NCBI RefSeq assembly: GCF_000367945.1
Contig: NZ_KB849179.1
Location: 124,001 to 188,000 of the forward strand
DNA length: 64,000 bases
Origin: Acinetobacter proteolyticus
GTDB lineage: Bacteria > Pseudomonadota > Gammaproteobacteria > Pseudomonadales > Moraxellaceae
Direction of reading: 5' to 3'
Shown: positions 1 through 64,000 of the stretch, piece by piece
Numbering within the stretch: position 1 is the first letter of the stretch
Layout: every line of letters begins with the position of its first letter
Program-made: the position numbers and the translations under genes
Notes under the pieces: generated by a model
Seen by the model: only the letters and a program-made list of their open reading frames with translations
Databases searched by the model: none
Told to the model about the DNA's origin: nothing

Positions 1-1607
1 TAGCCACCATTATTTTCTCGATGCAAGTCTATGACCGTGTAGTTCCATCGCAATCCATTCCTACACTCTGGGTACTTGCGAGTGGTGTACTGATTGCAGC
101 TATCTTTGAGTTTGTTTTAAGGCTATCTCGGGTCTATATTTCGGACATTATTGGTAAGCGAGCTGATTTACGGATTTCTGATCGAGTCTTTGGTCATGCC
201 TTAAGAATCAAAAATAGTGAACGTTCTAAGTCAACAGGTACCTTTATTTCTCAAATACGTGAGTTGGAGGGGGTTCGAGACTTAGTGACGTCAACCACCA
301 TGGGCGCAATTGCCGATCTCCCTTTCTTTTTCTTATTCCTGATTATTTTTGCAATCATTGGCGGCAACCTCTTCTGGGTGATGCTATTGGTGGTTCCTTT
401 GATGATTTTGCCTGCAATTTTGGCCCAGAATAAATTGGCACAACTTGCACAGGAAGGGATGCGTGAATCTTCAATTCGCAATGCCATTTTGGTTGAAGCA
501 GTACAAGGTATTGAAGATATTAAATTATTACGTGCAGAGTCACGGTTCCAGAATCAATGGAATCATATGAATGAAGTATCTGCTGATATTAGTATGCAGC
601 AGCGCAAGATCGTAGGTGTACTGACTGCGTGGACACAAAAGATTCAGGGCTTGACATATGCTGCGGTGATTTTAGTCGGTTGTTTTGCGGTAATGAAAGG
701 CGATATGACCACAGGTGCGTTGGTGGCCTGTTCGATTTTATCTTCACGTATGCTTGCGCCGATTTCACAAATCACAGGGATTTTGGGACGTTTACAACAG
801 GCAAAAGTCGCGAAGAAAAGCTTAGATGAGTTAATGCAGAAACCAGTAGATCAACCAGATCAAGCGCATTTAGTACACAAAGAAGTATTACATGGTGATT
901 ATGAGTTGAAAAAAGTGGTGTTCCAATATACCGAAGATGATCCACGTCCAAGTTTGGTAATCCCACAACTTAAGATTCGTGCGGGTGAACGTATTGCGAT
1001 TTTGGGGCGCAATGGTGCAGGTAAATCTACTTTATTACAGATTTTGTCTGCAATGCAGTTCCCTAATTCGGGTTCGGTGTATTTGGATGATCTGGATATT
1101 AGCCTGATTGATCCTGCCGATGTGCGTCGTGACATGGGCTTACTTAACCAGAATGCACATTTATTTTATGGCACTATTCGTGAAAACTTGACGCTTGGTG
1201 CGCCTTTAGCACGTGATGAAGATATTCTCAAAGCTTTAAAAGTAACCGGTGCGTTGAGTTTTGTGCATGAAAAGAAAGAAGGGCTAGATCATTTAGTATT
1301 GGAAGGGGGTGTTGGTTTCTCTGGTGGGCAACGACAAGCCTTATTATTGGCTCGTTTATTGATTCGTCAGCCAAATATTTTATTGCTGGATGAACCGACT
1401 GCTGCCATTGATGATGTGGCAGAAAAGCAATTGATTGATCACTTAAAGTCTTGGCTCGGTTATCGGACTTTAGTTGTTGCAACGCATCGACGTGCGGTTT
1501 TGGAATTGGTTGACCGAATTATTGTCATGAATGAAGGCAAAATCGTCATGGATGGACCTGTAGATCAAGTTTTACAACAATCAACGATAAAACAAAAAAT
1601 AGTTTAA
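1..1607 (+). CDS. Type I secretion ABC transporter, permease/ATPase (5' end outside window)
   Basis: Inner-membrane ABC exporter of the HlyB/LssB type that powers one-step export of a large substrate such as an RTX or biofilm adhesin protein. The reading frame is open to the left edge (ATIIFS precedes the Met at 21), so the N-terminus is missing and no start is assigned. Visible are the membrane domain entry VYDRVVP, several hydrophobic helices, then the nucleotide-binding domain: Walker A GRNGAGKST near residues 329-337 counted from the Met at 21, signature FSGGQRQ, Walker B ILLLDEPT and the H-loop THR. The HlyD-like adaptor follows after 17 bp, so the two are an operon. The substrate and the outer-membrane TolC-like partner are not in the window. 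Confidence 0.93.
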   Translation, partial: ATIIFSMQVYDRVVPSQSIPTLWVLASGVLIAAIFEFVLRLSRVYISDIIGKRADLRISDRVFGHALRIKNSERSKSTGTFISQIRELEGVRDLVTSTTMGAIADLPFFFLFLIIFAIIGGNLFWVMLLVVPLMILPAILAQNKLAQLAQEGMRESSIRNAILVEAVQGIEDIKLLRAESRFQNQWNHMNEVSADISMQQRKIVGVLTAWTQKIQGLTYAAVILVGCFAVMKGDMTTGALVACSILSSRMLAPISQITGILGRLQQAKVAKKSLDELMQKPVDQPDQAHLVHKEVLHGDYELKKVVFQYTEDDPRPSLVIPQLKIRAGERIAILGRNGAGKSTLLQILSAMQFPNSGSVYLDDLDISLIDPADVRRDMGLLNQNAHLFYGTIRENLTLGAPLARDEDILKALKVTGALSFVHEKKEGLDHLVLEGGVGFSGGQRQALLLARLLIRQPNILLLDEPTAAIDDVAEKQLIDHLKSWLGYRTLVVATHRRAVLELVDRIIVMNEGKIVMDGPVDQVLQQSTIKQKIV

Positions 1608-1624
1608 TACTTTGAGGAAATTTT

Positions 1625-2815
1625 ATGAGTGAACAACAACAGAACAGCAGTCGTCCCATGAACGTAACCTATAATGAACCAAAGTTACCTCGTTCGACGC
1701 TTGTTGTTTGGATGATTGGGATTGGTTTACTTTCACTCTTAATCTGGGCATGGTTATTTAATCTTGAAGAGGTTTCAACCGGTACGGGGAAAGTGATTCC
1801 TTCTTCAAAAGAGCAAATTATTCAGTCGCTTGAAGGGGGGATTTTAACTAAACTCGATGTCAATGAAGGGGATGTGGTTGAAAAGGGACAAATCCTTGCT
1901 CAACTTGATCCTACACGTTTTGCTTCGAATGTTGGAGAGTCAAAGTCCTTACTGATATCGGCACAAGCTACCGCAGCGCGTTTACGTGCTGAGGTGACAG
2001 GTTCACCCTTAAGTTTTCCAGAAGACGTACAAAAGAGTCCTAAATTGGTACAAGAAGAAACAGCGCTATATTTGTCACGACGTGCCAATTTGGAACAGTC
2101 AATTGAAGGCTATGAACAAGCAGCAAAACTGGTACGACAAGAACTGGCGATGACTGAGCCATTGGTTGCCAAAGGGGCGGCCAGTGAGGTTGAAGTCTTG
2201 CGTTTAAAGCGTGAAGCCAATGATCTAAGCAATAAAATCAATGACACGCGCAACCAGTACTATGTCAAAGCACGAGAAGAATTGTCTAAGGCAAATACCG
2301 ATATTCAAACTCAGCAGCAGATTGTGAATGGTCGAAATGACAGTTTAGAGCGTGCGGTATTTAAAGCGCCTGTTCGTGGCGTTGTGAAAGAAATTGATGT
2401 TACGACTTTGGGGGGGGTAATTCCTCAAAATGGTAAGTTGATGACCATTGTTCCTTTAGAAGATAAGTTGTTGATCGAGGCGCGTATTTCACCACGAGAT
2501 ATTGCATTTATTCGTCCTGGTCAGGAAGCTCTGGTTAAAATCACGGCCTATGATTATTCAATCTATGGTGGTTTGGATGGTAAAGTGACTGTGATTTCAC
2601 CAGATACCATTCGTGATGAGGTCAAGCAAGATCAGTTCTATTATCGTGTTTATATTCGTACTGATTCAGACCGTTTATATAACAAAGCGGGTAAAGCCTT
2701 TAGCATCACACCGGGTATGGTGGCAACAGTGGATATTCGTACAGGGCAAAAAACTATTATGGATTACTTGTTGAAACCGTTTAATAAAGCCAAAGAAGCA
2801 TTACGCGAACGTTAA
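1625..2815 (+). CDS. HlyD-family type I secretion periplasmic adaptor
   Basis: Membrane fusion protein linking the ABC exporter just upstream to an outer-membrane channel. It is 396 aa, the usual size. A short cytosolic tail is followed by one membrane helix (about residues 26-46, VVWMIGIGLLSLLIWAWLF), then a split lipoyl/barrel-sandwich region (EGGILTKLDVNEGDVVEKGQ), a helical hairpin, the second lipoyl half (FKAPVRGVVKEI) and a beta-barrel domain. The start has an upstream GAGGAAATTTT ribosome binding site. A strong terminator follows, so the operon ends here. Confidence 0.93.
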   Translation: MSEQQQNSSRPMNVTYNEPKLPRSTLVVWMIGIGLLSLLIWAWLFNLEEVSTGTGKVIPSSKEQIIQSLEGGILTKLDVNEGDVVEKGQILAQLDPTRFASNVGESKSLLISAQATAARLRAEVTGSPLSFPEDVQKSPKLVQEETALYLSRRANLEQSIEGYEQAAKLVRQELAMTEPLVAKGAASEVEVLRLKREANDLSNKINDTRNQYYVKAREELSKANTDIQTQQQIVNGRNDSLERAVFKAPVRGVVKEIDVTTLGGVIPQNGKLMTIVPLEDKLLIEARISPRDIAFIRPGQEALVKITAYDYSIYGGLDGKVTVISPDTIRDEVKQDQFYYRVYIRTDSDRLYNKAGKAFSITPGMVATVDIRTGQKTIMDYLLKPFNKAKEALRER

Positions 2816-2826
2816 TTTGTGTTGAT

Positions 2827-2856
2827 AAAAAACCTCGCTTGATGCGAGGTTTTTTA
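2827..2856 (+). terminator. Intrinsic terminator after the type I secretion operon
   Basis: Stem AAAAACCTCGC / GCGAGGTTTTT with loop TTGAT followed by a T-run. The A-rich left arm means it could also work on the minus strand. Confidence 0.9.
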
Positions 2857-2873
2857 TTTAGGTGTTAAAAAGC

Positions 2874-2879
2874 TATAAT
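2874..2879 (+). promoter_or_regulatory. Putative -10 element for the YigZ gene
   Basis: A perfect TATAAT lies 20 bp before the ATG at 2900. It predicts a very short 5' UTR, which agrees with the absence of a ribosome binding site. No clear -35 was identified because that position overlaps the terminator. Confidence 0.5.
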
Positions 2880-2899
2880 CTCGTTTTAAATTTGTATTT

Positions 2900-3505
2900 A
2901 TGTTTATGCCATTCACTATTGCCACTACGGTTACTTTTGAAGAAGACATTAAAAAAAGTCGTTTCCAAGCGATTGCTGCTGTTGTTGAAAATGAGCAGCA
3001 GGTGAAGAACTTTTTAGAAGAGCATAAAGATCTGTCAACGACGCATCAATGTTGGGCGTGGAAAATTGGGCATCAGGTTCGATTCAATGATGATGGCGAA
3101 CCCTCAGGCACAGCAGGGCGTCCTATACTCGCGACGATTGAAGGCAATGAGCTGACCAATGTGATTGTATTGGTGAATCGCTGGTATGGTGGGATTAAGT
3201 TAGGTACAGGTGGATTGGTTCGTGCTTATAGTGGCTGTGCGGGACAATGTTTGGTCTTGGCTGAAAAAATTGAGTTGATTGAAAAAAAGCAAATTCGCTT
3301 TGCTTGTTTATTCAATGAATGGGCGATTATTCAGTATGAGCTAATGCAGCAGCAGATCGAATATCAAGAGCAATATACTGAAACAGGTGTTGTGATTGAG
3401 GCGCGAGTTCAAGTGCATCAGATTGAACCATTAAGATTAAAACTCCAAGATGTCACGAGAGGTCGAGAGCAATTGGTATTGGTTGAGGAGCAAGACAATG
3501 AATGA
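2900..3505 (+). CDS. yigZ: YigZ/IMPACT family protein
   Basis: Conserved protein of the YigZ/IMPACT family (201 aa). The N-terminal UPF0029 domain shows the family hallmarks HQCWAWKIG, NDDGEPSGTAGRP and NRWYGGIKLGTGGL (about residues 50-112), followed by the smaller DUF1949-like C-terminal domain. In eukaryotes IMPACT modulates the Gcn2 response; the bacterial function is not settled, although an elongation-factor-like fold is known. Two in-frame Met codons (2900 and 2906) are possible starts. The 3' end overlaps the next gene by 8 bp, which suggests translational coupling. Confidence 0.9.
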   Translation: MFMPFTIATTVTFEEDIKKSRFQAIAAVVENEQQVKNFLEEHKDLSTTHQCWAWKIGHQVRFNDDGEPSGTAGRPILATIEGNELTNVIVLVNRWYGGIKLGTGGLVRAYSGCAGQCLVLAEKIELIEKKQIRFACLFNEWAIIQYELMQQQIEYQEQYTETGVVIEARVQVHQIEPLRLKLQDVTRGREQLVLVEEQDNE

Positions 3506-4112
3506 TCCTTTATTAAAATACCGAGAGCAGCATAAACAGCGTCTGAATTATATGCCGTGGCTGTATTGGACATTAAAATCCAAGCATCGTGAATGGGCTG
3601 AGGCATGGCAGGCCGAGTATCAAGCCTATCTGATGGATATGGAAACCGTTGAAATTGGTAAGAACTGTTTTATTTCACCTTTAGCACATATTTTTGCTGA
3701 ACGTGGTCGAAAGATTACGATTGGCGATAATACTTTCATTGCTGCCGATTGTACTTTGCATGGTCCTTTACAGATTGGCAATGAAGTTGCGATCAACCAC
3801 CACTGTATTTTAGATGGTGGTCGTAGCGGGATTAAGTTGCACGATCAAGTTCGAATTGCGGCCTATAGTCACCTATATGCATTTGATCATGGGATGGATT
3901 TAGATCGCGCCATTTATCAGCAGCCTGTCACTTCTAAAGGCATAGAAATCGGCTGTGATGTGTGGCTAGGCGCTCATGTTGGGATCAAGGATGGAATTAA
4001 AATTGGAGATCATGCCGTGGTGGGAATGAACAGTATGGTGACCAAAGATGTCGAGGATTATGCAGTGGTAGCAGGGAATCCAGCAAAATTAATTCGTTAT
4101 CGAAGCGAATAA
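3498..4112 (+). CDS. Hexapeptide-repeat acyltransferase (LbH family)
   Basis: Left-handed beta-helix acetyl/acyltransferase of 204 aa. The imperfect hexapeptide repeats run from about residue 50 (ISPLAHIFAERGRKITIGDNTFIA) to the C-terminus, with the coil INHHCILDGG, an H-rich loop YSHLYAFDHG that resembles the catalytic His region of maltose/galactoside-type acetyltransferases, and the typical ending VVAGNPAKLIRYR. The ATG at 3498 overlaps the yigZ stop by 8 bp; longer in-frame extension upstream lies wholly inside yigZ and is rejected. The acceptor is unknown. It may act on a sugar or surface polysaccharide. Confidence 0.85.
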   Translation: MNDPLLKYREQHKQRLNYMPWLYWTLKSKHREWAEAWQAEYQAYLMDMETVEIGKNCFISPLAHIFAERGRKITIGDNTFIAADCTLHGPLQIGNEVAINHHCILDGGRSGIKLHDQVRIAAYSHLYAFDHGMDLDRAIYQQPVTSKGIEIGCDVWLGAHVGIKDGIKIGDHAVVGMNSMVTKDVEDYAVVAGNPAKLIRYRSE

Positions 4113-4218
4113 AAAAGTGTATGAGATTCGATACATAAATTTAACCCACCATGCTTTTATCTATGTTAAGTTAAAAATAAGTAGAAGACCTAAGGTATAT
4201 ACCTAGAGAGAGGCGAAA

Positions 4219-5061
4219 ATGAACCGTGTAATTGCATGTATTGATTCTTCACCCTGTATTGATGCAGTTGCGGAAGCAGCGGCATGGGTTGCGAAACAAA
4301 CGCAAAGAGAGTTGGTACTGTTGCAAATCTTGGACTATTACCCAGCTAGCTATCATTTAGGTGAAATCAGTGGCGTGATTGGTTTTGAAAGTAATGCCAT
4401 GCTACTTAAAGAACTTGCAGAGTTAGAACAAAAGCAAAGTGAGTTGGCGCTCGATTATAGTAATAATTTACTGAATCATATTTCCGAATTGATCGAAAAA
4501 CAATATGGTTTAAGCAGTACTAAAATTCAGGAAAAAGGCGATTTTCTTGAACAAAGTTTTAATATTCTCCATGAAAATGATGTGGTCATCATCGGACGGG
4601 TGGGTGAGCGCGCCGCAGAGAAGAATAAGCCGATAGGCAGCAATGTCGAAAACTTTATTCGTGGTGCGAATTGTACAGTCATCACTGTTGGAGAACATTT
4701 CCAACCGCCAAAACGTTTTATCTTTGCTTATGAATATTCACCAACTTGCCAAAAGATGCTGCAACGAATCGCGCAAAGTGACCTGTTAAAAAAACTACAA
4801 TGCCATTTGCTTTATGTAGGAGACCATCCAGAAATGCTGGCGGAACCCGAAAAGTATTTGACCGATGCGGGTTTGGAAGTGGTTTCAGTGTACCGTTATG
4901 GTGATGTTGCACAAAATATTCTTGAATATCAAAGAGAACATGATATTCAACTGATTGTATTAGGTGCATTCAGTCATAGTAAAATTCATCAATTCTTCTT
5001 GGGTAGTATTACGACAAGCATTTTCCGTAATGCTAATGTGCCGCTATTAGTTGCTAAGTGA
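4219..5061 (+). CDS. Tandem universal stress protein (UspA family)
   Basis: A cytosolic protein of 280 aa made of two UspA domains, about residues 1-150 and 155-280. Domain 1 begins with RVIACIDSSPCIDAVAEAA and contains VVIIGRVGER; domain 2 ends with LIVLGAFSHSKIHQFFLGSITTSIFRNANVPLLVAK, which carries the G-x2-G-x9-G(S/T)-like ATP-binding pattern of the family. The AGAGAGG ribosome binding site lies 8 bp before the ATG. It is monocistronic. The family is linked to survival under starvation, acid or oxidative stress; the trigger here is not visible. Confidence 0.9.
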   Translation: MNRVIACIDSSPCIDAVAEAAAWVAKQTQRELVLLQILDYYPASYHLGEISGVIGFESNAMLLKELAELEQKQSELALDYSNNLLNHISELIEKQYGLSSTKIQEKGDFLEQSFNILHENDVVIIGRVGERAAEKNKPIGSNVENFIRGANCTVITVGEHFQPPKRFIFAYEYSPTCQKMLQRIAQSDLLKKLQCHLLYVGDHPEMLAEPEKYLTDAGLEVVSVYRYGDVAQNILEYQREHDIQLIVLGAFSHSKIHQFFLGSITTSIFRNANVPLLVAK

Positions 5062-5070
5062 TTCATTTTA

Positions 5071-5113
5071 TTCCATATAGTTATCCGCAATTACTGTGGA
5101 TAACTATATGGAA
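5071..5113. repeat. Perfect 16-bp inverted repeat containing two converging DnaA boxes
   Basis: Arms TTCCATATAGTTATCC (5071-5086) and GGATAACTATATGGAA (5098-5113) are exact complements around an 11-nt loop. TGTGGATAA at 5096-5104 is the complement of the consensus DnaA box TTATCCACA, and TTATCCGCA at 5081-5089 differs from it by one base. It separates convergent genes (universal stress protein, O-methyltransferase). No T-run follows on the plus strand, so a plain terminator is doubtful. Confidence 0.6.
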
Positions 5114-5180
5114 AAGCGGTGTAGATAAATATAATGTCTTGATATTGAAAGACTAAAAATAATAGGTTGTTTTTTAATCT

Positions 5181-5849
5181 CTATTTGACAATGGCAATTG
5201 CGAAACCATCATGGCCTTTTGAGCCAACGGTTTGCAAAGCTGTACAAGAAAGCAGTTGAGGGTGGTCTTTCAATGCAGTGAAAGCTTCACGAATTCCTTC
5301 TATACTCGGTTTCTTGTTATCTGCATCCAGAATTGCCCCTGCACGAATCACATTATCTAATACGATGATGGTACCTGAGTGTGACAGCTTGAGGCTGAGT
5401 TCAAAATATTCGCGGTAACTTTGTTTGTCTGCATCAATAAAAATTAGATCAAAGGGTTCACTACCATCTGCAATGAGCTGGTTCATGATATCGGCACCAC
5501 GGCCTTTTTTGAGTTCGATAGTCGTTGGCATACTGGCATAATCAATATTTTCTTGGGCGATGATCACATGAGTGTCGCGTCCCTCAACCGTCAGTAGATA
5601 GCCATCTTCAGGTAAGGCTTTGGCAAGCCAAATGGTACTGTATGCCCCAAACGTACCGAGTTCCAATACACGTTTGCATTTGTTCATCTGAATCAACATT
5701 TGCAAAAACATGCCTTGATTAGGTGCAACAGCCAAATGATTAGAAAAGCCCTGAGTATCAGTATTGTCTAATGCATGTTGAAGTCTTGGATCCGTGGGAA
5801 TTAAATGTGAATTGATATAGTCATCAATTTCGGTCCACATCTGTTGCAT
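5181..5849 (-). CDS. Class I SAM-dependent O-methyltransferase (COMT-like)
   Basis: Cytosolic 222-aa methyltransferase of the O-methyltransferase type 3 / catechol-OMT-like family. It shows motif I VLELGTFGAYSTIWLA, the acidic ribose-binding VEGRD, the metal/substrate Asp in FDLIFIDADKQSYREYFE, and VLDNVIRAG. These match the cation-dependent OMTs that act on phenolic hydroxyls. The ATG at 5849 is used here; a TTG two codons earlier (5855) is better spaced from the AGGT ribosome binding site and is a real alternative. No linked pathway gene identifies the substrate. Confidence 0.87.
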   Translation of the reverse strand: MQQMWTEIDDYINSHLIPTDPRLQHALDNTDTQGFSNHLAVAPNQGMFLQMLIQMNKCKRVLELGTFGAYSTIWLAKALPEDGYLLTVEGRDTHVIIAQENIDYASMPTTIELKKGRGADIMNQLIADGSEPFDLIFIDADKQSYREYFELSLKLSHSGTIIVLDNVIRAGAILDADNKKPSIEGIREAFTALKDHPQLLSCTALQTVGSKGHDGFAIAIVK

Positions 5850-5943
5850 AATCAAGTTTACCTACCAATTTGTTAGCTTTGCATTTTAAACGTTTATGCT
5901 CAGAGTGCAATTTTATTGCTGAATCAATCCGTATGATTGAAAC

Positions 5944-5973
5944 AAAAAAGAGATCATTTTGATCTCTTTTTTT
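5944..5973 (-). terminator. Bidirectional-looking terminator downstream of the M15-like gene
   Basis: Stem AAAGAGATCA / TGATCTCTTT with loop TTT, flanked by an A-run on the left and a T-run on the right, so it can act on either strand. It ends the lipoprotein gene transcribed leftwards. Confidence 0.85.
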
Positions 5974-5987
5974 AAATGTGATCTATT

Positions 5988-6701
5988 TTAGAAATTACAC
6001 ATTGAGCTATTTCGAGTGAGGTCGGGTCCCCAGGTACGATAGCCTTGGGTATCGATATGAATCTGACCGGAACTATATAAGCCAATTCCCAAGTCTAGGC
6101 TTTGACCATGCTGAGCCCAGAACTGACATAACTTAAACTTGGTTTGTTCAATATAGGCATAGTCTTGAGGCTGAGGATATTCAGGTCCAATCCGAAAATC
6201 GATGGCTGAGTTGAATAAATGTTTTGAAGAGCCTGCACCACCCGCACACTGGTTGAGTGGTAAATCACGATAGACCGAAGTCACTTCAAAATCGGTCAAA
6301 ATTTTGGCGGCGATTAAATATTTAAACACTCGTAAGGTCGAAAGGGAATTGCCCCACAATTCACGATTCGGCACCATATATTCAGTACGACCACATTTTT
6401 GCCAGTCGCGAGCAGTACGAAGTAACTCAAAGCTTGGAATAATATGTGCGACATTGTTGCGTGTTAAAAATTGCTCATATTCACGAACGCGTGCATAGTT
6501 TTCACCCTGATTCAGCCATTGGCGATAAGAGGCTGGCTCAACTTTGTTTGGGATCGGGCGGGTAAAAGTGACTTGTTCTTGAGGAATGTAAATTCTTTTA
6601 CCTTGGTTTTGATTTACTTTTGTCGTTGAGCTGGTACAGCCCGCCATCATCACAGGGATGATAAATAATGATAATAGACCCTGTAATTTATTTCGCATCA
6701 T
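5988..6701 (-). CDS. Lipoprotein with M15-like (D-Ala-D-Ala carboxypeptidase-type) domain
   Basis: Predicted envelope lipoprotein of 237 aa. The signal peptide MMRNKLQGLLSLFIIPVMMAGC ends in the lipobox MAGC. The C-terminal half resembles peptidase M15 zinc enzymes: the metal-binding type segment SSKHLFNSAIDFR (H-x6-D) and the later GQIHIDTQGYRTWG (H-x-D), where the family has its third ligand. The likely role is peptidoglycan trimming or cell-wall binding. ATG 6701 (or 6698) is preferred over an in-frame TTG at 6716 because it places a normal charged N-region before the hydrophobic core. Substrate and activity are unproven. Confidence 0.72.
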   Translation of the reverse strand: MMRNKLQGLLSLFIIPVMMAGCTSSTTKVNQNQGKRIYIPQEQVTFTRPIPNKVEPASYRQWLNQGENYARVREYEQFLTRNNVAHIIPSFELLRTARDWQKCGRTEYMVPNRELWGNSLSTLRVFKYLIAAKILTDFEVTSVYRDLPLNQCAGGAGSSKHLFNSAIDFRIGPEYPQPQDYAYIEQTKFKLCQFWAQHGQSLDLGIGLYSSGQIHIDTQGYRTWGPDLTRNSSMCNF

Positions 6702-6795
6702 AAAAAGGCAGTTCAAAATCTGTAGGCGTACTATTTTAATGCAAAATAGCGCATGAATAATGAGGTAATTGCAAAGAAATGTGTGGTTCGGGTAT

Positions 6796-6825
6796 AAAAA
6801 AGACCAGTAAAACTGGCCTTTTTTA
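6796..6825 (-). terminator. Terminator after fdxA
   Basis: Imperfect stem AAAAAGaCCAGT / ACTGGcCTTTTT around AAA. The poly-A left side becomes a U-run for leftward transcription from fdxA. Confidence 0.75.
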
Positions 6826-7155
6826 TTATTTTTCTAAATACTGAAGCTTATCTGGTTTACCATTCCACTCTTCGCGGTCAGCAGGTTGTTCACCAATTTG
6901 CGTGATATTATTGCCCGCCCATTTTTCCGACAATTCAGCATTGAGCTCAATAAACACTTCTTGGCCTTCTGGTAACTCATCTTCTGAGAAAATCGCATTT
7001 GCAGGGCATTCCGGTTCACAGAGTGCACAGTCAATACATTCATCTGGATTAATTACAAGGAAGTTTGGACCTTCGTAGAAGCAGTCTACAGGACAAACTT
7101 CAACACAATCTTGATATTTACATTTAATACAATTTTCGGTGACAACAAAGGTCAT
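6826..7155 (-). CDS. fdxA: 7Fe ferredoxin (3Fe-4S / 4Fe-4S)
   Basis: Small electron carrier of 109 aa. The N-terminal half has the two cluster-binding cysteine sets [17 protein letters not shown] and [12 protein letters not shown]. The Cys arrangement with an extended first motif is that of the seven-iron Azotobacter FdI / FdxA family, in which one cluster is 3Fe-4S. The C-terminal tail ([16 protein letters not shown]) is also typical. It stands alone with its own terminator, so its redox partner cannot be deduced from neighbours. Confidence 0.92.
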
Positions 7156-7323
7156 GGCGGCAGCTACCTAAAAAATATGGTTTTCATTTTGCATAGCGTA
7201 TTTTAGGCAAAAAATACCGATAGAAACAATTCCTTTTATTGATATTTATTATTCGTATCAATGAAATGGACTTATTTATATGACTTTTGTTGATAATACG
7301 TCTCAACAACAGCGTGAATTCGC

Positions 7324-7491
7324 TCATCTGTGTTTTTTCTTGAGACCACCACCATCTTGTTTATTGACTGTTGCCCAAGCAATACGTTCAGCATCTTCTT
7401 GAGAGCGACCTTGTTCTAACTCGCTTTCCTCGATATGTTTCGCTTGTCTTTTCTGTTTTGCTGTATAAGCAGATTTATCGCCACGAGACAT
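7324..7491 (-). CDS. Small conserved basic protein (plasmid-stabilization-like annotation)
   Basis: A 55-aa ORF starting MSRGDKSAYTAKQKRQAKHI and ending GGGLKKKHR, with an AGAGG ribosome binding site 8 bp upstream. It matches a widespread proteobacterial small-protein family of pattern RGDKS-Y-T-KQ-R-A-HI-E-...-A-ERRAWATVNK-GGG. Databases often label that family 'plasmid stabilization protein', but I know of no firm function. The central stretch (QEDAERIAWATVNK) is predicted helical and the ends are basic. It sits alone between fdxA and mutS. Confidence 0.8.
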   Translation of the reverse strand: MSRGDKSAYTAKQKRQAKHIEESELEQGRSQEDAERIAWATVNKQDGGGLKKKHR

Positions 7492-7587
7492 GAGATTATC
7501 CTCTATCGACTTTTAGATCTGTTATAGCAATAGCATGCTCACTTAGGCGAATGGGTGAGAGATTGTTTATTTGAGCGGCAACTGTGT

Positions 7588-7621
7588 AAATCAGCTCTAG
7601 CATAAATGTTAGAGCTGATTT
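7588..7621 (-). terminator. Probable terminator downstream of mutS
   Basis: A perfect 12-bp stem AAATCAGCTCTA / TAGAGCTGATTT begins 8 bp past the mutS stop. The U-rich tail is short, so efficiency is uncertain. Confidence 0.6.
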
Positions 7622-7629
7622 GAAGGCGA

Positions 7630-10287
7630 TTAACTTTCAAGTGTTTGAGTTGTTTTGAATAAAGCCTTAAGTTGATAAAGTTGTTCAAGTGCTTGACGTG
7701 GCGTTAGGTCATCGACATCAATTTGCTGTAACAATTCCAAAGCAGGTGATTTCGTTTCGACTTCAACAATTCTCTCAACCACTTGGGTTTCGATCTCATG
7801 CTCGACAGCACTGAATAAGTCATTTTGCACACTACTTTGCAAGTGTTGATGCTGTTGTTTTTCCAAAATCTTCAAACGCTTCTGTGCTTCTTTTATCACG
7901 TTGGCAGGGATACCTGCCAATTTGGCAACTTGCAAACCATGACTTTGGCTGGCTGGGCCATGTTGAACTTTATGTAGCAAAATCAAATTGCCATTCAGTT
8001 CTTGAGCTGTAACATGATAGTTATCAATGCCAGCTTCGCTACCCAATTCAGTCAACTCAAAGTAATGCGTTGCGAATAGACAGAGGCATTTTACCCGTTT
8101 GGTTAAATCAACGACACAGGCCCAAGCCAAGGAAAGGCCATCATAGGTACTAGTACCACGACCCACTTCATCCATCAGAACGAGAGATTGGCTGGTCGCA
8201 TGGTGCAAGATCTGCGAGGTTTCGGTCATCTCAACCATAAAGGTTGATTTACCAGTCGATAAATCATCGGCAGAGCCAATACGGGTAAAAATTCGATCAA
8301 TCGAACCCAGTTTTGCAGCTTTGGCAGGTACGAAACTGCCGCAATAGGCCAATAGACTGATTAAAGCCGTTTGGCGCATAAAGGTCGATTTACCCCCCAT
8401 GTTTGGACCCGTAATGATTGCCATGCGATGTTGCGTATCTAAAAAGGTATCATTCGGTGTGAAGGGGGCTTTATTTAAAGCTTCAACCACAGGATGGCGA
8501 CCAGCCTGAATTTTGATACTGGTTTCAGGGATGTATTCTGGTCTTGCCCAATTGTTGAGGCGTGCTTGATGGGCAAAGTTTGCCAATACATCAATCGAAG
8601 CAATTGCAGCACTCATCATCTGCAAATGCGCAATATTCTGACGTAATTCATCCAGTAATGATTCAAACAAGAGTTTTTCACGGGCGAGGGCGCGGGATTC
8701 GCTGGACAGGACTTTATCTTCAAAGCCTTTCAATTCTGGCGTGATATAACGCTCAGCATTTTTGAGGGTTTGGCGGCGAATATAATCGGCAGGTGCTTGT
8801 TCTGCTTGGGCACGGGTTAACTCGATATAATAACCACTGACACGGTTGTAGCCGATTTTCAGTGTGTTAATTCCCGTACGTTCACGTTCTTTGATTTCTA
8901 AATCAATCAGAAACTGTCCTGCATGATCACGAATTTTACGCAGTTCATCCAACTCATCATCATAACCCTCTGCAATTACATTGCCATCACGAAGTAATAC
9001 AGGCGGGCTTTCAACAATTGCAGCCATCAGATGTTTATGCAGGCTCTTGAAGTCGCCAAGTTCTTCATCTAATTGAGTTAATAACTTAGATTGCTGTGTT
9101 TTTAAAACAGGATCTAAGGCATGGCGAAGAAAAGGAATTTGTGCACAAGCTTGACGCAGTTGCACTAAGTCTCGTGGACGAGCGCTACCTAGTGCAACAC
9201 GACTGAGTACACGTTCAATATCGCCAATTTCTTTTAAGACCAAACGTAGCGGTGACTCATGGTAGCCTTTGAGTAATTGTTCAGTCGCATCAAGACGTGC
9301 ATCTAAAACCGCGGTGTCCCGAATTGGCTGCATCAGGGTACGGCTCAATAAGCGTCCACCCATTGCAGTTTGACAATCATTAATCAATTGGAACAGCGAT
9401 GTACCATGATCAAATAGCGGCTCAATAATTTCTAAATTGCGACGAGTGATGGGATCCAGTGCAATAAAGTCCGTGCTTTGCTCAATTTGAATGGAACGGA
9501 TATGTGGTAAGGCTGTTTTCTGAGTTTCTTTGGCATAGTGAATCAAAGCAGCAGCAGCAGCTTTCGCCAGTGGGAGTGGGTCTAAGCCAAATCCAGATAA
9601 GGTTGAAACACTAAACTGATCACATAAGGTTTTTTGTGCATTGTTTAAATTGAAGTCAACGTTTGGACGCTTGGTAATTGGGCAGTCCAGATTTTTCTTA
9701 ATCTGCTCAATAATATTTTGATCGATTAGATCTTCATCAATCAAAATTTCACTTGGCATTAAACGTGCCAGCTCAATTGGTAGCTGTTCAGGTTTATAGT
9801 CTTGTTGTTGAACTTTAAAAATACCTGCACTCAAATCGAGTAAGGCAAAACCAATTTGATTTTGTTGGATACAGAGCGCGACCAGATTCGAGGATTGATA
9901 ACTCCCCAATAATGCATCATCAGTTAATGTGCCAGGGGTTAGAATACGAACCACTTTACGTTCAACAGGTCCTTTGCCTGTGACTTCACCCACTTGTTCG
10001 CAAATCGCAACTGTGCGTCCAGCTTTGACTAAACGCGCGAGATAGCCTTCTGCTGCATGATAAGGTACACCCGCCATTGGAATCGGTTGGCCACTAGCCT
10101 TACCGCGATGCGTCAGCGTAATACCCAACAGTTTAGCTGCTAAATGTGCATCTTCGAAGAATAGCTCATAAAAGTCACCCATACGGTAGAATAGCAGGGC
10201 ATGTTGATAGTCCGTTTTGACTTTGAGATATTGCTGCATCATCGGCGTATGAGATGAAAGATCAGCCATGATTTCAGCGCTATTCAT
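7630..10287 (-). CDS. mutS: DNA mismatch repair protein MutS
   Basis: Mismatch recognition ATPase of 885 aa, close to the family's usual 850-880. The mismatch-binding Phe-x-Glu motif is present in the segment [13 protein letters not shown] (DFYELF, near residue 38), followed by connector, lever and clamp domains. The C-terminal ATPase carries Walker [10 protein letters not shown], Walker B region [16 protein letters not shown] and the helix-turn-helix tail. The ATG at 10287 has AAGGA 10 bp upstream; an ATG six codons later is possible. It starts replication-error repair together with MutL, which is not in this window. Confidence 0.98.
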
Positions 10288-10883
10288 GTATGTTAAATCC
10301 TTAAATTTAAATAATAAATAAGTTTAATTTGAACGTTTGGCTGCCTCGCCAATTCTAACAATCACTGTAAAATTCGACTAAATTGCGAAGGAAGTATACC
10401 TTTCTAAGGACTTCTATTCTGTCAAAATTGAGTCAACAGTGTATGAGAAATTGAATGACTTCCTCATTAGATCATCTTAACAAATTGAGAAAGATTCACA
10501 AAAAAGAATCCTGTGGTAGATGCAGAAATAAACAGCAAAAAGACGGTGATTCAAGTTGTTTGCATGCTCGGAAAATTAGAGAATTACAGATAAAACAAGT
10601 GAAGAACATATGAGATGTTCTTTGGCATGGTCATTGTTAATTTAAAGATGGTGTCCTAAATTGTCTTGTTAATGGCATTCTAGTGTGAATATTGGGTCTT
10701 TAAAATATGTAACAAATTATGCAAAATTCAACTGGGGTAGCGCTTATTATTTTATTTAATTTATTGATATTTATGAAATTTTGTTGAATTTATTTTACCT
10801 GTGTTTGAATCTTAAAAAAATTAAACCAAATTCTTAAAGATTAGGCATAATCAGAGCAACTATTGTCAAAAAGGTTAACATAA
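10288..10883. other. Intergenic region between mutS and the terC leader
   Basis: About 600 bp with no confident gene. A 52-codon plus-strand ORF lies at 10455-10613 (begins MTSSLDHLNK, contains CGRCRNK), but it lacks a ribosome binding site, so I do not call it. An inverted repeat AAGAACAT / ATGTTCTT spans 10602-10622 across its stop. The part after about 10690 is AT-rich; a CATAAT at 10846-10851 is a plausible -10 for the leader ORF and terC. Confidence 0.5.
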
Positions 10884-10955
10884 ATGGATCCCTCGCCGGA
10901 TACAAATTTAAAATACAATTTCATGACTCCTTGTTTTTGTTTAAGGAGTAAATAA
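10884..10955 (+). CDS. 23-codon leader ORF of the terC-type gene
   Basis: ATG at 10884 is preceded by AAAAAGG with a 9-bp spacing. The peptide begins [10 protein letters not shown] and ends [11 protein letters not shown]. Its TAA (10953-10955) shares its last base with the ATG of the next gene (TAATG). The ORF runs straight through the hairpin that hides the downstream ribosome binding site, so its translation should open that hairpin. This is an inference from layout; the peptide sequence itself is not a known family. Confidence 0.55.
10926..10949 (+). promoter_or_regulatory. Hairpin sequestering the terC ribosome binding site
   Basis: ACTCCTT (10926-10932) is exactly complementary to AAGGAGT (10943-10949), with a 10-nt loop. 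AAGGAG is the Shine-Dalgarno sequence of the gene starting at 10955. Folding would block initiation; ribosomes finishing the leader ORF would melt it. Confidence 0.65.
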
Positions 10956-12481
10956 TGGAATTTTTATTAGATCCAGGGATTTGGGTAGGTCTGCTTACTC
11001 TAATCGTTTTAGAGATTGTTTTAGGGATTGATAATCTCGTCTTTATTGCCATTTTGGCAGATAAACTTCCTCCTTCCCAACGAGATAAAGCCAGAGTCAT
11101 TGGTTTATCTCTCGCATTGATCATGCGTTTGGGCTTACTGTTCGCCATTTCATGGTTGGTCACATTAACCAAACCGCTCATCTTTATTTTTGACTGGTCT
11201 TTTTCAGGTCGAGATCTGATTCTTTTATTCGGTGGTTTATTCTTACTGTATAAAGCGGTAAGTGAATTACATGAACGTATGGAAGGCAAAGCAGAAGTCA
11301 AAATTACCACCAATGTGGTGTATGCAAGCTTTTCTGCAGTCGTAGCCCAAATTGTGGTGCTGGATGCCGTGTTCTCATTAGACTCAGTCATTACTGCCAT
11401 TGGTATGGTGGATAATATCTACGTCATGATGGTCGCGATGGTTGTCGCCATGTTGGTGATGCTGTTGGCTTCTAAACCATTAACTGAGTTCGTCAATCGA
11501 CATCCAACCGTCATTATTCTCTGTCTCAGCTTCTTACTGTTAATCGGTATTAGTTTGATTGCCGAAGGCTTTGGTTTCCATATTCCGAAAGGTTATATCT
11601 ATTCGGGTATTGGTGTCGCGATTGTTATTGAGGCATTTAATCAGTTTACCCAACGCAACAGATCTAAACATGAGTCGAAGATCCCGTTGCGTAATCGAAC
11701 AGCAGATACGATTTTAAAGCTTATGGGTGGCAAGGCAGAAACCACTGCAACCAATCCGCTGCAACATTTGCAAGCACAAGAAACATTTGATGACCAAGAA
11801 CGTTATATGATCGGGGGCGTATTAACGCTGGCAGAACGATCTGTGGCCTCAATTATGACGCCACGTAGTCAAATTTCTTGGATTAACATCAACGAAACGC
11901 CAGAAAAAATACGTGAGCAGATCTTATCTGTGCCGCATAGCTTATTTCCAGTGTGTCGTGGTAGTTTGGATAAAGTGTTAACTGTGGTTCGCGCCAAGGA
12001 AATCTTGGATGCATTGGATGATGAGACGCAATTAAAATCACTGATTAAAGCACAACGTCCGATCTTTATTTTTGAAAAAATGAAAGTGATTGATGTGATC
12101 AATACATTGCGAACTTCTAAAGGCTCATTGGTGCTCGTGAATGATGAATTTGGAAATGTGCAGGGATTAATTTCACCTCTGGATGTTTTTGAAGCCATTG
12201 CGGGTGAGTTTCCAGATGCAGATGAGCAGCTTGATTTGATTCAAGTCGATGAACGTACTTGGAAAGCTGCAGGCACTTTGGATCTGTATCAACTTGAATT
12301 GCAGCTGGGTGTTGATCTGGTCGATGAAGAGACCGGCTATATTACTGTGTCAGGATTGATTCTAGATAAGTGTAATGGCATGGTGGAGGTTGGTTCAATG
12401 CTGGACTATCAAGACCTACAATTTGAAGTGGTGGAGATGGAAAGCAATCGAATTAAAACGGTGATGATTCGATTAAAGTAA
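10955..12481 (+). CDS. TerC-family membrane protein with CBS and CorC/HlyC domains
   Basis: Inner-membrane protein of 508 aa. Residues 1-240 form a TerC (Alx-like) domain with about seven helices and the conserved acidic membrane motifs [12 protein letters not shown] and [15 protein letters not shown]. Two CBS domains follow (about 290-415, [10 protein letters not shown] and [12 protein letters not shown]), then a CorC/HlyC-type transporter-associated domain at the end. This architecture is that of the E. coli YoaE family. TerC proteins are associated with manganese or calcium handling and secretion-linked metalation, so metal export is the best guess. Expression looks controlled by the leader ORF and SD hairpin just upstream. 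Confidence 0.9.
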
Positions 12482-12550
12482 ATCATCTTGCTTAAAGCAG
12501 CGTTCAGGGTTGAATAAACTTTGAACTTGAATATAAAAGTCTGAATCAGG

Positions 12551-12585
12551 GGAGTAGTTTGTGATCAACAGACTGCTCCTTTTTT
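12551..12585 (+). terminator. Terminator after the terC-type gene
   Basis: Stem GGAGTAGTTTG / CAGACTGCTCC (two G-T pairs), loop TGATCAA, then TTTTTT. Confidence 0.88.
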
Positions 12586-12675
12586 AATGTGTAATAACTA
12601 AAAAAGTGAATATCTAAGGCTTTAAGCCGCTATGATTGATCCTGATAATGACAGTCTTAAACTGGACACTTAAAA

Positions 12676-13620
12676 ATGAAAAAAATCATCTTGGCATGTT
12701 CTATTTTGCTGCAAACACCGATGTATAGCCTAGCCAATGATTCAACGGGCTATGTGGGGACGGGCGGAGTGGCCTATCTTAAAAATGCGCATGTTGCGAT
12801 GCAAAGTGAAGACTTATTTATTAGCAAGAAACTAATTAAAGTGAATTATCTTTATAAAAACTTAAGTAATAAAGATGTGACAGAAACCGTTTTGTTTCCC
12901 TTACCACGTATTGATAATTTCTTTGAAGCGGATTTTGCCCATACCGAAGCATTGCTAAAAAGCTTTAAAATTATAGTTGATGGTCAAAATATTCAGCCAG
13001 AAATGCATGTGCGTACTTTTATCCAAAAGGATGAAAAGTCGCCGTTGATTGATGCAACAGATCTATTTAAACAATGTGGTTTTAGTCAAACCGACATGCT
13101 TAATCCTTGGATGCGTAACAATGATGATGATCGCTATTTTGTCGATAAATTAAAGCAATGTAAGCAGCCACAAATGCAGAAGATATTGGCGAATTTTAAA
13201 AAAGATGATGAAATTCCATGGTCATCTCAAGTGATTTATAGTTGGAAGCAAACCTTTAAAGCCAATGCTCTGACCAAAATTCAGCATCAATATCAACCTT
13301 TGTTGGGTGGCGCGGTTGCTCTATATCCTGATGAATATAATCAAAACTTTTGTATGGATGCACAATTTAAGCAGGGCTTAAAAAAAGCCAAAGCAGAGAA
13401 TTCACCGTTTAATGCTTTAAGCTATATTCTGACCACGGGGGCAAATTGGGCTAAACCGATTGAAAATTTTAAATTGACGATTGAGCGTGATAAGAATGAA
13501 TTGGTTTCATTTTGTTGGAATGGCAAAGTTGAAAAAATTAGTTCAACACAATTTCAGATGAGCAAGCGTAACTTTGTTCCCAAACAGGATTTGGATATCA
13601 TTTTTGTAAGAGTGAAATGA
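12676..13620 (+). CDS. Secreted DUF4424-type protein
   Basis: A 314-aa protein with an N-terminal signal peptide (MKKIILACSILLQTPMYSLA, cut before NDS). The mature start STGYVGTGGVAYLKNAHVAMQSEDLFIS and the VLFPLPRI segment recall the DUF4424 family of periplasmic proteins. The family's role is unknown. Four or more cysteines in the mature part (QCGF, KQCK, FCMD, FCWNG) suggest disulphides. It has its own promoter region and no obvious partner. Confidence 0.75.
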   Translation: MKKIILACSILLQTPMYSLANDSTGYVGTGGVAYLKNAHVAMQSEDLFISKKLIKVNYLYKNLSNKDVTETVLFPLPRIDNFFEADFAHTEALLKSFKIIVDGQNIQPEMHVRTFIQKDEKSPLIDATDLFKQCGFSQTDMLNPWMRNNDDDRYFVDKLKQCKQPQMQKILANFKKDDEIPWSSQVIYSWKQTFKANALTKIQHQYQPLLGGAVALYPDEYNQNFCMDAQFKQGLKKAKAENSPFNALSYILTTGANWAKPIENFKLTIERDKNELVSFCWNGKVEKISSTQFQMSKRNFVPKQDLDIIFVRVK

Positions 13621-13727
13621 GTCAATCTACAAACGAGCTGCAACAAAAATCAATAAATAGGTAGCTTAATCAGGCGGATCACTCTCATACTATACAGCGA
13701 GAAAAGGATAGCGAGCTTTGGTTTAAA

Positions 13728-14639
13728 GTGAATTTAAAGAATCTGGAAGCATTTTACTGGGTGGTGACGCTGAATAGTTTTAATAAGGCAGCGACAAAAT
13801 TACAAACCACTCAGCCAGCAGTATCACAGAAAATCACCGCGATTGAAAATGACCTTGGATTTAAAGTTTTAGATCGAAGTTTTCGCCAACTGAAACCGAC
13901 GCACAAGGGCATGACCTTATTTAAATATGCTGAAAAATTGATGCGTTTAGAAACTGAACTCATCGCAGAATTAACTGAAAATCAGCATTTGACTGGTACA
14001 ATTCGTTTGGGCGTTTCGGAAACCATAGTCTACACATGGTTGGTGGAATATATCGAGAAAGTTCAGCAGGAATTCCCTAAAGTTTCTGTGGAAATTGTGG
14101 TTGATCTAACCCCGAATTTACAAGAAGGCGTACGCACAGGTGATCTGGATATGGCCTTTTTACTCGGACCAACGCTGGCTTTTGAATGTATTGAACAGGC
14201 ACTTTGTGACTTTGAACTTAGTTTCTTGGCTTCACCTTCATTTAAAGGAGGGATTGCTCAAATGTCATTTAAGACCTTAATGTCACATACCATTTTAACC
14301 TATCCAAAAATTACCTATCCCTATAAAGAGCTGAAAGCCAAAATGAAGGAACAGGGGCTGGATGAGCCGCTTTCGATCACCAGTTATTCCTTGGCAACAT
14401 TATTACGACTTGCTGAGCAAGGTTTGGGAATCGCTGTGGTGCCGACCTTAACCGCTTTAAAAGAAATTACCGATGGTCGATTAGAAATATTAAATACACC
14501 AATTAAGTTAAAGACCTTTCACTTTACCTCTATTTATATTCAAGGCAATGATGCTGCATTGAAAGAGAAATTAACCGATGTCGCCGTGACGGTTTCTGAA
14601 AGTGCGATGAAAAGCTTGAATCAGAAAATAAAAATTTGA
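13728..14639 (+). CDS. LysR-family transcriptional regulator
   Basis: A 303-aa LysR-type regulator starting at GTG. The N-terminal winged HTH is clear (LEAFYWVVTLNSFNKAATKLQTTQPAVSQKITAIENDLGFKVLDRS); the effector domain follows from residue 90 with the usual two-lobed pattern. It is co-oriented with and upstream of the 5-oxoproline cluster (365-bp gap), so it is the most likely local regulator of it. In Bacillus subtilis the equivalent operon has an IclR-type regulator, KipR, instead. Confidence 0.9.
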   Translation: MNLKNLEAFYWVVTLNSFNKAATKLQTTQPAVSQKITAIENDLGFKVLDRSFRQLKPTHKGMTLFKYAEKLMRLETELIAELTENQHLTGTIRLGVSETIVYTWLVEYIEKVQQEFPKVSVEIVVDLTPNLQEGVRTGDLDMAFLLGPTLAFECIEQALCDFELSFLASPSFKGGIAQMSFKTLMSHTILTYPKITYPYKELKAKMKEQGLDEPLSITSYSLATLLRLAEQGLGIAVVPTLTALKEITDGRLEILNTPIKLKTFHFTSIYIQGNDAALKEKLTDVAVTVSESAMKSLNQKIKI

Positions 14640-15004
14640 GGTGCTTAAAGCAAGCTTCTGTAAGAACCGTGTATATGGAATCCAACAGCTGCAAAGTTAA
14701 AAAATTATAAAAGCAGCTTATCAGGAGTGATAAGTAAAATTTATCTTTAAACTAATCATAAATAAAAAGTAATTAAATTCAATGGATTGATTTTAATTTT
14801 ATATCTAAAAAGTCGTATTGTTCAGTTGGCTTGCATATGTTTTTATTTGAACGAGAAGATTTGATTACCCATCGCTGAGTGGGAGAACAGGGAATCTTTG
14901 TGATTTAAAAAGGATTAAAGAAGATCGTTTATAAACAAAATGATGCTCTTGGATCAAGTTGAAAATCGCGTTATTGAGCTCAAATGGATGAGGAACGCAT
15001 CAAT
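14640..15004. other. Intergenic region before the 5-oxoproline cluster
   Basis: AT-rich, no ORF of note. It should contain the cluster promoter and the LysR binding site. A short inverted repeat CCCA-N8-TGGG lies near 14868-14883. I could not assign a convincing -35/-10 pair. Confidence 0.4.
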
Positions 15005-16237
15005 ATGTCTTTACTGAAATCTTCTTTGCTATCAGATCGTCAATGGGCCATTGTCGCCTCCATTTTTATGATGGCAACCTCTGCCATGGGACCTGGGTTT
15101 TTAACCCAAACTGCTGTATTTACAGTGAAACTAGGGGCTGCATTTGGTTTTGCCATTTTAGTTTCAATTTTGATTGATTATGTGGTGCAGCAAAATATTT
15201 GGCGTGTAGTGACGCTCACGCAAATGCGTGCATCCGATATTGCCAATAAGGCTTTACCAGGCAGTGGTTATTTACTTGCATTTCTGGTGATTTTAGGTGG
15301 TTTCTTCTTTAGTATCGGAAATATTGCAGGTGCTGCACTGGGGCTGAATGCGCTATTTGGTCTGGATACCAAATGGGGCGGTATCCTCAGCGGGGCATTG
15401 GCGATTTTGATTTTCGCTTCAAGAAAAGCCACGCTTGCGATGGACAAAAGCATGATCGTATTGGGATTGCTGAAAATCATCCTGATCATCATTGTGGCTG
15501 TGATTGTAATGCCGCCTGTTGGGCAGGCGGTACAGCAAACCTTTGCACCAGATCAGATTGACTTTGCCATTATTACCACCATTGTCGGTGGCACGGTGGG
15601 TGGTTATATCTGTTATGCAGGTGCGCACCGTCTACTTGATAAAGGTGCGGTTGGCCCTGAAAATATTGATGAAGTAGCCAAAGCTGCGACCAAAGGTATT
15701 GTGGTGGTTGGTATCATGCGCTATGTCTTATTTTTAGCCTTCTTGGGTGTGGTAGTGAGTGGAGCAAGTATTGATTTAGCCAGTCATAATGCTAATCCAG
15801 CGGCACAAGCATTCCAATATGCAGCAGGCACATTTGGTTATAAATTATTTGGCCTGATCTTTTGGGCAGCAGGTATTAGTAGCACCATTGGTGCAGCTTA
15901 TACCTCGGTTTCATTCTTTAGTGCATTTAAAAAGAATTTAACCCCAAAACAAAGCAACTATACCACCATCACTTTTATTGCCTTAGCCTTATTACTCTAT
16001 GTGGTATTAGGGGCAACGCCAGCAGGTCTGCTCATTTTTGTGGGTGGTTTTAACGGTTTAGTGTTGCCAATTGGCCTTACAATTTTTGTCTATGTTGCGG
16101 CTTGCCGTAGAGACTTGATGGGCAATTATAATTATCCAAAATGGTTAATTATTCTAGGTGCGTTAACCTGTGTATTGACGTGGTGGATGGGCTATATGTC
16201 ATTTACAACCGTGTTTAACTATTTGACCAAACTTTAA
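15005..16237 (+). CDS. NRAMP-like transporter of the 5-oxoproline cluster
   Basis: Inner-membrane transporter of 410 aa with about eleven helices, NRAMP/APC fold by overall pattern (AMGPGFLTQTAVF in helix 1). The metal-coordinating DPGN expected about seven residues after GPGF is absent, and the helix-6 MPH motif is replaced by GAH. It is therefore unlikely to move Mn2+ or Fe2+ like true NRAMPs. A YcsG-type NRAMP relative sits in the same gene set in Bacillus subtilis (ycsFGI-kipIAR), so uptake of 5-oxoproline or a related amide is the better guess. ATG 15005 is chosen because GAGGAA lies 10 bp before it; an upstream ATG at 14984 lacks one. Confidence 0.82.
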   Translation: MSLLKSSLLSDRQWAIVASIFMMATSAMGPGFLTQTAVFTVKLGAAFGFAILVSILIDYVVQQNIWRVVTLTQMRASDIANKALPGSGYLLAFLVILGGFFFSIGNIAGAALGLNALFGLDTKWGGILSGALAILIFASRKATLAMDKSMIVLGLLKIILIIIVAVIVMPPVGQAVQQTFAPDQIDFAIITTIVGGTVGGYICYAGAHRLLDKGAVGPENIDEVAKAATKGIVVVGIMRYVLFLAFLGVVVSGASIDLASHNANPAAQAFQYAAGTFGYKLFGLIFWAAGISSTIGAAYTSVSFFSAFKKNLTPKQSNYTTITFIALALLLYVVLGATPAGLLIFVGGFNGLVLPIGLTIFVYVAACRRDLMGNYNYPKWLIILGALTCVLTWWMGYMSFTTVFNYLTKL

Positions 16238-16272
16238 GCTAGATAATCGTATAGCGAAAAAGGAATACTGCC

Positions 16273-17037
16273 ATGTTTGTAGATTTAAACAGTGATTTGG
16301 GCGAAAGCTTTGGCTCATGGAAAATGGGTAATGATGATCAGATATTACCTGTGGTGACCAGTGCCAATATCGCATGTGGTTTTCATGCTGGCGATCCGCT
16401 CGGCATTTTAAAAACAGTTCGTAAAGCAGTTGAGCTTGGTGTGACCATTGGTGCTCATGTGTCTTACCCAGATCTGGTTGGTTTTGGCCGCCGTAATATG
16501 GATGTGTCACGTGATGAACTGATTGCTGATGTGCTGTATCAAATTTCAGCATTGGACGGTTTGGCAAAAGTGGCAGGTTCGAAAGTGCAATATGTTAAAC
16601 CACATGGCGCGCTGTATAACACCATTGCTCATGATCAAGCTCAGGCAGCCGCTGTGATTGATGCGATTAAAATGTACAACCCTGAACTGGTTTTAGTGGC
16701 TTTGGCGGGGTCAAGCTTGGTCGAGCAGGCGCGTGCCGCTGGTTTAAACGTGGTGTCTGAAGCATTTGCAGACCGCGCTTATAACAGCGATGGTTCACTG
16801 GTCTCTCGCCGTCTAGAAGGTGCAGTTTTACATGACTCGGCATTTGTGGCGAGCCGTGTGGTGTCTATGCTTAAAAATGGTGGGGTCGAGTCAATTGATG
16901 GCGTATTTACCCCAATTCAGGCCGACACCATTTGCTTACATGGAGACACCGACGGTGCATTAGAAATGTCGGCAGCGATTAAAGCCGAGCTTGTAAAAAA
17001 TAATATCGAAATCAGACCATTTGTAAACAAAGCATAA
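16273..17037 (+). CDS. pxpA: 5-oxoprolinase subunit A (LamB/YcsF family)
   Basis: Cytosolic 254-aa protein of the LamB/YcsF family. The motifs [11 protein letters not shown] at the N-terminus, [36 protein letters not shown] and the SRRLEGAV region are characteristic. PxpA works with PxpB and PxpC to hydrolyse 5-oxo-L-proline (pyroglutamate) to glutamate with ATP. Both partners are encoded two genes downstream as a fusion. An AAAAAGGA ribosome binding site precedes the ATG. The family is fold-related to polysaccharide deacetylases/amidohydrolases. Confidence 0.95.
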
Positions 17038-17048
17038 GGATGAGCACC

Positions 17049-17855
17049 ATGTATAAGGATATTAAAGTCGAACCAGCTCAGCTTAAAGCCGCTTTAGATG
17101 CGCGTTTAAAAATCCGTGCTGGCTTTGACAAACCGACAGCAGGTATGGCTGCGGGTATGACACAGGTCAACATGATTTCGGTGCCAAAAGCGTGGGCCTA
17201 TGACTTTTTACTCTATGCACATCGTAATCCACAAAGCTGCCCAGTCCTTGATGTGCTCGAAGAAGGCATCTATGCAACTCAGCTTGCAGCAGACTCAGAC
17301 ATCCGAACCGACTTCCCGCGCTATCGCATTTGGAAAGAGGGAGAAATGGTTGAAGAAGTGACCGATGCCAGCGAGATTTATAATGCTCATCCTGATTTGG
17401 TGACTTTCTTGATTGGTTGCAGTTTTTCGTTTGAAACCGCTTTGCAAGAAGCGGGGATCGAAGTTCGCCATATTCATGATGACACTAATGTGCCGATGTA
17501 TTTGAGCAATATAAAGTGCGAACCAGCAGGGCGAATCTCAGGCAATATGGTGGTTTCTATGCGACCAATTCCATCACATCAAATTAGTGAAGCCGTAAAA
17601 ATTACCGCACGTATGCCAAGTGTACATGGTGCACCAGTGCATATTGGACACCCTGAAAGTTTAGGAATTTTAGATGTAAATAAACCTGATTTTGGTGAAG
17701 CCTCTCGTATCGAAGCAGGTGAGATTCCTGTGTTTTGGGCATGTGGGGTAACACCGCAAGCGGCAGTCATGAATTCGAAAATTCCTTTTGCGATTAGTCA
17801 TGCACCGGGTCACATGTTGATTACCGACATTCCTGACCGTGCTTGGATTGGTTAA
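17049..17855 (+). CDS. D-glutamate cyclase family protein (DUF1445, 'putative hydro-lyase')
   Basis: A 268-aa cytosolic protein of the YcsI/DUF1445 family. Recognisable blocks are [60 protein letters not shown] and [17 protein letters not shown]. Bacterial members are labelled putative hydro-lyases; the family includes mammalian D-glutamate cyclase, which interconverts D-glutamate and 5-oxo-D-proline. Lying between pxpA and pxpBC, it would link D-glutamate to the same pool. ATG 17049 is used since AAGGA lies 8 bp before it; ATG 17040 would overlap that site. Confidence 0.85.
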
Positions 17856-17887
17856 TTGGACTAAAGAACAATTAAAAGGATAAGCAA

Positions 17888-19471
17888 ATGCGTTTTTTAT
17901 CCGTAAACGCCGACTGTTTTCTGATTGAGCTTGCGAGCCTCGAAGAAACATTGGCGTTGTACAATAAATTGCAACATACGCAATTGAATGGAATTAAAGA
18001 CTTAGTCCCTGCTGCAAAAACAATTTTGGTTTTTTTTAACGAGATCGAAACCAACTTTAAAACGCTGGTTGCTTCAATTCAGAGGCTCAAAATTGCTGCT
18101 GGATTTGAGCGTAGCGGCCAAGAAGTGATTGTGCCGATTCGTTACGATGGCGAAGACCTTGTGCAGGTTGCCGAGTTACAAGGGTTATCTGTTGCCGATG
18201 TGATTAGAAAACATCACCATAGCGTCTGGAATGTAGCTTTTATTGGTTTTGCGCCGGGCTTTGCGTATATGAGCAGTCCCGATAAGCCTTTTACCGATAT
18301 TCCACGCTTAACGGTTCCGCGTAAAAAAATACCCTCAGGCTCTTTGGGTTTGGCTGGACAATACTCTGGTATTTACCCAAAAGACAGTCCGGGTGGCTGG
18401 CAGTTGATTGGGGGCACATCGGAAAAAATGTGGGATTTGGAGCGGAAAAATCCAGCACTATTGTTACCAGGCATGACCGTACATTTTGAGGATGTCACGT
18501 ATCGTCCAACCACAGTGACTGTACCGCAGCAAATCACGCGCACAGTTGAGCCAAAACAATCGCTGCCGCTGTTTAAGATTACTGCGCCAAGTTTACAGAT
18601 GCTGATTCAAGATGAAGGGCGCTTAAACCAGACCAAGATTGGCGTTGGAATGGCAGGTGCAATGGATTTGTCTGCCATGCACAGTGCTAACCGTATTGTG
18701 GGGAATCCAACTAATACACCTGTCATTGAAGTTTTAAATGGCGGATTGAAAGCCAAAATGCAGCATGCCGCCGTGATTGCTGTTACAGGTGCCATCTCAA
18801 ATATTCGTGTGAAATTTACTGATGGTCAAAGCGCAGACTTTACAAGTGATCAGCCGATTGATCTGGATGAAGGCGATGAGTTTCATATTCAACCACCCAC
18901 GGCAGGCTTACGAAACTATGTTGCCGTTCGTGGAGGTATCGACGTTCAACCCATACTGAATAGTGCTTCATTTGATAGTTTGGCGGTGTTAGGGCCAGAA
19001 CCTTTAAAGCTTGGAGATACTATTTACCAAGGACAGATAAAGGCAGCCAACATTAGTGTCAATGAAGTGGGTAAAAACGATTTGCCCAAAGTTGGTGATG
19101 TGGTTGAGCTAGACATCGTGATGGGTCCACGTACCGATTGGTTTGAGCAAGACAGTATTGAACTGTTGTGTCAGCAGGAATGGCTAGTGACCAATGAAAG
19201 CAATCGCGTTGGGCTCAGACTTTCAGGCGCACAGCCTTTAACACGCACAATTACCCATGAACTCGAAAGTGAAGGCACATGCATTGGCGCTTTGCAGATT
19301 CCACCCAGTGGCCAACCGGTTTTGTTTATGAATGATCACCCTTTAACGGGTGGCTATCCCGTCATTGCCGCCGTTGCAAAACATCATTGGGATTTGGTGG
19401 CACAGATTCCTGCGGGTTGCTGGATTAAATTTAAAAAAATTGCCGAATTTACAGATTTTGAGAATAAATGA
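17888..19471 (+). CDS. pxpBC: 5-oxoprolinase subunits B and C fused (PxpB-PxpC, KipI-KipA)
   Basis: A 527-aa fusion. Residues 1-215 are PxpB/KipI (AHS1) with FAPGFAYMSS, VPRKKIPSGSLGLAGQYSGIYPKDSPGGW and LIGGT; residues 225-520 are PxpC/KipA (AHS2) with LQMLIQDEGRLNQTKIGVGMAGAMD and NDHPLTGGYPVIA. In most genomes these are separate genes. The same two domains make up the carboxyltransferase part of urea carboxylase. The stop overlaps the next gene by 4 bp (ATGA), so it is co-translated with the biotin carboxylase. Confidence 0.93.
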   Translation: MRFLSVNADCFLIELASLEETLALYNKLQHTQLNGIKDLVPAAKTILVFFNEIETNFKTLVASIQRLKIAAGFERSGQEVIVPIRYDGEDLVQVAELQGLSVADVIRKHHHSVWNVAFIGFAPGFAYMSSPDKPFTDIPRLTVPRKKIPSGSLGLAGQYSGIYPKDSPGGWQLIGGTSEKMWDLERKNPALLLPGMTVHFEDVTYRPTTVTVPQQITRTVEPKQSLPLFKITAPSLQMLIQDEGRLNQTKIGVGMAGAMDLSAMHSANRIVGNPTNTPVIEVLNGGLKAKMQHAAVIAVTGAISNIRVKFTDGQSADFTSDQPIDLDEGDEFHIQPPTAGLRNYVAVRGGIDVQPILNSASFDSLAVLGPEPLKLGDTIYQGQIKAANISVNEVGKNDLPKVGDVVELDIVMGPRTDWFEQDSIELLCQQEWLVTNESNRVGLRLSGAQPLTRTITHELESEGTCIGALQIPPSGQPVLFMNDHPLTGGYPVIAAVAKHHWDLVAQIPAGCWIKFKKIAEFTDFENK

Positions 19472-21192
19472 TGAAAACTGAAAAATTACTGATTGCCAAT
19501 CGTGGTGAAATTGCCGTTCGTATTATCCATGCTTGCCGTGATATGGGAATTGCATCGGTCGCGTTATATGCTGATGACGACATTGGCAGTATGCATGTCG
19601 AACTTGCAGATGAAGCATGGGGTTTGGCTGGTGCAACCGCCAGTGAAACCTATTTAAATATTGCAGCCATTATCGAGATTGCAAAGAAATCCAAAGCAAC
19701 CATGGTGCACCCAGGGTATGGCTTTTTATCTGAACGTGCCGAATTTGCTCAAGCAGTGATTGATGCAGGTTTAAAATGGGTCGGGCCATCACCGAGTGCA
19801 ATTGAAAAATTAGGCGATAAAATCGAAGCACGTAAAATTGCGGCTTCGGTCGGTGCACCTTTGGTTCAAGGGACCCAAGACCCACTCAATAATGCCGATG
19901 AAGCTTTAGCATTTGCCAAACAATTTGGTTTACCGATTGCGATTAAGGCTGCATTTGGTGGTGGTGGTCGTGGTTTAAAAGTGGTGTGGAAACTTGAAGA
20001 AGTCAAAGAGCTGTATGAGTCTGCAGTACGAGAGGCCAAAGCTGCCTTTGGTCGTGGTGAATGTTTTGTTGAGCAATATCTAGATCAACCGCGCCATGTA
20101 GAAGCGCAAGTGATTGCTGACCAACATGGCAATATTGTGGTACTCGGAACGCGTGATTGCTCTTTGCAACGTCGTAACCAGAAATTAGTTGAAGAAGCGC
20201 CAGCACCCTTTATTAGCGATGAGATCTATCAACAAATCTTAAGTTCGGCAAAAAATATCTGTCAGGCGGCAAACTATGTCGGTGCGGGGACAGTTGAATA
20301 TTTACTCAGTCGTGACGGAAAGCTTTCATTTTTAGAAGTAAACACCCGTTTGCAAGTTGAGCATCCTGTCACTGAAGAAACCTCAAAAGTCGATTTGGTG
20401 GTAGAACAAATCCGTGTCGCACAAGGGCATACCTTGTCGATTCAAGAAACACCAAAAGCACAAGGCCATGCGATTGAGTTTCGTATCAATGCCGAGGACC
20501 CAGCACGTGGGTTTATTCCAGCATTTGGTGTGCTGAGCTTATTTGAAGCGCCGTTTGGTCATGGCGTACGCGTCGATACAGGGGTCCGAACTGGGTCATT
20601 GGTCTCCAGTCATTTTGACTCTCTCATGGCAAAACTGATTGTGACGGGCCCAACCCGCGAAGTTGCTATAGCCCGCGCTAAACGTGCGTTAAAGCAATTT
20701 AAAATTGAAGGTGTGGCTTCGGTTTTAGATTTCCACCGTGCGGTACTCAATGAACCTGATTTTAGTGATGAGTTTAATATCCATACCCGTTGGATCGAAA
20801 ACGATTTTAAACAGGAGTTGAAGCCAAGCAAACGCAGTATTCCCAATCATCAACAACCCATGCTGCTCAGCTATATTGAAATTGATGGCAAATTACATCG
20901 TTTAGGTTTACCAGCAGGCATGTTTGCACAAAATCCTGCAAGTGCGGTTGAACAGCAGCAGTCGATTGAACCTGAACTGAGCGCTGAGCATTTACTGGCT
21001 CCGATCAATGGTGTGATTAGTTCATGGAAAGTTACGCAGGGTGAGCAGGTGACCAAAGGGCAGATTGTCGCGATTATGGAAGCCATGAAAATGGAAGTCC
21101 CCGTGCTTGCGCATCAAAATGGAGTCATTCAAATCGTGGCAGAACAGGGAAAAAGTTATCAGGCTGAATCGATTATTGGCATGATCGAATGA
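19468..21192 (+). CDS. Biotin carboxylase-BCCP fusion of the 5-oxoproline cluster
   Basis: A 574-aa protein with the biotin carboxylase modules in order: N-domain (KLLIANRGEIAVRIIHACRD), ATP-grasp with glycine loop GGGGRGLKVV and EVNTRLQVEHPVTEE, C-domain, then a C-terminal biotinyl domain with the EAMKMEVP site (biotinyl lysine about residue 541). It resembles the subunit A of acyl-CoA carboxylases, but no acyl-CoA carboxyltransferase gene is near. The only carboxyltransferase-like domains are PxpB-PxpC next door, overlapping by 4 bp, giving all the domains of urea carboxylase in two polypeptides. Confidence 0.92.
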   Translation: MMKTEKLLIANRGEIAVRIIHACRDMGIASVALYADDDIGSMHVELADEAWGLAGATASETYLNIAAIIEIAKKSKATMVHPGYGFLSERAEFAQAVIDAGLKWVGPSPSAIEKLGDKIEARKIAASVGAPLVQGTQDPLNNADEALAFAKQFGLPIAIKAAFGGGGRGLKVVWKLEEVKELYESAVREAKAAFGRGECFVEQYLDQPRHVEAQVIADQHGNIVVLGTRDCSLQRRNQKLVEEAPAPFISDEIYQQILSSAKNICQAANYVGAGTVEYLLSRDGKLSFLEVNTRLQVEHPVTEETSKVDLVVEQIRVAQGHTLSIQETPKAQGHAIEFRINAEDPARGFIPAFGVLSLFEAPFGHGVRVDTGVRTGSLVSSHFDSLMAKLIVTGPTREVAIARAKRALKQFKIEGVASVLDFHRAVLNEPDFSDEFNIHTRWIENDFKQELKPSKRSIPNHQQPMLLSYIEIDGKLHRLGLPAGMFAQNPASAVEQQQSIEPELSAEHLLAPINGVISSWKVTQGEQVTKGQIVAIMEAMKMEVPVLAHQNGVIQIVAEQGKSYQAESIIGMIE

Positions 21193-21228
21193 TGCTCGAC
21201 AGCAGTCGGTATACATGAAATTGAAGCG

Positions 21229-21262
21229 ATGAAAAGAAGCAATTGATTGCCTCTTTTCATTT
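21229..21262. terminator. Bidirectional terminator between the 5-oxoproline and pga operons
   Basis: A 15-bp stem with one mismatch, ATGAAAAGAAGCAAT / ATTGCCTCTTTTCAT, and a 2-nt loop, placed between the converging operons. Confidence 0.75.
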
Positions 21263-21276
21263 TCGTTCATGAATAT

Positions 21277-21750
21277 CTATCTCAGTTCATAGTCAGCTAA
21301 AATACCGTCATGGTTATAGTGCAGTACAATGTTTTTTGAGCGTTGAATTTTGGATAGTTCCTCCTTTGGAATCAAAAATCCTTCAGCAAGAATGGAATGG
21401 CTTACGTTCACCACAGTCGTTTTTTCCGTGTTTCGGTATCGCAACCAGTTATAGCTTGCCCATAACAACAATGAGGCACAACAGATCATCACCATCAAGG
21501 CGAGCCAAAAGAAATTGTGGATCTGTACGCTCATCTGTTCTGCAAAAATATAGTTTTTAATCAGCTTACCTTGGTATAGCCATAAAAAAATCGCCAATAG
21601 AGGTAAAAATAGCAGTGTCCAGAGTGCCCAACCGACCGCATGCAGCAAATAATGTGCGCCTTTGTTTTTTACATACTGATGTTGGTCAATATATTCAGGA
21701 ATATCCAGCTGTGAGATATCCTCAATGATATTCAAATGTTGTTTGTTCAT
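21277..21750 (-). CDS. pgaD: Poly-beta-1,6-N-acetylglucosamine synthesis protein PgaD
   Basis: Small inner-membrane protein (157 aa) that pairs with PgaC to form the c-di-GMP-responsive PNAG synthase. It has two membrane helices (about residues 35-60 and 80-105) and soluble ends, as in other PgaD proteins. It is last in pgaABCD and overlaps pgaC by 4 bp. Sequence conservation in this family is low, so the call leans on order and topology. Confidence 0.88.
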   Translation of the reverse strand: MNKQHLNIIEDISQLDIPEYIDQHQYVKNKGAHYLLHAVGWALWTLLFLPLLAIFLWLYQGKLIKNYIFAEQMSVQIHNFFWLALMVMICCASLLLWASYNWLRYRNTEKTTVVNVSHSILAEGFLIPKEELSKIQRSKNIVLHYNHDGILADYELR

Positions 21751-22991
21751 TCTGACTCACCTTTAAAACCGCGATCCGGGCTGATCCATCTCGCTCTTTT
21801 GTTACGGGTAAATAAAGCTTTGGGAACAGCTACCACGGTTGTAGCTGCACCGAGCATCCAAAAAAACAGGGGATACCAAATCACCCAAAAATAATTTCTA
21901 AGGAAACGGTTTCCGTCGTATCGTCTGTCAATGAATAAACTCACAAAAAATTGAATCAGACAGGTGATGGCTAAAATGACGCCGTACCACTGTGGAAATA
22001 AGGATTTAATCTGCCATTCTGCGGATAGCGGAACAAACAACCCAAGGAAAAACAGGATAATGATCAGCAAAATGACATAGGCCCAGACCATGCTGATGAT
22101 CGCTTCAAGCGCGACAGGCCACATTTTGAGTGCTGAAATCTTAAAGAGTTTGGGAAAATAGGTTTTAATGACTTCAACCCCACCTTGAGCCCAGCGCAAT
22201 CTTTGTTTCCATAGCCCTTTAAACGTTTCAGGCATATAGATGTAGCACAGCGCATTGGGAACATAGTGAATATCCCATTCAGCGAGCTGAAGTTTCCATG
22301 AGATATCAATATCTTCAGTAATCTTATCTTCTGACCATAGGCCCACTTGCATCAGTGCAGTTTTTCTAAAGCCAGCAATCACACCTGAGACTGTAAAAAT
22401 ACGTCCATACGTCCGTTGGGCACGTTTAATTAAACCAATAATGGAGGAAAACTCACCCACCTGTAATTTACCTAAAATACTGGAGCGATTTAAAATCCGA
22501 GGGTTTCCAGTCACAGCGCCGACCTGATTAAATGCTGTAAGTTGATGCATCATCCAAATCGCAGCATGGGGATGCAGCAAGGCATCTCCATCAATACAAA
22601 TCAAATATTCATATTGGCTGACCATCATGCCTGAACGTAAGGCAAAAGCTTTACCTTGATTTTCTGCCAGATGTACAACCCGTAAACCGGGATGTTCAAG
22701 CGCCATTTCATCCAATATTTTTGCGGTATCGTCTGAACTGCCATCATTGACGGCGATGACTTCAAATTTTGGATATTGTGTTTGTAGTGCAAACCGTAGG
22801 GTTTCTCGAACTTGAGCTTGTTCATTAAAACAAGGAATGATAATGCTGCATCCTTGTTCTGAAATCTCGGGTAATTGGTTTTGCTTATATTCGCGTTTAA
22901 AGTAGAACCATAAACCACCTACCATCCATGTCCATGCCATCAGCAAGGGATATATAAAGGCAAACAGGAAAAGAGTTTCCATTAAGGTCAT
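21747..22991 (-). CDS. pgaC: PNAG glycosyltransferase PgaC
   Basis: Processive family-2 glycosyltransferase (414 aa) that polymerises GlcNAc from UDP-GlcNAc at the inner membrane. An N-terminal helix precedes the catalytic domain, with VIAVNDGSSDDT, CIDGDALLHP, the EDID acidic motif and QRLRWAQGG (the QxxRW motif). Further helices follow at the C-terminus (AYVILLIIILFFLGLF and others). It overlaps pgaB and pgaD by 4 bp on each side, showing tight coupling. Confidence 0.96.
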   Translation of the reverse strand: MTLMETLFLFAFIYPLLMAWTWMVGGLWFYFKREYKQNQLPEISEQGCSIIIPCFNEQAQVRETLRFALQTQYPKFEVIAVNDGSSDDTAKILDEMALEHPGLRVVHLAENQGKAFALRSGMMVSQYEYLICIDGDALLHPHAAIWMMHQLTAFNQVGAVTGNPRILNRSSILGKLQVGEFSSIIGLIKRAQRTYGRIFTVSGVIAGFRKTALMQVGLWSEDKITEDIDISWKLQLAEWDIHYVPNALCYIYMPETFKGLWKQRLRWAQGGVEVIKTYFPKLFKISALKMWPVALEAIISMVWAYVILLIIILFFLGLFVPLSAEWQIKSLFPQWYGVILAITCLIQFFVSLFIDRRYDGNRFLRNYFWVIWYPLFFWMLGAATTVVAVPKALFTRNKRARWISPDRGFKGESE

Positions 22992-24802
22992 GGCTGTTCT
23001 CCATTTACGTGCTGCTGGAGAAATGGATTACGATAACTGATTGGACTGTCATTTAAGCTGAGTGGGGTAAATAGTTGTTCATGTACCGCTTTTGCATTAT
23101 CAAAGCGGTAATTGCTTAAAACCAATTTTTGGATTCCATGTCTTTGTAAATTTAAATAGTGTTGCTGCAAACGTTGTAACTGCTTTGGAGATGACTGGTC
23201 GTGATTAACTAAAGTCACCATCATCCTGGCTTTTTGTGAGGCAGTTAAATGATCTACCTGTTGTATAAATTTTTGATAGCTATTGAAATTGTCTAGACTG
23301 TCAATTTCAATATTCAATAAGGATACGTAAGGCAGATAGGTGTTAACCATTTGCTCTAAGCCCTGATCTGCTAAATCAGAGAGTGAGAGTTGTAGCGTTA
23401 AATGAAAGGGATTACTCTGATTGAGATAAGGCGCGATCGCTGTTTTTAGCTGTTGGGTTAATCCTAAAATTTGAGCTTCTTTTTTCAGACACGCTGAGTT
23501 CACCACAGTGCTATAACGACAAGCGAGTTGTTGATCTGTTTTTAAAATAATGCCATCCAGATTGGGATTATTCTGGATCAGATCTTTGCTTAAATCGATA
23601 ACTCGATGTGCTTGCTTTGGGTCGCGGGGAGTCGGCATTTGTGCATAAACCCGATGAAAAATTCGTGTTCGTGTCTGCCAATGGGTCCGGCTTAAAATAT
23701 CTTGAGCCAGTTTTAGATGCGTTGTTGGAAAGTAGCTTTGAGCATAGGCAGCATTATTTTGATCAGTGAATGCATTAACGATTAAAGTATTGGTTTTTAA
23801 GGCACTTAAATTATTTAATAAACTACCTAACTGCTGATTAAACTGTGTACTGTCTTGTGAGAATTGGCCCAGATCAAATTGCACAGCTCGAATAGGTTCA
23901 TACGCTTGTCGCTGACCGTATTCCATAAAACCTGTGAGTTGTTCACGTAAATTTTCAGCTGTTGGATTATTTGAAACAATACCGCGTTGAAAGGTTGCAT
24001 CGCTGGTATTATTTAATTTTTCTGTTCCCAAGCTAAAAGATAGAGGAAAACCTGCTTGATTGGCAATTTGAGTGACTTGTTGATTAACCGCACCATAGGG
24101 CCAAATGATTGCAAGTGAATCTATTCCTAATTTTTGCTGCAAGATTTGTTTGGATTTCACCAGATCGTTATAAATCCGCTGCTTATATTCTGACTCGGTT
24201 TCATAGCGCTGTTGGGTTACATCGTATCGTCGAGTTAAGGCGGCAGGCTTTTCATTTTTCTGTATGTTGGCCAATACGCCTTTATGCAAATCATGGCTAT
24301 GGCTGGCAAATTCAACTAAACCTGACTTTTGCATGTCTTGTAATTGTTTCCAGCTCATCAAATTATTTTGACCATAGGCTTCATAGGCCGCTTGCGTATT
24401 ACCTTCGGTCCAACTGATCACCAAGGCAAAGACCACAGGGATTTGATATTGTTTTACGAGTGGATAGACGTGGCTGTAGCTACTTAAGGCGCCATCATCA
24501 AAACTAATTAAAACTGCATTTTTCGGTAATGGAACACCATGTTCCCGAGATGCCATAATTTGTTTGAGGCTAATTGGAGTCCATTCAGAACGTTTCAGCC
24601 ATTCAAAAAACTGCACTAAGTTTTGGGTATTAATGGCATAGACATCTCGGTCGCCATTCTTCAAAACATCATCACGTACATCATGAAAGGTCAAACTGAC
24701 AAAATGATGAGCGTCGAATTTAGCAGGTTCCGCTGCAACAAGATGAACTGGAAGGAGAACTGCACAAGCGGAGAGTATTTTAAAAATATTCAAAAAATTC
24801 AT
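22988..24802 (-). CDS. pgaB: PNAG deacetylase PgaB
   Basis: Periplasmic protein of 604 aa that partly de-N-acetylates PNAG for export. The N-terminal polysaccharide deacetylase domain shows FHDVRDD, the metal Asp pair in ISFDDGALSSY and the HSHDLHKG (H-x3-H) motif; the C-terminal half is the glycoside-hydrolase-like domain (about 300-600). The N-terminus has a signal sequence with a possible lipobox LSAC at Cys13, in line with PgaB being an outer-membrane lipoprotein. Its ATG shares one base with the pgaA stop. Confidence 0.95.
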   Translation of the reverse strand: MNFLNIFKILSACAVLLPVHLVAAEPAKFDAHHFVSLTFHDVRDDVLKNGDRDVYAINTQNLVQFFEWLKRSEWTPISLKQIMASREHGVPLPKNAVLISFDDGALSSYSHVYPLVKQYQIPVVFALVISWTEGNTQAAYEAYGQNNLMSWKQLQDMQKSGLVEFASHSHDLHKGVLANIQKNEKPAALTRRYDVTQQRYETESEYKQRIYNDLVKSKQILQQKLGIDSLAIIWPYGAVNQQVTQIANQAGFPLSFSLGTEKLNNTSDATFQRGIVSNNPTAENLREQLTGFMEYGQRQAYEPIRAVQFDLGQFSQDSTQFNQQLGSLLNNLSALKTNTLIVNAFTDQNNAAYAQSYFPTTHLKLAQDILSRTHWQTRTRIFHRVYAQMPTPRDPKQAHRVIDLSKDLIQNNPNLDGIILKTDQQLACRYSTVVNSACLKKEAQILGLTQQLKTAIAPYLNQSNPFHLTLQLSLSDLADQGLEQMVNTYLPYVSLLNIEIDSLDNFNSYQKFIQQVDHLTASQKARMMVTLVNHDQSSPKQLQRLQQHYLNLQRHGIQKLVLSNYRFDNAKAVHEQLFTPLSLNDSPISYRNPFLQQHVNGEQP

Positions 24803-27267
24803 TAGAATCGCCCTCCAAAACCGAATAGGGCATAGCTTTGTTTTTCATTGATGCCATCATAGGGATGTAGTCTCCAACCAATGCCATATTGCAATGCCCA
24901 AATCCGTGACAATTGCCATTCATGTCGATATTGCACGTCAAAAGTCGGTTTGGAAGCGTAATCCTGTTGCTGGAACAACCCTGCATCAATAGAAAAATTT
25001 TGATTGAAGTGACGCTCATAACTTCGCCAAGTTAACCAGTCATGACTTAAGTTGATCGCAAGGCTATAACTTTGTTTGGGACTGAAATAAGCAACGTTAT
25101 CTAAACGATTTTTTCCTAGAAATGTAGAAAAGCCTGCTTGTGTAGTGTGATGAGCAGTTTGGAAAATACGTTGCTTATAATTTGCAAAAAAATCTTGGCG
25201 TTTGTTGCCATCACTGATCTTGGTATAGCTGTAGCCTACATCGGCTTGCCGAGATTCATGTTGTTGCCATCGAATTGCAGCGCCATAAGATTCGCCATTT
25301 TCTCCTTGTGCAATGGCTTGTAAAGGGATATTGGCTTGGGTGTTGATGGATAATGCATATTGCCAATAGTCATTCAGTTGATGTGACCAATCTGCTCTTA
25401 AGCCTTGACGCTGACCTTCTGTATTTTGAGAGGCAACCAGTGCCAAATTTTTACCTTTGTCTTGCCATTGCAGACCTAAACCAAAGCGTTGTTCTTGTAA
25501 ATCACCATCGGCGTATTTTCCCCAAGTATCTTGATGTTCAAGCAAGATGCGATAATTGTCTGCGAGCCAAGGTGAATATAAAGTAGTGTTAGATTCACGA
25601 TCACGGGTTCCTTTAAGTGATTGGAGTAATTGGTTTTGTTCAGAGCGGCTATGTGAAAAGCGACTTTCATGGCTCATACTGGCGTGATTACGATCATTTA
25701 ATTCTTTATGACTTTTTATAATGCTGCTATCGCTTGGGTAGTCTTTAATAAGGGCTTGCGTTTGCTGCTGCCAAGCTTGAATATCCCCAAGTGCTTGATG
25801 GTTTTGCATGGCATTGATCCGTGTGTACTTGGATTGCGGTTGTAAACCATTTAAAAGTTCAATTGTGTGTTGAGCTTGACGAGGTTTTTCGCGCCAACGT
25901 TGGATTTTGGCCAAATCATTTAAAAATTGCGCATTATTCGGAGCTTTGGCTACGGTGTTATTTAGATATTGTTCTGATAAATCCAAGCGGTTGCGATAAG
26001 CCATATTTAAAGCCAGCAAAGACAGATATTCATTTCGATCTGCATGTACACTTTTATCGACACCTTTCGCTTCACTGTATTCATATGTGGGAATCAGTTC
26101 ATCAATGACGTGAATCAAGGTATTTGCATCTTTATATTTTTCTTGTTCGATTAATGCATAATAAAGTGATGTATACAGACTGATATCGGGATAGTTTTTC
26201 TCCGTGAGCAGGCTGCGGTAGATCCTTTCGGCTTCAGCAGGTTGTTGATTTGCAAGGTATGTATTTGCAATCGCATGGCGTGTATAGGCTGGCATCTGTT
26301 CAATTGGAGCTAATCCGACTTGCTTTAAGATATACAAAAGCTGTTGTGTTTTACCTCGATAATTTAAGGCATAGAGATAGTCATAATAGAAGCGATTAAA
26401 CATTGCTTGATCAGCTGGAATCTGCTGGGCGATTTGTTCTGCCTGTTCCAAGACTTGGTCGAGTTGTGCAAAGCTTGTGCTGTCATTTTCAGCGCGTGAG
26501 GATAAATATTTTTGTTGTTTGATGGCCTCATTCACATTTTGTGAAAATCTTCCAATTCTATTTAGCCAAATAAAATTCTGGTGGCTATTAGATAGGTGGT
26601 GCTTTTCAGAAAAAGCAGTTGCCATTTCATAGCTACCCAGTGCCACCAAAATATTCAAATACTCATATTGAATGGCTTCATTGTTGGGTTGTTGGGTATA
26701 GGCCAACTGAATGACTTGTAATGCATAAGTGTATTGTTGCAATAACCGATAAACATAAGCGGCTAAGGCCAACTGTTCAGCATTCATTTGCGTTGTATCA
26801 AGATTCTTTAATTGCTTTGCTGCTTCAGTCGGTTGTTTATTTTCAGCCAATAATGCCGCTTTGAGAATGGTGACTTGAACTTTATTATGTAATTGATAAA
26901 TTTCAAATTTATCTAATAGCGCCAATGCCGCAGCAAACTGCTTCTGATCTCGTAAAAGTTTAACTGTTACAAGTTGAGCATATTCTGGGAAGAGCTTTGG
27001 CTGAATTCGTTGGGTTAAATCAATCAGAGTGGCTTGTGGCAGAGCTTGAATGCTTGAGGCTGATAGTAAATAGTCAGCTAAGATGAGCTGTTGATCTGGG
27101 TATTGCTGTAATAAGGATTCAAGTGTTGTTAATCCTTGGACTGTTTGTCCATTTTTAATTTGAGAAACTGCTTTTTCTCTTAAAAAATCAGAGGGATGTG
27201 CATGTGAAATATTAGACATAAAAAGAAACAACAGGCTAGCTGGAAAGAGTGATTGAAGATTTTGCAT
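24802..27267 (-). CDS. pgaA: PNAG outer-membrane export porin PgaA
   Basis: First gene of the operon, 821 aa. A signal peptide (cut after SHA) is followed by a long helical tetratricopeptide-type region to about residue 510, which guides the polymer, and a C-terminal 16-strand-type beta-barrel ending in the outer-membrane signature GFGGRF. It exports deacetylated PNAG with PgaB. No Shine-Dalgarno is seen before the ATG, and a perfect CRP-like palindrome lies about 50 bp upstream. Confidence 0.94.
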   Translation of the reverse strand: MQNLQSLFPASLLFLFMSNISHAHPSDFLREKAVSQIKNGQTVQGLTTLESLLQQYPDQQLILADYLLSASSIQALPQATLIDLTQRIQPKLFPEYAQLVTVKLLRDQKQFAAALALLDKFEIYQLHNKVQVTILKAALLAENKQPTEAAKQLKNLDTTQMNAEQLALAAYVYRLLQQYTYALQVIQLAYTQQPNNEAIQYEYLNILVALGSYEMATAFSEKHHLSNSHQNFIWLNRIGRFSQNVNEAIKQQKYLSSRAENDSTSFAQLDQVLEQAEQIAQQIPADQAMFNRFYYDYLYALNYRGKTQQLLYILKQVGLAPIEQMPAYTRHAIANTYLANQQPAEAERIYRSLLTEKNYPDISLYTSLYYALIEQEKYKDANTLIHVIDELIPTYEYSEAKGVDKSVHADRNEYLSLLALNMAYRNRLDLSEQYLNNTVAKAPNNAQFLNDLAKIQRWREKPRQAQHTIELLNGLQPQSKYTRINAMQNHQALGDIQAWQQQTQALIKDYPSDSSIIKSHKELNDRNHASMSHESRFSHSRSEQNQLLQSLKGTRDRESNTTLYSPWLADNYRILLEHQDTWGKYADGDLQEQRFGLGLQWQDKGKNLALVASQNTEGQRQGLRADWSHQLNDYWQYALSINTQANIPLQAIAQGENGESYGAAIRWQQHESRQADVGYSYTKISDGNKRQDFFANYKQRIFQTAHHTTQAGFSTFLGKNRLDNVAYFSPKQSYSLAINLSHDWLTWRSYERHFNQNFSIDAGLFQQQDYASKPTFDVQYRHEWQLSRIWALQYGIGWRLHPYDGINEKQSYALFGFGGRF

Positions 27268-27305
27268 AAAGTGTTAAAGCGTGTGTTAATTATCTTTTTT
27301 ATTTT

Positions 27306-27329
27306 AATATGTGATTTAAATCACATATT
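27306..27329 (-). promoter_or_regulatory. CRP/Vfr-type operator upstream of pgaA
   Basis: A perfect 24-bp palindrome: AATATGTGATTT followed by its reverse complement. The core TGTGA-N6-TCACA matches the CRP consensus exactly at 27310-27325. Its centre is about 50 bp from the pgaA ATG, so it should overlap or flank the promoter. Confidence 0.72.
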
Positions 27330-27998
27330 GTTTTGCTTGTGTACAGCTATTCTGATTGGTTTTTATTTAAATAAATATATATTAATCAGTTTGTTATTGA
27401 CTGGTTTGGTTTTTACATCCAAATTGCTAGATGTTTTTTTGTTTTTTCTGTTCATGCGTTTGTGTATTTTATGTTTTGTATTTTGGTTATTTAGGCTGAA
27501 CAAGCAATATGAATAATAGATTGAAAAAGATAAGTTTAAGAATAATATAGTTAAGTTTTAATAAATATATTTTTAAGCAAAATCATGTGATTGTATGTCT
27601 TATTTGGTTCGTACATATCTGTTTTAGATGAAGCATTCAGGATAAGAAAAACTTAAATATAAATTAATTTTATCTTTGTATTATAATTACAAAAAATAAA
27701 CCCATTCTTTTTTTAATTTGACGTTATTGAATACTTTAAATAATTGTATTTTATATTTATTTAAGTTTTTTTATAAATTTTATTTTCAAAAAGTTAGCTG
27801 CTTTGATGAGCTTTATTGAAGACTTTTCTCAATAGTTGTTTTTGTATATGGTTGAATTTATACAATAAATATTATTTTTGCTAAAGAGGTCAGTAAATGG
27901 TTTTTTGAAAAAATGCTAACTTTTGTGTATTAAATGCTAATTATTTTATGAGCAAAGGCGTTATTTTAATTTTTATATTATATAACCAAGGCGTAGAT

Positions 27999-28289
27999 GT
28001 GGTATATAAAAAAATTACAGTATCCGACTATCGGAAGATAAATAGAGAAAGTGAAGTTAAAGTAAATAAAAAATATCTGAAAAATGATTTATTTTTTTTA
28101 CTGGTGATGTGCTTGTGGAATTCAAATATTGGTTATATTTTTTTGTTTTTATACTTTGTAAATTATATTTTTGATAAAATGAGTGGTTATTATTTTTTGG
28201 TGGGTTTTTCTCTTTTATTTAGCTTTGGTTTAATCATTTCTATTTTCTTTTTAATGTTTGTTGTCGAACTATTTTTTTCATCGAAATAA
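27999..28289 (+). CDS. Possible small membrane protein
   Basis: Weakly supported ORF. A GTG at 27999 has AAGG 7 bp upstream and gives 96 aa; an ATG at 27948 extends it but lacks a ribosome binding site. The N-terminal 35 residues are polar and basic (KKITVSDYRKINRES), then two or three hydrophobic helices rich in Phe and Leu. AT-rich DNA favours such translations by chance, but the sharp change from charged to hydrophobic looks protein-like. No family is recognised. Confidence 0.35.
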   Translation: MVYKKITVSDYRKINRESEVKVNKKYLKNDLFFLLVMCLWNSNIGYIFLFLYFVNYIFDKMSGYYFLVGFSLLFSFGLIISIFFLMFVVELFFSSK

Positions 28290-28665
28290 TTTTTTTAAAT
28301 TTTAGTTTTAAAATAAATTTGATTTCAATATGGATCGATGTAAAAAACGCTATACTTTATATTTTGCACCAATTTAATGCATTTGTTTGTCATGTTTAGT
28401 ACATTGAAAAAATAATCAAAAATTGATTTGAGAATAGCTACTATTCATTACGATGAAATAATTTAGATGTTAAAAATAAAATTTTAAGAATTATAAAACC
28501 TTACTTTTATATAATTTGGCTTTTGAATTTTCAATAAAAATTGCTTTTAACTCTCTCTTTCGTGGAAGTGCTTTCACAATCTTAAAACTTTCCTTGAAAT
28601 GATAAGTTTTTTTATAGAAATGATAATTTTTTTATTGAATTTTAAAGTAGATTCTGAGCATTATC

Positions 28666-28681
28666 TGTGACTAATATCACA
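28666..28681. promoter_or_regulatory. CRP-like site upstream of the AraC-family gene
   Basis: TGTGACTAATATCACA fits TGTGA-N6-TCACA exactly, about 150 bp before the regulator's ATG. Only the half sites are symmetric. Confidence 0.5.
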
Positions 28682-28829
28682 AAAAATGGATTTTTTGCCG
28701 CATTAGTATGAAAAATGGAAAACTGGATTATCGTTAACTTTTAAGACTGATTAAATAATGTGCTTATGTAACTGGTTTTTTGATTCCTTTTCTGAGGTGG
28801 GCTTTTGGATATGATATGAGTGGGTAGCA

Positions 28830-29846
28830 ATGGTTTTGAGTAATCCTAATCAAGTTAAATTAGTATCAAGTTCGATGCTCAATTTACTGAATTATTTTTG
28901 TGTAGAAAATAACCTTAAAAATGCAAAATATTTGAATGATTATAAAACCAGTGAGCTCATTCCAATGGGGGAGTGGATTGAATTGCTGGAGGATATTAAT
29001 CAAAAAAAGCCTAAACCAACACTTGGGCTAGAAATATCAAAATATGTACAGCCTAAGCATTTAGGTATTTTAGGATACATTGCATCATCATGTGAAAATA
29101 TATTAGAGGTATTAAACGTTTTTATAAAATATCAAAGACTTTTTTGTGAGGCTAAACCTGCAAAGATGTCAATTTCTGATCAATTTATTGTCATTCGTTG
29201 GGGGGCAGATCCTTATCTAAAAAATAACCATCTGATAGATGAATTATTAATGGGAGTTTTTTATACTTTTTTAGATCAGTTAGTACACCCGAATAGAATA
29301 GAAGTTCAAAAAATTAGTTTTAGTGCAGAGAAAACAAAATTTTTTTATAATTACGAAAATTTCTTTGGCTGTCCTGTCGAGTTTGAAAGTGAAGATGTTG
29401 AAATATATATTTCAATGACAAGTCTGGACTTGGCTGTTTCAAATGCTGACCCCGTATTAAATGATATTTTAATCAAGCAAGCAAATCTACTGCTAGCAAA
29501 ACGTCCCAAGCTTGACCTTTTTGATGAATTAATACAGAAAACAATTATTCAAGCTGTGAGTAAGGGAAATATCAGCGTGGAAGAGGTTGCAAATAAATTG
29601 GGCTTACCAGCTCGGATATTTCAACTGAAATTAAAGCAGCAAGGTTATACCTTCAAAGAAAGATTGAATCAGGTTCGTAGAGATTTAGCTTTTGATTATC
29701 TTGCCGATCTCAATTTAAGCATTCTGGACATTTCCATGTTATTGGCCTACCAAGAGCAAACGTCCTTTATCCGGGCATTTAAAACATGGACAGGGATGAG
29801 CCCATTACAATATCGGAAGAAAAAAATCTTAAATCATCGTTCGTGA
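28830..29846 (+). CDS. AraC-family transcriptional regulator (OruR/ArgR-like type)
   Basis: A 338-aa regulator. Residues 1-220 form the arabinose-binding-like N-terminal domain seen in the OruR/VirS-type subgroup (KPTLGLEISKYVQPKHLGILGYIASSCENILEVL). The C-terminal AraC DNA-binding domain has two HTHs (SVEEVANKLGLPARIFQLKLKQQGYTFKERLNQVR and SILDISMLLAYQEQTSFIRAFKTWTGMSPLQYRK). The downstream TonB-dependent receptor is co-oriented and could be its target, since AraC-type proteins often regulate iron receptors. Confidence 0.92.
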   Translation: MVLSNPNQVKLVSSSMLNLLNYFCVENNLKNAKYLNDYKTSELIPMGEWIELLEDINQKKPKPTLGLEISKYVQPKHLGILGYIASSCENILEVLNVFIKYQRLFCEAKPAKMSISDQFIVIRWGADPYLKNNHLIDELLMGVFYTFLDQLVHPNRIEVQKISFSAEKTKFFYNYENFFGCPVEFESEDVEIYISMTSLDLAVSNADPVLNDILIKQANLLLAKRPKLDLFDELIQKTIIQAVSKGNISVEEVANKLGLPARIFQLKLKQQGYTFKERLNQVRRDLAFDYLADLNLSILDISMLLAYQEQTSFIRAFKTWTGMSPLQYRKKKILNHRS

Positions 29847-30098
29847 TTCTGGCATATTCCTCCTGCAATGTTGTTGTGCAGGGGGGACAACTTTAGGCCA
29901 TCTAGCCAATGCTTGTACCAATCATCACTTATAGGCTATATATCAAGATCATCATAAGTGGGACATGGATCGAATTTTAAAAATATTCAATCTCGACTTC
30001 AATGATTGAAACAAAAACAATTGCAGTACAATACGGAAGAGAGCGCTTTAGATGTCTAAAAAATTCTATCCATCCATTTACATTTATCTAAATGTAAA

Positions 30099-30113
30099 TG
30101 ATAATTAATATTA
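30099..30113 (+). promoter_or_regulatory. Fur-box-like sequence upstream of the TonB receptor
   Basis: TGATAATTAATATTA matches 12 of the 14 defined positions of the 7-1-7 Fur consensus TGATAAT-N-ATTATCA. It lies about 270 bp upstream of the receptor start, leaving a long structured leader between. Confidence 0.5.
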
Positions 30114-30162
30114 TTTGTGTCGTTTTGCTTAATTGAATGCGTTATGTTACCTCAATCTGCCT

Positions 30163-30202
30163 AGATAGCAGTTGATTCATCGTCGCTATCTAAAGGGCGA
30201 CG
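30163..30202 (+). promoter_or_regulatory. Two mutually exclusive hairpins in the TonB receptor leader
   Basis: AGATAGC (30163-30169) pairs with GCTATCT (30185-30191), and CGTCGC (30181-30186) pairs with GCGACG (30197-30202). The segments overlap, so only one stem can form at a time. AAAGGG in the second loop region precedes an 11-codon ORF (30205-30240). The rest of 29847-30371 holds no gene. Confidence 0.45.
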
Positions 30203-30371
30203 TCATGCTGCTGTCAGACCCCAGTCAATTATGTTTGTAGTCTGAATGATTTGGCGTATGCTGCAACGCTTTATTGAATCTTGTTTTTTATTATTTTTTA
30301 TATAGTTAGAACATCGATTATTTTAGCACCTGATTTAGGTTGCTGATGCTTTTGATCTTCTGGTGAAGTTT

Positions 30372-32717
30372 ATGTCCCAATCTCCCTCTCAAACAAAGGT
30401 GATTAAGCCTCTGGTACTGGCTATTGCTTTATCTATGTATGCTTTGACCATGCCTGTTTATGCAGATAATACCAAGGTTGTTTTGGCAAACACCATCACA
30501 AAAGTACCAACTGTACAAGCAGCATTGTCTAAGGCCAATGTTCAGAATCAAATTTATCAAATGACCCCCATTATTGTGCAGGCGGATAAGGAAGATACCA
30601 TCCAGTTTGGCCAGAGTGTCCTAAATCAAAAAGCGATTGACCGTTATCAAGCCAACAATGTTGCACAATTGCTGGACCACATGCCGAGTGTGGGTTCTGC
30701 CGGTTCTCCACGACCAGGTGGGCAAACCATTAATATCTTAGGTATGGGAGGTGTTGAGGATGTTCCGATTACCTTAGATGATTCGGTCAAAAGTTTTGAT
30801 AAATATCGACAAGGTTCAGTTTTTATTGAACCCGAACTGTTAAAAAAAATTACAGTCGATAAAGGTCCACATAATGTTGAAGTTGGAAATGGTGGTTTTG
30901 GAGGAAAAGTCACATTAGAAACCAAAGATGCCACTGATTTATTGGTTGATGACAAAAATATTGGGGCTTTTTTAAAATATTCACGTTTTTCGAATAATTC
31001 ACAAAATACCTATACAGGTGCTGTATATGGAAAGAGTGAAAATGGTGTCGTTGATGGGATGTTCTACTATACCAATCGAGATAGTGGCGATGTTCAACGC
31101 CCTGATGGCAGCAAGTTTTTGTATTCTGCGCAGCAGCAGGATACTTATTTGGCCAAACTTAATTTTCATCCGACAGACAGCCAAAAAATCAGTTTGAATG
31201 CAATGCAGAGTGGGCATAAAGGTTGGGAACCTTTTGCAGCAATGCGGGATCAAGATGCAGTTCCAACTGAAGCAGATATTAAAAAATATGGATATGAGGA
31301 GGCATGGAAACGTCGGTTGGTCTATCGCGACCAAAGCGATAGCAGCTATTCGGTTGGATATGAATTAAACCCTGAATCAAACCCTTATGTAAATTTAAAG
31401 GCAACAGCATCGTATTCAAAGACCGATCAACATGATCAAAGATTACCGAGCGTGACTGGATCTGCGGCAACACTGGGCAATGAAAGCTGGGTGACCTATA
31501 CCAATACAGCATTTAAACTCAGTAATATCAGTGATATTACAACAGACTACGGCACGCATAAATTAAAGGTCGGGGCACAATACCAAAAGATGGAGCAAAA
31601 CTCGCTCATTTACGATAAGAACAATGCCAAAAAACCAGACTATAACTTTGGTTATTATGAGCCAAACTATATGCCTTCAGGCAAACAGCAAATGCTGAGT
31701 GCATTTGTAGAAGATCAATATCAGATCAATAACTTCACCATTACCCCATCGCTCCGCTATGATCATATTACCAATACAGGTCATCCGAACCGAGCATCAC
31801 GTTATAATGATCCAAGCACAGGGCATGATTATTCCAGTAAGACCTATACCGGCTGGTCGCCACGTTTGGCTTTGGCTTGGAAACAGGCAGATTATCTCAC
31901 TTGGTTTGCCAATATCAGTAAAACATGGCGTGCACCCCGTGTCGACGAGCAATATTATGTGCAATCCGCAATAACTTCGGTGCCATCAACCAGTCGCTAT
32001 TTATTGCCCGAAAAAATGCTGGCGATCCGCCTCGGCAATGAAATGAATTTTGATGATGTTTTTGCAGAGCGAGATCATTTGCAAGTTCGTTTGACCTATC
32101 ATCATAATCGGGGTGGTGATGAAATTTTCCGCAATCGATCAACCTTCTGTAAGGCACAAGCGGAAAATAATGCCAATGGTGGAAATGGCAGCATTAATGA
32201 CTGTAATGGAAACTATAAGCATGGCTTTTACCGTAATGTCACTGATTATACGATCAAAGCCTATGAAGCTGAAATTTTCTATAATCAGCCGACTTGGTTC
32301 ACAGGATTAACCTATTCTTATATCCGAGGCCAACGAGATAATTCACCTGTAAATCCATGGTTTGAACAAAAAACATGGATGACAGATATCCCGCCGAAAA
32401 AGGCAACGGCGACTTTGGGGGTGAATGTGCCTGAACATCATTTAACGATGGGCTGGCGAGGGATCTTTGTGGCTAAACAAGATCGAAGCCTTTCAGATAA
32501 TGATAAGTCGATTGCTGCTTCCTCTTTTTCTTTACCCAAGACCAAAGGATATTCCTTACATGGTGTTTATGCGGATTGGCAACCGATTGGGGAAAAAGGA
32601 CCAACTTTGAATTTTTCAATCGACAATCTGTTTAATCGAGATTACAGAATGTATTTAGGGGAATATATGACCGGTACAGGTCGCGATTATAAGCTCAGTA
32701 TTTCACAGCGATTCTAG
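30372..32717 (+). CDS. TonB-dependent receptor, haem/haemoglobin/transferrin type
   Basis: Outer-membrane receptor of 781 aa taking up an iron source with TonB energy. A signal peptide ends at VYA-DNT. The plug domain covers about residues 65-190 (MTPIIVQADKED TonB-box-like entry, LDHMPSVGSAGSPRPGGQTINILGMGGVEDVPITLDD). The barrel includes WRAPRVDEQYY, related to the FRAP region of haem receptors, and ends in the C-terminal Phe signature SISQRF. General pattern fits the haemoglobin/transferrin/lactoferrin receptor family, though the ligand is not certain. ATG 30372 is preferred over GTG 30363 as GGTGAAG then serves as ribosome binding site. Confidence 0.85.
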   Translation: MSQSPSQTKVIKPLVLAIALSMYALTMPVYADNTKVVLANTITKVPTVQAALSKANVQNQIYQMTPIIVQADKEDTIQFGQSVLNQKAIDRYQANNVAQLLDHMPSVGSAGSPRPGGQTINILGMGGVEDVPITLDDSVKSFDKYRQGSVFIEPELLKKITVDKGPHNVEVGNGGFGGKVTLETKDATDLLVDDKNIGAFLKYSRFSNNSQNTYTGAVYGKSENGVVDGMFYYTNRDSGDVQRPDGSKFLYSAQQQDTYLAKLNFHPTDSQKISLNAMQSGHKGWEPFAAMRDQDAVPTEADIKKYGYEEAWKRRLVYRDQSDSSYSVGYELNPESNPYVNLKATASYSKTDQHDQRLPSVTGSAATLGNESWVTYTNTAFKLSNISDITTDYGTHKLKVGAQYQKMEQNSLIYDKNNAKKPDYNFGYYEPNYMPSGKQQMLSAFVEDQYQINNFTITPSLRYDHITNTGHPNRASRYNDPSTGHDYSSKTYTGWSPRLALAWKQADYLTWFANISKTWRAPRVDEQYYVQSAITSVPSTSRYLLPEKMLAIRLGNEMNFDDVFAERDHLQVRLTYHHNRGGDEIFRNRSTFCKAQAENNANGGNGSINDCNGNYKHGFYRNVTDYTIKAYEAEIFYNQPTWFTGLTYSYIRGQRDNSPVNPWFEQKTWMTDIPPKKATATLGVNVPEHHLTMGWRGIFVAKQDRSLSDNDKSIAASSFSLPKTKGYSLHGVYADWQPIGEKGPTLNFSIDNLFNRDYRMYLGEYMTGTGRDYKLSISQRF

Positions 32718-32750
32718 TCGTCTGGATGTGCTGCATTGAAATTAAATGAT

Positions 32751-32788
32751 AAGTACAGATGCAATCATACTGCTGAACATCTGTACTT
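32751..32788 (+). terminator. Stem-loop after the TonB receptor
   Basis: A perfect 11-bp stem AAGTACAGATG / CATCTGTACTT with a 16-nt loop, followed by TGATTT. A weak T-run makes it a possible terminator. Confidence 0.5.
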
Positions 32789-32928
32789 TGATTTAAGAAA
32801 AGATAATCGTGTCTCATATAATTAAAACTTAAATTTTCACCAAATGATAATTTTTTAAGGCTTTGCTGTTAATTTTTTAATGAATACTTTTTATACAATA
32901 AGGATGAGCTTTTTGCAGAGCATTGATA

Positions 32929-33207
32929 ATGAAAAAATGGATTTGCTTGACCTGTGGAAAGTACAAAAAGATTGCTCCAGAGCATTTGAAAACAGGGCAA
33001 ATTGTTTGCTTTTATCAGTTTAAAATTGATGCAGAAGAAATTCAGAGAATAATAAAAAAAGGGATTATCTTAAAACGGAAAAATAAAATCCTAACTATAT
33101 TGGATGAAGGTGAACTCTTTTATTTACTTGATAGAGATGTCTATCCGATCGATGCACCTGTAGACTTTATTTATAATATGTTTGGTAAGTGTTGCTGTTC
33201 TCAATAA
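32929..33207 (+). CDS. Small cysteine-containing protein, unrecognised
   Basis: A 92-aa protein of unknown family. It starts MKKWICLTCGKYKK, with a CxxC pair, and ends FGKCCCSQ with three adjacent cysteines. The middle is basic (IIKKGIILKRKNK) then acidic. The Cys at both ends could bind a metal or form disulphides; there is no signal peptide. ATG 32929 is preferred to TTG 32923. It follows the TonB receptor in the same direction, but an intervening stem-loop argues against strict co-transcription. Confidence 0.55.
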   Translation: MKKWICLTCGKYKKIAPEHLKTGQIVCFYQFKIDAEEIQRIIKKGIILKRKNKILTILDEGELFYLLDRDVYPIDAPVDFIYNMFGKCCCSQ

Positions 33208-33272
33208 AATAACGTGATATTCAAGTAAAATATTTATGTCCGTTAGATAAAATAAATTAAACAGTGGATCAT

Positions 33273-34199
33273 TTAATTGGTTAAGGCCGGGTTGAGATTG
33301 TGCCGTAATTGCGGAATTGAAAAATCTAAGAAAAGCTTGGTTGCCAATAGAATATTTTGTCGTGTTGGTATAAGCGCATTCACTAAAGAAGCTTGAGGTG
33401 ACCAGGCTGAATCAGTTTCAAAGACATTTACAAATTGGCCAGACTTCAATTCATTGATACATAAATACCAGGGGAGAACCGCAACCCCCATGCTGTGTTG
33501 TACAGCCGATTTAAGTACCGACATATTGCCACAGCTGATATAAGGTTCAAGTAGGACTGTATTTAAGTTATTATTTTGATTGGTAAATATTTGGGGGATC
33601 AGGTTTTTTTGCACACCTAATCCAATGAAGTTTAACTGTTTGAGCTGATCTGGATATTCAATTTTTTCTTTATTCTTCATGTAATCTTGACTGGCAACCA
33701 GTACCATTGGTAAATCACAGACTGGACGAATAATTAAACTGGAGTCATTGAGCAGTTTGGATGAAATTCTAAAAACCAGATCGACTTGTGCGCTGATCAA
33801 ATCAATATTGTGATCTGATGTGTTGATGATCACACGCAATTGCGGATATTGATGTAAGAACAAATTAAGAATAGGCAGCAATGCTTCTTGTGCAAATGTT
33901 GAGGAGCACCCAATTCTTAATATTCCTTTTGGGTCTCCTGCAAGATCTGTTGCAACGGCAAAAGCATTTTGTGCGGCTTGCTTGAGAGCTTTTGCATGAA
34001 TATAGACTTCTTCCCCAGCAGGTGTCAGAACAACATTTCGTGTATTGCGATGTAATAAACGGACGCCGATTCTATTTTCCAGTTCTGCAATATGTCGACT
34101 GAGTTTAGAGCGTTGCAGACCCAAATTACGTGCTGCAGCTGAAAAACCTGCGTGTTCGACCACCTCTGCAAATAATAACAGATCATCAAGTTTTTGCAT
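33273..34199 (-). CDS. LysR-family transcriptional regulator
   Basis: A 308-aa LysR regulator with N-terminal HTH (LDDLLLFAEVVEHAGFSAAARNLGLQRSKLSRHIAELENRIGVRLLHRNTRNV) and a type-2 periplasmic-binding effector domain (GCSSTFAQEALLPILN, AVLPWYLC). It is divergent from the metallo-beta-lactamase-fold gene at 34318 with a 118-bp gap, the classic LysR arrangement, so that gene is its likely target. Confidence 0.92.
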   Translation of the reverse strand: MQKLDDLLLFAEVVEHAGFSAAARNLGLQRSKLSRHIAELENRIGVRLLHRNTRNVVLTPAGEEVYIHAKALKQAAQNAFAVATDLAGDPKGILRIGCSSTFAQEALLPILNLFLHQYPQLRVIINTSDHNIDLISAQVDLVFRISSKLLNDSSLIIRPVCDLPMVLVASQDYMKNKEKIEYPDQLKQLNFIGLGVQKNLIPQIFTNQNNNLNTVLLEPYISCGNMSVLKSAVQHSMGVAVLPWYLCINELKSGQFVNVFETDSAWSPQASLVNALIPTRQNILLATKLFLDFSIPQLRHNLNPALTN

Positions 34200-34317
34200 G
34201 GCGGCCCAACCCTTTATTGTTGCTAGTTTTAGGACAGTATATTGCGGATTTTGTGGGTTTTGTCAGGGGGCTGAACTTGGTAGATTGGTCTTCGTGAATT
34301 CTATGCAAGGTTTATCG

Positions 34318-35298
34318 ATGAGCACATTTAAAAATCAAAGAATTAGGGCATCTCTGAGCAATAATTTTTTTGTAGCATTATTGCTGTCGCTACCTTTTAG
34401 CTCAGTTTTTGCGAAAGATAATGGGGTTCCTGTAGATCAATCGATCTATCAGAATCGTACAATTTTAACCGATTTTACCGCTGCATCTTGTCCTGATAAT
34501 CCAAGAAGTTTAACGCAGGTAAAAGGTAATCTTTATCGGCATACTACAGGTGCTGGTCTGGCAGTACATAGCGGTTTAGTCTTGATTACCAAAGAAGGGG
34601 CATTGGTAATTGATCCCGCAATGACATGTACGTCGACATGGCTAAAAGATGAAATTAAGACACGCTTTAATGTGCCTGTTAAATATGTCGTTTATACGCA
34701 CGCACATGCGGACCATATCAGTGGTGGACAGATATTTAAAGCAGATGGTGCAACTATTGTTGCCAATCAACGTAGTCTTGAGCCGATTGTGGGAGAAAAG
34801 TTAGCTACAGCATTACCCGATCGCGTTTTTGATCAGGATATGCAAATTAGCTTAGGGGGCGAGGAGGTACTTTTACATTATGTTGCACCGAGCCATTCAG
34901 ACAGTATGGTGATGGTACTTTTCCCTAAATACAAAGCGCTGCAATGTACTGATGTATGTGAAAGTAAAAGCATGCCATACAATGATTTTTTAGATTTTTA
35001 TTACACGGGTTGGATTGATACCTTGAATTGGGTAATCAAGCAAGATGTCGATTTTATCGACGTTGGACATTACAGCCCTGCAACGCGAGAAGATCAGATT
35101 GCATTGCGCGATTATATTGTCGACTTGCATCAACAAGTCCTTGATTTGGTTCGGGCAGGCCAGTCTTGGGATCAACTCTATCGTAATGTCAAATTTAGTC
35201 CGAATGTTCAGAACTGGATTGGATTCAGTACGATGAAAATGCCAAATATTCAGGGAATGTACCGTTGGGTATCGAATCATCGTAGAGGGAATTGGTAA
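34318..35298 (+). CDS. Periplasmic metallo-beta-lactamase-fold hydrolase
   Basis: A 326-aa MBL-fold enzyme with a signal peptide (LLSLPFSSVFA, cleavage before KDNG). The zinc motif THAHADHISGG (HxHxDH) is followed by APSHSDSM (His ligand) and VGHYSP (last His), as in subclass-B lactamase-like hydrolases. The conserved Cys in LQCTDVC takes the place where B1/B2 enzymes hold Cys, but overall similarity to true beta-lactamases is not clear by eye. The ATG at 34318 has AAGG 8 bp upstream; longer extensions run into the LysR gene. It is flanked by LysR genes on both sides. Confidence 0.82.
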   Translation: MSTFKNQRIRASLSNNFFVALLLSLPFSSVFAKDNGVPVDQSIYQNRTILTDFTAASCPDNPRSLTQVKGNLYRHTTGAGLAVHSGLVLITKEGALVIDPAMTCTSTWLKDEIKTRFNVPVKYVVYTHAHADHISGGQIFKADGATIVANQRSLEPIVGEKLATALPDRVFDQDMQISLGGEEVLLHYVAPSHSDSMVMVLFPKYKALQCTDVCESKSMPYNDFLDFYYTGWIDTLNWVIKQDVDFIDVGHYSPATREDQIALRDYIVDLHQQVLDLVRAGQSWDQLYRNVKFSPNVQNWIGFSTMKMPNIQGMYRWVSNHRRGNW

Positions 35299-35490
35299 TT
35301 GATAGATGATTGATAAAAATAAAGAGAGTTATGTAGGGTCATAATTTTAAAGCAATATGAATGTAGTGAACATGGTGATTTCTCATGGATTTGTTAGGGC
35401 GAATCTATGCGTCGCACCATGTATGAATACAGGGTTAGGCATGAAAGAGATGAAATTGATTTGGAATGTATCTGAACAACAGGTGAATGA

Positions 35491-36378
35491 GTGTTAGAGA
35501 TTAAAGATTTAGAAACGTTTATATATGCTGTTGAAAATTCTTCCTTAACTGTAACTTCAGAAAAGCTGGGTGTTGATCAGTCCACTGTCACGAAACGAAT
35601 TAATAATATTGAGAAAAAATTAAAAGGGAAGTTGTTTAATCGTAAAAGCCGCCCCTTGCAACTTACTCATTTTGGTGAAAAAGTTTATTTTAAAGGTCGT
35701 TATATTCTCGAGCAAATGGAACAATTAGAATATTTTTATCAGCAAGAAACTCTGACATATCAAGCAAAAATTAAAATAGGTGTTCCAATCACATTGGTCG
35801 ATGATCTGTCGGAATATATTTCGGAAAGATATAAGCATGACCACTATTTGACTGAAGTAGAAATGCAGAGCGGGTGGGGCCGGAGCTTAATTCAGCAAGT
35901 CGCCGAAGGTGAGTTGGCACTTGCGATTGTCATGATTCCGTCCAACCTTAATTTCTCCAGCCATTTATATTTTGAACAGATCGGTACGTTACCTTTAGTT
36001 ATTGTTTCGCTCAAAAATGGCATTAAGCAACATACAAGTTTGGAACGTTGCAGTAAAAAGGGATGGGTGATTCATCCTGAAGGTTGCTGTTTTAGGGAAT
36101 GTTTAAACATAGAGTTAAAGCAACGAAAGCTGTTTCTGTATGCGAATAAGGAAATCTTTGGCATAGAACCTCAATTACACAGTATTTTAAATGGGGATGG
36201 TCTGGGAATTTTTCCGAAACCCTTTATTGATCAGCATGCTGCATTTAATTCGAATCTTGAAATTATGGCTGTGGATGATTTTAATGTCAGTTTAAATGTG
36301 GGAATCATTTATGCCGATCAGCAGCATTTAAATGAGGTGAATTATTTTGCTGGAATTCTAAGAGAACGCTATTTCTAG
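35491..36378 (+). CDS. LysR-family transcriptional regulator
   Basis: A 295-aa LysR regulator starting at GTG with AGGTGA 4 bp upstream. The HTH reads LETFIYAVENSSLTVTSEKLGVDQSTVTKRINNIEKKLKGKLFNRKSR. The effector half is less typical but keeps the hinge IKIGVPITLVDDL. It is co-oriented with the MBL-fold gene and 192 bp behind it. A target cannot be named. Confidence 0.88.
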   Translation: MLEIKDLETFIYAVENSSLTVTSEKLGVDQSTVTKRINNIEKKLKGKLFNRKSRPLQLTHFGEKVYFKGRYILEQMEQLEYFYQQETLTYQAKIKIGVPITLVDDLSEYISERYKHDHYLTEVEMQSGWGRSLIQQVAEGELALAIVMIPSNLNFSSHLYFEQIGTLPLVIVSLKNGIKQHTSLERCSKKGWVIHPEGCCFRECLNIELKQRKLFLYANKEIFGIEPQLHSILNGDGLGIFPKPFIDQHAAFNSNLEIMAVDDFNVSLNVGIIYADQQHLNEVNYFAGILRERYF

Positions 36379-36523
36379 GGTGTGAACAGACCATGACTGG
36401 ACTTTATGACATCTACAGCAATAAGTTTAATGGAGTAAAGTTTTGGAGAAGATTTAAAGCAATACGTTCAAGCCCATATGTTAAGATAGTGCATTAAAAT
36501 TAAAAACAAGCTAGGGCTTGAGC

Positions 36524-36853
36524 ATGAGACGTACACTCGCTGTGATGGCTGTCTTGATCATATCCATAACAATTTATGCAACTGAAACACCTGTCAGCAA
36601 GAGCGGGGAACAGATGACCTCTGTAAATCCAGCACCAGAAAAAAGTAAGCTTTCACTTATTAAGCAGTCTACAAAAAAAGCAGATATAGATGAGGAAGTT
36701 GATACACAGGCCTTAAAATTAGGTGGAATTCATCGGCGGGAAGATGCAAGACAATATTTGGAATTAAAAAATCAAGTAGAACAAAGCAATGAACGGGACA
36801 ATGATAAAACTAAAAATCAGAAAGAAATATCCAATGTGGTGACACAAAAATAG
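36524..36853 (+). CDS. Small exported protein of unknown function
   Basis: A 109-aa protein with a signal peptide (MRRTLAVMAVLIISITIYA, cut before TETP). The mature part is charged and Gln/Lys/Asp rich and probably disordered or coiled (RREDARQYLELKNQVEQSNERDNDKTKNQ). AGGG precedes the ATG by 8 bp; a TTG at 36518 is less likely. No family recognised. Confidence 0.6.
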   Translation: MRRTLAVMAVLIISITIYATETPVSKSGEQMTSVNPAPEKSKLSLIKQSTKKADIDEEVDTQALKLGGIHRREDARQYLELKNQVEQSNERDNDKTKNQKEISNVVTQK

Positions 36854-36971
36854 ATTCTGTTTGATGTATTGGGACAATTGATCGCGTTGCTCTAGCTCAT
36901 TCCAACTGAGTGTGGTAATCATGAGGTGGTTTTCTATTTTTACTGTAGATGGGCATTCGGTAGGAGCTAAC

Positions 36972-37637
36972 ATGAGTGATAATTACTGGGAGGATGTCTA
37001 TCAATCTAAACAGACAGATCAGGTCAGTTGGTATCAGCAGCATCCAAGTCAAACAATGAAGTTCATTCAATCTCTGGATTTACCGTTGCAGGCCAAACTC
37101 ATTGATGTGGGAAGTGGTGCTTCACTGTTCGTTGATCAGCTTATCGAGGCAGGTTATAAAAACTTACATGTGCTTGATTTATCAGAAACAGCATTAAATA
37201 CAACACAAGCCAGATTGCTAGAAAAGAATTTAGACAGCAGCCATATTGATTGGCAAGTTGCTGATATTTGTACTGTGGCGTTAGAACCACAGCACTATGA
37301 TTTATGGCATGATCGCGCGGTATTTCACTTTATGGTGACAGAAGTGCATCAACAACAGTATCTGCACAACGTCCGTCAAGCATTAAAGCCAAATGGATTT
37401 ATGATTTTGTCGACTTTTGCTGAAGATGGGCCAACACAGTGTAGTGGTCTGCCTGTAGAGCGTTATAGCGTTGAAAAGTTAGCCCAGAAACTGGGCAGAA
37501 ACTTTATTTTGTTACGCCATGAGGTCGAGATTCATATCACCCCTTGGAACACAGAACAACGATTTTTAAATACAATCTGGCAATTCAAAAACGAGTATTT
37601 TAAAAAGAGGGATGAGGTGAGTTTGATTAGCAATTAA
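36972..37637 (+). CDS. Class I SAM-dependent methyltransferase
   Basis: A 221-aa methyltransferase. It starts SDNYWEDVYQSKQTDQVSWYQQHP, a common opening of tellurite-resistance/thiopurine-type and UbiE-like methyltransferases, then motif I LIDVGSGASLFVDQL, VLDLSETAL and DLWHDRAVFHFM. TAGGAG 5 bp before ATG 36972 fixes the start; longer versions lack a site. Substrate unknown. Confidence 0.85.
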   Translation: MSDNYWEDVYQSKQTDQVSWYQQHPSQTMKFIQSLDLPLQAKLIDVGSGASLFVDQLIEAGYKNLHVLDLSETALNTTQARLLEKNLDSSHIDWQVADICTVALEPQHYDLWHDRAVFHFMVTEVHQQQYLHNVRQALKPNGFMILSTFAEDGPTQCSGLPVERYSVEKLAQKLGRNFILLRHEVEIHITPWNTEQRFLNTIWQFKNEYFKKRDEVSLISN

Positions 37638-37859
37638 ATTGAAAAGGAGTTCGAATTATTTTGATACGTTTTCCATCCTACTGTAACTGTTTGGTTAAAC
37701 AATTATTAATGAAATTTATAATTTTAAAGTGAGTTTCAATGGTTTAGCTGTTTAAAAAATAAAAAGATAATACTTATAATTCTTGTTACAACCATTTAGT
37801 CGACAATTTATACAAAATTTCCCATAGTCCTATGAACTATACATATTGGGAGAACTGTT

Positions 37860-38087
37860 ATGGATAAGATTACAGTCATCGTCAAGGACCAAGAAGAAAA
37901 CGAATCAATTGTCGTTGCACAGTTAAATGATTTAGAAGACCAAGATATTCCTTTTTTTAAACGGGTTGAACATATTGAAGTAGAAGGAAATATCATTTTT
38001 CCAAATATTGACTTACTCTTTGAAAGTGAGATAGATGGAAAAATTTATAAGTTGGTTGCACCTGTAAATGACAAAAGATTTATCTGA
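37860..38087 (+). CDS. Small conserved-looking protein of unknown function
   Basis: A 75-aa acidic cytosolic protein with a clear GGGAGA ribosome binding site and its own terminator, so it is very likely expressed. Sequence starts MDKITVIVKDQEENESIVVA and looks like a small alpha/beta fold. No family recognised. Confidence 0.65.
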   Translation: MDKITVIVKDQEENESIVVAQLNDLEDQDIPFFKRVEHIEVEGNIIFPNIDLLFESEIDGKIYKLVAPVNDKRFI

Positions 38088-38120
38088 GTTTAACTCTATT
38101 GTTCACCGCTACAAAAGACT

Positions 38121-38151
38121 CACTTATGGGATTCCAATAGGTGGGTTTTTT
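38121..38151 (+). terminator. Terminator after the 75-aa gene
   Basis: Stem CACTTAT / ATAGGTG with one G-T pair, loop of nine bases, then GGTTTTTT. Confidence 0.75.
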
Positions 38152-38277
38152 ATTTGGAACAGATAAAATATTGGCAAGCATACTTTAATTGAGAATAAAA
38201 AAATAAAGAGCTTGCTGTTTCGATCATTGTACAAGCTCTTTTTCTGGCAAAGCGATAATTGAATAGATATATTGTTC

Positions 38278-38508
38278 TTAATGGATTGGGTTAAGCCCTT
38301 TCACAATGTCATTAAACTCGGAACCATTTAGCCAAAAAGATTTCTTTAAAAACAGTGTGGTCATAATACTTTCTGCCGCTTCACTATTTTGGTTGTCACA
38401 AAATAGTCCATAACTATCACCTAGAACGGTATTGTTCTCGATCAGGCGAATAAAGAAAGCATGTTGTTCGTCAGCATAACCAAGAATAGCATCACGTCGA
38501 TTGTTCAT
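38278..38508 (-). CDS. ddrR: DdrR-like DNA-damage response protein
   Basis: A 76-aa protein divergent from umuDAb, the same position as ddrR in Acinetobacter. It has a GGAGA ribosome binding site 8 bp before the ATG. DdrR is known as an Acinetobacter-specific partner that assists UmuDAb in repressing error-prone polymerase genes. The call rests on size, orientation and neighbour rather than on a recalled sequence match. Confidence 0.7.
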   Translation of the reverse strand: MNNRRDAILGYADEQHAFFIRLIENNTVLGDSYGLFCDNQNSEAAESIMTTLFLKKSFWLNGSEFNDIVKGLNPIH

Positions 38509-38733
38509 TTTTCATGTCTCCACATCAAAAATATTTGAATAAAACTTAACTGCTGAGAGATCAAATAGATTAATGAATCAGATCAATGACTTAATATTTT
38601 TTAATTGAATAAAAATACGATAAGGCATTCATTTAAAACATTAATTTCAGTTTGTCTTATACATCCTTGTCTAAGTTAAACAAGCTAAAATCTGATCTAT
38701 GGATTCATTGTTATGCAAAATTAATTGTACGTC

Positions 38734-38760
38734 AACTTGAATTTGTAACTTTTTCAAGTT
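38734..38760 (+). promoter_or_regulatory. UmuDAb operator in front of umuDAb
   Basis: Arms AACTTGAA (38734-38741) and TTCAAGTT (38753-38760) with the inner core TTGAA-N11-TTCAA. This spacing and core, including GTAACTTTTTCAA, matches the UmuDAb binding palindrome described in Acinetobacter. It lies 41 bp before the ATG and so overlaps the promoter, implying self-repression. Confidence 0.82.
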
Positions 38761-38800
38761 AAATTATTTACAAGCATTTTAAACTTGGGGCGGGGGAATC

Positions 38801-39412
38801 ATGTCCAAAAAAAACGAATTTGAGCATGGGGGAGCCAGAACCAATGCAGGGCGTAAAGCACAATTTAGTGAACCCACTAAAGTCATTCGTGTTCCAGAGT
38901 CTCAAGTTGATTTCATCAAAAATTGGTTACTGAATAATGTCAAAACCGATACGCGTAACGATTTGACTAGCTCAATGAAAATCCAGAATGTACAGCCCAA
39001 GAATGATCGAATTTATCACATTCCATTGGCAACGGAACGGGTTGCTGCGGGTTTTCCGTCACCTGCCCAAGATCATGTTGAACAAGCACTGGATTTAAAT
39101 GAATTTTTAATTCGTAACGAAAATTCGACTTTCATTGTAAAAGCCAATTCGCTATCGATGTTAGATGCCGGGATTGATATTGATGATCCATTGGTCGTGG
39201 ATCGCAGTCTTGTAGCCAAATCTGGAGACATTGTGATTGCCTTGATCGACAATGATTTTACCGTGAAACGTTTGATGGTTGATCATCATTTCAGTCCACC
39301 GAAAGTCTGGTTGAAAGCCGAAAATCCTGATTATCAAAATATTTATATTACCGAGGGGCAGGAGTTATTGATTTGGGGTGTTGTGACTTATAACCTGAAA
39401 CCGATGAGATAA
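38801..39412 (+). CDS. umuDAb: UmuDAb, LexA/UmuD-like self-cleaving SOS repressor
   Basis: A 203-aa S24-family protein, longer than E. coli UmuD (139 aa) owing to an N-terminal DNA-binding region (residues 1-65). The cleavage pair A83-G84 (VAAGF), nucleophile S119 (NSLSM) and general base K156 (FTVKRL) are all in place. Acinetobacter lacks a canonical LexA; UmuDAb represses part of its DNA-damage regulon and is inactivated by RecA-stimulated cleavage. umuC follows after 4 bp, so the two form an operon with an operator upstream. Confidence 0.94.
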
Positions 39413-39416
39413 GCTT

Positions 39417-40715
39417 ATGAGTCTGCCACAACGTATTTTTGCTTTGATTGATGTGAATAACTGCTATGTCAGTTGTGAGCGTGTGTTTAATCCAAAGCTG
39501 GAAAATCGTCCTGTGGTGGTGCTGTCCAATAACGATGGTTGTGTGGTTTCTCGTTCCTATGAGGCGAAACAGCTCGGTATTCGGATGGCCGTTCCGATGT
39601 TCCAGATCGAGGAGATTATTCAACGGCATCAAGTACAAGTCTTTTCCAGTAATTATGCCTTGTATGCGGAAATGTCACGCCGCTTTATGAATATATTGGC
39701 AAGTTTTGTTGATCCATGTGAGCAGGAAGTATATTCGATAGATGAATGTTTTTTAGAACTGACGGCTTATCAACACAGTTATGACCTAACCGAATATGCA
39801 CACCAGATTCTAGATACGGTAAAAAACTGGTTGGGTTTGCCATGTTGTATTGGAATTGGTTATTCCAAAACGCAGGCCAAGCTTGCCAATAACTTAGCCA
39901 AGACCCACGCCTGTTTTAAGAGTGTCTGTAATCTCGTTGCTGAAGATCCGTGCGTGATTGAAGACTTGTTGCAGCAGATGCCTGCGGGCGAAGTATGGGG
40001 TGTCGGGCGAAAGATTCGGCAACGCTTAGAAAAAATGATGATCTACTCAGTGATGGATCTGCTGCAATCTGATCCTAAAATGATGGGAAAGCAGTTTTCC
40101 GTGTTGATGGAAAATACAGTCAAAGAATTGCAAGGCATGGCCTGTTTAGAGCTAGAAGATGTAATTACGGATCGGCAGCAGGTGTTAAGCAGTCGTTCAT
40201 TTGGTCAGCCGATTCAGGAGAAAAGCGACTTAAGTGGTGCACTGACTGAATTTAGTTTGCGTGCAGTTGAGCGGTTGAGGCAACAGAAATTACTGTGTAA
40301 AGCCATTGGGGTCAGTATTCGGACCAATCGTTTTAATAAAGACCAATATTATCGACCATTTACGGTGGTGTATTTGTCTGATTATAGCGATGATCGTTTG
40401 GAAATTATCAAAGCGGTACAACAGGGGCTGGATCGGATTTATCAAACAGGGCATCGTTATAAGAAAGCCGAAGTGATTTTAATGGATATTATTCCACAAC
40501 ACCGTCATGCTGTTGATCTCTTCCACGATACCGATGAGCTGATTGCGCGACAAAATCTTTCAGTCGCTTTTGATGATATTAATAAGAAATTTGGTCGCGA
40601 TTGTATGACCTTAGGGCGTTTGATTAGCCCTCATGGACGTGCATGGCAGATGACACAGAATCATAAGTCACCGAGTTATTTGACCAAATGGGATGAGGTT
40701 TTAAAGGTTGGATAA
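39417..40715 (+). CDS. umuC: DNA polymerase V catalytic subunit UmuC
   Basis: Y-family translesion polymerase of 432 aa, full length. Catalytic acidic residues D12 ([10 protein letters not shown]) and D109-E110 ([10 protein letters not shown]) are present, and the little-finger region follows ([22 protein letters not shown]). The C-terminus includes a short tail ([15 protein letters not shown]). Co-transcribed with umuDAb, so it should be induced by DNA damage. Confidence 0.97.
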
Positions 40716-40737
40716 TGATTTCTGTATAGATGGGGGG

Positions 40738-41646
40738 TTAATTCGCACTGAGCCGAGATGGGAATACCGCGACTAACAGATCAATGGCTAAACGCGTTTT
40801 AAGTGGCATATAGGTTAAAGCAGGCCAAACCACATGAATCGGGAAGTCGACACTGGAAAACTCTGCCAATACCTGAACTAAGCTGCCATCTTGTAGTTCT
40901 TTATGAATCAGCCAATCAGGAAGCCATGCAATTCCTTGATCTAATAACACTGTATTTTTAATCGCCTGCATATCATTTAGCATCAATTTTGCTTTGGGTT
41001 TGATGGCATACAGTTGTTTGTTTTTATCTTGAAGATGCCACTTTGTCGGGGACCCAGAATAGGGGTAAGCAATGGTGGTATGTTGGTGTAAGTCATCCAA
41101 GTGATTCACTGGACCTGACTGTTGTATATATTTCGGAGTTGCACAAAGCAGCATCCGATGATCACCCAGCTTCCTTGCAATCAAATGATTGCTATCGTCT
41201 AGAGTGCCAATACGAATGGCTAAATCAAAACCATCTTCGACCAAATCGATGGTGCGATCATTGAAGGAAAGTTCTACCTGCAAATCAGCATGTTGTTGTG
41301 CAAGCTCAACCATCAACGGCGCAACATAAAGTTGTCCAAACAGGACTGGGGCTGAAACTCTCAATAATCCCGTTGCATTGATTTTACCTTGGTCTAACAA
41401 GCTTTCAGCGCTATGAATCTCAGCAATCGCGCGCTGACTGTGCTCATAAAATAGCGCACCTTCCGCTGTTAAGCTCAGGGTTCGAGTAGTACGCTTAAAT
41501 AAAGTCACGCCCAAACGTTGTTCTAAACGCGCAATGCTTTTACTCACCGCCGAGCGGGTCAGATGTAGTTGTTCAGCAGCATTGCTAAAGCTTCCTGCCT
41601 CGACCACTGTCACAAAGATTGAAATCGTACTCAGCTCTGTTTGCAT
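40738..41646 (-). CDS. LysR-family transcriptional regulator (AaeR/DmlR-like)
   Basis: A 302-aa LysR regulator. HTH: ISIFVTVVEAGSFSNAAEQLHLTRSAVSKSIARLEQRLGVTLFKRTTRTLSLT. It diverges from azoR with a 99-bp gap containing a LysR-type inverted repeat, so azoR is its probable target. ATG 41646 is used; an in-frame GTG at 41688 lies inside the operator and is less likely. Confidence 0.92.
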   Translation of the reverse strand: MQTELSTISIFVTVVEAGSFSNAAEQLHLTRSAVSKSIARLEQRLGVTLFKRTTRTLSLTAEGALFYEHSQRAIAEIHSAESLLDQGKINATGLLRVSAPVLFGQLYVAPLMVELAQQHADLQVELSFNDRTIDLVEDGFDLAIRIGTLDDSNHLIARKLGDHRMLLCATPKYIQQSGPVNHLDDLHQHTTIAYPYSGSPTKWHLQDKNKQLYAIKPKAKLMLNDMQAIKNTVLLDQGIAWLPDWLIHKELQDGSLVQVLAEFSSVDFPIHVVWPALTYMPLKTRLAIDLLVAVFPSRLSAN

Positions 41647-41683
41647 GATTGTAGAGTTTTTGGAATCAATTGATTGAAATAGT

Positions 41684-41698
41684 ATCACTACTGGTGAT
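41684..41698. promoter_or_regulatory. LysR-type operator between the regulator and azoR
   Basis: ATCAC-N5-GTGAT, a symmetric site that fits the LysR-type T-N11-A pattern (TATCAC...GTGATTA). Confidence 0.5.
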
Positions 41699-41745
41699 TA
41701 TAATCTAATAGTAAGATAGCTCCATCAAAGATATGGAGAACAAAC

Positions 41746-42342
41746 ATGGCGAAAATGTTGGTATTGAAATCAAGCATTATGGGTGATCAATCACAGACTA
41801 GCCGTTTGATCGATGCATTTTTAACAGAACGTGCTGAAAAAGGCGTGCAGGATGAGGTGATCATTCGTGATTTAACCACGCTTAACTTACCTGTACTGGA
41901 TGCTGAAATTTTCCATGCACTGCGTGGTGCGGAGCACATTGCAGCGCCGATACAAAAGATTGTCCAGTTATCGGATGAGCTGATTGCAGAACTTAAAGCA
42001 GCGGATCTATTACTGATTGGTGCACCGATGTACAACCTGAATGTGCCAACGCAATTGAAGAACTGGTTCGATTTGGTGGCACGTGCCCGTCATACCTTTA
42101 GATATACCGAAACCTATCCACAAGGCTTGGTTGAAGGCGTAAAAGCGATTGTGATGAGCAGTCGGGGCGGTATTCATCTCGGGCAAGTGACCGATGCGGT
42201 AACACCGTATCTTCAGTCAGTTTTGGGTTTGATGGGAATCCATGATGTCAGTTTTGTGTACGCCGAAGGTTTAGATATCCCTGCTTTAAGAGTAGATGCA
42301 TTAAAAGAGGCGCATCTACAAGCACAGCAGGTTGCTGTTTAA
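41746..42342 (+). CDS. azoR: FMN-dependent NADH-azoreductase
   Basis: Flavodoxin-fold quinone/azo reductase of 198 aa. The FMN phosphate-binding start VLKSSIMGDQSQTSRLID and the isoalloxazine segment APMYNLNVPTQLKNWFDLVARARHTFRY are typical of AzoR. The 3' end is closed by a strong terminator. Likely role is two-electron quinone reduction under electrophile stress, controlled by the divergent LysR. Confidence 0.93.
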   Translation: MAKMLVLKSSIMGDQSQTSRLIDAFLTERAEKGVQDEVIIRDLTTLNLPVLDAEIFHALRGAEHIAAPIQKIVQLSDELIAELKAADLLLIGAPMYNLNVPTQLKNWFDLVARARHTFRYTETYPQGLVEGVKAIVMSSRGGIHLGQVTDAVTPYLQSVLGLMGIHDVSFVYAEGLDIPALRVDALKEAHLQAQQVAV

Positions 42343-42376
42343 AACTAGGTACCCCTTACTACCGAGTTTTGGTAGG

Positions 42377-42412
42377 ATCGGACAAGCAGGGTGCCTGTTT
42401 GTCCGATTTTTT
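42377..42412 (+). terminator. Terminator after azoR
   Basis: A 14-bp stem ATCGGACAAGCAGG / CCTGTTTGTCCGAT with one G-T pair and loop GTG, followed by a T-run. Confidence 0.93.
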
Positions 42413-42460
42413 ATGTTTGAAATAACCACTTACTATTTCAGGATTGTGTTCAGTCAATTA

Positions 42461-42486
42461 AAAAGCCCCACTAAAATGAGGCTTGT
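42461..42486 (-). terminator. Terminator after the NAPE-PLD-like gene
   Basis: Stem AAGCCCCA / TGAGGCTT with one mismatch; the A-run on the left gives a U-run for leftward transcription. Confidence 0.7.
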
Positions 42487-42505
42487 ATAAAAATTAATGT
42501 TTCAA

Positions 42506-43630
42506 TTAACGAATGTTTTTCCACCACTGTTTAAAGGCTTGCCGATCATTGTCTAGTTCAACTAACTCGCCGATCATGGGGGTGGCAAGACGATATTTTC
42601 TGCTTTTTGAATATTCGACAATACGATTAATCGGTTCATGCCATGCATGTTTGGCTAAACTAAATTTTGAATGATGTACAGGAATCATATTTCGTGCATT
42701 CAGCTCTTCAGTGGCTTGAGCAACTTCATCTGGATGACAATGCACTGAACGCCAAGCGGCATCATATTGCCCATTCTCCATCAATGCCCAATCAAAGGGA
42801 CCGTATTTCTGTCCAATCTCGACAAAGTGCTTGTCATAACCACCATCACCGGTATAGAAAATCTTTTTATTCGGGGATTGAATCACAAAAGAAACCCACA
42901 GATTTTTACCGCCATCAAAGGCGCGTCGTGAATCATGATGGGTGGTTTCAGTGATAATGGTAATGCCATCATTAAATTCGATTCTGTCGCCCCAATCTCT
43001 TTCAATCAGTTTTTCTTTAGGATAACCCCAGTACTCAAAGTGTTCACCTACACCTAAGCCTGTGATCACATATCTGACTTTATCCTTAAGTTTAAGCGTG
43101 GTTTCATAATCCAAATGATCATAATGATCGTGTGAAATCAGCAAGTAATCAATCGCTGGTAAATCCTCGACACTATAAATATCAGTTCCTTTATAGGCGC
43201 GTGTGCCCCAAGGGAAAGGAGAGGCTTTGCCACTCATAACAGGGTCAATCAAAAAGGTTTTACCATGCAACTGCATAAACACAGATGAGTGTCCAAACCA
43301 AATGATGACATCCTGTTTGGAATCAAGGCTGAGCAGATTGGTTTTAATGGAAGGAATTGGATCAATTGGATTGCGATGAGGAATGGTTTTAATAAAGGTT
43401 TTATAGAGTTCAACCGCAATACTAGAGCCTTCGCTCATGCCTGATTTTTCAATTAAATTTCGAAATTGACCTTGGCGGTAGTTGGGAGAGCTTTCTATGA
43501 CTTGTAGTCGTTCACCAGAAGGAATTTTACCGAATAAGGGTTGTTGTGCATATATAACACTCGCTGCAATAAGCAGGGCCACGGCGATCGCAACAAAAAG
43601 AATAAGCATAAATGGAGTCAACCTTTTCAT
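42506..43630 (-). CDS. Membrane-anchored MBL-fold hydrolase (NAPE-PLD / UlaG-like)
   Basis: A 374-aa protein with one N-terminal membrane helix (LILFVAIAVALLIAASVIYA), then an MBL-fold domain: IIWFGHSSVFMQLHGKTFLIDPV, the zinc motif SHDHYDHLD, THHDSRR, and HHSKFSLAKHAW. This order matches the NAPE-hydrolysing phospholipase D-like family of lipoprotein hydrolases (RomA-type). ATG 43630 is used; a TTG at 43672 is weak. The physiological substrate is probably a membrane phospholipid or related ester, but this is inferred. Confidence 0.85.
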   Translation of the reverse strand: MKRLTPFMLILFVAIAVALLIAASVIYAQQPLFGKIPSGERLQVIESSPNYRQGQFRNLIEKSGMSEGSSIAVELYKTFIKTIPHRNPIDPIPSIKTNLLSLDSKQDVIIWFGHSSVFMQLHGKTFLIDPVMSGKASPFPWGTRAYKGTDIYSVEDLPAIDYLLISHDHYDHLDYETTLKLKDKVRYVITGLGVGEHFEYWGYPKEKLIERDWGDRIEFNDGITIITETTHHDSRRAFDGGKNLWVSFVIQSPNKKIFYTGDGGYDKHFVEIGQKYGPFDWALMENGQYDAAWRSVHCHPDEVAQATEELNARNMIPVHHSKFSLAKHAWHEPINRIVEYSKSRKYRLATPMIGELVELDNDRQAFKQWWKNIR

Positions 43631-43890
43631 TTGAGCATTCGATACCACAGTAATAAAAACTAAAAGCGACAAAATGATGAAATAGGGTTTAAATGTCGAC
43701 GAATGAAAACTTGCCTATCATTATTGAATCTTTAGCTAAACGAAGAAGAACTGAATGTTTACTTGCGAAATTGAAGGTGTATTGATGTGATTGAGCAAAA
43801 GGAAGTCATTTAGCGAAGCTTGGTTTATGCTAGACTATGCAAGGTTACAGTGTTGTAAATCACTGTGAGTCAAGACAACGAGTAGGTAAA

Positions 43891-44538
43891 ATGATCGGGC
43901 AGCAAAGAAACATATTGGCAACTTTAGGAATAGATGTTTGGATTCCAAGAGAAGTCGTATGTCAAAAAAATACTGCACCAAGTCTATGGCGAGATCAAGT
44001 GGTTGAAGAAACCATACAGCCGCTGACACCGATATTAGATGTCGTACCAACGCCACAAGAAATTCAAATTGCATCGCGACCAACATTAGCGATCACTGAA
44101 AAAGAAATTCCTCAACCTACAGAAATTATTGCAAAGCCTATTGTAAAAGAAGCTGTTGTTGAAAAAGAACAGATTGTTATTACAACTCAAATTCAGGCAT
44201 TTGAACTGCAAATGTATGTTTTAGAAAATTGTGCCATTTTGTTGGAAAGCAGTCAGCTCAGTGATGCACAACGGCAGCTCTGGCAAAATATTCAAAAGGC
44301 AAGATTAGGTCAATACGCAGAGTTGAAATGGCCATTTCCCTTGGCTACGTTTCAAGAGAGCAGAGGACTATCGTCTTATATTCAAGGCTTTCTGGATGCA
44401 ACGGCAAGCAGCAAAAAGATATTATGCTTAGGTCAACTGGACTTTATTCAGCATTCTAATATATTACATTTAGCGAGTTTAGAAGAAATGCTGGCTCAAC
44501 CAGTCTTGAAAAGACGGTTGTGGCAGCTCATGCAATAA
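43891..44538 (+). CDS. Candidate DNA polymerase III psi subunit (HolD-like)
   Basis: A 215-aa protein usually left hypothetical. The N-terminus QQRNILATLGIDVWIPRE parallels the E. coli HolD start, RRDWQLQQLGITQWSLRRP (shared R-x5-LGI-x2-W). A Pro/Glu/Ile-rich linker (about residues 45-105) separates it from a C-terminal region ending in ASLEEMLAQPVLKRRLWQLM, similar to HolD's LTDLRANPTARAALWQQI. GTAGG lies 6 bp upstream of ATG 43891. Psi bridges the clamp-loader and chi/SSB. The call is an inference from these two blocks; overall identity is low. Confidence 0.55.
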   Translation: MIGQQRNILATLGIDVWIPREVVCQKNTAPSLWRDQVVEETIQPLTPILDVVPTPQEIQIASRPTLAITEKEIPQPTEIIAKPIVKEAVVEKEQIVITTQIQAFELQMYVLENCAILLESSQLSDAQRQLWQNIQKARLGQYAELKWPFPLATFQESRGLSSYIQGFLDATASSKKILCLGQLDFIQHSNILHLASLEEMLAQPVLKRRLWQLMQ

Positions 44539-44555
44539 AGAACGGAAATCGAATC

Positions 44556-45521
44556 ATGAAGAAAGTCGTTGTATTCAGCCAAATAAATCAGGATGTTATA
44601 GCGCAGTTACAGCAAGATTATCAGGTGGTGGTGCTCAATCCAAAGCTTGGTGATATCAATGAACAGATTCGTACCGAAGTGGTTGATGCTGATGCCATGA
44701 TTGGTGCAGGGCGTTTACTCAATGAAAGCAACTTAGCACCTGCACAAAAACTGAAAATCATTTCTACGGTGTCGGTTGGCTATGATAATTATGATGTCGA
44801 CTATCTCAATCAAAAGAAAATCTGGCTCGCCAATACGCCACACGTTTTAACGGAAACCACAGCCGATCTAGCCTTTAGCTTGTTGCTGAGCGCCGCGCGT
44901 AAGATTCCACAATTAGATGCTTGGACCAAGCAAGGGCAGTGGAAACGTACTGTTGCGACGGAACAATTTGGGGTGGATGTTTTTGGCAAGACCTTAGGCA
45001 TTATTGGTCTGGGACATATCGGGGGAGCTATTGCTCGTCGTGGTTTTTATGGTTTCAATATGAATATTTTGTACCATAACCGCCGTGAAAAGATTGAAGT
45101 GGCTCAGGCCTTCAATGCGCAATATCGTGATTTAGATCAGTTATTGCAGCAATCTGATTTTATTGTGGTGGCTGTTGATTTGAATACTGAATCAAAAGCA
45201 CTGATTGGCGCAGAGCAATTTGACTTGATGCAAAAACATGCGGTCTTCGTCAATATCGCGCGTGGCTCGGTGGTCGATGAACATGCATTGATCGACGCAT
45301 TGCAGCAAAACAAAATCTTTGCTGCTGGTTTAGATGTGTATGCCAAGGAACCACTACAAAGTTCTCCTTTGTTTGAGTTACCCAATGCAGTGACTGCGCC
45401 GCATATTGGCTCGGCAACCGCTGAAACTCGCCAGAAGATGGTGGACCTTGCTTATCAGAACCTGATTGATGCATTAGAAGATCGTACACCTCGCTATTTA
45501 GTGAATCCAAAGTTTGAATAA
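44556..45521 (+). CDS. ghrB: Glyoxylate/hydroxypyruvate reductase B (2-hydroxyacid dehydrogenase)
   Basis: NAD(P)H-dependent D-isomer-specific 2-hydroxyacid dehydrogenase, 321 aa. It aligns well with E. coli GhrB across TISVGYDN-like TVSVGYDNYDVD, LGIIGLGHIGGAIARRGFYGFNM (nucleotide site), FVNIARGSVVDE (catalytic Arg) and APHIGSATAETR (catalytic His). The start at 44556 is preferred over 44520 (inside the preceding gene). It overlaps nothing but follows the HolD-like gene at 17 bp, so co-transcription is likely. Confidence 0.93.
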   Translation: MKKVVVFSQINQDVIAQLQQDYQVVVLNPKLGDINEQIRTEVVDADAMIGAGRLLNESNLAPAQKLKIISTVSVGYDNYDVDYLNQKKIWLANTPHVLTETTADLAFSLLLSAARKIPQLDAWTKQGQWKRTVATEQFGVDVFGKTLGIIGLGHIGGAIARRGFYGFNMNILYHNRREKIEVAQAFNAQYRDLDQLLQQSDFIVVAVDLNTESKALIGAEQFDLMQKHAVFVNIARGSVVDEHALIDALQQNKIFAAGLDVYAKEPLQSSPLFELPNAVTAPHIGSATAETRQKMVDLAYQNLIDALEDRTPRYLVNPKFE

Positions 45522-45632
45522 TTGCTTACAATGCTGACCATTTGATTGCTGCATTATTGTACGGCTCCATCTTTTTAAGTTGATTAATATTGGTACACTT
45601 GCGCCCTTTGTGACTTCGTCTTGGGGTGTCTG

Positions 45633-46220
45633 GTGTTCGAGAAATTAGCTGAACAAAGTTTGGGTTTAATGGGCTGGGAAATTGATAATCATTGGGATTT
45701 AAATATTGATCAATGTGTGATGATTGCGGCTCCACATACCAGCAATTGGGATGCCTTATATGCCCGTTTAGCCTTGAAAGCTTTGGGTGTTCATGTTCGC
45801 CTCACCATCAAAGACAGTTATATGAAATTGCCGTTTGGTCCTTTTGTTCGTGCCATGGGTGGTATCGGTATTGATCGTCGTGTCAAACATGAAGGTCAAG
45901 AACGTCCAAGTATGGTTCAACTGATGAGTGATTTATTCAAGACACATCCTAAGTTAGTCATGTTGGTCACTCCAGAAGGAACACGTGCAAAACAAGAGCA
46001 GTGGAAAACTGGTTTTTATCATGTCGCAATGACAGCGGGTGTGCCGATTGCACTTGCGTATATGGATTATGCCAAGAAAAAAACAGGCGTAGGAAAAATT
46101 GTTTATCCTACAGGGGATTATAAAAAAGATATGACAGAGATCATGTCTTTTTATGCCACGATCAATGCCAAATTCCCTGAGAAATTTAGTGTAGATCAGC
46201 GTTACGTTGCGGCAGAGTAA
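45633..46220 (+). CDS. 1-acyl-glycerol-3-phosphate acyltransferase-type enzyme (PlsC family)
   Basis: A 195-aa acyltransferase. The HX4D motif is APHTSNWDALYAR, with FVRAMGGIGIDR (substrate-binding block) and TPEGTRAKQEQWKTGFYHVA (PEGTR block). These are the glycerophosphate acyltransferase signatures; lack of a membrane helix is common for this short subgroup. GTG 45633 with GGGGTG upstream is chosen. It probably makes phosphatidate or acylates another lipid. Confidence 0.88.
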   Translation: MFEKLAEQSLGLMGWEIDNHWDLNIDQCVMIAAPHTSNWDALYARLALKALGVHVRLTIKDSYMKLPFGPFVRAMGGIGIDRRVKHEGQERPSMVQLMSDLFKTHPKLVMLVTPEGTRAKQEQWKTGFYHVAMTAGVPIALAYMDYAKKKTGVGKIVYPTGDYKKDMTEIMSFYATINAKFPEKFSVDQRYVAAE

Positions 46221-46247
46221 TTCAGTCGATTTCAAAAATCATAAAGT

Positions 46248-46270
46248 AAGGCAGGATTTTCCTGCCTTTT
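46248..46270 (+). terminator. Terminator after the PlsC-type gene
   Basis: Stem AAGGCAGGA / TCCTGCCTT, loop TTT, T-rich tail. Confidence 0.88.
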
Positions 46271-46345
46271 ATAACACTTTGTTGCAAATTTCTCCTTTTT
46301 TCAATGCTATATTAAATTTCTTTATTAAAATCATAGAGAAACCAC

Positions 46346-47788
46346 TTGAGATCGTTCCTGCTCGCCTGTGGCCTTTTCGCCACAACTCAACTGAGTCACA
46401 CTGAGGTTTTTTTGCCTGCGCATAGTGCTGGGCAAACAGAAGTGCCTGAAATTGGCAGCGGTATAGGTTTACTCGATCAACAAAAAGAAAAATTTATCGG
46501 TGAAAAAGTCTATCGTGAAGTGCATCGTCAAATGCCAACGGTGCAAGATGCATGGTTGGAAGATCAGTTTTTTCAGGTTTTTTCAGGCATTTTAAGTCAG
46601 ACCCAACTTGGTCAACCGATTGGCTTGGTGATTATCAAAGATCCTCAAATTAATGCCTTTGCCGTTCCTGGTGGTTTATTTGCCTTAAATACAGGTTTGA
46701 TTACTTCAGCTAAGAATCTGGATGAGATTGCAGGGGTCATGGCGCATGAGATTGCACACGTATCACAGCGCCACTATAGCCGCTCCCAAGAGGCATTCAA
46801 GGGACAGGGTTTACTCGCATTGGCTGGGATTCTTGTTGGTGCAGCCATTGCATCTCAAGCCGATGGCAATGCGGGTGCGGCGGTGATGATGGGGACTCAA
46901 GCGGCATTGATGGATAAGCAGTTGAGTTATAGCCGTAATCAGGAGCGTGAAGCGGATCGTATTGGTATGCAGTTTATGTATGCCGCAGGTTATAACCCAC
47001 AGAGCATGGCAGATTATTTTGAAACCATGCATCGTGCCACCAGTCGGGTCAGCTTTTTACCAGACTTCTGGTTTACCCATCCTTTAACCACTGAGCGGAT
47101 GAGCGAGGCACGTTTGCGCGCTAATCAATTGCCGAAAGTGAAATCAAAAATTTACGATCTCGATTTTGAAATATTAAAACTCTATACCTTGGTGGTTTCA
47201 AATCAGGCCACTGAACTTCAATTACAGTCATTGGCGAATCAGAAAAGTACAGCTGCACAATTAGCACTGAGCAAGTTCTATCTTGAACAAGGTGACTATG
47301 CACAGGCACAGGCCAATTTGGATTTAGTAAAAACGAAACTCAAGAATCATGTGCTGATTCCCTTGATTCAGGCCGATATTTATTTGGGACAAAATAAGTT
47401 TGATCAGGCCTATGCCACAATTAATCCGATTCAAAAGACCATGCCGGAGAATAGAGCCTTATCTTATAAGCTGGCGGAAGTCCTGATTCGGCAGGGACAA
47501 ATTGCACAGGCACAAGCCTTGGTACAGCGCTTTATCCATAAAAACCAGCGTGATATAGAAGGTTGGCAATTGCTGCAACAAGCCACCAATTTAGATAAGA
47601 GTTCACCATTACAAGCGGTCAATGTATTGGGTTATCGGGCAGAGGCAGAGTATTGGTCGGGTTATGAAGAAAATGCGATTAAGTCGATGCTACATGCACA
47701 ACGGTTGGCGAAGGGGAATCTAGCCATGTCCGCCAAGATTGACGCGCGTTTAAAACAGATGCAAGATGAGCGCCGTATGCGACTGTAA
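46346..47788 (+). CDS. Periplasmic M48 metalloprotease with TPR-like C-terminus (BepA-like)
   Basis: A 480-aa protein with a signal peptide from an apparent TTG start (LRSFLLACGLFATTQLSHTEVF). The M48 zinc motif HEIAH is at residues 134-138, with the third ligand in EREADRIG. The C-terminal third is a TPR-like array (LSKFYLEQGDYAQAQANLDLV, LAEVLIRQGQIAQAQALV). This is the BepA/YfgC layout: outer-membrane protein assembly quality control. No ATG start in frame fits as well. It stands alone after a terminator. Confidence 0.92.
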   Translation: MRSFLLACGLFATTQLSHTEVFLPAHSAGQTEVPEIGSGIGLLDQQKEKFIGEKVYREVHRQMPTVQDAWLEDQFFQVFSGILSQTQLGQPIGLVIIKDPQINAFAVPGGLFALNTGLITSAKNLDEIAGVMAHEIAHVSQRHYSRSQEAFKGQGLLALAGILVGAAIASQADGNAGAAVMMGTQAALMDKQLSYSRNQEREADRIGMQFMYAAGYNPQSMADYFETMHRATSRVSFLPDFWFTHPLTTERMSEARLRANQLPKVKSKIYDLDFEILKLYTLVVSNQATELQLQSLANQKSTAAQLALSKFYLEQGDYAQAQANLDLVKTKLKNHVLIPLIQADIYLGQNKFDQAYATINPIQKTMPENRALSYKLAEVLIRQGQIAQAQALVQRFIHKNQRDIEGWQLLQQATNLDKSSPLQAVNVLGYRAEAEYWSGYEENAIKSMLHAQRLAKGNLAMSAKIDARLKQMQDERRMRL

Positions 47789-47817
47789 TACCGATTAAAA
47801 CAATTCAAGGAAAGCGA

Positions 47818-48183
47818 ATGATTAAAGGGCAATGTTTGTGTGGTGCTGTGCAGTATCAATATCATGGAGAAATTGAAAACAGCATTTTATGTTATTGCAG
47901 CGATTGCCAACAGGCACAAGGTTCAATTGCGGGGTGGAACAGTCCGATTGAGCAAAGCAAATTTGAGCTGATTTCTGGACAAGAGCAACTGAAAGAATAT
48001 TTTCATACACCCAACAAGGCACGTGTATTTTGTCAAAATTGTGCAAGTCCAGTCTATTCTTATCGAAAGGATTTGCCTGATGTAATTCGTTTACGCCTAG
48101 GCACTGTGACAGAAGGTGTTATTCCTGCACCGAAGGAAGAATTTTTTCTGGAGCATAAACCAAAATTTATTGAATTAAGATAA
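47818..48183 (+). CDS. GFA-family zinc protein
   Basis: A 121-aa protein of the glutathione-dependent formaldehyde-activating (GFA) family. The zinc-binding cysteines are CLCGAVQY, CYCSDCQQAQG and FCQNCASP. Most GFA proteins have no proven activity on formaldehyde; they bind zinc and may bind small thiols. AAGGAAAGCG precedes the ATG. Confidence 0.92.
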   Translation: MIKGQCLCGAVQYQYHGEIENSILCYCSDCQQAQGSIAGWNSPIEQSKFELISGQEQLKEYFHTPNKARVFCQNCASPVYSYRKDLPDVIRLRLGTVTEGVIPAPKEEFFLEHKPKFIELR

Positions 48184-48223
48184 GATGACGTGCGTAAGCA
48201 ATCGCTGAGAAGTTAGAACATTT

Positions 48224-48583
48224 ATGAAGAAAATTTTAGTTTTTATTTTTGCGATCAGCAGTGTGGTGATTAGCTCAGCGGCATCGATTGAGCAATATGC
48301 AAACTCAGTAGATAAAATTCGTGGTGTATATGCACAAGATATCCGTAGCTTTTTGCGGAGTCTGAATCCCCAAACGTCACAATTTACGCCTGAGCAGCAA
48401 GCAAAGTATTGTCAGATTAATCAGCGTTATATTCAGGATATGTCTGATGCGATTGAACAAAATCGCTCATCACTACCAGCGCAATATGCCAGCATGAACA
48501 AGCAAGATTTAATCAAGCAGGTGGTTGAATCAAAAGAAATGCAAATGCTTGCGAAATATAATGTTCAGTGTGATTTTAAATAA
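48224..48583 (+). CDS. Small exported protein of unknown function
   Basis: A 119-aa protein with a signal peptide (MKKILVFIFAISSVVISSAA, cleavage before SIEQY). The mature chain is mostly helical and Gln-rich and has two cysteines (KYCQIN and VQCDFK), perhaps a disulphide. It follows the GFA gene by 40 bp, then a terminator. No family recognised. Confidence 0.7.
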   Translation: MKKILVFIFAISSVVISSAASIEQYANSVDKIRGVYAQDIRSFLRSLNPQTSQFTPEQQAKYCQINQRYIQDMSDAIEQNRSSLPAQYASMNKQDLIKQVVESKEMQMLAKYNVQCDFK

Positions 48584-48593
48584 TAAAAACACC

Positions 48594-48626
48594 TTGGGTT
48601 CATTATTATAATGAATCCAAATTTTT
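48594..48626 (+). terminator. Terminator after the exported small protein
   Basis: A 12-bp stem TTGGGTTCATTA / TAATGAATCCAA with one G-T pair, followed by ATTTTTAA. Confidence 0.85.
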
Positions 48627-48663
48627 AATTGAATAGATGATATAAAGAGGAGAATTAAGCGGA

Positions 48664-49110
48664 TTAGCTTAATTTTGCTTTAATTTTAGCAGATACTTGT
48701 GCAGGATCGGCACGCCCGGCTATGATCGGACGTAGAGAATTCATCACCTTACCCATATCTTTCATGCTAGTAGCTTCTTGAGCAGCAATCGTTTGCTCAA
48801 TGATAGAATCAAGCTCTTCCTCAGTCATAGCTTCTGGTAGAAATTGAGAAATAACCTCAACTTCGGCTTGTTCTTTACTAGCTAAATCATCACGACCAGC
48901 GCCTTGAAAGGCTTTGATCGATTCTTTACGTTGTTTAATTTGCTTTTCAATGACCGCAAGAACCTGAGCATCGTCAAGCTCTATGCGCTCATCGACTTCG
49001 ATTTGCTTAATTGCTGCCTGTACACCACGAATAACCGTTACTGTTGCCATATCTTTGGCACGCATTGAGTTTTTTAACACGTCAGTAATCTGGTTTTTTA
49101 AAGTATTCAT
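48664..49110 (-). CDS. yqeY: YqeY/GatB-domain protein
   Basis: A 148-aa YqeY-family protein related to the tail domain of the GatB amidotransferase. It is 27 bp downstream of rpsU, the widespread rpsU-yqeY arrangement. Motifs include MRAKDMATVTVIRGVQAAIKQ, FQGAGRDDLASKEQAEVEVISQFLPE and MKDMGKVMNSLRP. The role may be tRNA-dependent amide transfer control or simply translation-linked; it is not settled. ATG 49110 rather than TTG 49119. Confidence 0.93.
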   Translation of the reverse strand: MNTLKNQITDVLKNSMRAKDMATVTVIRGVQAAIKQIEVDERIELDDAQVLAVIEKQIKQRKESIKAFQGAGRDDLASKEQAEVEVISQFLPEAMTEEELDSIIEQTIAAQEATSMKDMGKVMNSLRPIIAGRADPAQVSAKIKAKLS

Positions 49111-49137
49111 AGTCTTCAACAGTCAATCACAAATTAA

Positions 49138-49353
49138 TTAGTAAAGGCGAGTAGTACGTACAGATTCGCGAGTCAATTTCTTTTGATAACGCTTAACTGC
49201 AGCAGCTTTTTTACGCTTACGTTCTTGAGTTGGTTTCTCATAGAATTCGCGCTTACGAACGTCAGCTAAAACACCCGCTTTTTCGCATGAACGTTTGAAA
49301 CGACGGATAGCTACGTCTACTGGTTCGCCTTCTTTCAACTTAACTTGTGGCAT
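49138..49353 (-). CDS. rpsU: 30S ribosomal protein S21
   Basis: Small basic protein of 71 aa ([28 protein letters not shown]), full length. Divergent from tsaD as in many gammaproteobacteria (the macromolecular synthesis operon region). Confidence 0.98.
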
Positions 49354-49431
49354 GTAAAATCCTCTAAGATAATGGATAAGATCTAACGCACGATTGCACT
49401 AGATCGCAAGTGAAGGTCAGTATTTTACTCA

Positions 49432-49459
49432 TTTACAACTCAGATCACAAGTCTATAAT
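49432..49459 (+). promoter_or_regulatory. Putative tsaD-operon promoter
   Basis: TTTACA (49432-49437), 16-bp spacer, TATAAT (49454-49459), 40 bp before the ATG. Confidence 0.6.
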
Positions 49460-49498
49460 AGCTCGGATATTATTTTTGATCGTTGTAAAGGCAGTTTA

Positions 49499-50506
49499 AT
49501 GATTGTTTTGGGCTTGGAAACTTCGTGTGATGAAACTGGGTTAGCACTCTATGATAGCGAGCTCGGCTTACGTGGACAGGTTCTCTATAGCCAGATCAAA
49601 CTACATGCCGAATATGGTGGTGTGGTGCCAGAGCTGGCTTCGCGTGATCATGTTCGTAAAATGATTCCTTTGATTAATCAACTGCTTGAGCAAAGTGGCG
49701 TCAAAAAGCAAGAGATTGATGCTGTTGCCTATACCCGTGGTCCAGGGTTGATGGGGGCATTGATGACAGGTGCTTTATTTGGCCGCAGTTTAGCCTTTGC
49801 ATTTAATAAGCCAGCGATTGGTGTACACCATATGGAAGGTCATATGCTTGCACCATTACTTTCGGAAACTCCACCGGAATTTCCGTTTGTGGCTTTATTG
49901 GTTTCAGGTGGGCATACCCAATTAATGGCAGCTTATGGGATCGGTCAATATGAACTGCTTGGTGAGTCGATTGACGATGCAGCGGGTGAAGCCTTTGATA
50001 AAGTCGCAAAAATGATGAAATTGCCTTATCCTGGTGGGCCGAATATTGCGAAATTGGCGTTACAGGGCGATGCCAAAGCATTTGAATTCCCGAGACCAAT
50101 CTTGCATCAAGGTTTGGATTTTTCTTTTAGCGGTCTTAAAACTGCCGTTTCAGTACAATTGAAAAAGTTAGGTGAAGAGAATCGTGATGCCGATGTGGCA
50201 GCTTCTTTCCAGGAGGCGGTTGTCGATACTTTGGTAAAAAAATCAGTGAAAGCTTTAAAACAAACGGGTTTAAAACGTTTGGTGATTGCGGGTGGTGTAA
50301 GTGCTAATCTGCGTTTGCGTGAACAATTAGAAACTTCACTGGCAAAGATCAAGGCACATGTTTATTATGCCGAACCCGCATTGTGTACGGACAATGGCGC
50401 TATGATTGCTTTTGCTGGATATCAACGTTTAAAAGCTGGGCAACATGATGGTTTGGCGGTAACGACAACACCAAGATGGCCAATGACTGAGTTACAACCG
50501 ACCTAA
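49499..50506 (+). CDS. tsaD: tRNA N6-adenosine threonylcarbamoyltransferase TsaD
   Basis: A 335-aa enzyme that transfers threonylcarbamoyl to A37 of ANN-decoding tRNAs with TsaB/TsaE. ASKHA-fold motifs: [16 protein letters not shown], the metal ligands [28 protein letters not shown] and [11 protein letters not shown]. It begins an apparent operon with the P-loop kinase (1-bp gap) and the Thg1-like gene. Confidence 0.98.
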
Positions 50507-50507
50507 A

Positions 50508-50960
50508 ATGGAACTTATCATTTTTGTAGGTGGGCAAGCTTCAGGTAAATCAACATTCTTTAAGCAATATTTCTCTGACACGCATATTCGTCTCAATCTT
50601 GATATGTTGAAAACCAGACATCGTGAGAAAATATTGTTTCAGGCTTGTTTGGACGCAAAACAGAAGGTTGTTGTTGATAATACCAATCCGAGTAAACTAG
50701 ATCGAAAGATATATGTTCAAGATGCAAAAAATGCTCACTTTAAAGTGATTGCTTACTATTTTGATAGTGGTCTGGATGATGCTCTTTTGCGGAATGAACA
50801 ACGAGTAGGTAAGGCGAAAATTCCTCGAGTTGGTGTGATTTCTACGTTTAAAAAGTTAGAAATTCCTGAGCTTAATGAAGGTTTTGATGAAATTTACAGC
50901 GTTTCAATTGATCAAGAAAATGATTTTAATGTGAGCTTGCTGTATCAAAGAGAACAATAA
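50508..50960 (+). CDS. P-loop kinase, polynucleotide-kinase-like (AAA_33 type)
   Basis: A 150-aa protein with Walker A GGQASGKST (about residues 8-16), followed by LNLDMLKTRHREKI and the DNTNPSKLDRKIYVQDAK motif, the pattern of 5'-OH polynucleotide kinases such as the T4 Pnkp kinase domain and PNKP. The NTNP block and RNEQR-type lid arginines are typical. It is tsaD-linked (1-bp gap) and its stop overlaps the next start by one base (TAATG), so it is coupled to the Thg1-like enzyme. Likely role: phosphorylate 5' ends of cleaved RNA. Inference: repair of tRNA ends. Other small-molecule kinases with the same fold are possible. Confidence 0.78.
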   Translation: MELIIFVGGQASGKSTFFKQYFSDTHIRLNLDMLKTRHREKILFQACLDAKQKVVVDNTNPSKLDRKIYVQDAKNAHFKVIAYYFDSGLDDALLRNEQRVGKAKIPRVGVISTFKKLEIPELNEGFDEIYSVSIDQENDFNVSLLYQREQ

Positions 50961-51715
50961 TGAGATTTGAAGATCTAGATACAAGACTAAGAAAATATGA
51001 GACCGCTTACGATTTCTGTATTCCACCAGAAAATTATATTGTCGTCAGGTTGGATGGTCGTGGATTTACACGCTTAACCAAAGAGATTTGGCAATTCGAA
51101 GCGCCATTTGATGTACATTTTAGAGATTTAATGGTAGAAACCACAACCCATTTATTACAGTGTGGTTTTAATATCATCTATGGTTATACCCAGAGCGATG
51201 AAATTTCTCTTTTATTCCATTATCGTGATGAAAGTTTTAACCGCAAGGAACGTAAAATTCTTTCTATTTTAGCAGGTGAAGCCAGTGCAAAATTCTCTGT
51301 TATGCATGGCCAAATTGCTACTTTTGATGCTCGAGTTTGTGTTTTACCTAATTCGCAATTAGTAGATGACTACTTCCGTTGGCGACAAGAGGATGCTCAT
51401 CGAAATGCATTAAATGCACACTGTTATTGGATGTTAAGAAAATCGGGTCATGCAGTAGCTGAAGCAACAGAACAAGTTAAAGGGTTAAATCGTCAAGAAA
51501 AGCATGATTTACTCTTTTCACAGCAGATTAATTTTAATGAACTCCCTGCATGGCAAAAACGTGGCACAGGTGTTTATTGGAAAGACGTTGAAAAAACGGG
51601 TCTGAATCCAAAAACTGGTGAAATTACACAAACGACAAGAAGGCAGTTAGTTGCTGATTTTGATTTGCCTTTAAATGAATTCTATAGTGAATTTATAGGT
51701 CAAAATTTTTTTTGA
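50960..51715 (+). CDS. Thg1-like protein (3'-5' RNA polymerase)
   Basis: A 251-aa bacterial Thg1 homologue. The catalytic metal-binding residues of the tRNAHis guanylyltransferase family are present: D32 in VVRLDGRGFTRLT and D80-E81 in YGYTQSDEISLLF, matching yeast Thg1 D29, D76 and E77. In place of the eukaryotic HINNLYN block it has HRNALNAHCYW, which fits the Thg1-like proteins that repair 5'-truncated tRNAs rather than add G-1. It uses NTPs to extend RNA in the reverse (3'-5') direction after 5' activation. The upstream kinase would supply a 5'-phosphate. Bacterial examples are patchy and probably horizontally acquired. Confidence 0.9.
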   Translation: MRFEDLDTRLRKYETAYDFCIPPENYIVVRLDGRGFTRLTKEIWQFEAPFDVHFRDLMVETTTHLLQCGFNIIYGYTQSDEISLLFHYRDESFNRKERKILSILAGEASAKFSVMHGQIATFDARVCVLPNSQLVDDYFRWRQEDAHRNALNAHCYWMLRKSGHAVAEATEQVKGLNRQEKHDLLFSQQINFNELPAWQKRGTGVYWKDVEKTGLNPKTGEITQTTRRQLVADFDLPLNEFYSEFIGQNFF

Positions 51716-51755
51716 AAATATTTTTATGAACTATCGTTCATAATGGAGTTGTAAG

Positions 51756-52259
51756 TTGAAAATTTCTTATATTTTTACATGTGGCCGATTAGAGTCTTTA
51801 TTTAAGATTCTCTGCCTCACTCAACAAGGTGAGAAAAAGGTCGAGTCAAAAGAAAAAATCGTTGAACAATATAGAAAAGATATCGCTTTAGGACGACCTT
51901 TTGAAGAAACTGAACTGTATCAATTGATTGAACAAAGCGAAGAAAAAATTGTCATTAATCGCTTGAGTAATATTCTTCGAGAAAAACCGACTCAGCAGAA
52001 GGGGAGTTTTGATGCGGATGAATATAAGACTGGTGCATGGTCTGAGTTTAATGATTATAAGCTGGCGGTTCGATTTTCAAATGCAAAAACTGAGTTAAGT
52101 GAAAAACACTTTGCGAAAACGGGTGAGTATATGACCAGTCGTGGTGTTGCAAAATTGACGGGTTTTAATCCAAGTAACATTAAGAATATGTTGCATCATA
52201 AAAGAAGTGTGGTCAGAAAAATGCTTACCACTCTAGAGAAGCTAGCAAAAGAGTATTAA
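51756..52259 (+). CDS. Unrecognised protein with possible C-terminal HTH
   Basis: A 167-aa ORF after the Thg1-like gene (40 bp). The only available start is TTG 51756, with GGAG 7 bp before it. The N-terminus is weakly hydrophobic, the middle is acidic and Glu/Lys rich, and the tail TSRGVAKLTGFNPSNIKNMLHHKRSVVRKM looks like a helix-turn-helix. It may be a regulator of the repair genes or unrelated. No family recognised. Confidence 0.55.
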   Translation: MKISYIFTCGRLESLFKILCLTQQGEKKVESKEKIVEQYRKDIALGRPFEETELYQLIEQSEEKIVINRLSNILREKPTQQKGSFDADEYKTGAWSEFNDYKLAVRFSNAKTELSEKHFAKTGEYMTSRGVAKLTGFNPSNIKNMLHHKRSVVRKMLTTLEKLAKEY

Positions 52260-52276
52260 TCTTTCAGTATATTTTT

Positions 52277-52307
52277 CGATGCAGGGAAAATTTCTTTTTC
52301 TGCATCG
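52277..52307. terminator. Stem-loop after the HTH-like gene
   Basis: A perfect 8-bp stem CGATGCAG / CTGCATCG around a T-rich loop; weak flanking T-run. Confidence 0.4.
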
Positions 52308-52383
52308 ATACTGCTCATCTTTTTAATTATCAAATGATTTTAGCGATTTGTTTAATAAAATATAAATAAAAAAAGAATCAATA

Positions 52384-52728
52384 ATGTGGGTGATCAACGC
52401 AGCCAATGGCTGTGCATGGTTAAGTATCATTATAGTTGCTGCTGCAGCAATTTTTTCGATTTATGTTCTCAGTATTCCATGTACGACTGATCGAATCTGT
52501 GAAATGCCACCTATTCATTTATTCTTTTTGCTGGCATGGATCATTTCAGTTATCTGTAATTTTATTGGCATCATTTTTTCGATCATTGGATTGAAAAAAG
52601 ATGAACCCATTAAAAAACTAGCCAAAGTAGCATTGTTCTTTAATGGGAAAATCATTGCTTTTAGCTTTGTGTGCGCTTTATTACTATTTATCGATTTTAA
52701 TGGCTTAGCAATTTTTCTAGTTGATTGA
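52384..52728 (+). CDS. Small membrane protein of unknown function
   Basis: A 114-aa protein with three hydrophobic helices (about residues 10-32, 44-70 and 84-110) and two cysteines between helices 1 and 2 (CTTDRICEMPP). No family recognised. It converges on the EamA gene with 3 bp between the stops. Confidence 0.65.
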   Translation: MWVINAANGCAWLSIIIVAAAAIFSIYVLSIPCTTDRICEMPPIHLFFLLAWIISVICNFIGIIFSIIGLKKDEPIKKLAKVALFFNGKIIAFSFVCALLLFIDFNGLAIFLVD

Positions 52729-52731
52729 CTG

Positions 52732-53643
52732 TTAACGATCAGCTTTAGATAACACTGCCAAACACAAAAAAATCAATGCCATACCAATCCAACCAATGGC
52801 TGCTAATTGCTCGCCAACCAATAAAACTGCAAATAATGCGGCAACCAGTGGTTCAAACAGGGTCAATGTGGTGGCGGTGCTGGCTGAAATGGTCTTTAGT
52901 GCATAACCAAATAGTAGATAACCGAGAAACATTGGAATCAGCATCATATAGGTAACAACATACAAATTCACAGGCTCATCAAACAGGTTGGAGCCAGTAA
53001 AAAATAATGTAGGTAATAAAATTAAAGCACCAAAACCAAAAATTAATCCCATAGATGCTTTCGAGTCGACCCCATGATCAATCATCTTTTTGGCAGCCCA
53101 AGAATATAACGAATAGGTCAATGCTGCGATCAGCCCGAGAATAATGCCAATAGTTTTCTGATCGGTAGCAATTGTGTGTGCTGATGCTTGGGAATGTGAC
53201 TCTCCTAGAGAGAGCAATAGGACACCTGCCACGCCAAAGATAAAGCTAATAAACCACTTTTTAGAGAGGGCTTTCTTATCAAAGAACTTTTCCAGTAAAG
53301 CGGTAAATAACGGGGCTGAACCAATTGAAACCACTGTACCAATGGTAATTCCAGCCATACGCATCGACGAATAGAATGCCAATGGATAAATGGCAACTGA
53401 GACCATGCCAATTAACAGTAATGGATAGTAAGACTGAATTTGCGGTAAATGACTGCGGATATTTTTATGGGCGAGTAAGGCTTGTAATAATCCACCGCCA
53501 CCCATTGCGATTGCACCAATGGCCAATGGGCTCAAATTAGGTGCGTAAGAGGCAACTGTGCCTGTGGTGCCCCATAAAATAGAAGCAACTAAAACCGCAA
53601 TAAAGCCAGAATGAGAGCTGAGGTTTAAAGATGCGTTACTCAC
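52732..53643 (-). CDS. EamA-family (DMT) transporter
   Basis: Inner-membrane exporter of 303 aa with about ten helices in two EamA repeats (ILWGTTGTVASYAPNLSPL; then LIAALTYSLYSWAAKK). The C-terminal repeat has TLTLFEPLVAALFAVLLVGEQL, typical of drug/metabolite transporters. The TetR gene overlaps its start by 4 bp, so the two are one operon. Confidence 0.93.
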   Translation of the reverse strand: MSNASLNLSSHSGFIAVLVASILWGTTGTVASYAPNLSPLAIGAIAMGGGGLLQALLAHKNIRSHLPQIQSYYPLLLIGMVSVAIYPLAFYSSMRMAGITIGTVVSIGSAPLFTALLEKFFDKKALSKKWFISFIFGVAGVLLLSLGESHSQASAHTIATDQKTIGIILGLIAALTYSLYSWAAKKMIDHGVDSKASMGLIFGFGALILLPTLFFTGSNLFDEPVNLYVVTYMMLIPMFLGYLLFGYALKTISASTATTLTLFEPLVAALFAVLLVGEQLAAIGWIGMALIFLCLAVLSKADR

Positions 53644-54218
53644 TTTGCAACCTCTTGTTCTAATAAGTTGTGAACCATTTGCTTTGCGGCAAATACTTTA
53701 TCACTGGAGCTTTCCAAACCGGCACGGGCAATGCAACCTTCCAAGATAAATGAAAGCAGTAGTGCCAGCTCTTTAACTCGTTGTGGGTTGATGCTGAGTT
53801 GCTGCAAATGACCTGCTAAAATCGCTTCGATTTCATCTTTATGCTGTTTAACTGCCAAACGTTCCGGGCTATGTGCGGGGAATTCGGCGGCTGCATTGAG
53901 TAGTCCACAACCACGAAAACCCTTTTCATAAGCGAATTCGGCATGATCCTGATAGGCATCAAAAATTGCCAAAATACCATCAATCGGAGTTTGGATTTGC
54001 ACTTTTCTTTTTTCGTATAAATCCAGCCATTCCTGATGACGGGCTTCGATATAACAGGTGATCAAGTCTGATTTAGTCGCAAAGTTATTGTACAAAGACA
54101 TTTTTGCGACATTGGCTTTCTCTGTAATGCTGTTGATGCCTGTATTACTGATGCCATCGTTATAGAACAGGGTGGATGCCGCATCTAGGATTTTTTGTTT
54201 TGCTGATTTCGAGCTCAT
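53640..54218 (-). CDS. TetR-family repressor of the EamA operon
   Basis: A 192-aa TetR regulator. The HTH is KQKILDAASTLFYNDGISNTGINSITEKANVAKMSLYNNFATKSDLI. It is first in the two-gene operon with the EamA transporter and probably represses it. The upstream region has TATACCGACCTACC, which might hold the operator but lacks clear symmetry. Confidence 0.92.
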   Translation of the reverse strand: MSSKSAKQKILDAASTLFYNDGISNTGINSITEKANVAKMSLYNNFATKSDLITCYIEARHQEWLDLYEKRKVQIQTPIDGILAIFDAYQDHAEFAYEKGFRGCGLLNAAAEFPAHSPERLAVKQHKDEIEAILAGHLQQLSINPQRVKELALLLSFILEGCIARAGLESSSDKVFAAKQMVHNLLEQEVAK

Positions 54219-54369
54219 AAGAAAATATATTTATGTATACCGACCTACCTAATTTTATGGAAAAGTAAATTATTTGCAAGCAAAAGTTTATGCGTTCTAT
54301 TTATTTAAGTTGGATTGATAAAAGGAAATCGATTAAAGCGCATGGATTTGGTCTTAATCGATCAGGATT

Positions 54370-54912
54370 TTACTGAAGATTCTTTTTACTGTGGATAAAA
54401 GCCAATCCATACACAGGCCATTTTTTCTCGGATTTTAGATTGTTGACCAGCCATGCAACCAGTACCAATGCAATTGAACCGAGCAACACAGGAAAGAATA
54501 AGAAACTCCAATGGTATTGAATGGTATTCGCGGTTAGCAAAATCACCAATGGATTTGCCCCAGCAGGTGGATGAACGCAACGCAGAAGTTGCATGGCTGC
54601 GATGGCACAACCGACAGACAGAGCAATGCTCAGTGTCGAGACACCAAAAACTTTTAGAAACAGTAAACCAATAAAAGCCGAGACAAAATGCCCCAAAATC
54701 ACATTGCGAGGTTGCGCCAAGGGCGATTGAGATACCGCATATAGAATGACGCAGGTTGCACCGAATGGTGCCATGATAAATAGATTGTGGGTGAATTTAC
54801 TGAGTAAAATTAAGATCAAAATACTCAATGTTCCACCGATGAGGCTTCTTATGACATCAATGGATTGGGGTATGGGGGCGAGATGCTCTCTACCGTTGAA
54901 TAAAGATAACAT
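54370..54912 (-). CDS. HPP-family membrane protein
   Basis: A 180-aa integral membrane protein with four helices. The HPP motif occurs in RCVHPPAGANPLVILL, and MAPFGATCVILYAVSQSPLAQPRNVILGH is the other conserved block. Proteins of this family in cyanobacteria and plants transport nitrite; the bacterial role is less known. ATG 54912 is chosen (GAG 8 bp upstream); a longer start at 55020 would run over the operator and into the TetR gene. The divergent TetR gene shares the 24-bp palindrome. Confidence 0.88.
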   Translation of the reverse strand: MLSLFNGREHLAPIPQSIDVIRSLIGGTLSILILILLSKFTHNLFIMAPFGATCVILYAVSQSPLAQPRNVILGHFVSAFIGLLFLKVFGVSTLSIALSVGCAIAAMQLLRCVHPPAGANPLVILLTANTIQYHWSFLFFPVLLGSIALVLVAWLVNNLKSEKKWPVYGLAFIHSKKNLQ

Positions 54913-54962
54913 GGTGATCTCACTACAGGGTTGCTTTATGCCGATAATAAAACTAAAATTAC

Positions 54963-54986
54963 AAATAGTACAGATCTGTACTATTT
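54963..54986. promoter_or_regulatory. Perfect 24-bp palindrome, TetR operator candidate
   Basis: AAATAGTACAGA followed exactly by its reverse complement, located 51 bp upstream of the HPP start and 17 bp before the TetR ATG (55004). Size and symmetry suit a TetR dimer-of-dimers or tight dimer site controlling both genes. Confidence 0.78.
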
Positions 54987-55003
54987 TGATTGGGTAAATT
55001 TTT

Positions 55004-55564
55004 ATGTCAAAGTCAGCCAATAAAATTTTGCATACCGCAGAAAAATTATTTTATGAAAATAGTTTTGTTGGAGTGGGAGTTGACTTGATTCGAGATGAGT
55101 CTGGCTGTTCAAAAACCACCATGTACACCTATTTCAAAAACAAAAATCAATTGGTGAAGTCGGTCTTAGAAGCGCGTGATGAAAAGTTCAGACAGCGTCT
55201 GTTGGATTATGTTGCAGATGCAACAGGACGAGAAGCGTTGAATAGGCTGATCGATTGGCATTTATTATGGTTTCAAGAAGATAACTTTAAAGGTTGCTTG
55301 TTCGTAAGAGCGGTAGCGGAATCGCATTTGGGCGATCAAGAGATTATCTCTGTGTCAAAAGAACATAAAGTTTGGATTAGAAACTTAATCACAAAATATC
55401 TGCACACTTATCCAAAGGCAGAAATGTTGATTGAGGTGACTTATACGCTGATCGAAGGGCTCATTAGCCGTTTTTTGGTCGAAGGTTATGATGCAAAGGT
55501 GGCAGCGGAGATCAAAGATTCAATTAACCAAATGATTGATGCGTTTCATCCTGCAGTACTTTAA
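55004..55564 (+). CDS. TetR-family regulator (divergent to HPP gene)
   Basis: A 186-aa TetR protein with the HTH KILHTAEKLFYENSFVGVGVDLIRDESGCSKTTMYTYFKNKNQLV and a ligand domain rich in aromatic residues (DWHLLWFQEDNFKGCLF). It is divergent from the HPP gene across the palindrome. A terminator follows. Confidence 0.93.
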   Translation: MSKSANKILHTAEKLFYENSFVGVGVDLIRDESGCSKTTMYTYFKNKNQLVKSVLEARDEKFRQRLLDYVADATGREALNRLIDWHLLWFQEDNFKGCLFVRAVAESHLGDQEIISVSKEHKVWIRNLITKYLHTYPKAEMLIEVTYTLIEGLISRFLVEGYDAKVAAEIKDSINQMIDAFHPAVL

Positions 55565-55597
55565 AAATTGGTCGTAAAATCATTGTTATGGTATGTG

Positions 55598-55638
55598 AGT
55601 AAGCCTTTGATAGATTGCAAAGGCTTACTGCTTTTTTT
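55598..55638 (+). terminator. Terminator after the TetR gene
   Basis: A perfect 12-bp stem AGTAAGCCTTTG / CAAAGGCTTACT, loop ATAGATTG, then GCTTTTTTT. Confidence 0.9.
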
Positions 55639-56737
55639 ATTGTTTAAATGCGTTCTGATCTTCTACATCCACATATTCGATATAACCACGACCTTGAACG
55701 GGCTTATTTAAATATTCGCCTGTAAACGTATAGGCGCTGGCATAACCAACACCATGACCGTAACGGAATGGGCTATCAATTTCCGCAGTGATCTCGAGAA
55801 CCTTTTGATCAGCATCATCTTTGACTGACCAAGAGAACTGTTGTGGTAAGCGCATTTTCTTGCCACTCGGTGAAACATGATCATCAACTTGATGAGCAAT
55901 GACCTTGAATTCCACATTGGTATAGATTTCTGCTGGCTGGTCAGTATGGCGAACATGCAGACTATAGGCGGCAGGTTGTCCTAGAATATCGGCTTTAGTG
56001 AGCAGTAATTGGGTGGTCTCAGTTAAGTTAATAATTTGATAGGTAAAGAAATCCAACGGTAATTTATACGGTTCAGGCAGGAGTTTTTTCACCACGCCAT
56101 GTGCGCCTGTTGCACGGGCATATTCATAAGTACATAAACCTTCGGCAGGGGTGGTTTTACCTTGATATTCAAGTTGACCTTTAAAGCTTGCCAATAAACT
56201 AAAATGATCATAAATCGGGGTTTTGATAAACCATGAAATTTGATCGCTGACATCTAACTCAAATTCAAAGTTGAGCCCATGATAGGCACCTTTGAGATGA
56301 ATATTCGGTAATGTGCCTTGAATCGAAACTTCCTCACCCAGTTCGATCAGTGTGCCATCTTGTTGAATATTGGCATTCTCTGGAATGATATACGCTTTTA
56401 ATAGGTGTTCATCTACAGCCGCGGTGCTGGAAAAGAAGGTTGCACTCTTTCTTGGATCACCTACCGTAATATCATCATGGTCAAAGGCCAATGCGCCAGG
56501 TGTACCCAATAAAATCATGATATTTAAATAACGATGCGGTTCTGGCAATAAAGGAAAGAAAATTCCATAATGCGTCCACGTATAAAATTTTTCTTCGGTA
56601 CGTGGGCGAATAATTTCAGGTTCCGAAAATGGAAGGGTCGAGTATTTTACGGCTTTATCGAGCGTACCTTGCGCAAGCAATAAGCTTTTACCCAAAATTT
56701 TGCTGGTCAGGGATGTCGGTGGCAATTGTTTCTTCAT
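55637..56737 (-). CDS. DUF6670-like conserved protein
   Basis: A 366-aa protein resembling the DUF6670 group seen in Acinetobacter. Blocks include RPRTEEKFYTWTHYGIFFPLLPEPHRYLNIMILLGTPG and CTYEYARATGAHG. It looks like an all-beta, lipocalin-like or tandem-barrel fold without a signal peptide. No enzymatic function can be given. ATG 56737 has AGGAA 7 bp upstream; TTG 56755 is rejected. Confidence 0.55.
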   Translation of the reverse strand: MKKQLPPTSLTSKILGKSLLLAQGTLDKAVKYSTLPFSEPEIIRPRTEEKFYTWTHYGIFFPLLPEPHRYLNIMILLGTPGALAFDHDDITVGDPRKSATFFSSTAAVDEHLLKAYIIPENANIQQDGTLIELGEEVSIQGTLPNIHLKGAYHGLNFEFELDVSDQISWFIKTPIYDHFSLLASFKGQLEYQGKTTPAEGLCTYEYARATGAHGVVKKLLPEPYKLPLDFFTYQIINLTETTQLLLTKADILGQPAAYSLHVRHTDQPAEIYTNVEFKVIAHQVDDHVSPSGKKMRLPQQFSWSVKDDADQKVLEITAEIDSPFRYGHGVGYASAYTFTGEYLNKPVQGRGYIEYVDVEDQNAFKQ

Positions 56738-56838
56738 CTTGTTTCCTAAACTCAATCCATGCTGTGACCGTTAGAGTATGAGAAACAATTGCCGATGCTA
56801 AGCGGAAATAAGGACAAAGCTACAGCTTTTCAGGACAT

Positions 56839-57729
56839 TTATGCGCTGGCTTTGTTTGACAATTTTTCTAGGTTTTGTGACCCAATCCAGTGTTTTGAGA
56901 ACTGGTAGGCAGCACGACCAGAACGTTGCCCACGTGCCTGACACCATTTCAAACTTTCACCGCGAACCAGATCGTTATATTCCAAATCGGCTTTGACAAT
57001 ATAGTGCTCGACGATGGCTAAATAGAGCTGTTGATCCATTGGGTAAAACGATAGCCACAGGCCAAAACGGTCGGAAAGCGAAATTTTTTCTTCAATCGCT
57101 TCCTGTGGATGGAGTTCCGTATATTGCGGCACATCGACCTTACGCACAGGGGTATTTTCGTGCATAAACTCAGGTAGTAAGTGACGGCGGTTACTGGTTG
57201 CATAAATAATAAAATTGCTCGAACCAGATTGTAGTGAACCATCCAGCACACTTTTTAAGCTACGGTAGTTTTCATCTTCAGCATTGAAGGCGAGATCATC
57301 ACAATAAACAATAAATTTTTCAGGACGATCTTCAATCAGTTTTTGAATTTTAGGTAAATCCGATAAATCATCACGTTCAATCTCAATCAAGCGTAAGCCC
57401 TGAGCAGAATATTCAGTCAATAGGGCACGCACAATGGATGATTTTCCTGTACCGCGTGAACCTGTCAGCAACACATCATTGGCAGGTAAACCATTTAGAA
57501 ACTGTAAAGTATTTTGAATGATCTTGTCTTTTTGACGCTCAATTCCCTTTAAGTCTTCCAGATACATTTTCTTGGGCTGCTGTATGGCGACCAGTTGCTG
57601 ATTTTCCCAACGGAAAGCAATTGCGGAGAAATCCGTGGGTTGCTTTGGTTCTGGGAGAACTTGCTGGAGCTGTGTTAACACACTGGATAAGGATTGAAGG
57701 ATAGATTCGGGTAAATCAAGGATAGCCAT
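56839..57729 (-). CDS. DUF815 AAA+ ATPase
   Basis: A 296-aa single-domain AAA+ ATPase. Walker A GSRGTGKSS, Walker B FIVYCDDLAF, the sensor-type Asn in IIYATSNRRHLLPEFM and a C-terminal lid with RAAYQFSKHWIG. This is the DUF815 family (predicted ATPase with unknown substrate, widespread in proteobacteria). It stands alone. Confidence 0.9.
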   Translation of the reverse strand: MAILDLPESILQSLSSVLTQLQQVLPEPKQPTDFSAIAFRWENQQLVAIQQPKKMYLEDLKGIERQKDKIIQNTLQFLNGLPANDVLLTGSRGTGKSSIVRALLTEYSAQGLRLIEIERDDLSDLPKIQKLIEDRPEKFIVYCDDLAFNAEDENYRSLKSVLDGSLQSGSSNFIIYATSNRRHLLPEFMHENTPVRKVDVPQYTELHPQEAIEEKISLSDRFGLWLSFYPMDQQLYLAIVEHYIVKADLEYNDLVRGESLKWCQARGQRSGRAAYQFSKHWIGSQNLEKLSNKASA

Positions 57730-57903
57730 ACATATAAACCAAACTCAATGATGAATAGGGATACTATCACTGCTATTACTGAAATAAAGAAAATATCATC
57801 AGAAATATCGAAATAAATCGATTTTACCCTTGATTGTTGCTACGGCTTTTTGCATTGTATAGGTGCAAGCGTATAAAAAATAAGCTGAAATGTAGGATTG
57901 CAA

Positions 57904-59412
57904 ATGTTCAATAGAGTTCAAGAGAAAAAGAATACATATCAGACACATAGAGTTGACGTGTTGCAAGAACGCCTACGGCATGCAAGCTCTTATACAGAAT
58001 GGAAAGAAATTGCACTAAAACTGGATGAAGAATCTGGGCATGAAGCATGGAAATATGACAATGAATCGCCTTATTTTGATGCGGAAATTCTTTCGAAACG
58101 CTATAACTTATTAAAAAAGTATCGTATCCAGCATCGAACGCTCGATCTGATTTATGTATTGCGAGAAGGTCTGTCTTATGACTTCGCCAATATTGGGCAT
58201 CCAATGTTATTTGCCGAAACCTATATTGGTACCAAAAAGATTATTGAAAATTATGTCGAAGAAATGAGTGACTGTTTCCGTTACTTGGCTTCGAGTGAAT
58301 GTATTACCTTCCAGTTGAAAGAGAAAATTCAGTTTTTTGAGGAATGTCAAAAAGCCTATGGTCAACCAGCTTTGATGTTTTCAGGCGGTGCAACTTTGGG
58401 GTTATTTCATACAGGGGTGTGTAAGGCGCTTCTCGAGCAAGATTTGATGCCGCAAGTTTTATCTGGCTCTAGCGCAGGGGCAATCATGACAGGCATGTTG
58501 GGGGTTTCTACACCAGATAAAGTGCCTGAATTGCTACAAGGGGAACATTTTTTTAGTGATGCATTTAAATTTAGAAAAATCAGTGAGCTCATTCGAGGTC
58601 GTGGTGGTATTGCTGATGTGATGTATTTGAAAAAATTCCTGATGCAAAACTTGGGTGATGTGACTTTTGCCGAAGCGTATAAACAGTCCAAGCGTCATAT
58701 TAATATTGTGATTGCACCGTATAACACCGCACAAAACCCACGCATTATGAATGCATTGACTGCACCCAATGTGTTGGTTTGGAGCGCCGTACTGGCTTCT
58801 TGTGCTGTGCCTGTGTTATTCCCGCCCGTGCATTTGACCAGTAAGCGTTATGATGGACAACATACCCCGTATCTTGCCAATACCAAATGGGTGGATGGCA
58901 GTATGCGCAGTGATTTTCCGCAGGAGAAAATGGCTCGGCTGTATAATATTAATTACACCATTGCCAGTCAGGTCAATCCACATATCGTGCCGTTTATGCA
59001 AAGTGACAGTAATCGCTTCCGACGGGATGTGCTCAGTTGGCCTGAGCGAATTATCCGTCATCAAGGCAAAACCATTGCCTTGGATGTCATGGATTTAACT
59101 CGAAGCTATATGGGCAGTTTTTTCCCGATTCGCCGGATACTTGATCATGGTTACGGTATTTTAGGGCAGCGTTATTATGGTGATGTGAATATCATTGCCA
59201 AATATGGTTTCAGACACTATAGCTATATGCTGCAAAATCCACGTCCGAAACTGTTTAAAATCTTGCAACAAGAGGGCGAACGGGCAACTTGGCCGAAAAT
59301 TGCCTCAATTGAAATCCATGCACGGATTGGTAAAACCATTGAGCATTGTTTAACATCATTGCGGAAGCAGGACGAAAAGCAGCAGAATGAGTTTTACTAC
59401 GTGGATCTCTAA
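57904..59412 (+). CDS. Patatin-like phospholipase with DUF3336
   Basis: A 502-aa protein. The N-terminal DUF3336 region (residues 1-150) precedes the patatin domain: oxyanion GGATLGLFHTG (161-171), nucleophile S190 in GSSAG (188-192) and catalytic D331 in VDGSMRSDF. Lipid acyl hydrolase, probably acting on phospholipids or triacylglycerol; DUF3336 is shared with fungal TAG lipases. ATG 57904 has TAGGA 6 bp upstream. Its 3' end overlaps the kinase-fold gene by 26 bp. Confidence 0.93.
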   Translation: MFNRVQEKKNTYQTHRVDVLQERLRHASSYTEWKEIALKLDEESGHEAWKYDNESPYFDAEILSKRYNLLKKYRIQHRTLDLIYVLREGLSYDFANIGHPMLFAETYIGTKKIIENYVEEMSDCFRYLASSECITFQLKEKIQFFEECQKAYGQPALMFSGGATLGLFHTGVCKALLEQDLMPQVLSGSSAGAIMTGMLGVSTPDKVPELLQGEHFFSDAFKFRKISELIRGRGGIADVMYLKKFLMQNLGDVTFAEAYKQSKRHINIVIAPYNTAQNPRIMNALTAPNVLVWSAVLASCAVPVLFPPVHLTSKRYDGQHTPYLANTKWVDGSMRSDFPQEKMARLYNINYTIASQVNPHIVPFMQSDSNRFRRDVLSWPERIIRHQGKTIALDVMDLTRSYMGSFFPIRRILDHGYGILGQRYYGDVNIIAKYGFRHYSYMLQNPRPKLFKILQQEGERATWPKIASIEIHARIGKTIEHCLTSLRKQDEKQQNEFYYVDL

Positions 59413-60217
59413 TCCAAAAATTCAACTTGAAGATGTAAGGTTAAAGACAAAAGTACAAAGTTATCGCTTTGGACGACGTGTTTATACCTTTCAAGTCGAG
59501 CAACAATGCTACTGGCTTAAATTTCATAAGCTAGGGACACATCCGCTTTTAGAACAGGCCTTTCTGCGGGAACTCGTGTTCTATCAACAATTTGCTCAAG
59601 CAAAGCAAACATTTTTATTGCCCTATCAAATCATTCCGTTGAGCGATGTTGCAACAGACTTAGATTTTGCAGGGGTTGAGCAGGGGTTGTTAAGCGTCAA
59701 TTCAGATGTTTATTTTAGTGATATTAATATGTTTCGTGATATTGATACGATAAAACAAAAGATTCTAAGCGCGCTAGATGTTGTCGAGGCCTTGCATCAG
59801 GTTGGTTGGATTCATGGGGATTTGAAGACTGAACATTTCCGTTTATATGAGTATTCGTGCAAATTAATCGATTTTGAGCAATGTTTTAGAATTGGACAGC
59901 CAATCCAGACCCTAGATGCGACGCCTCACTATATGGCACCCGAACTTTTCCATGGGGTAGGCAAAAGTATTCAAAGTGACCTCTATGCTTTGGGTATTAT
60001 CGTGTATGAATGGTTGACTCAATCACGATTAAAGGCAACGACTTATCACGATTGGGCCGTTTTACATTGTCAGCAACTACAGATTCAGCTTCCGATTGAA
60101 TTTGAGGTTTTTCTTCCGCTATTGAATGGGTTAACCCAAAAGCATGTTAAACAACGTTTTAATTCAGTTTTAGCTGCAAAAAATAGCCTAAATGCAATTG
60201 ATTTGTCGCAAAAATAA
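59387..60217 (+). CDS. Protein-kinase-fold protein
   Basis: A 276-aa protein with an Hanks-type/lipopolysaccharide-kinase-like fold. The VAIK lysine equivalent is in YWLKFHK, the alpha-C glutamate in FLRELVFYQQ, the HRD block is HGDLKTEHF (H143, D145), DFG is DFE (162-164), and APE is present in MAPELFHG, as is SDLYALGIIVYEW. The metal-binding Asn of HxDxxxxN is replaced by His. It could be active or a pseudokinase. The 26-bp overlap with patatin suggests joint expression, perhaps regulating or using lipid products. Confidence 0.82.
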   Translation: MSFTTWISNPKIQLEDVRLKTKVQSYRFGRRVYTFQVEQQCYWLKFHKLGTHPLLEQAFLRELVFYQQFAQAKQTFLLPYQIIPLSDVATDLDFAGVEQGLLSVNSDVYFSDINMFRDIDTIKQKILSALDVVEALHQVGWIHGDLKTEHFRLYEYSCKLIDFEQCFRIGQPIQTLDATPHYMAPELFHGVGKSIQSDLYALGIIVYEWLTQSRLKATTYHDWAVLHCQQLQIQLPIEFEVFLPLLNGLTQKHVKQRFNSVLAAKNSLNAIDLSQK

Positions 60218-60317
60218 ACATCAATACTGGATTTGAATATTATGTGTTCAGTTGATTGATTTTTTTATAGGAAAGACTTGTCATACCGCATGTTTCTCAC
60301 TAATATGCATAGCCATC

Positions 60318-60402
60318 GGGGGCGTGGCGAAATTGGTAGACGCACTGGATTTAGGTTCCAGCGCCGCAAGGTGTAAGAGTTCGAGTCTCTTCGCCCCCAC
60401 CA
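60318..60402 (+). tRNA. tRNA-Leu (anticodon UAG)
   Basis: An 85-nt class II tRNA. Acceptor GGGGGCG / CGCCCCC, anticodon arm CTGGA-TTTAGGT-TCCAG with anticodon TAG, long variable arm CGCCGCAAGGTG, T-arm AGAGTTCGAGTCTCT and encoded CCA. Confidence 0.97.
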
Positions 60403-60407
60403 TATTT

Positions 60408-60434
60408 AAAAAGCAAGTTTAACTTGCTTTTTTT
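60408..60434 (+). terminator. Terminator-like stem-loop after tRNA-Leu
   Basis: Stem AAAAAGCAAGTT / AACTTGCTTTTT with a one-base gap, then T-run. It lies between the two tRNAs, so they may be separate units. Confidence 0.75.
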
Positions 60435-60470
60435 ATGGTTAAATCTGAGATGATTTAATCATGTGGTTAT

Positions 60471-60544
60471 AGAGGATTGGTGTAATGGTAGCATGACGGT
60501 CTCCAAAACCGTTCGTCAAGGTTCGAGTCCTTGATCCTCTGCCA
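60471..60544 (+). tRNA. tRNA-Trp (anticodon CCA)
   Basis: A 74-nt tRNA. Acceptor AGAGGAT / ATCCTCT, discriminator G and encoded CCA, anticodon arm ACGGT-CTCCAAA-ACCGT with anticodon CCA, T-arm CAAGG-TTCGAGT-CCTTG. A1-U72 and G73 agree with bacterial tRNA-Trp identity. Variable loop is only four bases. Confidence 0.93.
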
Positions 60545-60551
60545 AATAAAT

Positions 60552-60584
60552 AAAAAAGCCCTTGTGAAAACAAGGGCTTTTTTA
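60552..60584 (+). terminator. Terminator after tRNA-Trp
   Basis: A 14-bp stem AAAAAAGCCCTTGT / ACAAGGGCTTTTTT, loop GAAA. Confidence 0.95.
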
Positions 60585-60874
60585 TTGTCTGTGATATTTC
60601 TTCATCTCATATCTCTTCTAAAAAACGTACCATCTTTCAAAAATCTTGCGTTCAACTTGAAAGGCAGGCTATCGACCCAGATCAGTACTGTGAGCAGGTT
60701 CTATAGATTTGAAAATTATAATTTCCAAGCGACCTGGATTAGTTCGGTCGAAAAGACTTTATTTTTATTACTATTGTAATTATTTGTTCACTATAGTAAA
60801 TTAAACCCATGGTGAATTATTCATTCTAGAGGAATTCTTTGCCTGACTTTTAAGTTTATGTGAAGAGATATCAA
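60585..60874. other. Intergenic region before yjaB
   Basis: About 290 bp with no coding signal. An ORF at 60531-60779 overlaps the tRNA and terminator and is spurious. The last 100 bp are AT-rich and probably hold the yjaB promoter. Confidence 0.6.
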
Positions 60875-61318
60875 ATGTTAGACATTCGTATGTCGCGTCC
60901 TGATGAGGGCGCTCAGATCGTTGCAATTTGGAAAAGTTCTGTTGATGCAACTCACCAATTTCTTAAGCCTGAAGATCGTCTTGAAATTGAAAAAGAGGTG
61001 ATTGGCTTTTTTTCAGAGACTCCAGTATGGGTTGCTGTGAATTCAGATGATCAGCCATTGGGTTTTATGTTCTTGCATGAAGGGCATATGGAAGCATTAT
61101 TTATTGATGCGACAGCTCGAGGACAAGGCGTTGGAAAATTTTTGTTATCCCATGCTTTAACGCTGCATCCCAATCTCACCATTGATGTGAATGAACAAAA
61201 TCAGCAAGCAGTTGGGTTTTATCAACATCTCGGTTTTCAGGTTACAGGCCGCTCAGAACTGGATAGCCAAGGTCGAGCATATCCATTGTTGCATCTTGCG
61301 ATTGAACCAAAGGCTTAA
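60875..61318 (+). CDS. yjaB: GNAT acetyltransferase YjaB
   Basis: A 147-aa GNAT enzyme that closely follows E. coli YjaB: RMSRPDEGAQIVAIWKSSVDATHQFL, VWVAVNSDDQPLGFMFL, the acetyl-CoA site RGQGVGKFLL and DVNEQNQQAVGFYQHLGFQVTGRSE. Substrate unknown. ATG 60875 is used; an in-frame GTG at 60860 gives five more residues. Confidence 0.93.
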   Translation: MLDIRMSRPDEGAQIVAIWKSSVDATHQFLKPEDRLEIEKEVIGFFSETPVWVAVNSDDQPLGFMFLHEGHMEALFIDATARGQGVGKFLLSHALTLHPNLTIDVNEQNQQAVGFYQHLGFQVTGRSELDSQGRAYPLLHLAIEPKA

Positions 61319-61391
61319 TGCTGTTTTATTAACACATCGTTGGTATTGGGTGAGATGAATAGGACAGCAAAATCGCGTTGATTATGAAGTG

Positions 61392-61982
61392 TTAAGCCTG
61401 TTTTTGGCTAAAACTCACGATATAAACACAAGGTTGTTGATCATCTGGATTGGTTAATTGGCAATGTGCTGGTGCTGTCAATGCAATACAATCTCCAGCG
61501 TCTAAATGAAAATGTTGCGTATCAATTTGAATATCAAGTTGTCCGCTTAATAGCCAAATCGTCTGACCGCTAAGATGTTGATACGCACTCGCAGGAATGC
61601 TGAATTTTCCTGCCGCTGGAATTTCGACTTTAATCATTTCTGGGTTTGCGCCTGCTGGCGAGATTGACCAGCGGGTAAGTCCCAATTGAGTGTCTGTCCA
61701 ATATTGTTGTTGTGATTGTTTAGAGACCAATACATGTGTATTTTGGTTGAGTTCAGCTTCAGCAAATAATTTAGAAAGTGTAATACCCAAGGCACTGGCT
61801 AAACGGCTGAGAATGGCTGCACTGGGGCTGGAAGCGCCGCGCTCAACTTTGCTGATCATCGCTTGGCTGACTCCCGAATATTGCGCTAATTCGGCAACAG
61901 TCCACCCCTTACTTTTTCTTTGCTTAAGCAGTAAACGAGCGATTTCAGTATCAAGCATCTGACTATCCGCTTTTTCAACCAT
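61392..61982 (-). CDS. XRE-family regulator with cupin domain
   Basis: A 196-aa regulator. The N-terminal HTH (WTVAELAQYSGVSQAMISKVERGASSPSAAILSRLASALG) is followed by a cupin (SGQTIWLLSGQLDIQIDTQHFHLDAGDCIALTAPAHCQL). Such regulators sense amino acids, polyamines or other small metabolites. The FadL-type porin lies upstream in the same direction with a 123-bp gap. Confidence 0.93.
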   Translation of the reverse strand: MVEKADSQMLDTEIARLLLKQRKSKGWTVAELAQYSGVSQAMISKVERGASSPSAAILSRLASALGITLSKLFAEAELNQNTHVLVSKQSQQQYWTDTQLGLTRWSISPAGANPEMIKVEIPAAGKFSIPASAYQHLSGQTIWLLSGQLDIQIDTQHFHLDAGDCIALTAPAHCQLTNPDDQQPCVYIVSFSQKQA

Positions 61983-62105
61983 GATATGAACCTACAATTT
62001 TGGACAGGCATATTATGCGATAGAAATGAGATGGATGTTGCATGAAATTGGTATAGAAACAAACGAGTACAATGAATGCTGTTTGTTTCTATTAGCATTT
62101 TTAAT

Positions 62106-63299
62106 TTATTTCTTTTGGTATGCCAGTTTTAAACCCAGAAGCATACTGTGGTTATCTCTAAAGTCTCCAACAATATCACCATTCTGACGTTTTGCTTGGG
62201 CATCGCCTAGCCATAAATATCTTCCACCGAGTGAAAGTGCCCAGTTAGGCTGGAAATTATATTGCAATCCAAGCCCAACACCCCAGTAACCATTGACTGG
62301 CCCAAGCGCATTAGCAGGATCACCAAGACCTGAATCCCAACTGACAGACGTTGAAACTGAAAATTTATCAGTAAGTTTCTGCGCGATTCCAATTTGTGCA
62401 GACCATTGATCTTGTTCATAACTGAGTAGAGGGAGTCCTGTTTTATCTGGACTGACTGGGGCTGTCCGCTCTGCCAATTTGGCGGGTTTAAGTTCAAAGT
62501 CTTGCCAAGGCACCCAGCGAATATTGGCACTGAGTAAGGTTTGTTTGCTTAAGCCCGTTTGAAAATCAAAATTAACAGATTCAGGCGATGTAAAAGTAGC
62601 GGGTAGAACATATAGCTCATCACTTACTGCTGAAAACTGCTCAGTGGTGCGTGTTTGATGTTTGATTTGGGAGCGATACGTGAGTGCTGCTTTTAGCCCA
62701 ATTTCAGGTTTTTTAAGGCTGAATCCTGTAACCCAACCCATCGCATAATCTGAATGTAATTTAGCGTTGTAATTGGCTGTTCCTCTATAAATTTGTCCAC
62801 GTAGTTTGATTTCACCTTGTATTTGCTCCAGTGCTGGACCTGCATAAATACTTAAATTTTGATTGATATTCAAGCCAAGCAGCCCAGTTAAATTATGGCT
62901 GTCTAGAGTGGCTTGTGTTCCTTTTGCAGGTTTATTTTCAAATTGAGAAACAAAATCGCTATGTCCACGATGATGTAGATCAATATTGAAGGGCTGGTCG
63001 TAGATCAGTCCTAGACTTATTTTCTCCGTTAAATCTGTTTTTAAGCTGCTTCGTAGAGCGCTATTATTAGCGCTAATATTGGGAATGCTGTTGGGATTGC
63101 CTTGGCTACTCAATCCTTTATCCTGCCCACTGACTTTAGGCATTGAATAATTATAAGAGAGGGATGCATAGCTTCCAATTTGGAAAAAATCAGTAATGGA
63201 TTGGCCAGAACGATCCAGACCTGCGCTATATCCTGTGCTGATCATAAAGGGCACCGTGACTAAAGTGGCTAGGGTGTAATGTTTGATTGGTAAATTCAT
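62106..63299 (-). CDS. FadL/OmpP1-family outer-membrane transporter
   Basis: A 397-aa outer-membrane protein with a signal peptide (LATLVTVPFMISTGYSAG) and the beta-barrel pattern of FadL/TodX proteins, which take up long-chain fatty acids or other hydrophobic compounds. The internal block YASLSYNYSMPKVSG and barrel end LGLKLAYQKK are consistent. ATG 63299 with GGAGG 5 bp upstream sets the start. Confidence 0.9.
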   Translation of the reverse strand: MNLPIKHYTLATLVTVPFMISTGYSAGLDRSGQSITDFFQIGSYASLSYNYSMPKVSGQDKGLSSQGNPNSIPNISANNSALRSSLKTDLTEKISLGLIYDQPFNIDLHHRGHSDFVSQFENKPAKGTQATLDSHNLTGLLGLNINQNLSIYAGPALEQIQGEIKLRGQIYRGTANYNAKLHSDYAMGWVTGFSLKKPEIGLKAALTYRSQIKHQTRTTEQFSAVSDELYVLPATFTSPESVNFDFQTGLSKQTLLSANIRWVPWQDFELKPAKLAERTAPVSPDKTGLPLLSYEQDQWSAQIGIAQKLTDKFSVSTSVSWDSGLGDPANALGPVNGYWGVGLGLQYNFQPNWALSLGGRYLWLGDAQAKRQNGDIVGDFRDNHSMLLGLKLAYQKK

Positions 63300-63325
63300 T
63301 GCAGCCTCCAAATTCCTTTTGGGGC

Positions 63326-63365
63326 ATACAACACTCAAGTTTTATTATTTTCTTGAGTGCTGTAT
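63326..63365 (-). terminator. Imperfect inverted repeat between the last two genes
   Basis: A 14-bp stem with one mismatch, ATACAACACTCAAG / CTTGAGTGCTGTAT. It may terminate or attenuate transcription from the gene at 63381 before fadL-type gene. No strong U-run follows, so partial read-through is plausible. Confidence 0.5.
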
Positions 63366-63380
63366 GGATTGTTTTGATTG

Positions 63381-64000
63381 TTATTTAAAACATGGATTAA
63401 AAATTTCGACTTGATTTGGCATTAGATAATGGGTTTTGGGTAGATATTCGCGCATGACCGAAGCTAAATCTTTTTGCTGCTCTACATTGGCAATCGTGTG
63501 TTTAAAATTATTAGATGCGAGCATATGTCTGATTTGGACAATGGTCATATCAGGATCGACGGCACCATCGCCATCTTCTGCCATCGGTAACCAGCCAATA
63601 CCACATTCTGGTTTGGCATTGCGTGGACGATCAGCAACTCGACTCACGACAACGGTGTAATAACCATTTTGATCGACAGGGATTTCCTCATCAAATAAGC
63701 AGTCATTGACGCGCGTATTGGCAAAACCCTGATTTGAACAGATTGACCAATAGCGTAAATCACCTTGAGTGAATTGCCCTGTATTGTTGAAAGTCTTAGA
63801 AACTGTAGGTGCCTTTCCACGTAGTACAAAGACCTTGCCATATTTTCGATTCACAACTGTTCGGATGTATTGATTATCGAGGTTTGGATAAAAACCACCT
63901 TCTGAACGTCTTGCTTGTTCATTGATTTTGCCCGTGAAAATACCTAACAGGCTTTCTCGATCAAGCTGAATAAACCATTGGGCAGGATTCTGCGCAGGCC
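63381..64000 (-). CDS. Unrecognised conserved protein, 5' end outside window
   Basis: Open frame from the right edge; the readable part is about 205 aa. Sequence includes WFIQLDRESLLGIFTGKINEQ and QGDLRYWSICSNQGFANTRVNDCLFDEEIPVDQNGYYTVVVSRVADRPRNAK. Four or more cysteines occur in the C-terminal part. It lies directly upstream of the FadL-type porin with the same orientation, so a shared role in hydrophobic substrate handling is possible. Family not recognised. Confidence 0.6.
   Translation of the reverse strand, partial: PAQNPAQWFIQLDRESLLGIFTGKINEQARRSEGGFYPNLDNQYIRTVVNRKYGKVFVLRGKAPTVSKTFNNTGQFTQGDLRYWSICSNQGFANTRVNDCLFDEEIPVDQNGYYTVVVSRVADRPRNAKPECGIGWLPMAEDGDGAVDPDMTIVQIRHMLASNNFKHTIANVEQQKDLASVMREYLPKTHYLMPNQVEIFNPCFK

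Follow-up and report, generated by a model that had tools for sequence, protein, structure and literature searches.

5-Oxoproline is a common by-product of glutamate. In Acinetobacter proteolyticus, homologs of PxpA, PxpB, and PxpC are encoded together with a biotin carboxylase in a window of 64,000 nucleotides (the whole stretch of DNA analyzed here). What reaction does a cluster with PxpA and the parts of a urea carboxylase carry out? The reading frames and their Pfam domains agreed with the initial annotation, which had described a five-gene cluster holding all domains of a urea-carboxylase-type enzyme, split over two proteins beside PxpA. Gene order and gene types are identical to those of the mumRTLUHC operon of Acinetobacter baumannii, published as encoding manganese import and a urea carboxylase/allophanate hydrolase (PMC5050338), and by this likeness the cluster is very probably the orthologous operon within the genus. 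In contrast to the published role, the domain content and genomic context in A. proteolyticus suggest that a lactam is opened. The genes, all on the + strand, are as follows.

13728..14639, + strand: LysR-family regulator (Pfam HTH_1 and LysR_substrate), at the mumR position by the published gene order (PMC5050338)
14984..16237, + strand: NRAMP-fold transporter (Pfam Nramp, 86.6 bits), at the MumT position; an in-frame ATG also lies at 15005
16273..17037, + strand: PxpA (LamB/YcsF) hydrolase (Pfam LamB_YcsF), at the MumL position
17040..17855, + strand: D-glutamate-cyclase family protein (PF07286, DUF1445; Pfam D-Glu_cyclase), at the MumU position
17888..19471, + strand: PxpB-PxpC fusion (Pfam CT_C_D, then CT_A_B), at the MumH position; proposed carboxyltransferase
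19468..21192, + strand: biotin carboxylase-BCCP fusion (Pfam Biotin_carb_N, CPSase_L_D2, Biotin_carb_C, and Biotin_lipoyl), AccA3-like, at the MumC position

As first annotated, the genes for the PxpB-PxpC fusion (PxpBC) and the biotin carboxylase (BC)-BCCP fusion overlap by 4 bp (ATGA, 19468-19471), and the biotinyl residue is K541, in an AMKM motif. The claim that no second carboxyltransferase (CT) is present held for the six proteins scanned with Pfam. The genome's own urea carboxylases likewise confirmed that the CT halves lie between BC and BCCP in such enzymes: two full copies are encoded elsewhere, with the domain order BC, CT_A_B, CT_C_D, BCCP, along with two acyl-CoA-type BC-BCCP subunits and one AccC. 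Between positions 14500 and 21500, neither promoter-like sites (11 versus 14.7 expected from shuffled sequence) nor terminator-like sites (2 versus 7.5) were in excess.

Do PxpBC and BC-BCCP belong together? In a survey of Pseudomonadota, with the clade defined by tree (FastTree was used for the trees), a fused BC-BCCP adjoined PxpBC in 11/11 loci of the cluster's clade. The tabulated CT_A_B places numbered 114. Locus L046 has the cluster-type gene order, yet the tree does not place it in the clade, and it was left out of the 11. Ordinary PxpBC types had a linked BC in 3/59 loci of this survey, and those BCs group with housekeeping AccC. Since ordinary PxpABC mostly lacks a linked BC, its reaction has no obvious need for one. 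In a scan ranked on PxpBC alone, a BC gene was adjacent in 77 and PxpA in 79 of the 80 named loci among the matches listed. The phylogenetic co-occurrence initially suggested as a check was also found: the same 33 of 79 Acinetobacter genomes, in two divergent sublineages, carry both PxpBC (E up to 1e-60) and BC-BCCP (E up to 1e-150), in adjacent positions. The BC domain of the cluster protein has intact catalytic residues; across 89 linked BCs the positions checked were conserved in 86 to 89, and the biotin MKM was kept in all 85 that had a BCCP match. Among Actinomycetota loci of the cluster's PxpBC type, 9/10 lack a linked BC; loci of the type without one have an AccA3-like BC-BCCP elsewhere in the genome (9/9 and 2/2 of those searched). 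Ordinary-type Actinomycetota loci carried BCCP and BC in the operon in 3/3 cases, so linkage is not exclusive to the cluster's type. PxpBC and BC-BCCP are inherited together as a single unit, and by the counts their linkage is not due to chance. Strong support for the initial proposal that the two act together comes from their linkage and co-loss, from the intact catalytic residues, and from a solved complex of homologs.

Our preferred reading, held with modest confidence, is that the cluster is a biotin-dependent prokaryotic 5-oxoprolinase: its lactam substrate, probably 5-oxoproline, would be activated on PxpBC with carboxybiotin before hydrolysis by PxpA. The transporter would import 5-oxoproline. 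The BC-BCCP, whose domains and residues are in place, would carboxylate biotin on K541 with ATP and bicarbonate. PxpBC would then move the carboxyl group of carboxybiotin onto 5-oxoproline, at either the O or the N of the lactam; PxpA would open the ring activated in this way to glutamate, with release of the carboxyl group as CO2. We infer that the lactam may be N- or O-carboxylated instead of phosphorylated.

The neighboring genes bear on the substrate. The transporter scored 34 bits against the MntH NCBIfam model (cut-off, 430) and likewise missed the Nramp_1 cut-off, although it passed that of Pfam Nramp. When metal-site columns were defined by residues from E. coli MntH and 43 NRAMPs of the fetched loci were compared, the cluster protein was found to read GPGF and GGY at the metal-site motifs DPGN and MPH; D and N are missing from the first, M and H from the second. 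An NRAMP-family relative, PxpT, is required for growth of C. glutamicum on 5-oxoproline (PMC13274462), and judged by its sequence the cluster transporter is probably of the PxpT/YcsG kind and carries 5-oxoproline. Cluster-type PxpAs group together and carry V63 in place of the P63 of ordinary PxpA. Enzymes of the D-glutamate-cyclase family convert D-glutamate to 5-oxo-D-proline. 5-Oxoproline is the likely substrate. We consider it unlikely that the cluster acts as a biotin-dependent carboxylase-hydrolase on some other lactam or amide, such as 5-oxo-D-proline, a hydantoin, or another small lactam. In favor of such a role are the D-glutamate-cyclase family gene in the operon, which lies close to PxpBC in 30 of the 80 named loci among the matches listed, and type-specific residues in both PxpBC and PxpA. 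However, the cluster holds the only LamB_YcsF match in the whole A. proteolyticus genome and its only stand-alone PxpBC, and the PxpT-like transporter fits 5-oxoproline. Hydantoinase_B was likewise absent from the genome.

The chemistry was approached through the residues of PxpBC. The fusion missed the NCBIfam equivalog cut-offs for PxpC (166.2 bits versus 500) and PxpB (117.3 versus 145.55) and passed that of the broader domain TIGR00724 (241.2 versus 230.2). It falls in a separate clade that is marked by distinct residues (A43, F118, L155, Y159, R348, P370, R415, W418, F480, and P485). That PxpBC phosphorylates 5-oxoproline with ATP like ordinary PxpABC, the BC-BCCP being co-inherited for regulation or for another carboxyltransferase, seems to us rather improbable. 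This explanation draws on R140, which cluster PxpBC has in common with ordinary PxpB and which sits at the site of KlUA K1605, the proposed general base of urea carboxylase (PMC5770610). The site is Arg in 39/39 proteins of the cluster's type and in 57/57 ordinary ones; the transfer chemistry of urea carboxylase is therefore not simply transferable. Ordinary-type PxpBC also lies near AccBC-like genes at six loci (L023, L050, and L060; L184, L186, and L188). Against phosphorylation stand the tight linkage, the co-loss, and the dedicated BC-BCCP across phyla, as well as position 159, which is aromatic (Y159) in cluster PxpBC as in urea carboxylase and in 0/60 ordinary-type proteins of the first set (57 without BC and 3 with an AccC-like BC nearby). 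Position 159 was chosen post hoc from about 460 columns; the agreement seen in the separate SB1 clade and in urea carboxylase is the sole part not affected by this selection. A rule that Gln159 signifies no biotin carboxylase was rejected because Actinomycetota loci L184, L186, and L188 have Gln159 together with in-operon BCCP and BC.

The solved complex is PDB 9YX5, titled "long chain acyl-CoA carboxylase complex from Mycobacterium smegmatis with MSMEG_0435-MSMEG_0436 bound," a title that fits the phosphorylation alternative in naming an acyl-CoA carboxylase complex with PxpBC bound. By title and chains, PxpB- and PxpC-like chains are held together with AccA3. In our trees this mycobacterial PxpBC falls inside the cluster's PxpBC clade, and AccA3 falls within the clade of linked BC-BCCPs. 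The entry reports binding only, and the depositors' name, which refers to an acyl-CoA carboxylase, counts against a biotin-dependent 5-oxoprolinase. A literature search for 9YX5 found no paper.

It is very unlikely that MumH and MumC are the two parts of a urea carboxylase, the role published for A. baumannii, even though the full set of urea carboxylase domains is present and mumC deletion impaired both growth in high urea and the use of urea as a nitrogen source (PMC5050338): MumC lacks a CT domain and could thus act as a urea carboxylase only with MumH, yet the mumH deletion retained urea use; the protein at the MumH position has no Amidase or AH_C domain by Pfam; a 1201-aa urea carboxylase adjoins a true allophanate hydrolase elsewhere in the A. 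proteolyticus genome; and K1605 is replaced by Arg. Urea carboxylase/allophanate hydrolase identity was rejected on these grounds, and the published label fits poorly for the first three of them. A protein with Amidase and AH_C domains is encoded at L014:8646-10580 of this genome. In A. baumannii, growth on urea was hurt by loss of mumC or mumT but not mumH, and the mumH and mumC deletions have a calprotectin-sensitivity phenotype in common that was not seen on loss of mumL, the PxpA gene (PMC5050338). The biotin model explains neither the urea phenotypes nor the absence of the mumL calprotectin phenotype.

Taken together, linkage, co-loss, the BC site, 9YX5, PxpA V63, the shared mumH/mumC phenotype, and the transporter residues speak for a biotin-dependent 5-oxoprolinase, as do the single PxpA, the single stand-alone PxpBC, and the lack of Hydantoinase_B in the genome. 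Replacement of K1605 by Arg, the 9/10 Actinomycetota loci without a linked BC, and the unexplained urea and mumL phenotypes speak against it, as does the lack of a linked BC at most ordinary PxpABC loci. A broader proposal is possible but tentative: that activation is by carboxybiotin and not directly by ATP, that the type has its origin in Actinomycetota, using shared AccA3, and brought an AccA3-like gene into Proteobacteria, and that the P. putida enzyme may be of the biotin type. Under this proposal PxpBC would carboxylate the lactam, PxpA would hydrolyze the carboxylated ring, and CO2 would be the recycled activating group. The classical Pseudomonas putida 5-oxoprolinase, whose sequence had gone unreported, may be a biotin enzyme of the cluster type. 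One account gives subunits of 64 and 51 kDa for its component A (PMC8453981), and a second gives 75 and 63 kDa for the subunits of the enzyme (PMC6061476); the Pseudomonas-like pair at locus L058 has computed sizes of 61.3 and 57.0 kDa. No P. putida locus appears in the listed set of 80 named loci.

Carboxylation by way of biotin would be a new chemistry for the 5-oxoprolinase family. If the biotin-dependent reading is true, biotin-borne carboxylation as a temporary activator would be a second chemical strategy for opening an unstrained lactam, the urea carboxylase reading would be corrected for an A. baumannii operon tied to calprotectin resistance and manganese, the contact in 9YX5 would gain a function, and the homology of PxpBC with the carboxyltransferase of urea carboxylase would be explained.

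Like PxpABC of E. coli, B. subtilis, and C. glutamicum, the cluster encodes the PxpA, PxpB, and PxpC families, with Arg at the KlUA K1605 position in both (E. coli compared). Unlike PxpABC, it joins PxpB and PxpC in one chain, comes with a BC-BCCP of its own, and has a PxpBC from a separate clade. With urea carboxylase/urea amidolyase (PDB 3VA7 and 5I8I) it shares BC, BCCP, and both CT subdomains, as well as an aromatic residue at 159 and P at 485. It differs in having two chains with the CT halves in the opposite order, Arg in place of K1605, PxpA present, and no allophanate hydrolase in the cluster. Both cluster chains missed the urea carboxylase TIGR02712 cut-off of 1303.85 bits (148.8 and 510.9); the genome's two true urea carboxylases scored 1916.6 and 1858.8. 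The 9YX5 complex has PxpBC of the same clade and contains AccA3, akin to the cluster BC-BCCP. In that complex, however, PxpB and PxpC are not fused and biotin is carried by the shared AccA3, whereas the cluster has a fused PxpBC and a dedicated BC-BCCP.

Five co-directional genes at positions 14984-21192 of the window encode, in order, an NRAMP-fold transporter, PxpA, a PF07286 protein, a CT_C_D-CT_A_B (PxpB-PxpC) fusion and a biotin carboxylase (BC)-BCCP fusion, in a genome of 4.31 Mb. Features in and beside this cluster include the following:

13728-14639, LysR regulator, upstream of the five-gene cluster
14984-16237, plus strand, NRAMP-fold transporter, first of the five genes
17040-17855, MumU counterpart, D-glutamate cyclase family (PF07286), by family match

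The initial annotation had the PxpBC fusion gene overlapping the BC-BCCP gene by 4 bp and the biotinyl lysine at K541; both were confirmed, the overlap reading ATGA. Through its D-glutamate cyclase family, MumU would presumably make 5-oxo-D-proline. The first description of the Acinetobacter baumannii operon, mumR plus mumTLUHC, leaves the function of mumU unpredicted, and its gene order matches the window cluster (PMC5050338). The same five genes are found in the same order in Acinetobacter sp. NIPH 2100, with a PxpBC 91% identical to the window's. Past the cluster, a pgaABCD-type poly-N-acetylglucosamine locus is suspected by eye on the minus strand (21277-27267), and two 2-kb steps at 26001-30000 have a low G+C content, 0.32 and 0.30, versus 0.36 to 0.46 elsewhere.

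Phylogenetic co-occurrence, put forward in the initial annotation as a check, supported the pairing both within the genus and beyond it. Among 79 Acinetobacter genomes, 33 encode a BC-BCCP at E up to 1e-150, and the same 33 encode a PxpBC at E up to 1e-60; the two genes are adjacent on one contig in every case. Both of two sublineages keep the pair, with PxpBC identity to the window protein of 73 to 100% in one and 51 to 56% in the other; one PxpBC gene (genome G213) carries an internal TAG. A PF02626 search of 199 Pseudomonadota genomes gave 114 places in 81 genomes, 36 of them in frames of at least 1180 aa (urea carboxylase type). Of the other 78, 77 were examined (the window and 76 loci), the one omitted, in G004, starting at a contig end. 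To locate neighboring domains, hmmsearch was run with profiles built from the window proteins and from sequences matching them, and types were assigned from a FastTree tree of 83 sequences. The window's clade comprised 11 loci (support, 1.0), and a fused BC-BCCP and PxpA adjoin PxpBC in all 11. One further locus, L046, has PxpBC in two frames with the same neighbors; it lies outside the tree and was assigned to this type by gene order only. Five loci formed a second clade, SB1, in which BC is a gene of its own and BCCP is found in four, the fifth (L028) being cut by a contig end; its sister, L026, has no BC within its stretch. By comparison, among 59 loci of the ordinary types, which group with E. 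coli PxpB and PxpC, 56 show no BC within the region inspected, which covers ∼6 kb to either side and less where a contig ends. BC and BCCP genes occur in the remaining three (L023, on the other strand, L050, and L060), and their BCs group in a tree with the housekeeping AccC of the genome.

GTDB species genomes were also scanned, with ten aligned PxpBC sequences of this clade's type as the query. The best 80 of 574 confirmed relatives, chosen on PxpBC only, span Pseudomonas, Photorhabdus, Xenorhabdus, Burkholderiales, Rhizobiales, Acinetobacter, and Actinomycetota; on the same strand within 3 kb, 77 have an adjacent BC, 73 a BCCP match, and 79 PxpA. The three of these 80 lacking BC are from Marisediminicola (L146), Arthrobacter (L165), and Microbacterium (L176), and BC without a BCCP match was seen in L159 and L164, both near a contig end, and in L152 and L162. 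In the 89 linked BCs, with L046 counted, 15 positions labeled after E. coli AccC were checked: 12 never vary, and the remaining three are conserved in 87, 86, and 87; the L164 BC differs at one catalytic position checked. The biotin motif MKM is present in all 85 linked proteins with a BCCP match (84 AMKM, 1 SMKM). In the two Frigoribacterium loci, L152 and L162, the BC beside PxpBC lacks the catalytic Asn/Arg and BC-BCCP lies elsewhere in the genome; we propose that this BC is a decaying or repurposed subunit.

The types also differ in sequence. Position 159 of PxpBC is aromatic in urea carboxylase (6/6), SB1 (5/5), L026, the Mycobacterium smegmatis PxpBC, and the window's type (35/35 with a linked BC, 24 of them from the named loci of the GTDB scan, and 2/3 without). 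It is aromatic in none of 60 ordinary-type proteins, where Gln occupies the site in 49 of 57 without BC and 3 of 3 with BC. Residues R348, P370, R415, W418, and P485 mark the window's type and are shared by its ten Actinomycetota members, apart from a single departure at 348 and another at 418. The PxpA proteins of this type group together (support, 0.81) and carry V63 in 92% of a chosen subset of 38 and in seven of eight Actinomycetota partners, whereas 50 of 51 ordinary PxpA proteins have P. Three proteins thus change together. SB1 PxpBC proteins (L024, L025, L028, L031, L034, L187, L189, L190, and L194) keep the urea carboxylase lysine at the K1605 site, mostly with separate BC, BCCP, and PxpA genes nearby, and SB1 is perhaps another biotin-dependent lactam enzyme.

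PF02626 places were found in 19 of 70 Actinomycetota genomes (23 places). Twenty were examined, leaving out two frames of 1229 and 1426 aa and a G278 place identical to L165, already covered. Two are urea carboxylase pieces (L185 and L192), four are SB1-like (K140, F159; three with BC and BCCP, the fourth cut by a contig end and with BCCP only), and L183 is intermediate. Three are of the ordinary Gln159 type (L184, L186, and L188), each with BCCP and BC inside the operon, so that Gln159 fails as a test for an absent BC. The remaining ten belong to the window's type, and among them a linked BC-BCCP is seen in L200 alone. Each of the ten genomes has a BC-BCCP in an open frame 598 to 744 aa long, with 45 to 57% identity to the window protein (nine unlinked, plus G288); the L146 and L165 genomes also carry one. 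This agrees with sharing of the subunit but does not prove it, because AccA3-like subunits are common in Actinomycetota. The simplest history would be that the window's type first used a shared AccA3 in Actinomycetota and then moved to Proteobacteria with an AccA3-like gene.

The window PxpBC, modeled with AlphaFold2 from 25 sequences (mean pLDDT, 89.3), matched TTHA0988, M. smegmatis MSMEG_0435-0436 (3MML), E. coli YbgJK (5DUD), and K. lactis urea carboxylase/amidolyase. By its title and chains, PDB entry 9YX5 (released 2025-11-26) is the M. smegmatis long chain acyl-CoA carboxylase complex, AccA3 included, with MSMEG_0435-MSMEG_0436 bound. The window's clade takes in the M. smegmatis PxpBC (support, 1.0; 112 sequences, including 27 of the 80 named loci), and a second tree agrees. 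The window BC-BCCP scored 674 and 668 bits against mycobacterial AccA3-type chains; AccC structures (1BNC, for example) reached ∼390 and urea carboxylase 322. In a tree of 47 sequences from a chosen subset of loci, M. smegmatis AccA3 branches within the linked BC-BCCP clade, apart from the genome's own AccC. Nitrogen depletion is reported to raise MSMEG_0435-0436 (PMC4617892).

Is MumHC instead a urea carboxylase? Domain content, model scores, the K1605 site, the presence of urea carboxylases elsewhere in the genome, and the mumH urea phenotype all argue against it. By Pfam, the MumH-position protein holds carboxyltransferase subdomains only and the MumC-position protein holds none. The window chains score 148.8 and 510.9 bits against the urea carboxylase model (cutoff, 1303.85), which two full-length proteins of the same genome, 1201 aa each, match at 1916.6 and 1858.8 bits. 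One of these adjoins a true allophanate hydrolase (Amidase plus AH_C), the two together spanning L014:5022-10580, and the other adjoins two DUF1989 proteins named UAAP1 and UAAP2 (all within L015:5939-11093), a guanidine-type setting. At the site of K1605, which counting residues in the alignment places at the K of KYNPAR, K is present in 6/6 urea carboxylases and R in 39/39 proteins of the window's type; this lysine has been proposed to act as general base in K. lactis urea amidolyase (PMC5770610). In A. baumannii, the mumH mutant is described as still using urea as a nitrogen source and the mumC mutant as not doing so, with urea use also impaired by mumT loss (PMC5050338). A urea carboxylase built on MumC but not MumH would have no carboxyltransferase, and the phenotypes reported are thus at odds with the enzyme proposed there. 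Calprotectin sensitivity is reported as common to mumH and mumC losses and absent from mumL and mumU losses (PMC5050338). These phenotypes do not fit the lactam model either, which leaves the mumC urea defect and the mumL and mumU calprotectin result unaccounted for.

For a biotin-dependent 5-oxoprolinase, direct observation covers the domains, residues, linkage, and co-loss of PxpBC and BC-BCCP and the bound homologous pair. The carboxyl group would be transferred to the lactam, the ring would then be opened by PxpA, and CO2 would be lost afterwards. The genome search found a single PxpA and neither Hydantoinase_B nor a second stand-alone PxpBC. The MumT-position transporter is the genome's only NRAMP above the cutoff. 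MumT of A. baumannii is described as a Mn transporter (PMC5050338), but by comparison with E. coli MntH the metal-site residues are missing from its window counterpart, as they are from all 43 NRAMPs of the loci examined, which carry other residues in place of D and N in DPGN and of M and H in MPH. Growth of Corynebacterium glutamicum on 5-oxoproline is reported to need PxpABC and an NRAMP-family relative, PxpT (PMC13274462), and for A. baumannii a paper that cites studies of other species assigns 5-oxoproline degradation to the pxpA cluster (PMC11734730). The literature searched, as far as its accessible text extends, yielded no proposal of a biotin-dependent PxpABC, and Lombard and Moreira suggested that free UCT homologues might pair with other BCs (PMC3199775). 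For the bicarbonate-requiring enzymes caprolactamase and OplAB, which belong to another family, activation of the lactam by a carboxy group has been considered (PMC8453981, PMC11033972); carboxy-activation chemistry had thus already been conceived, but without biotin.
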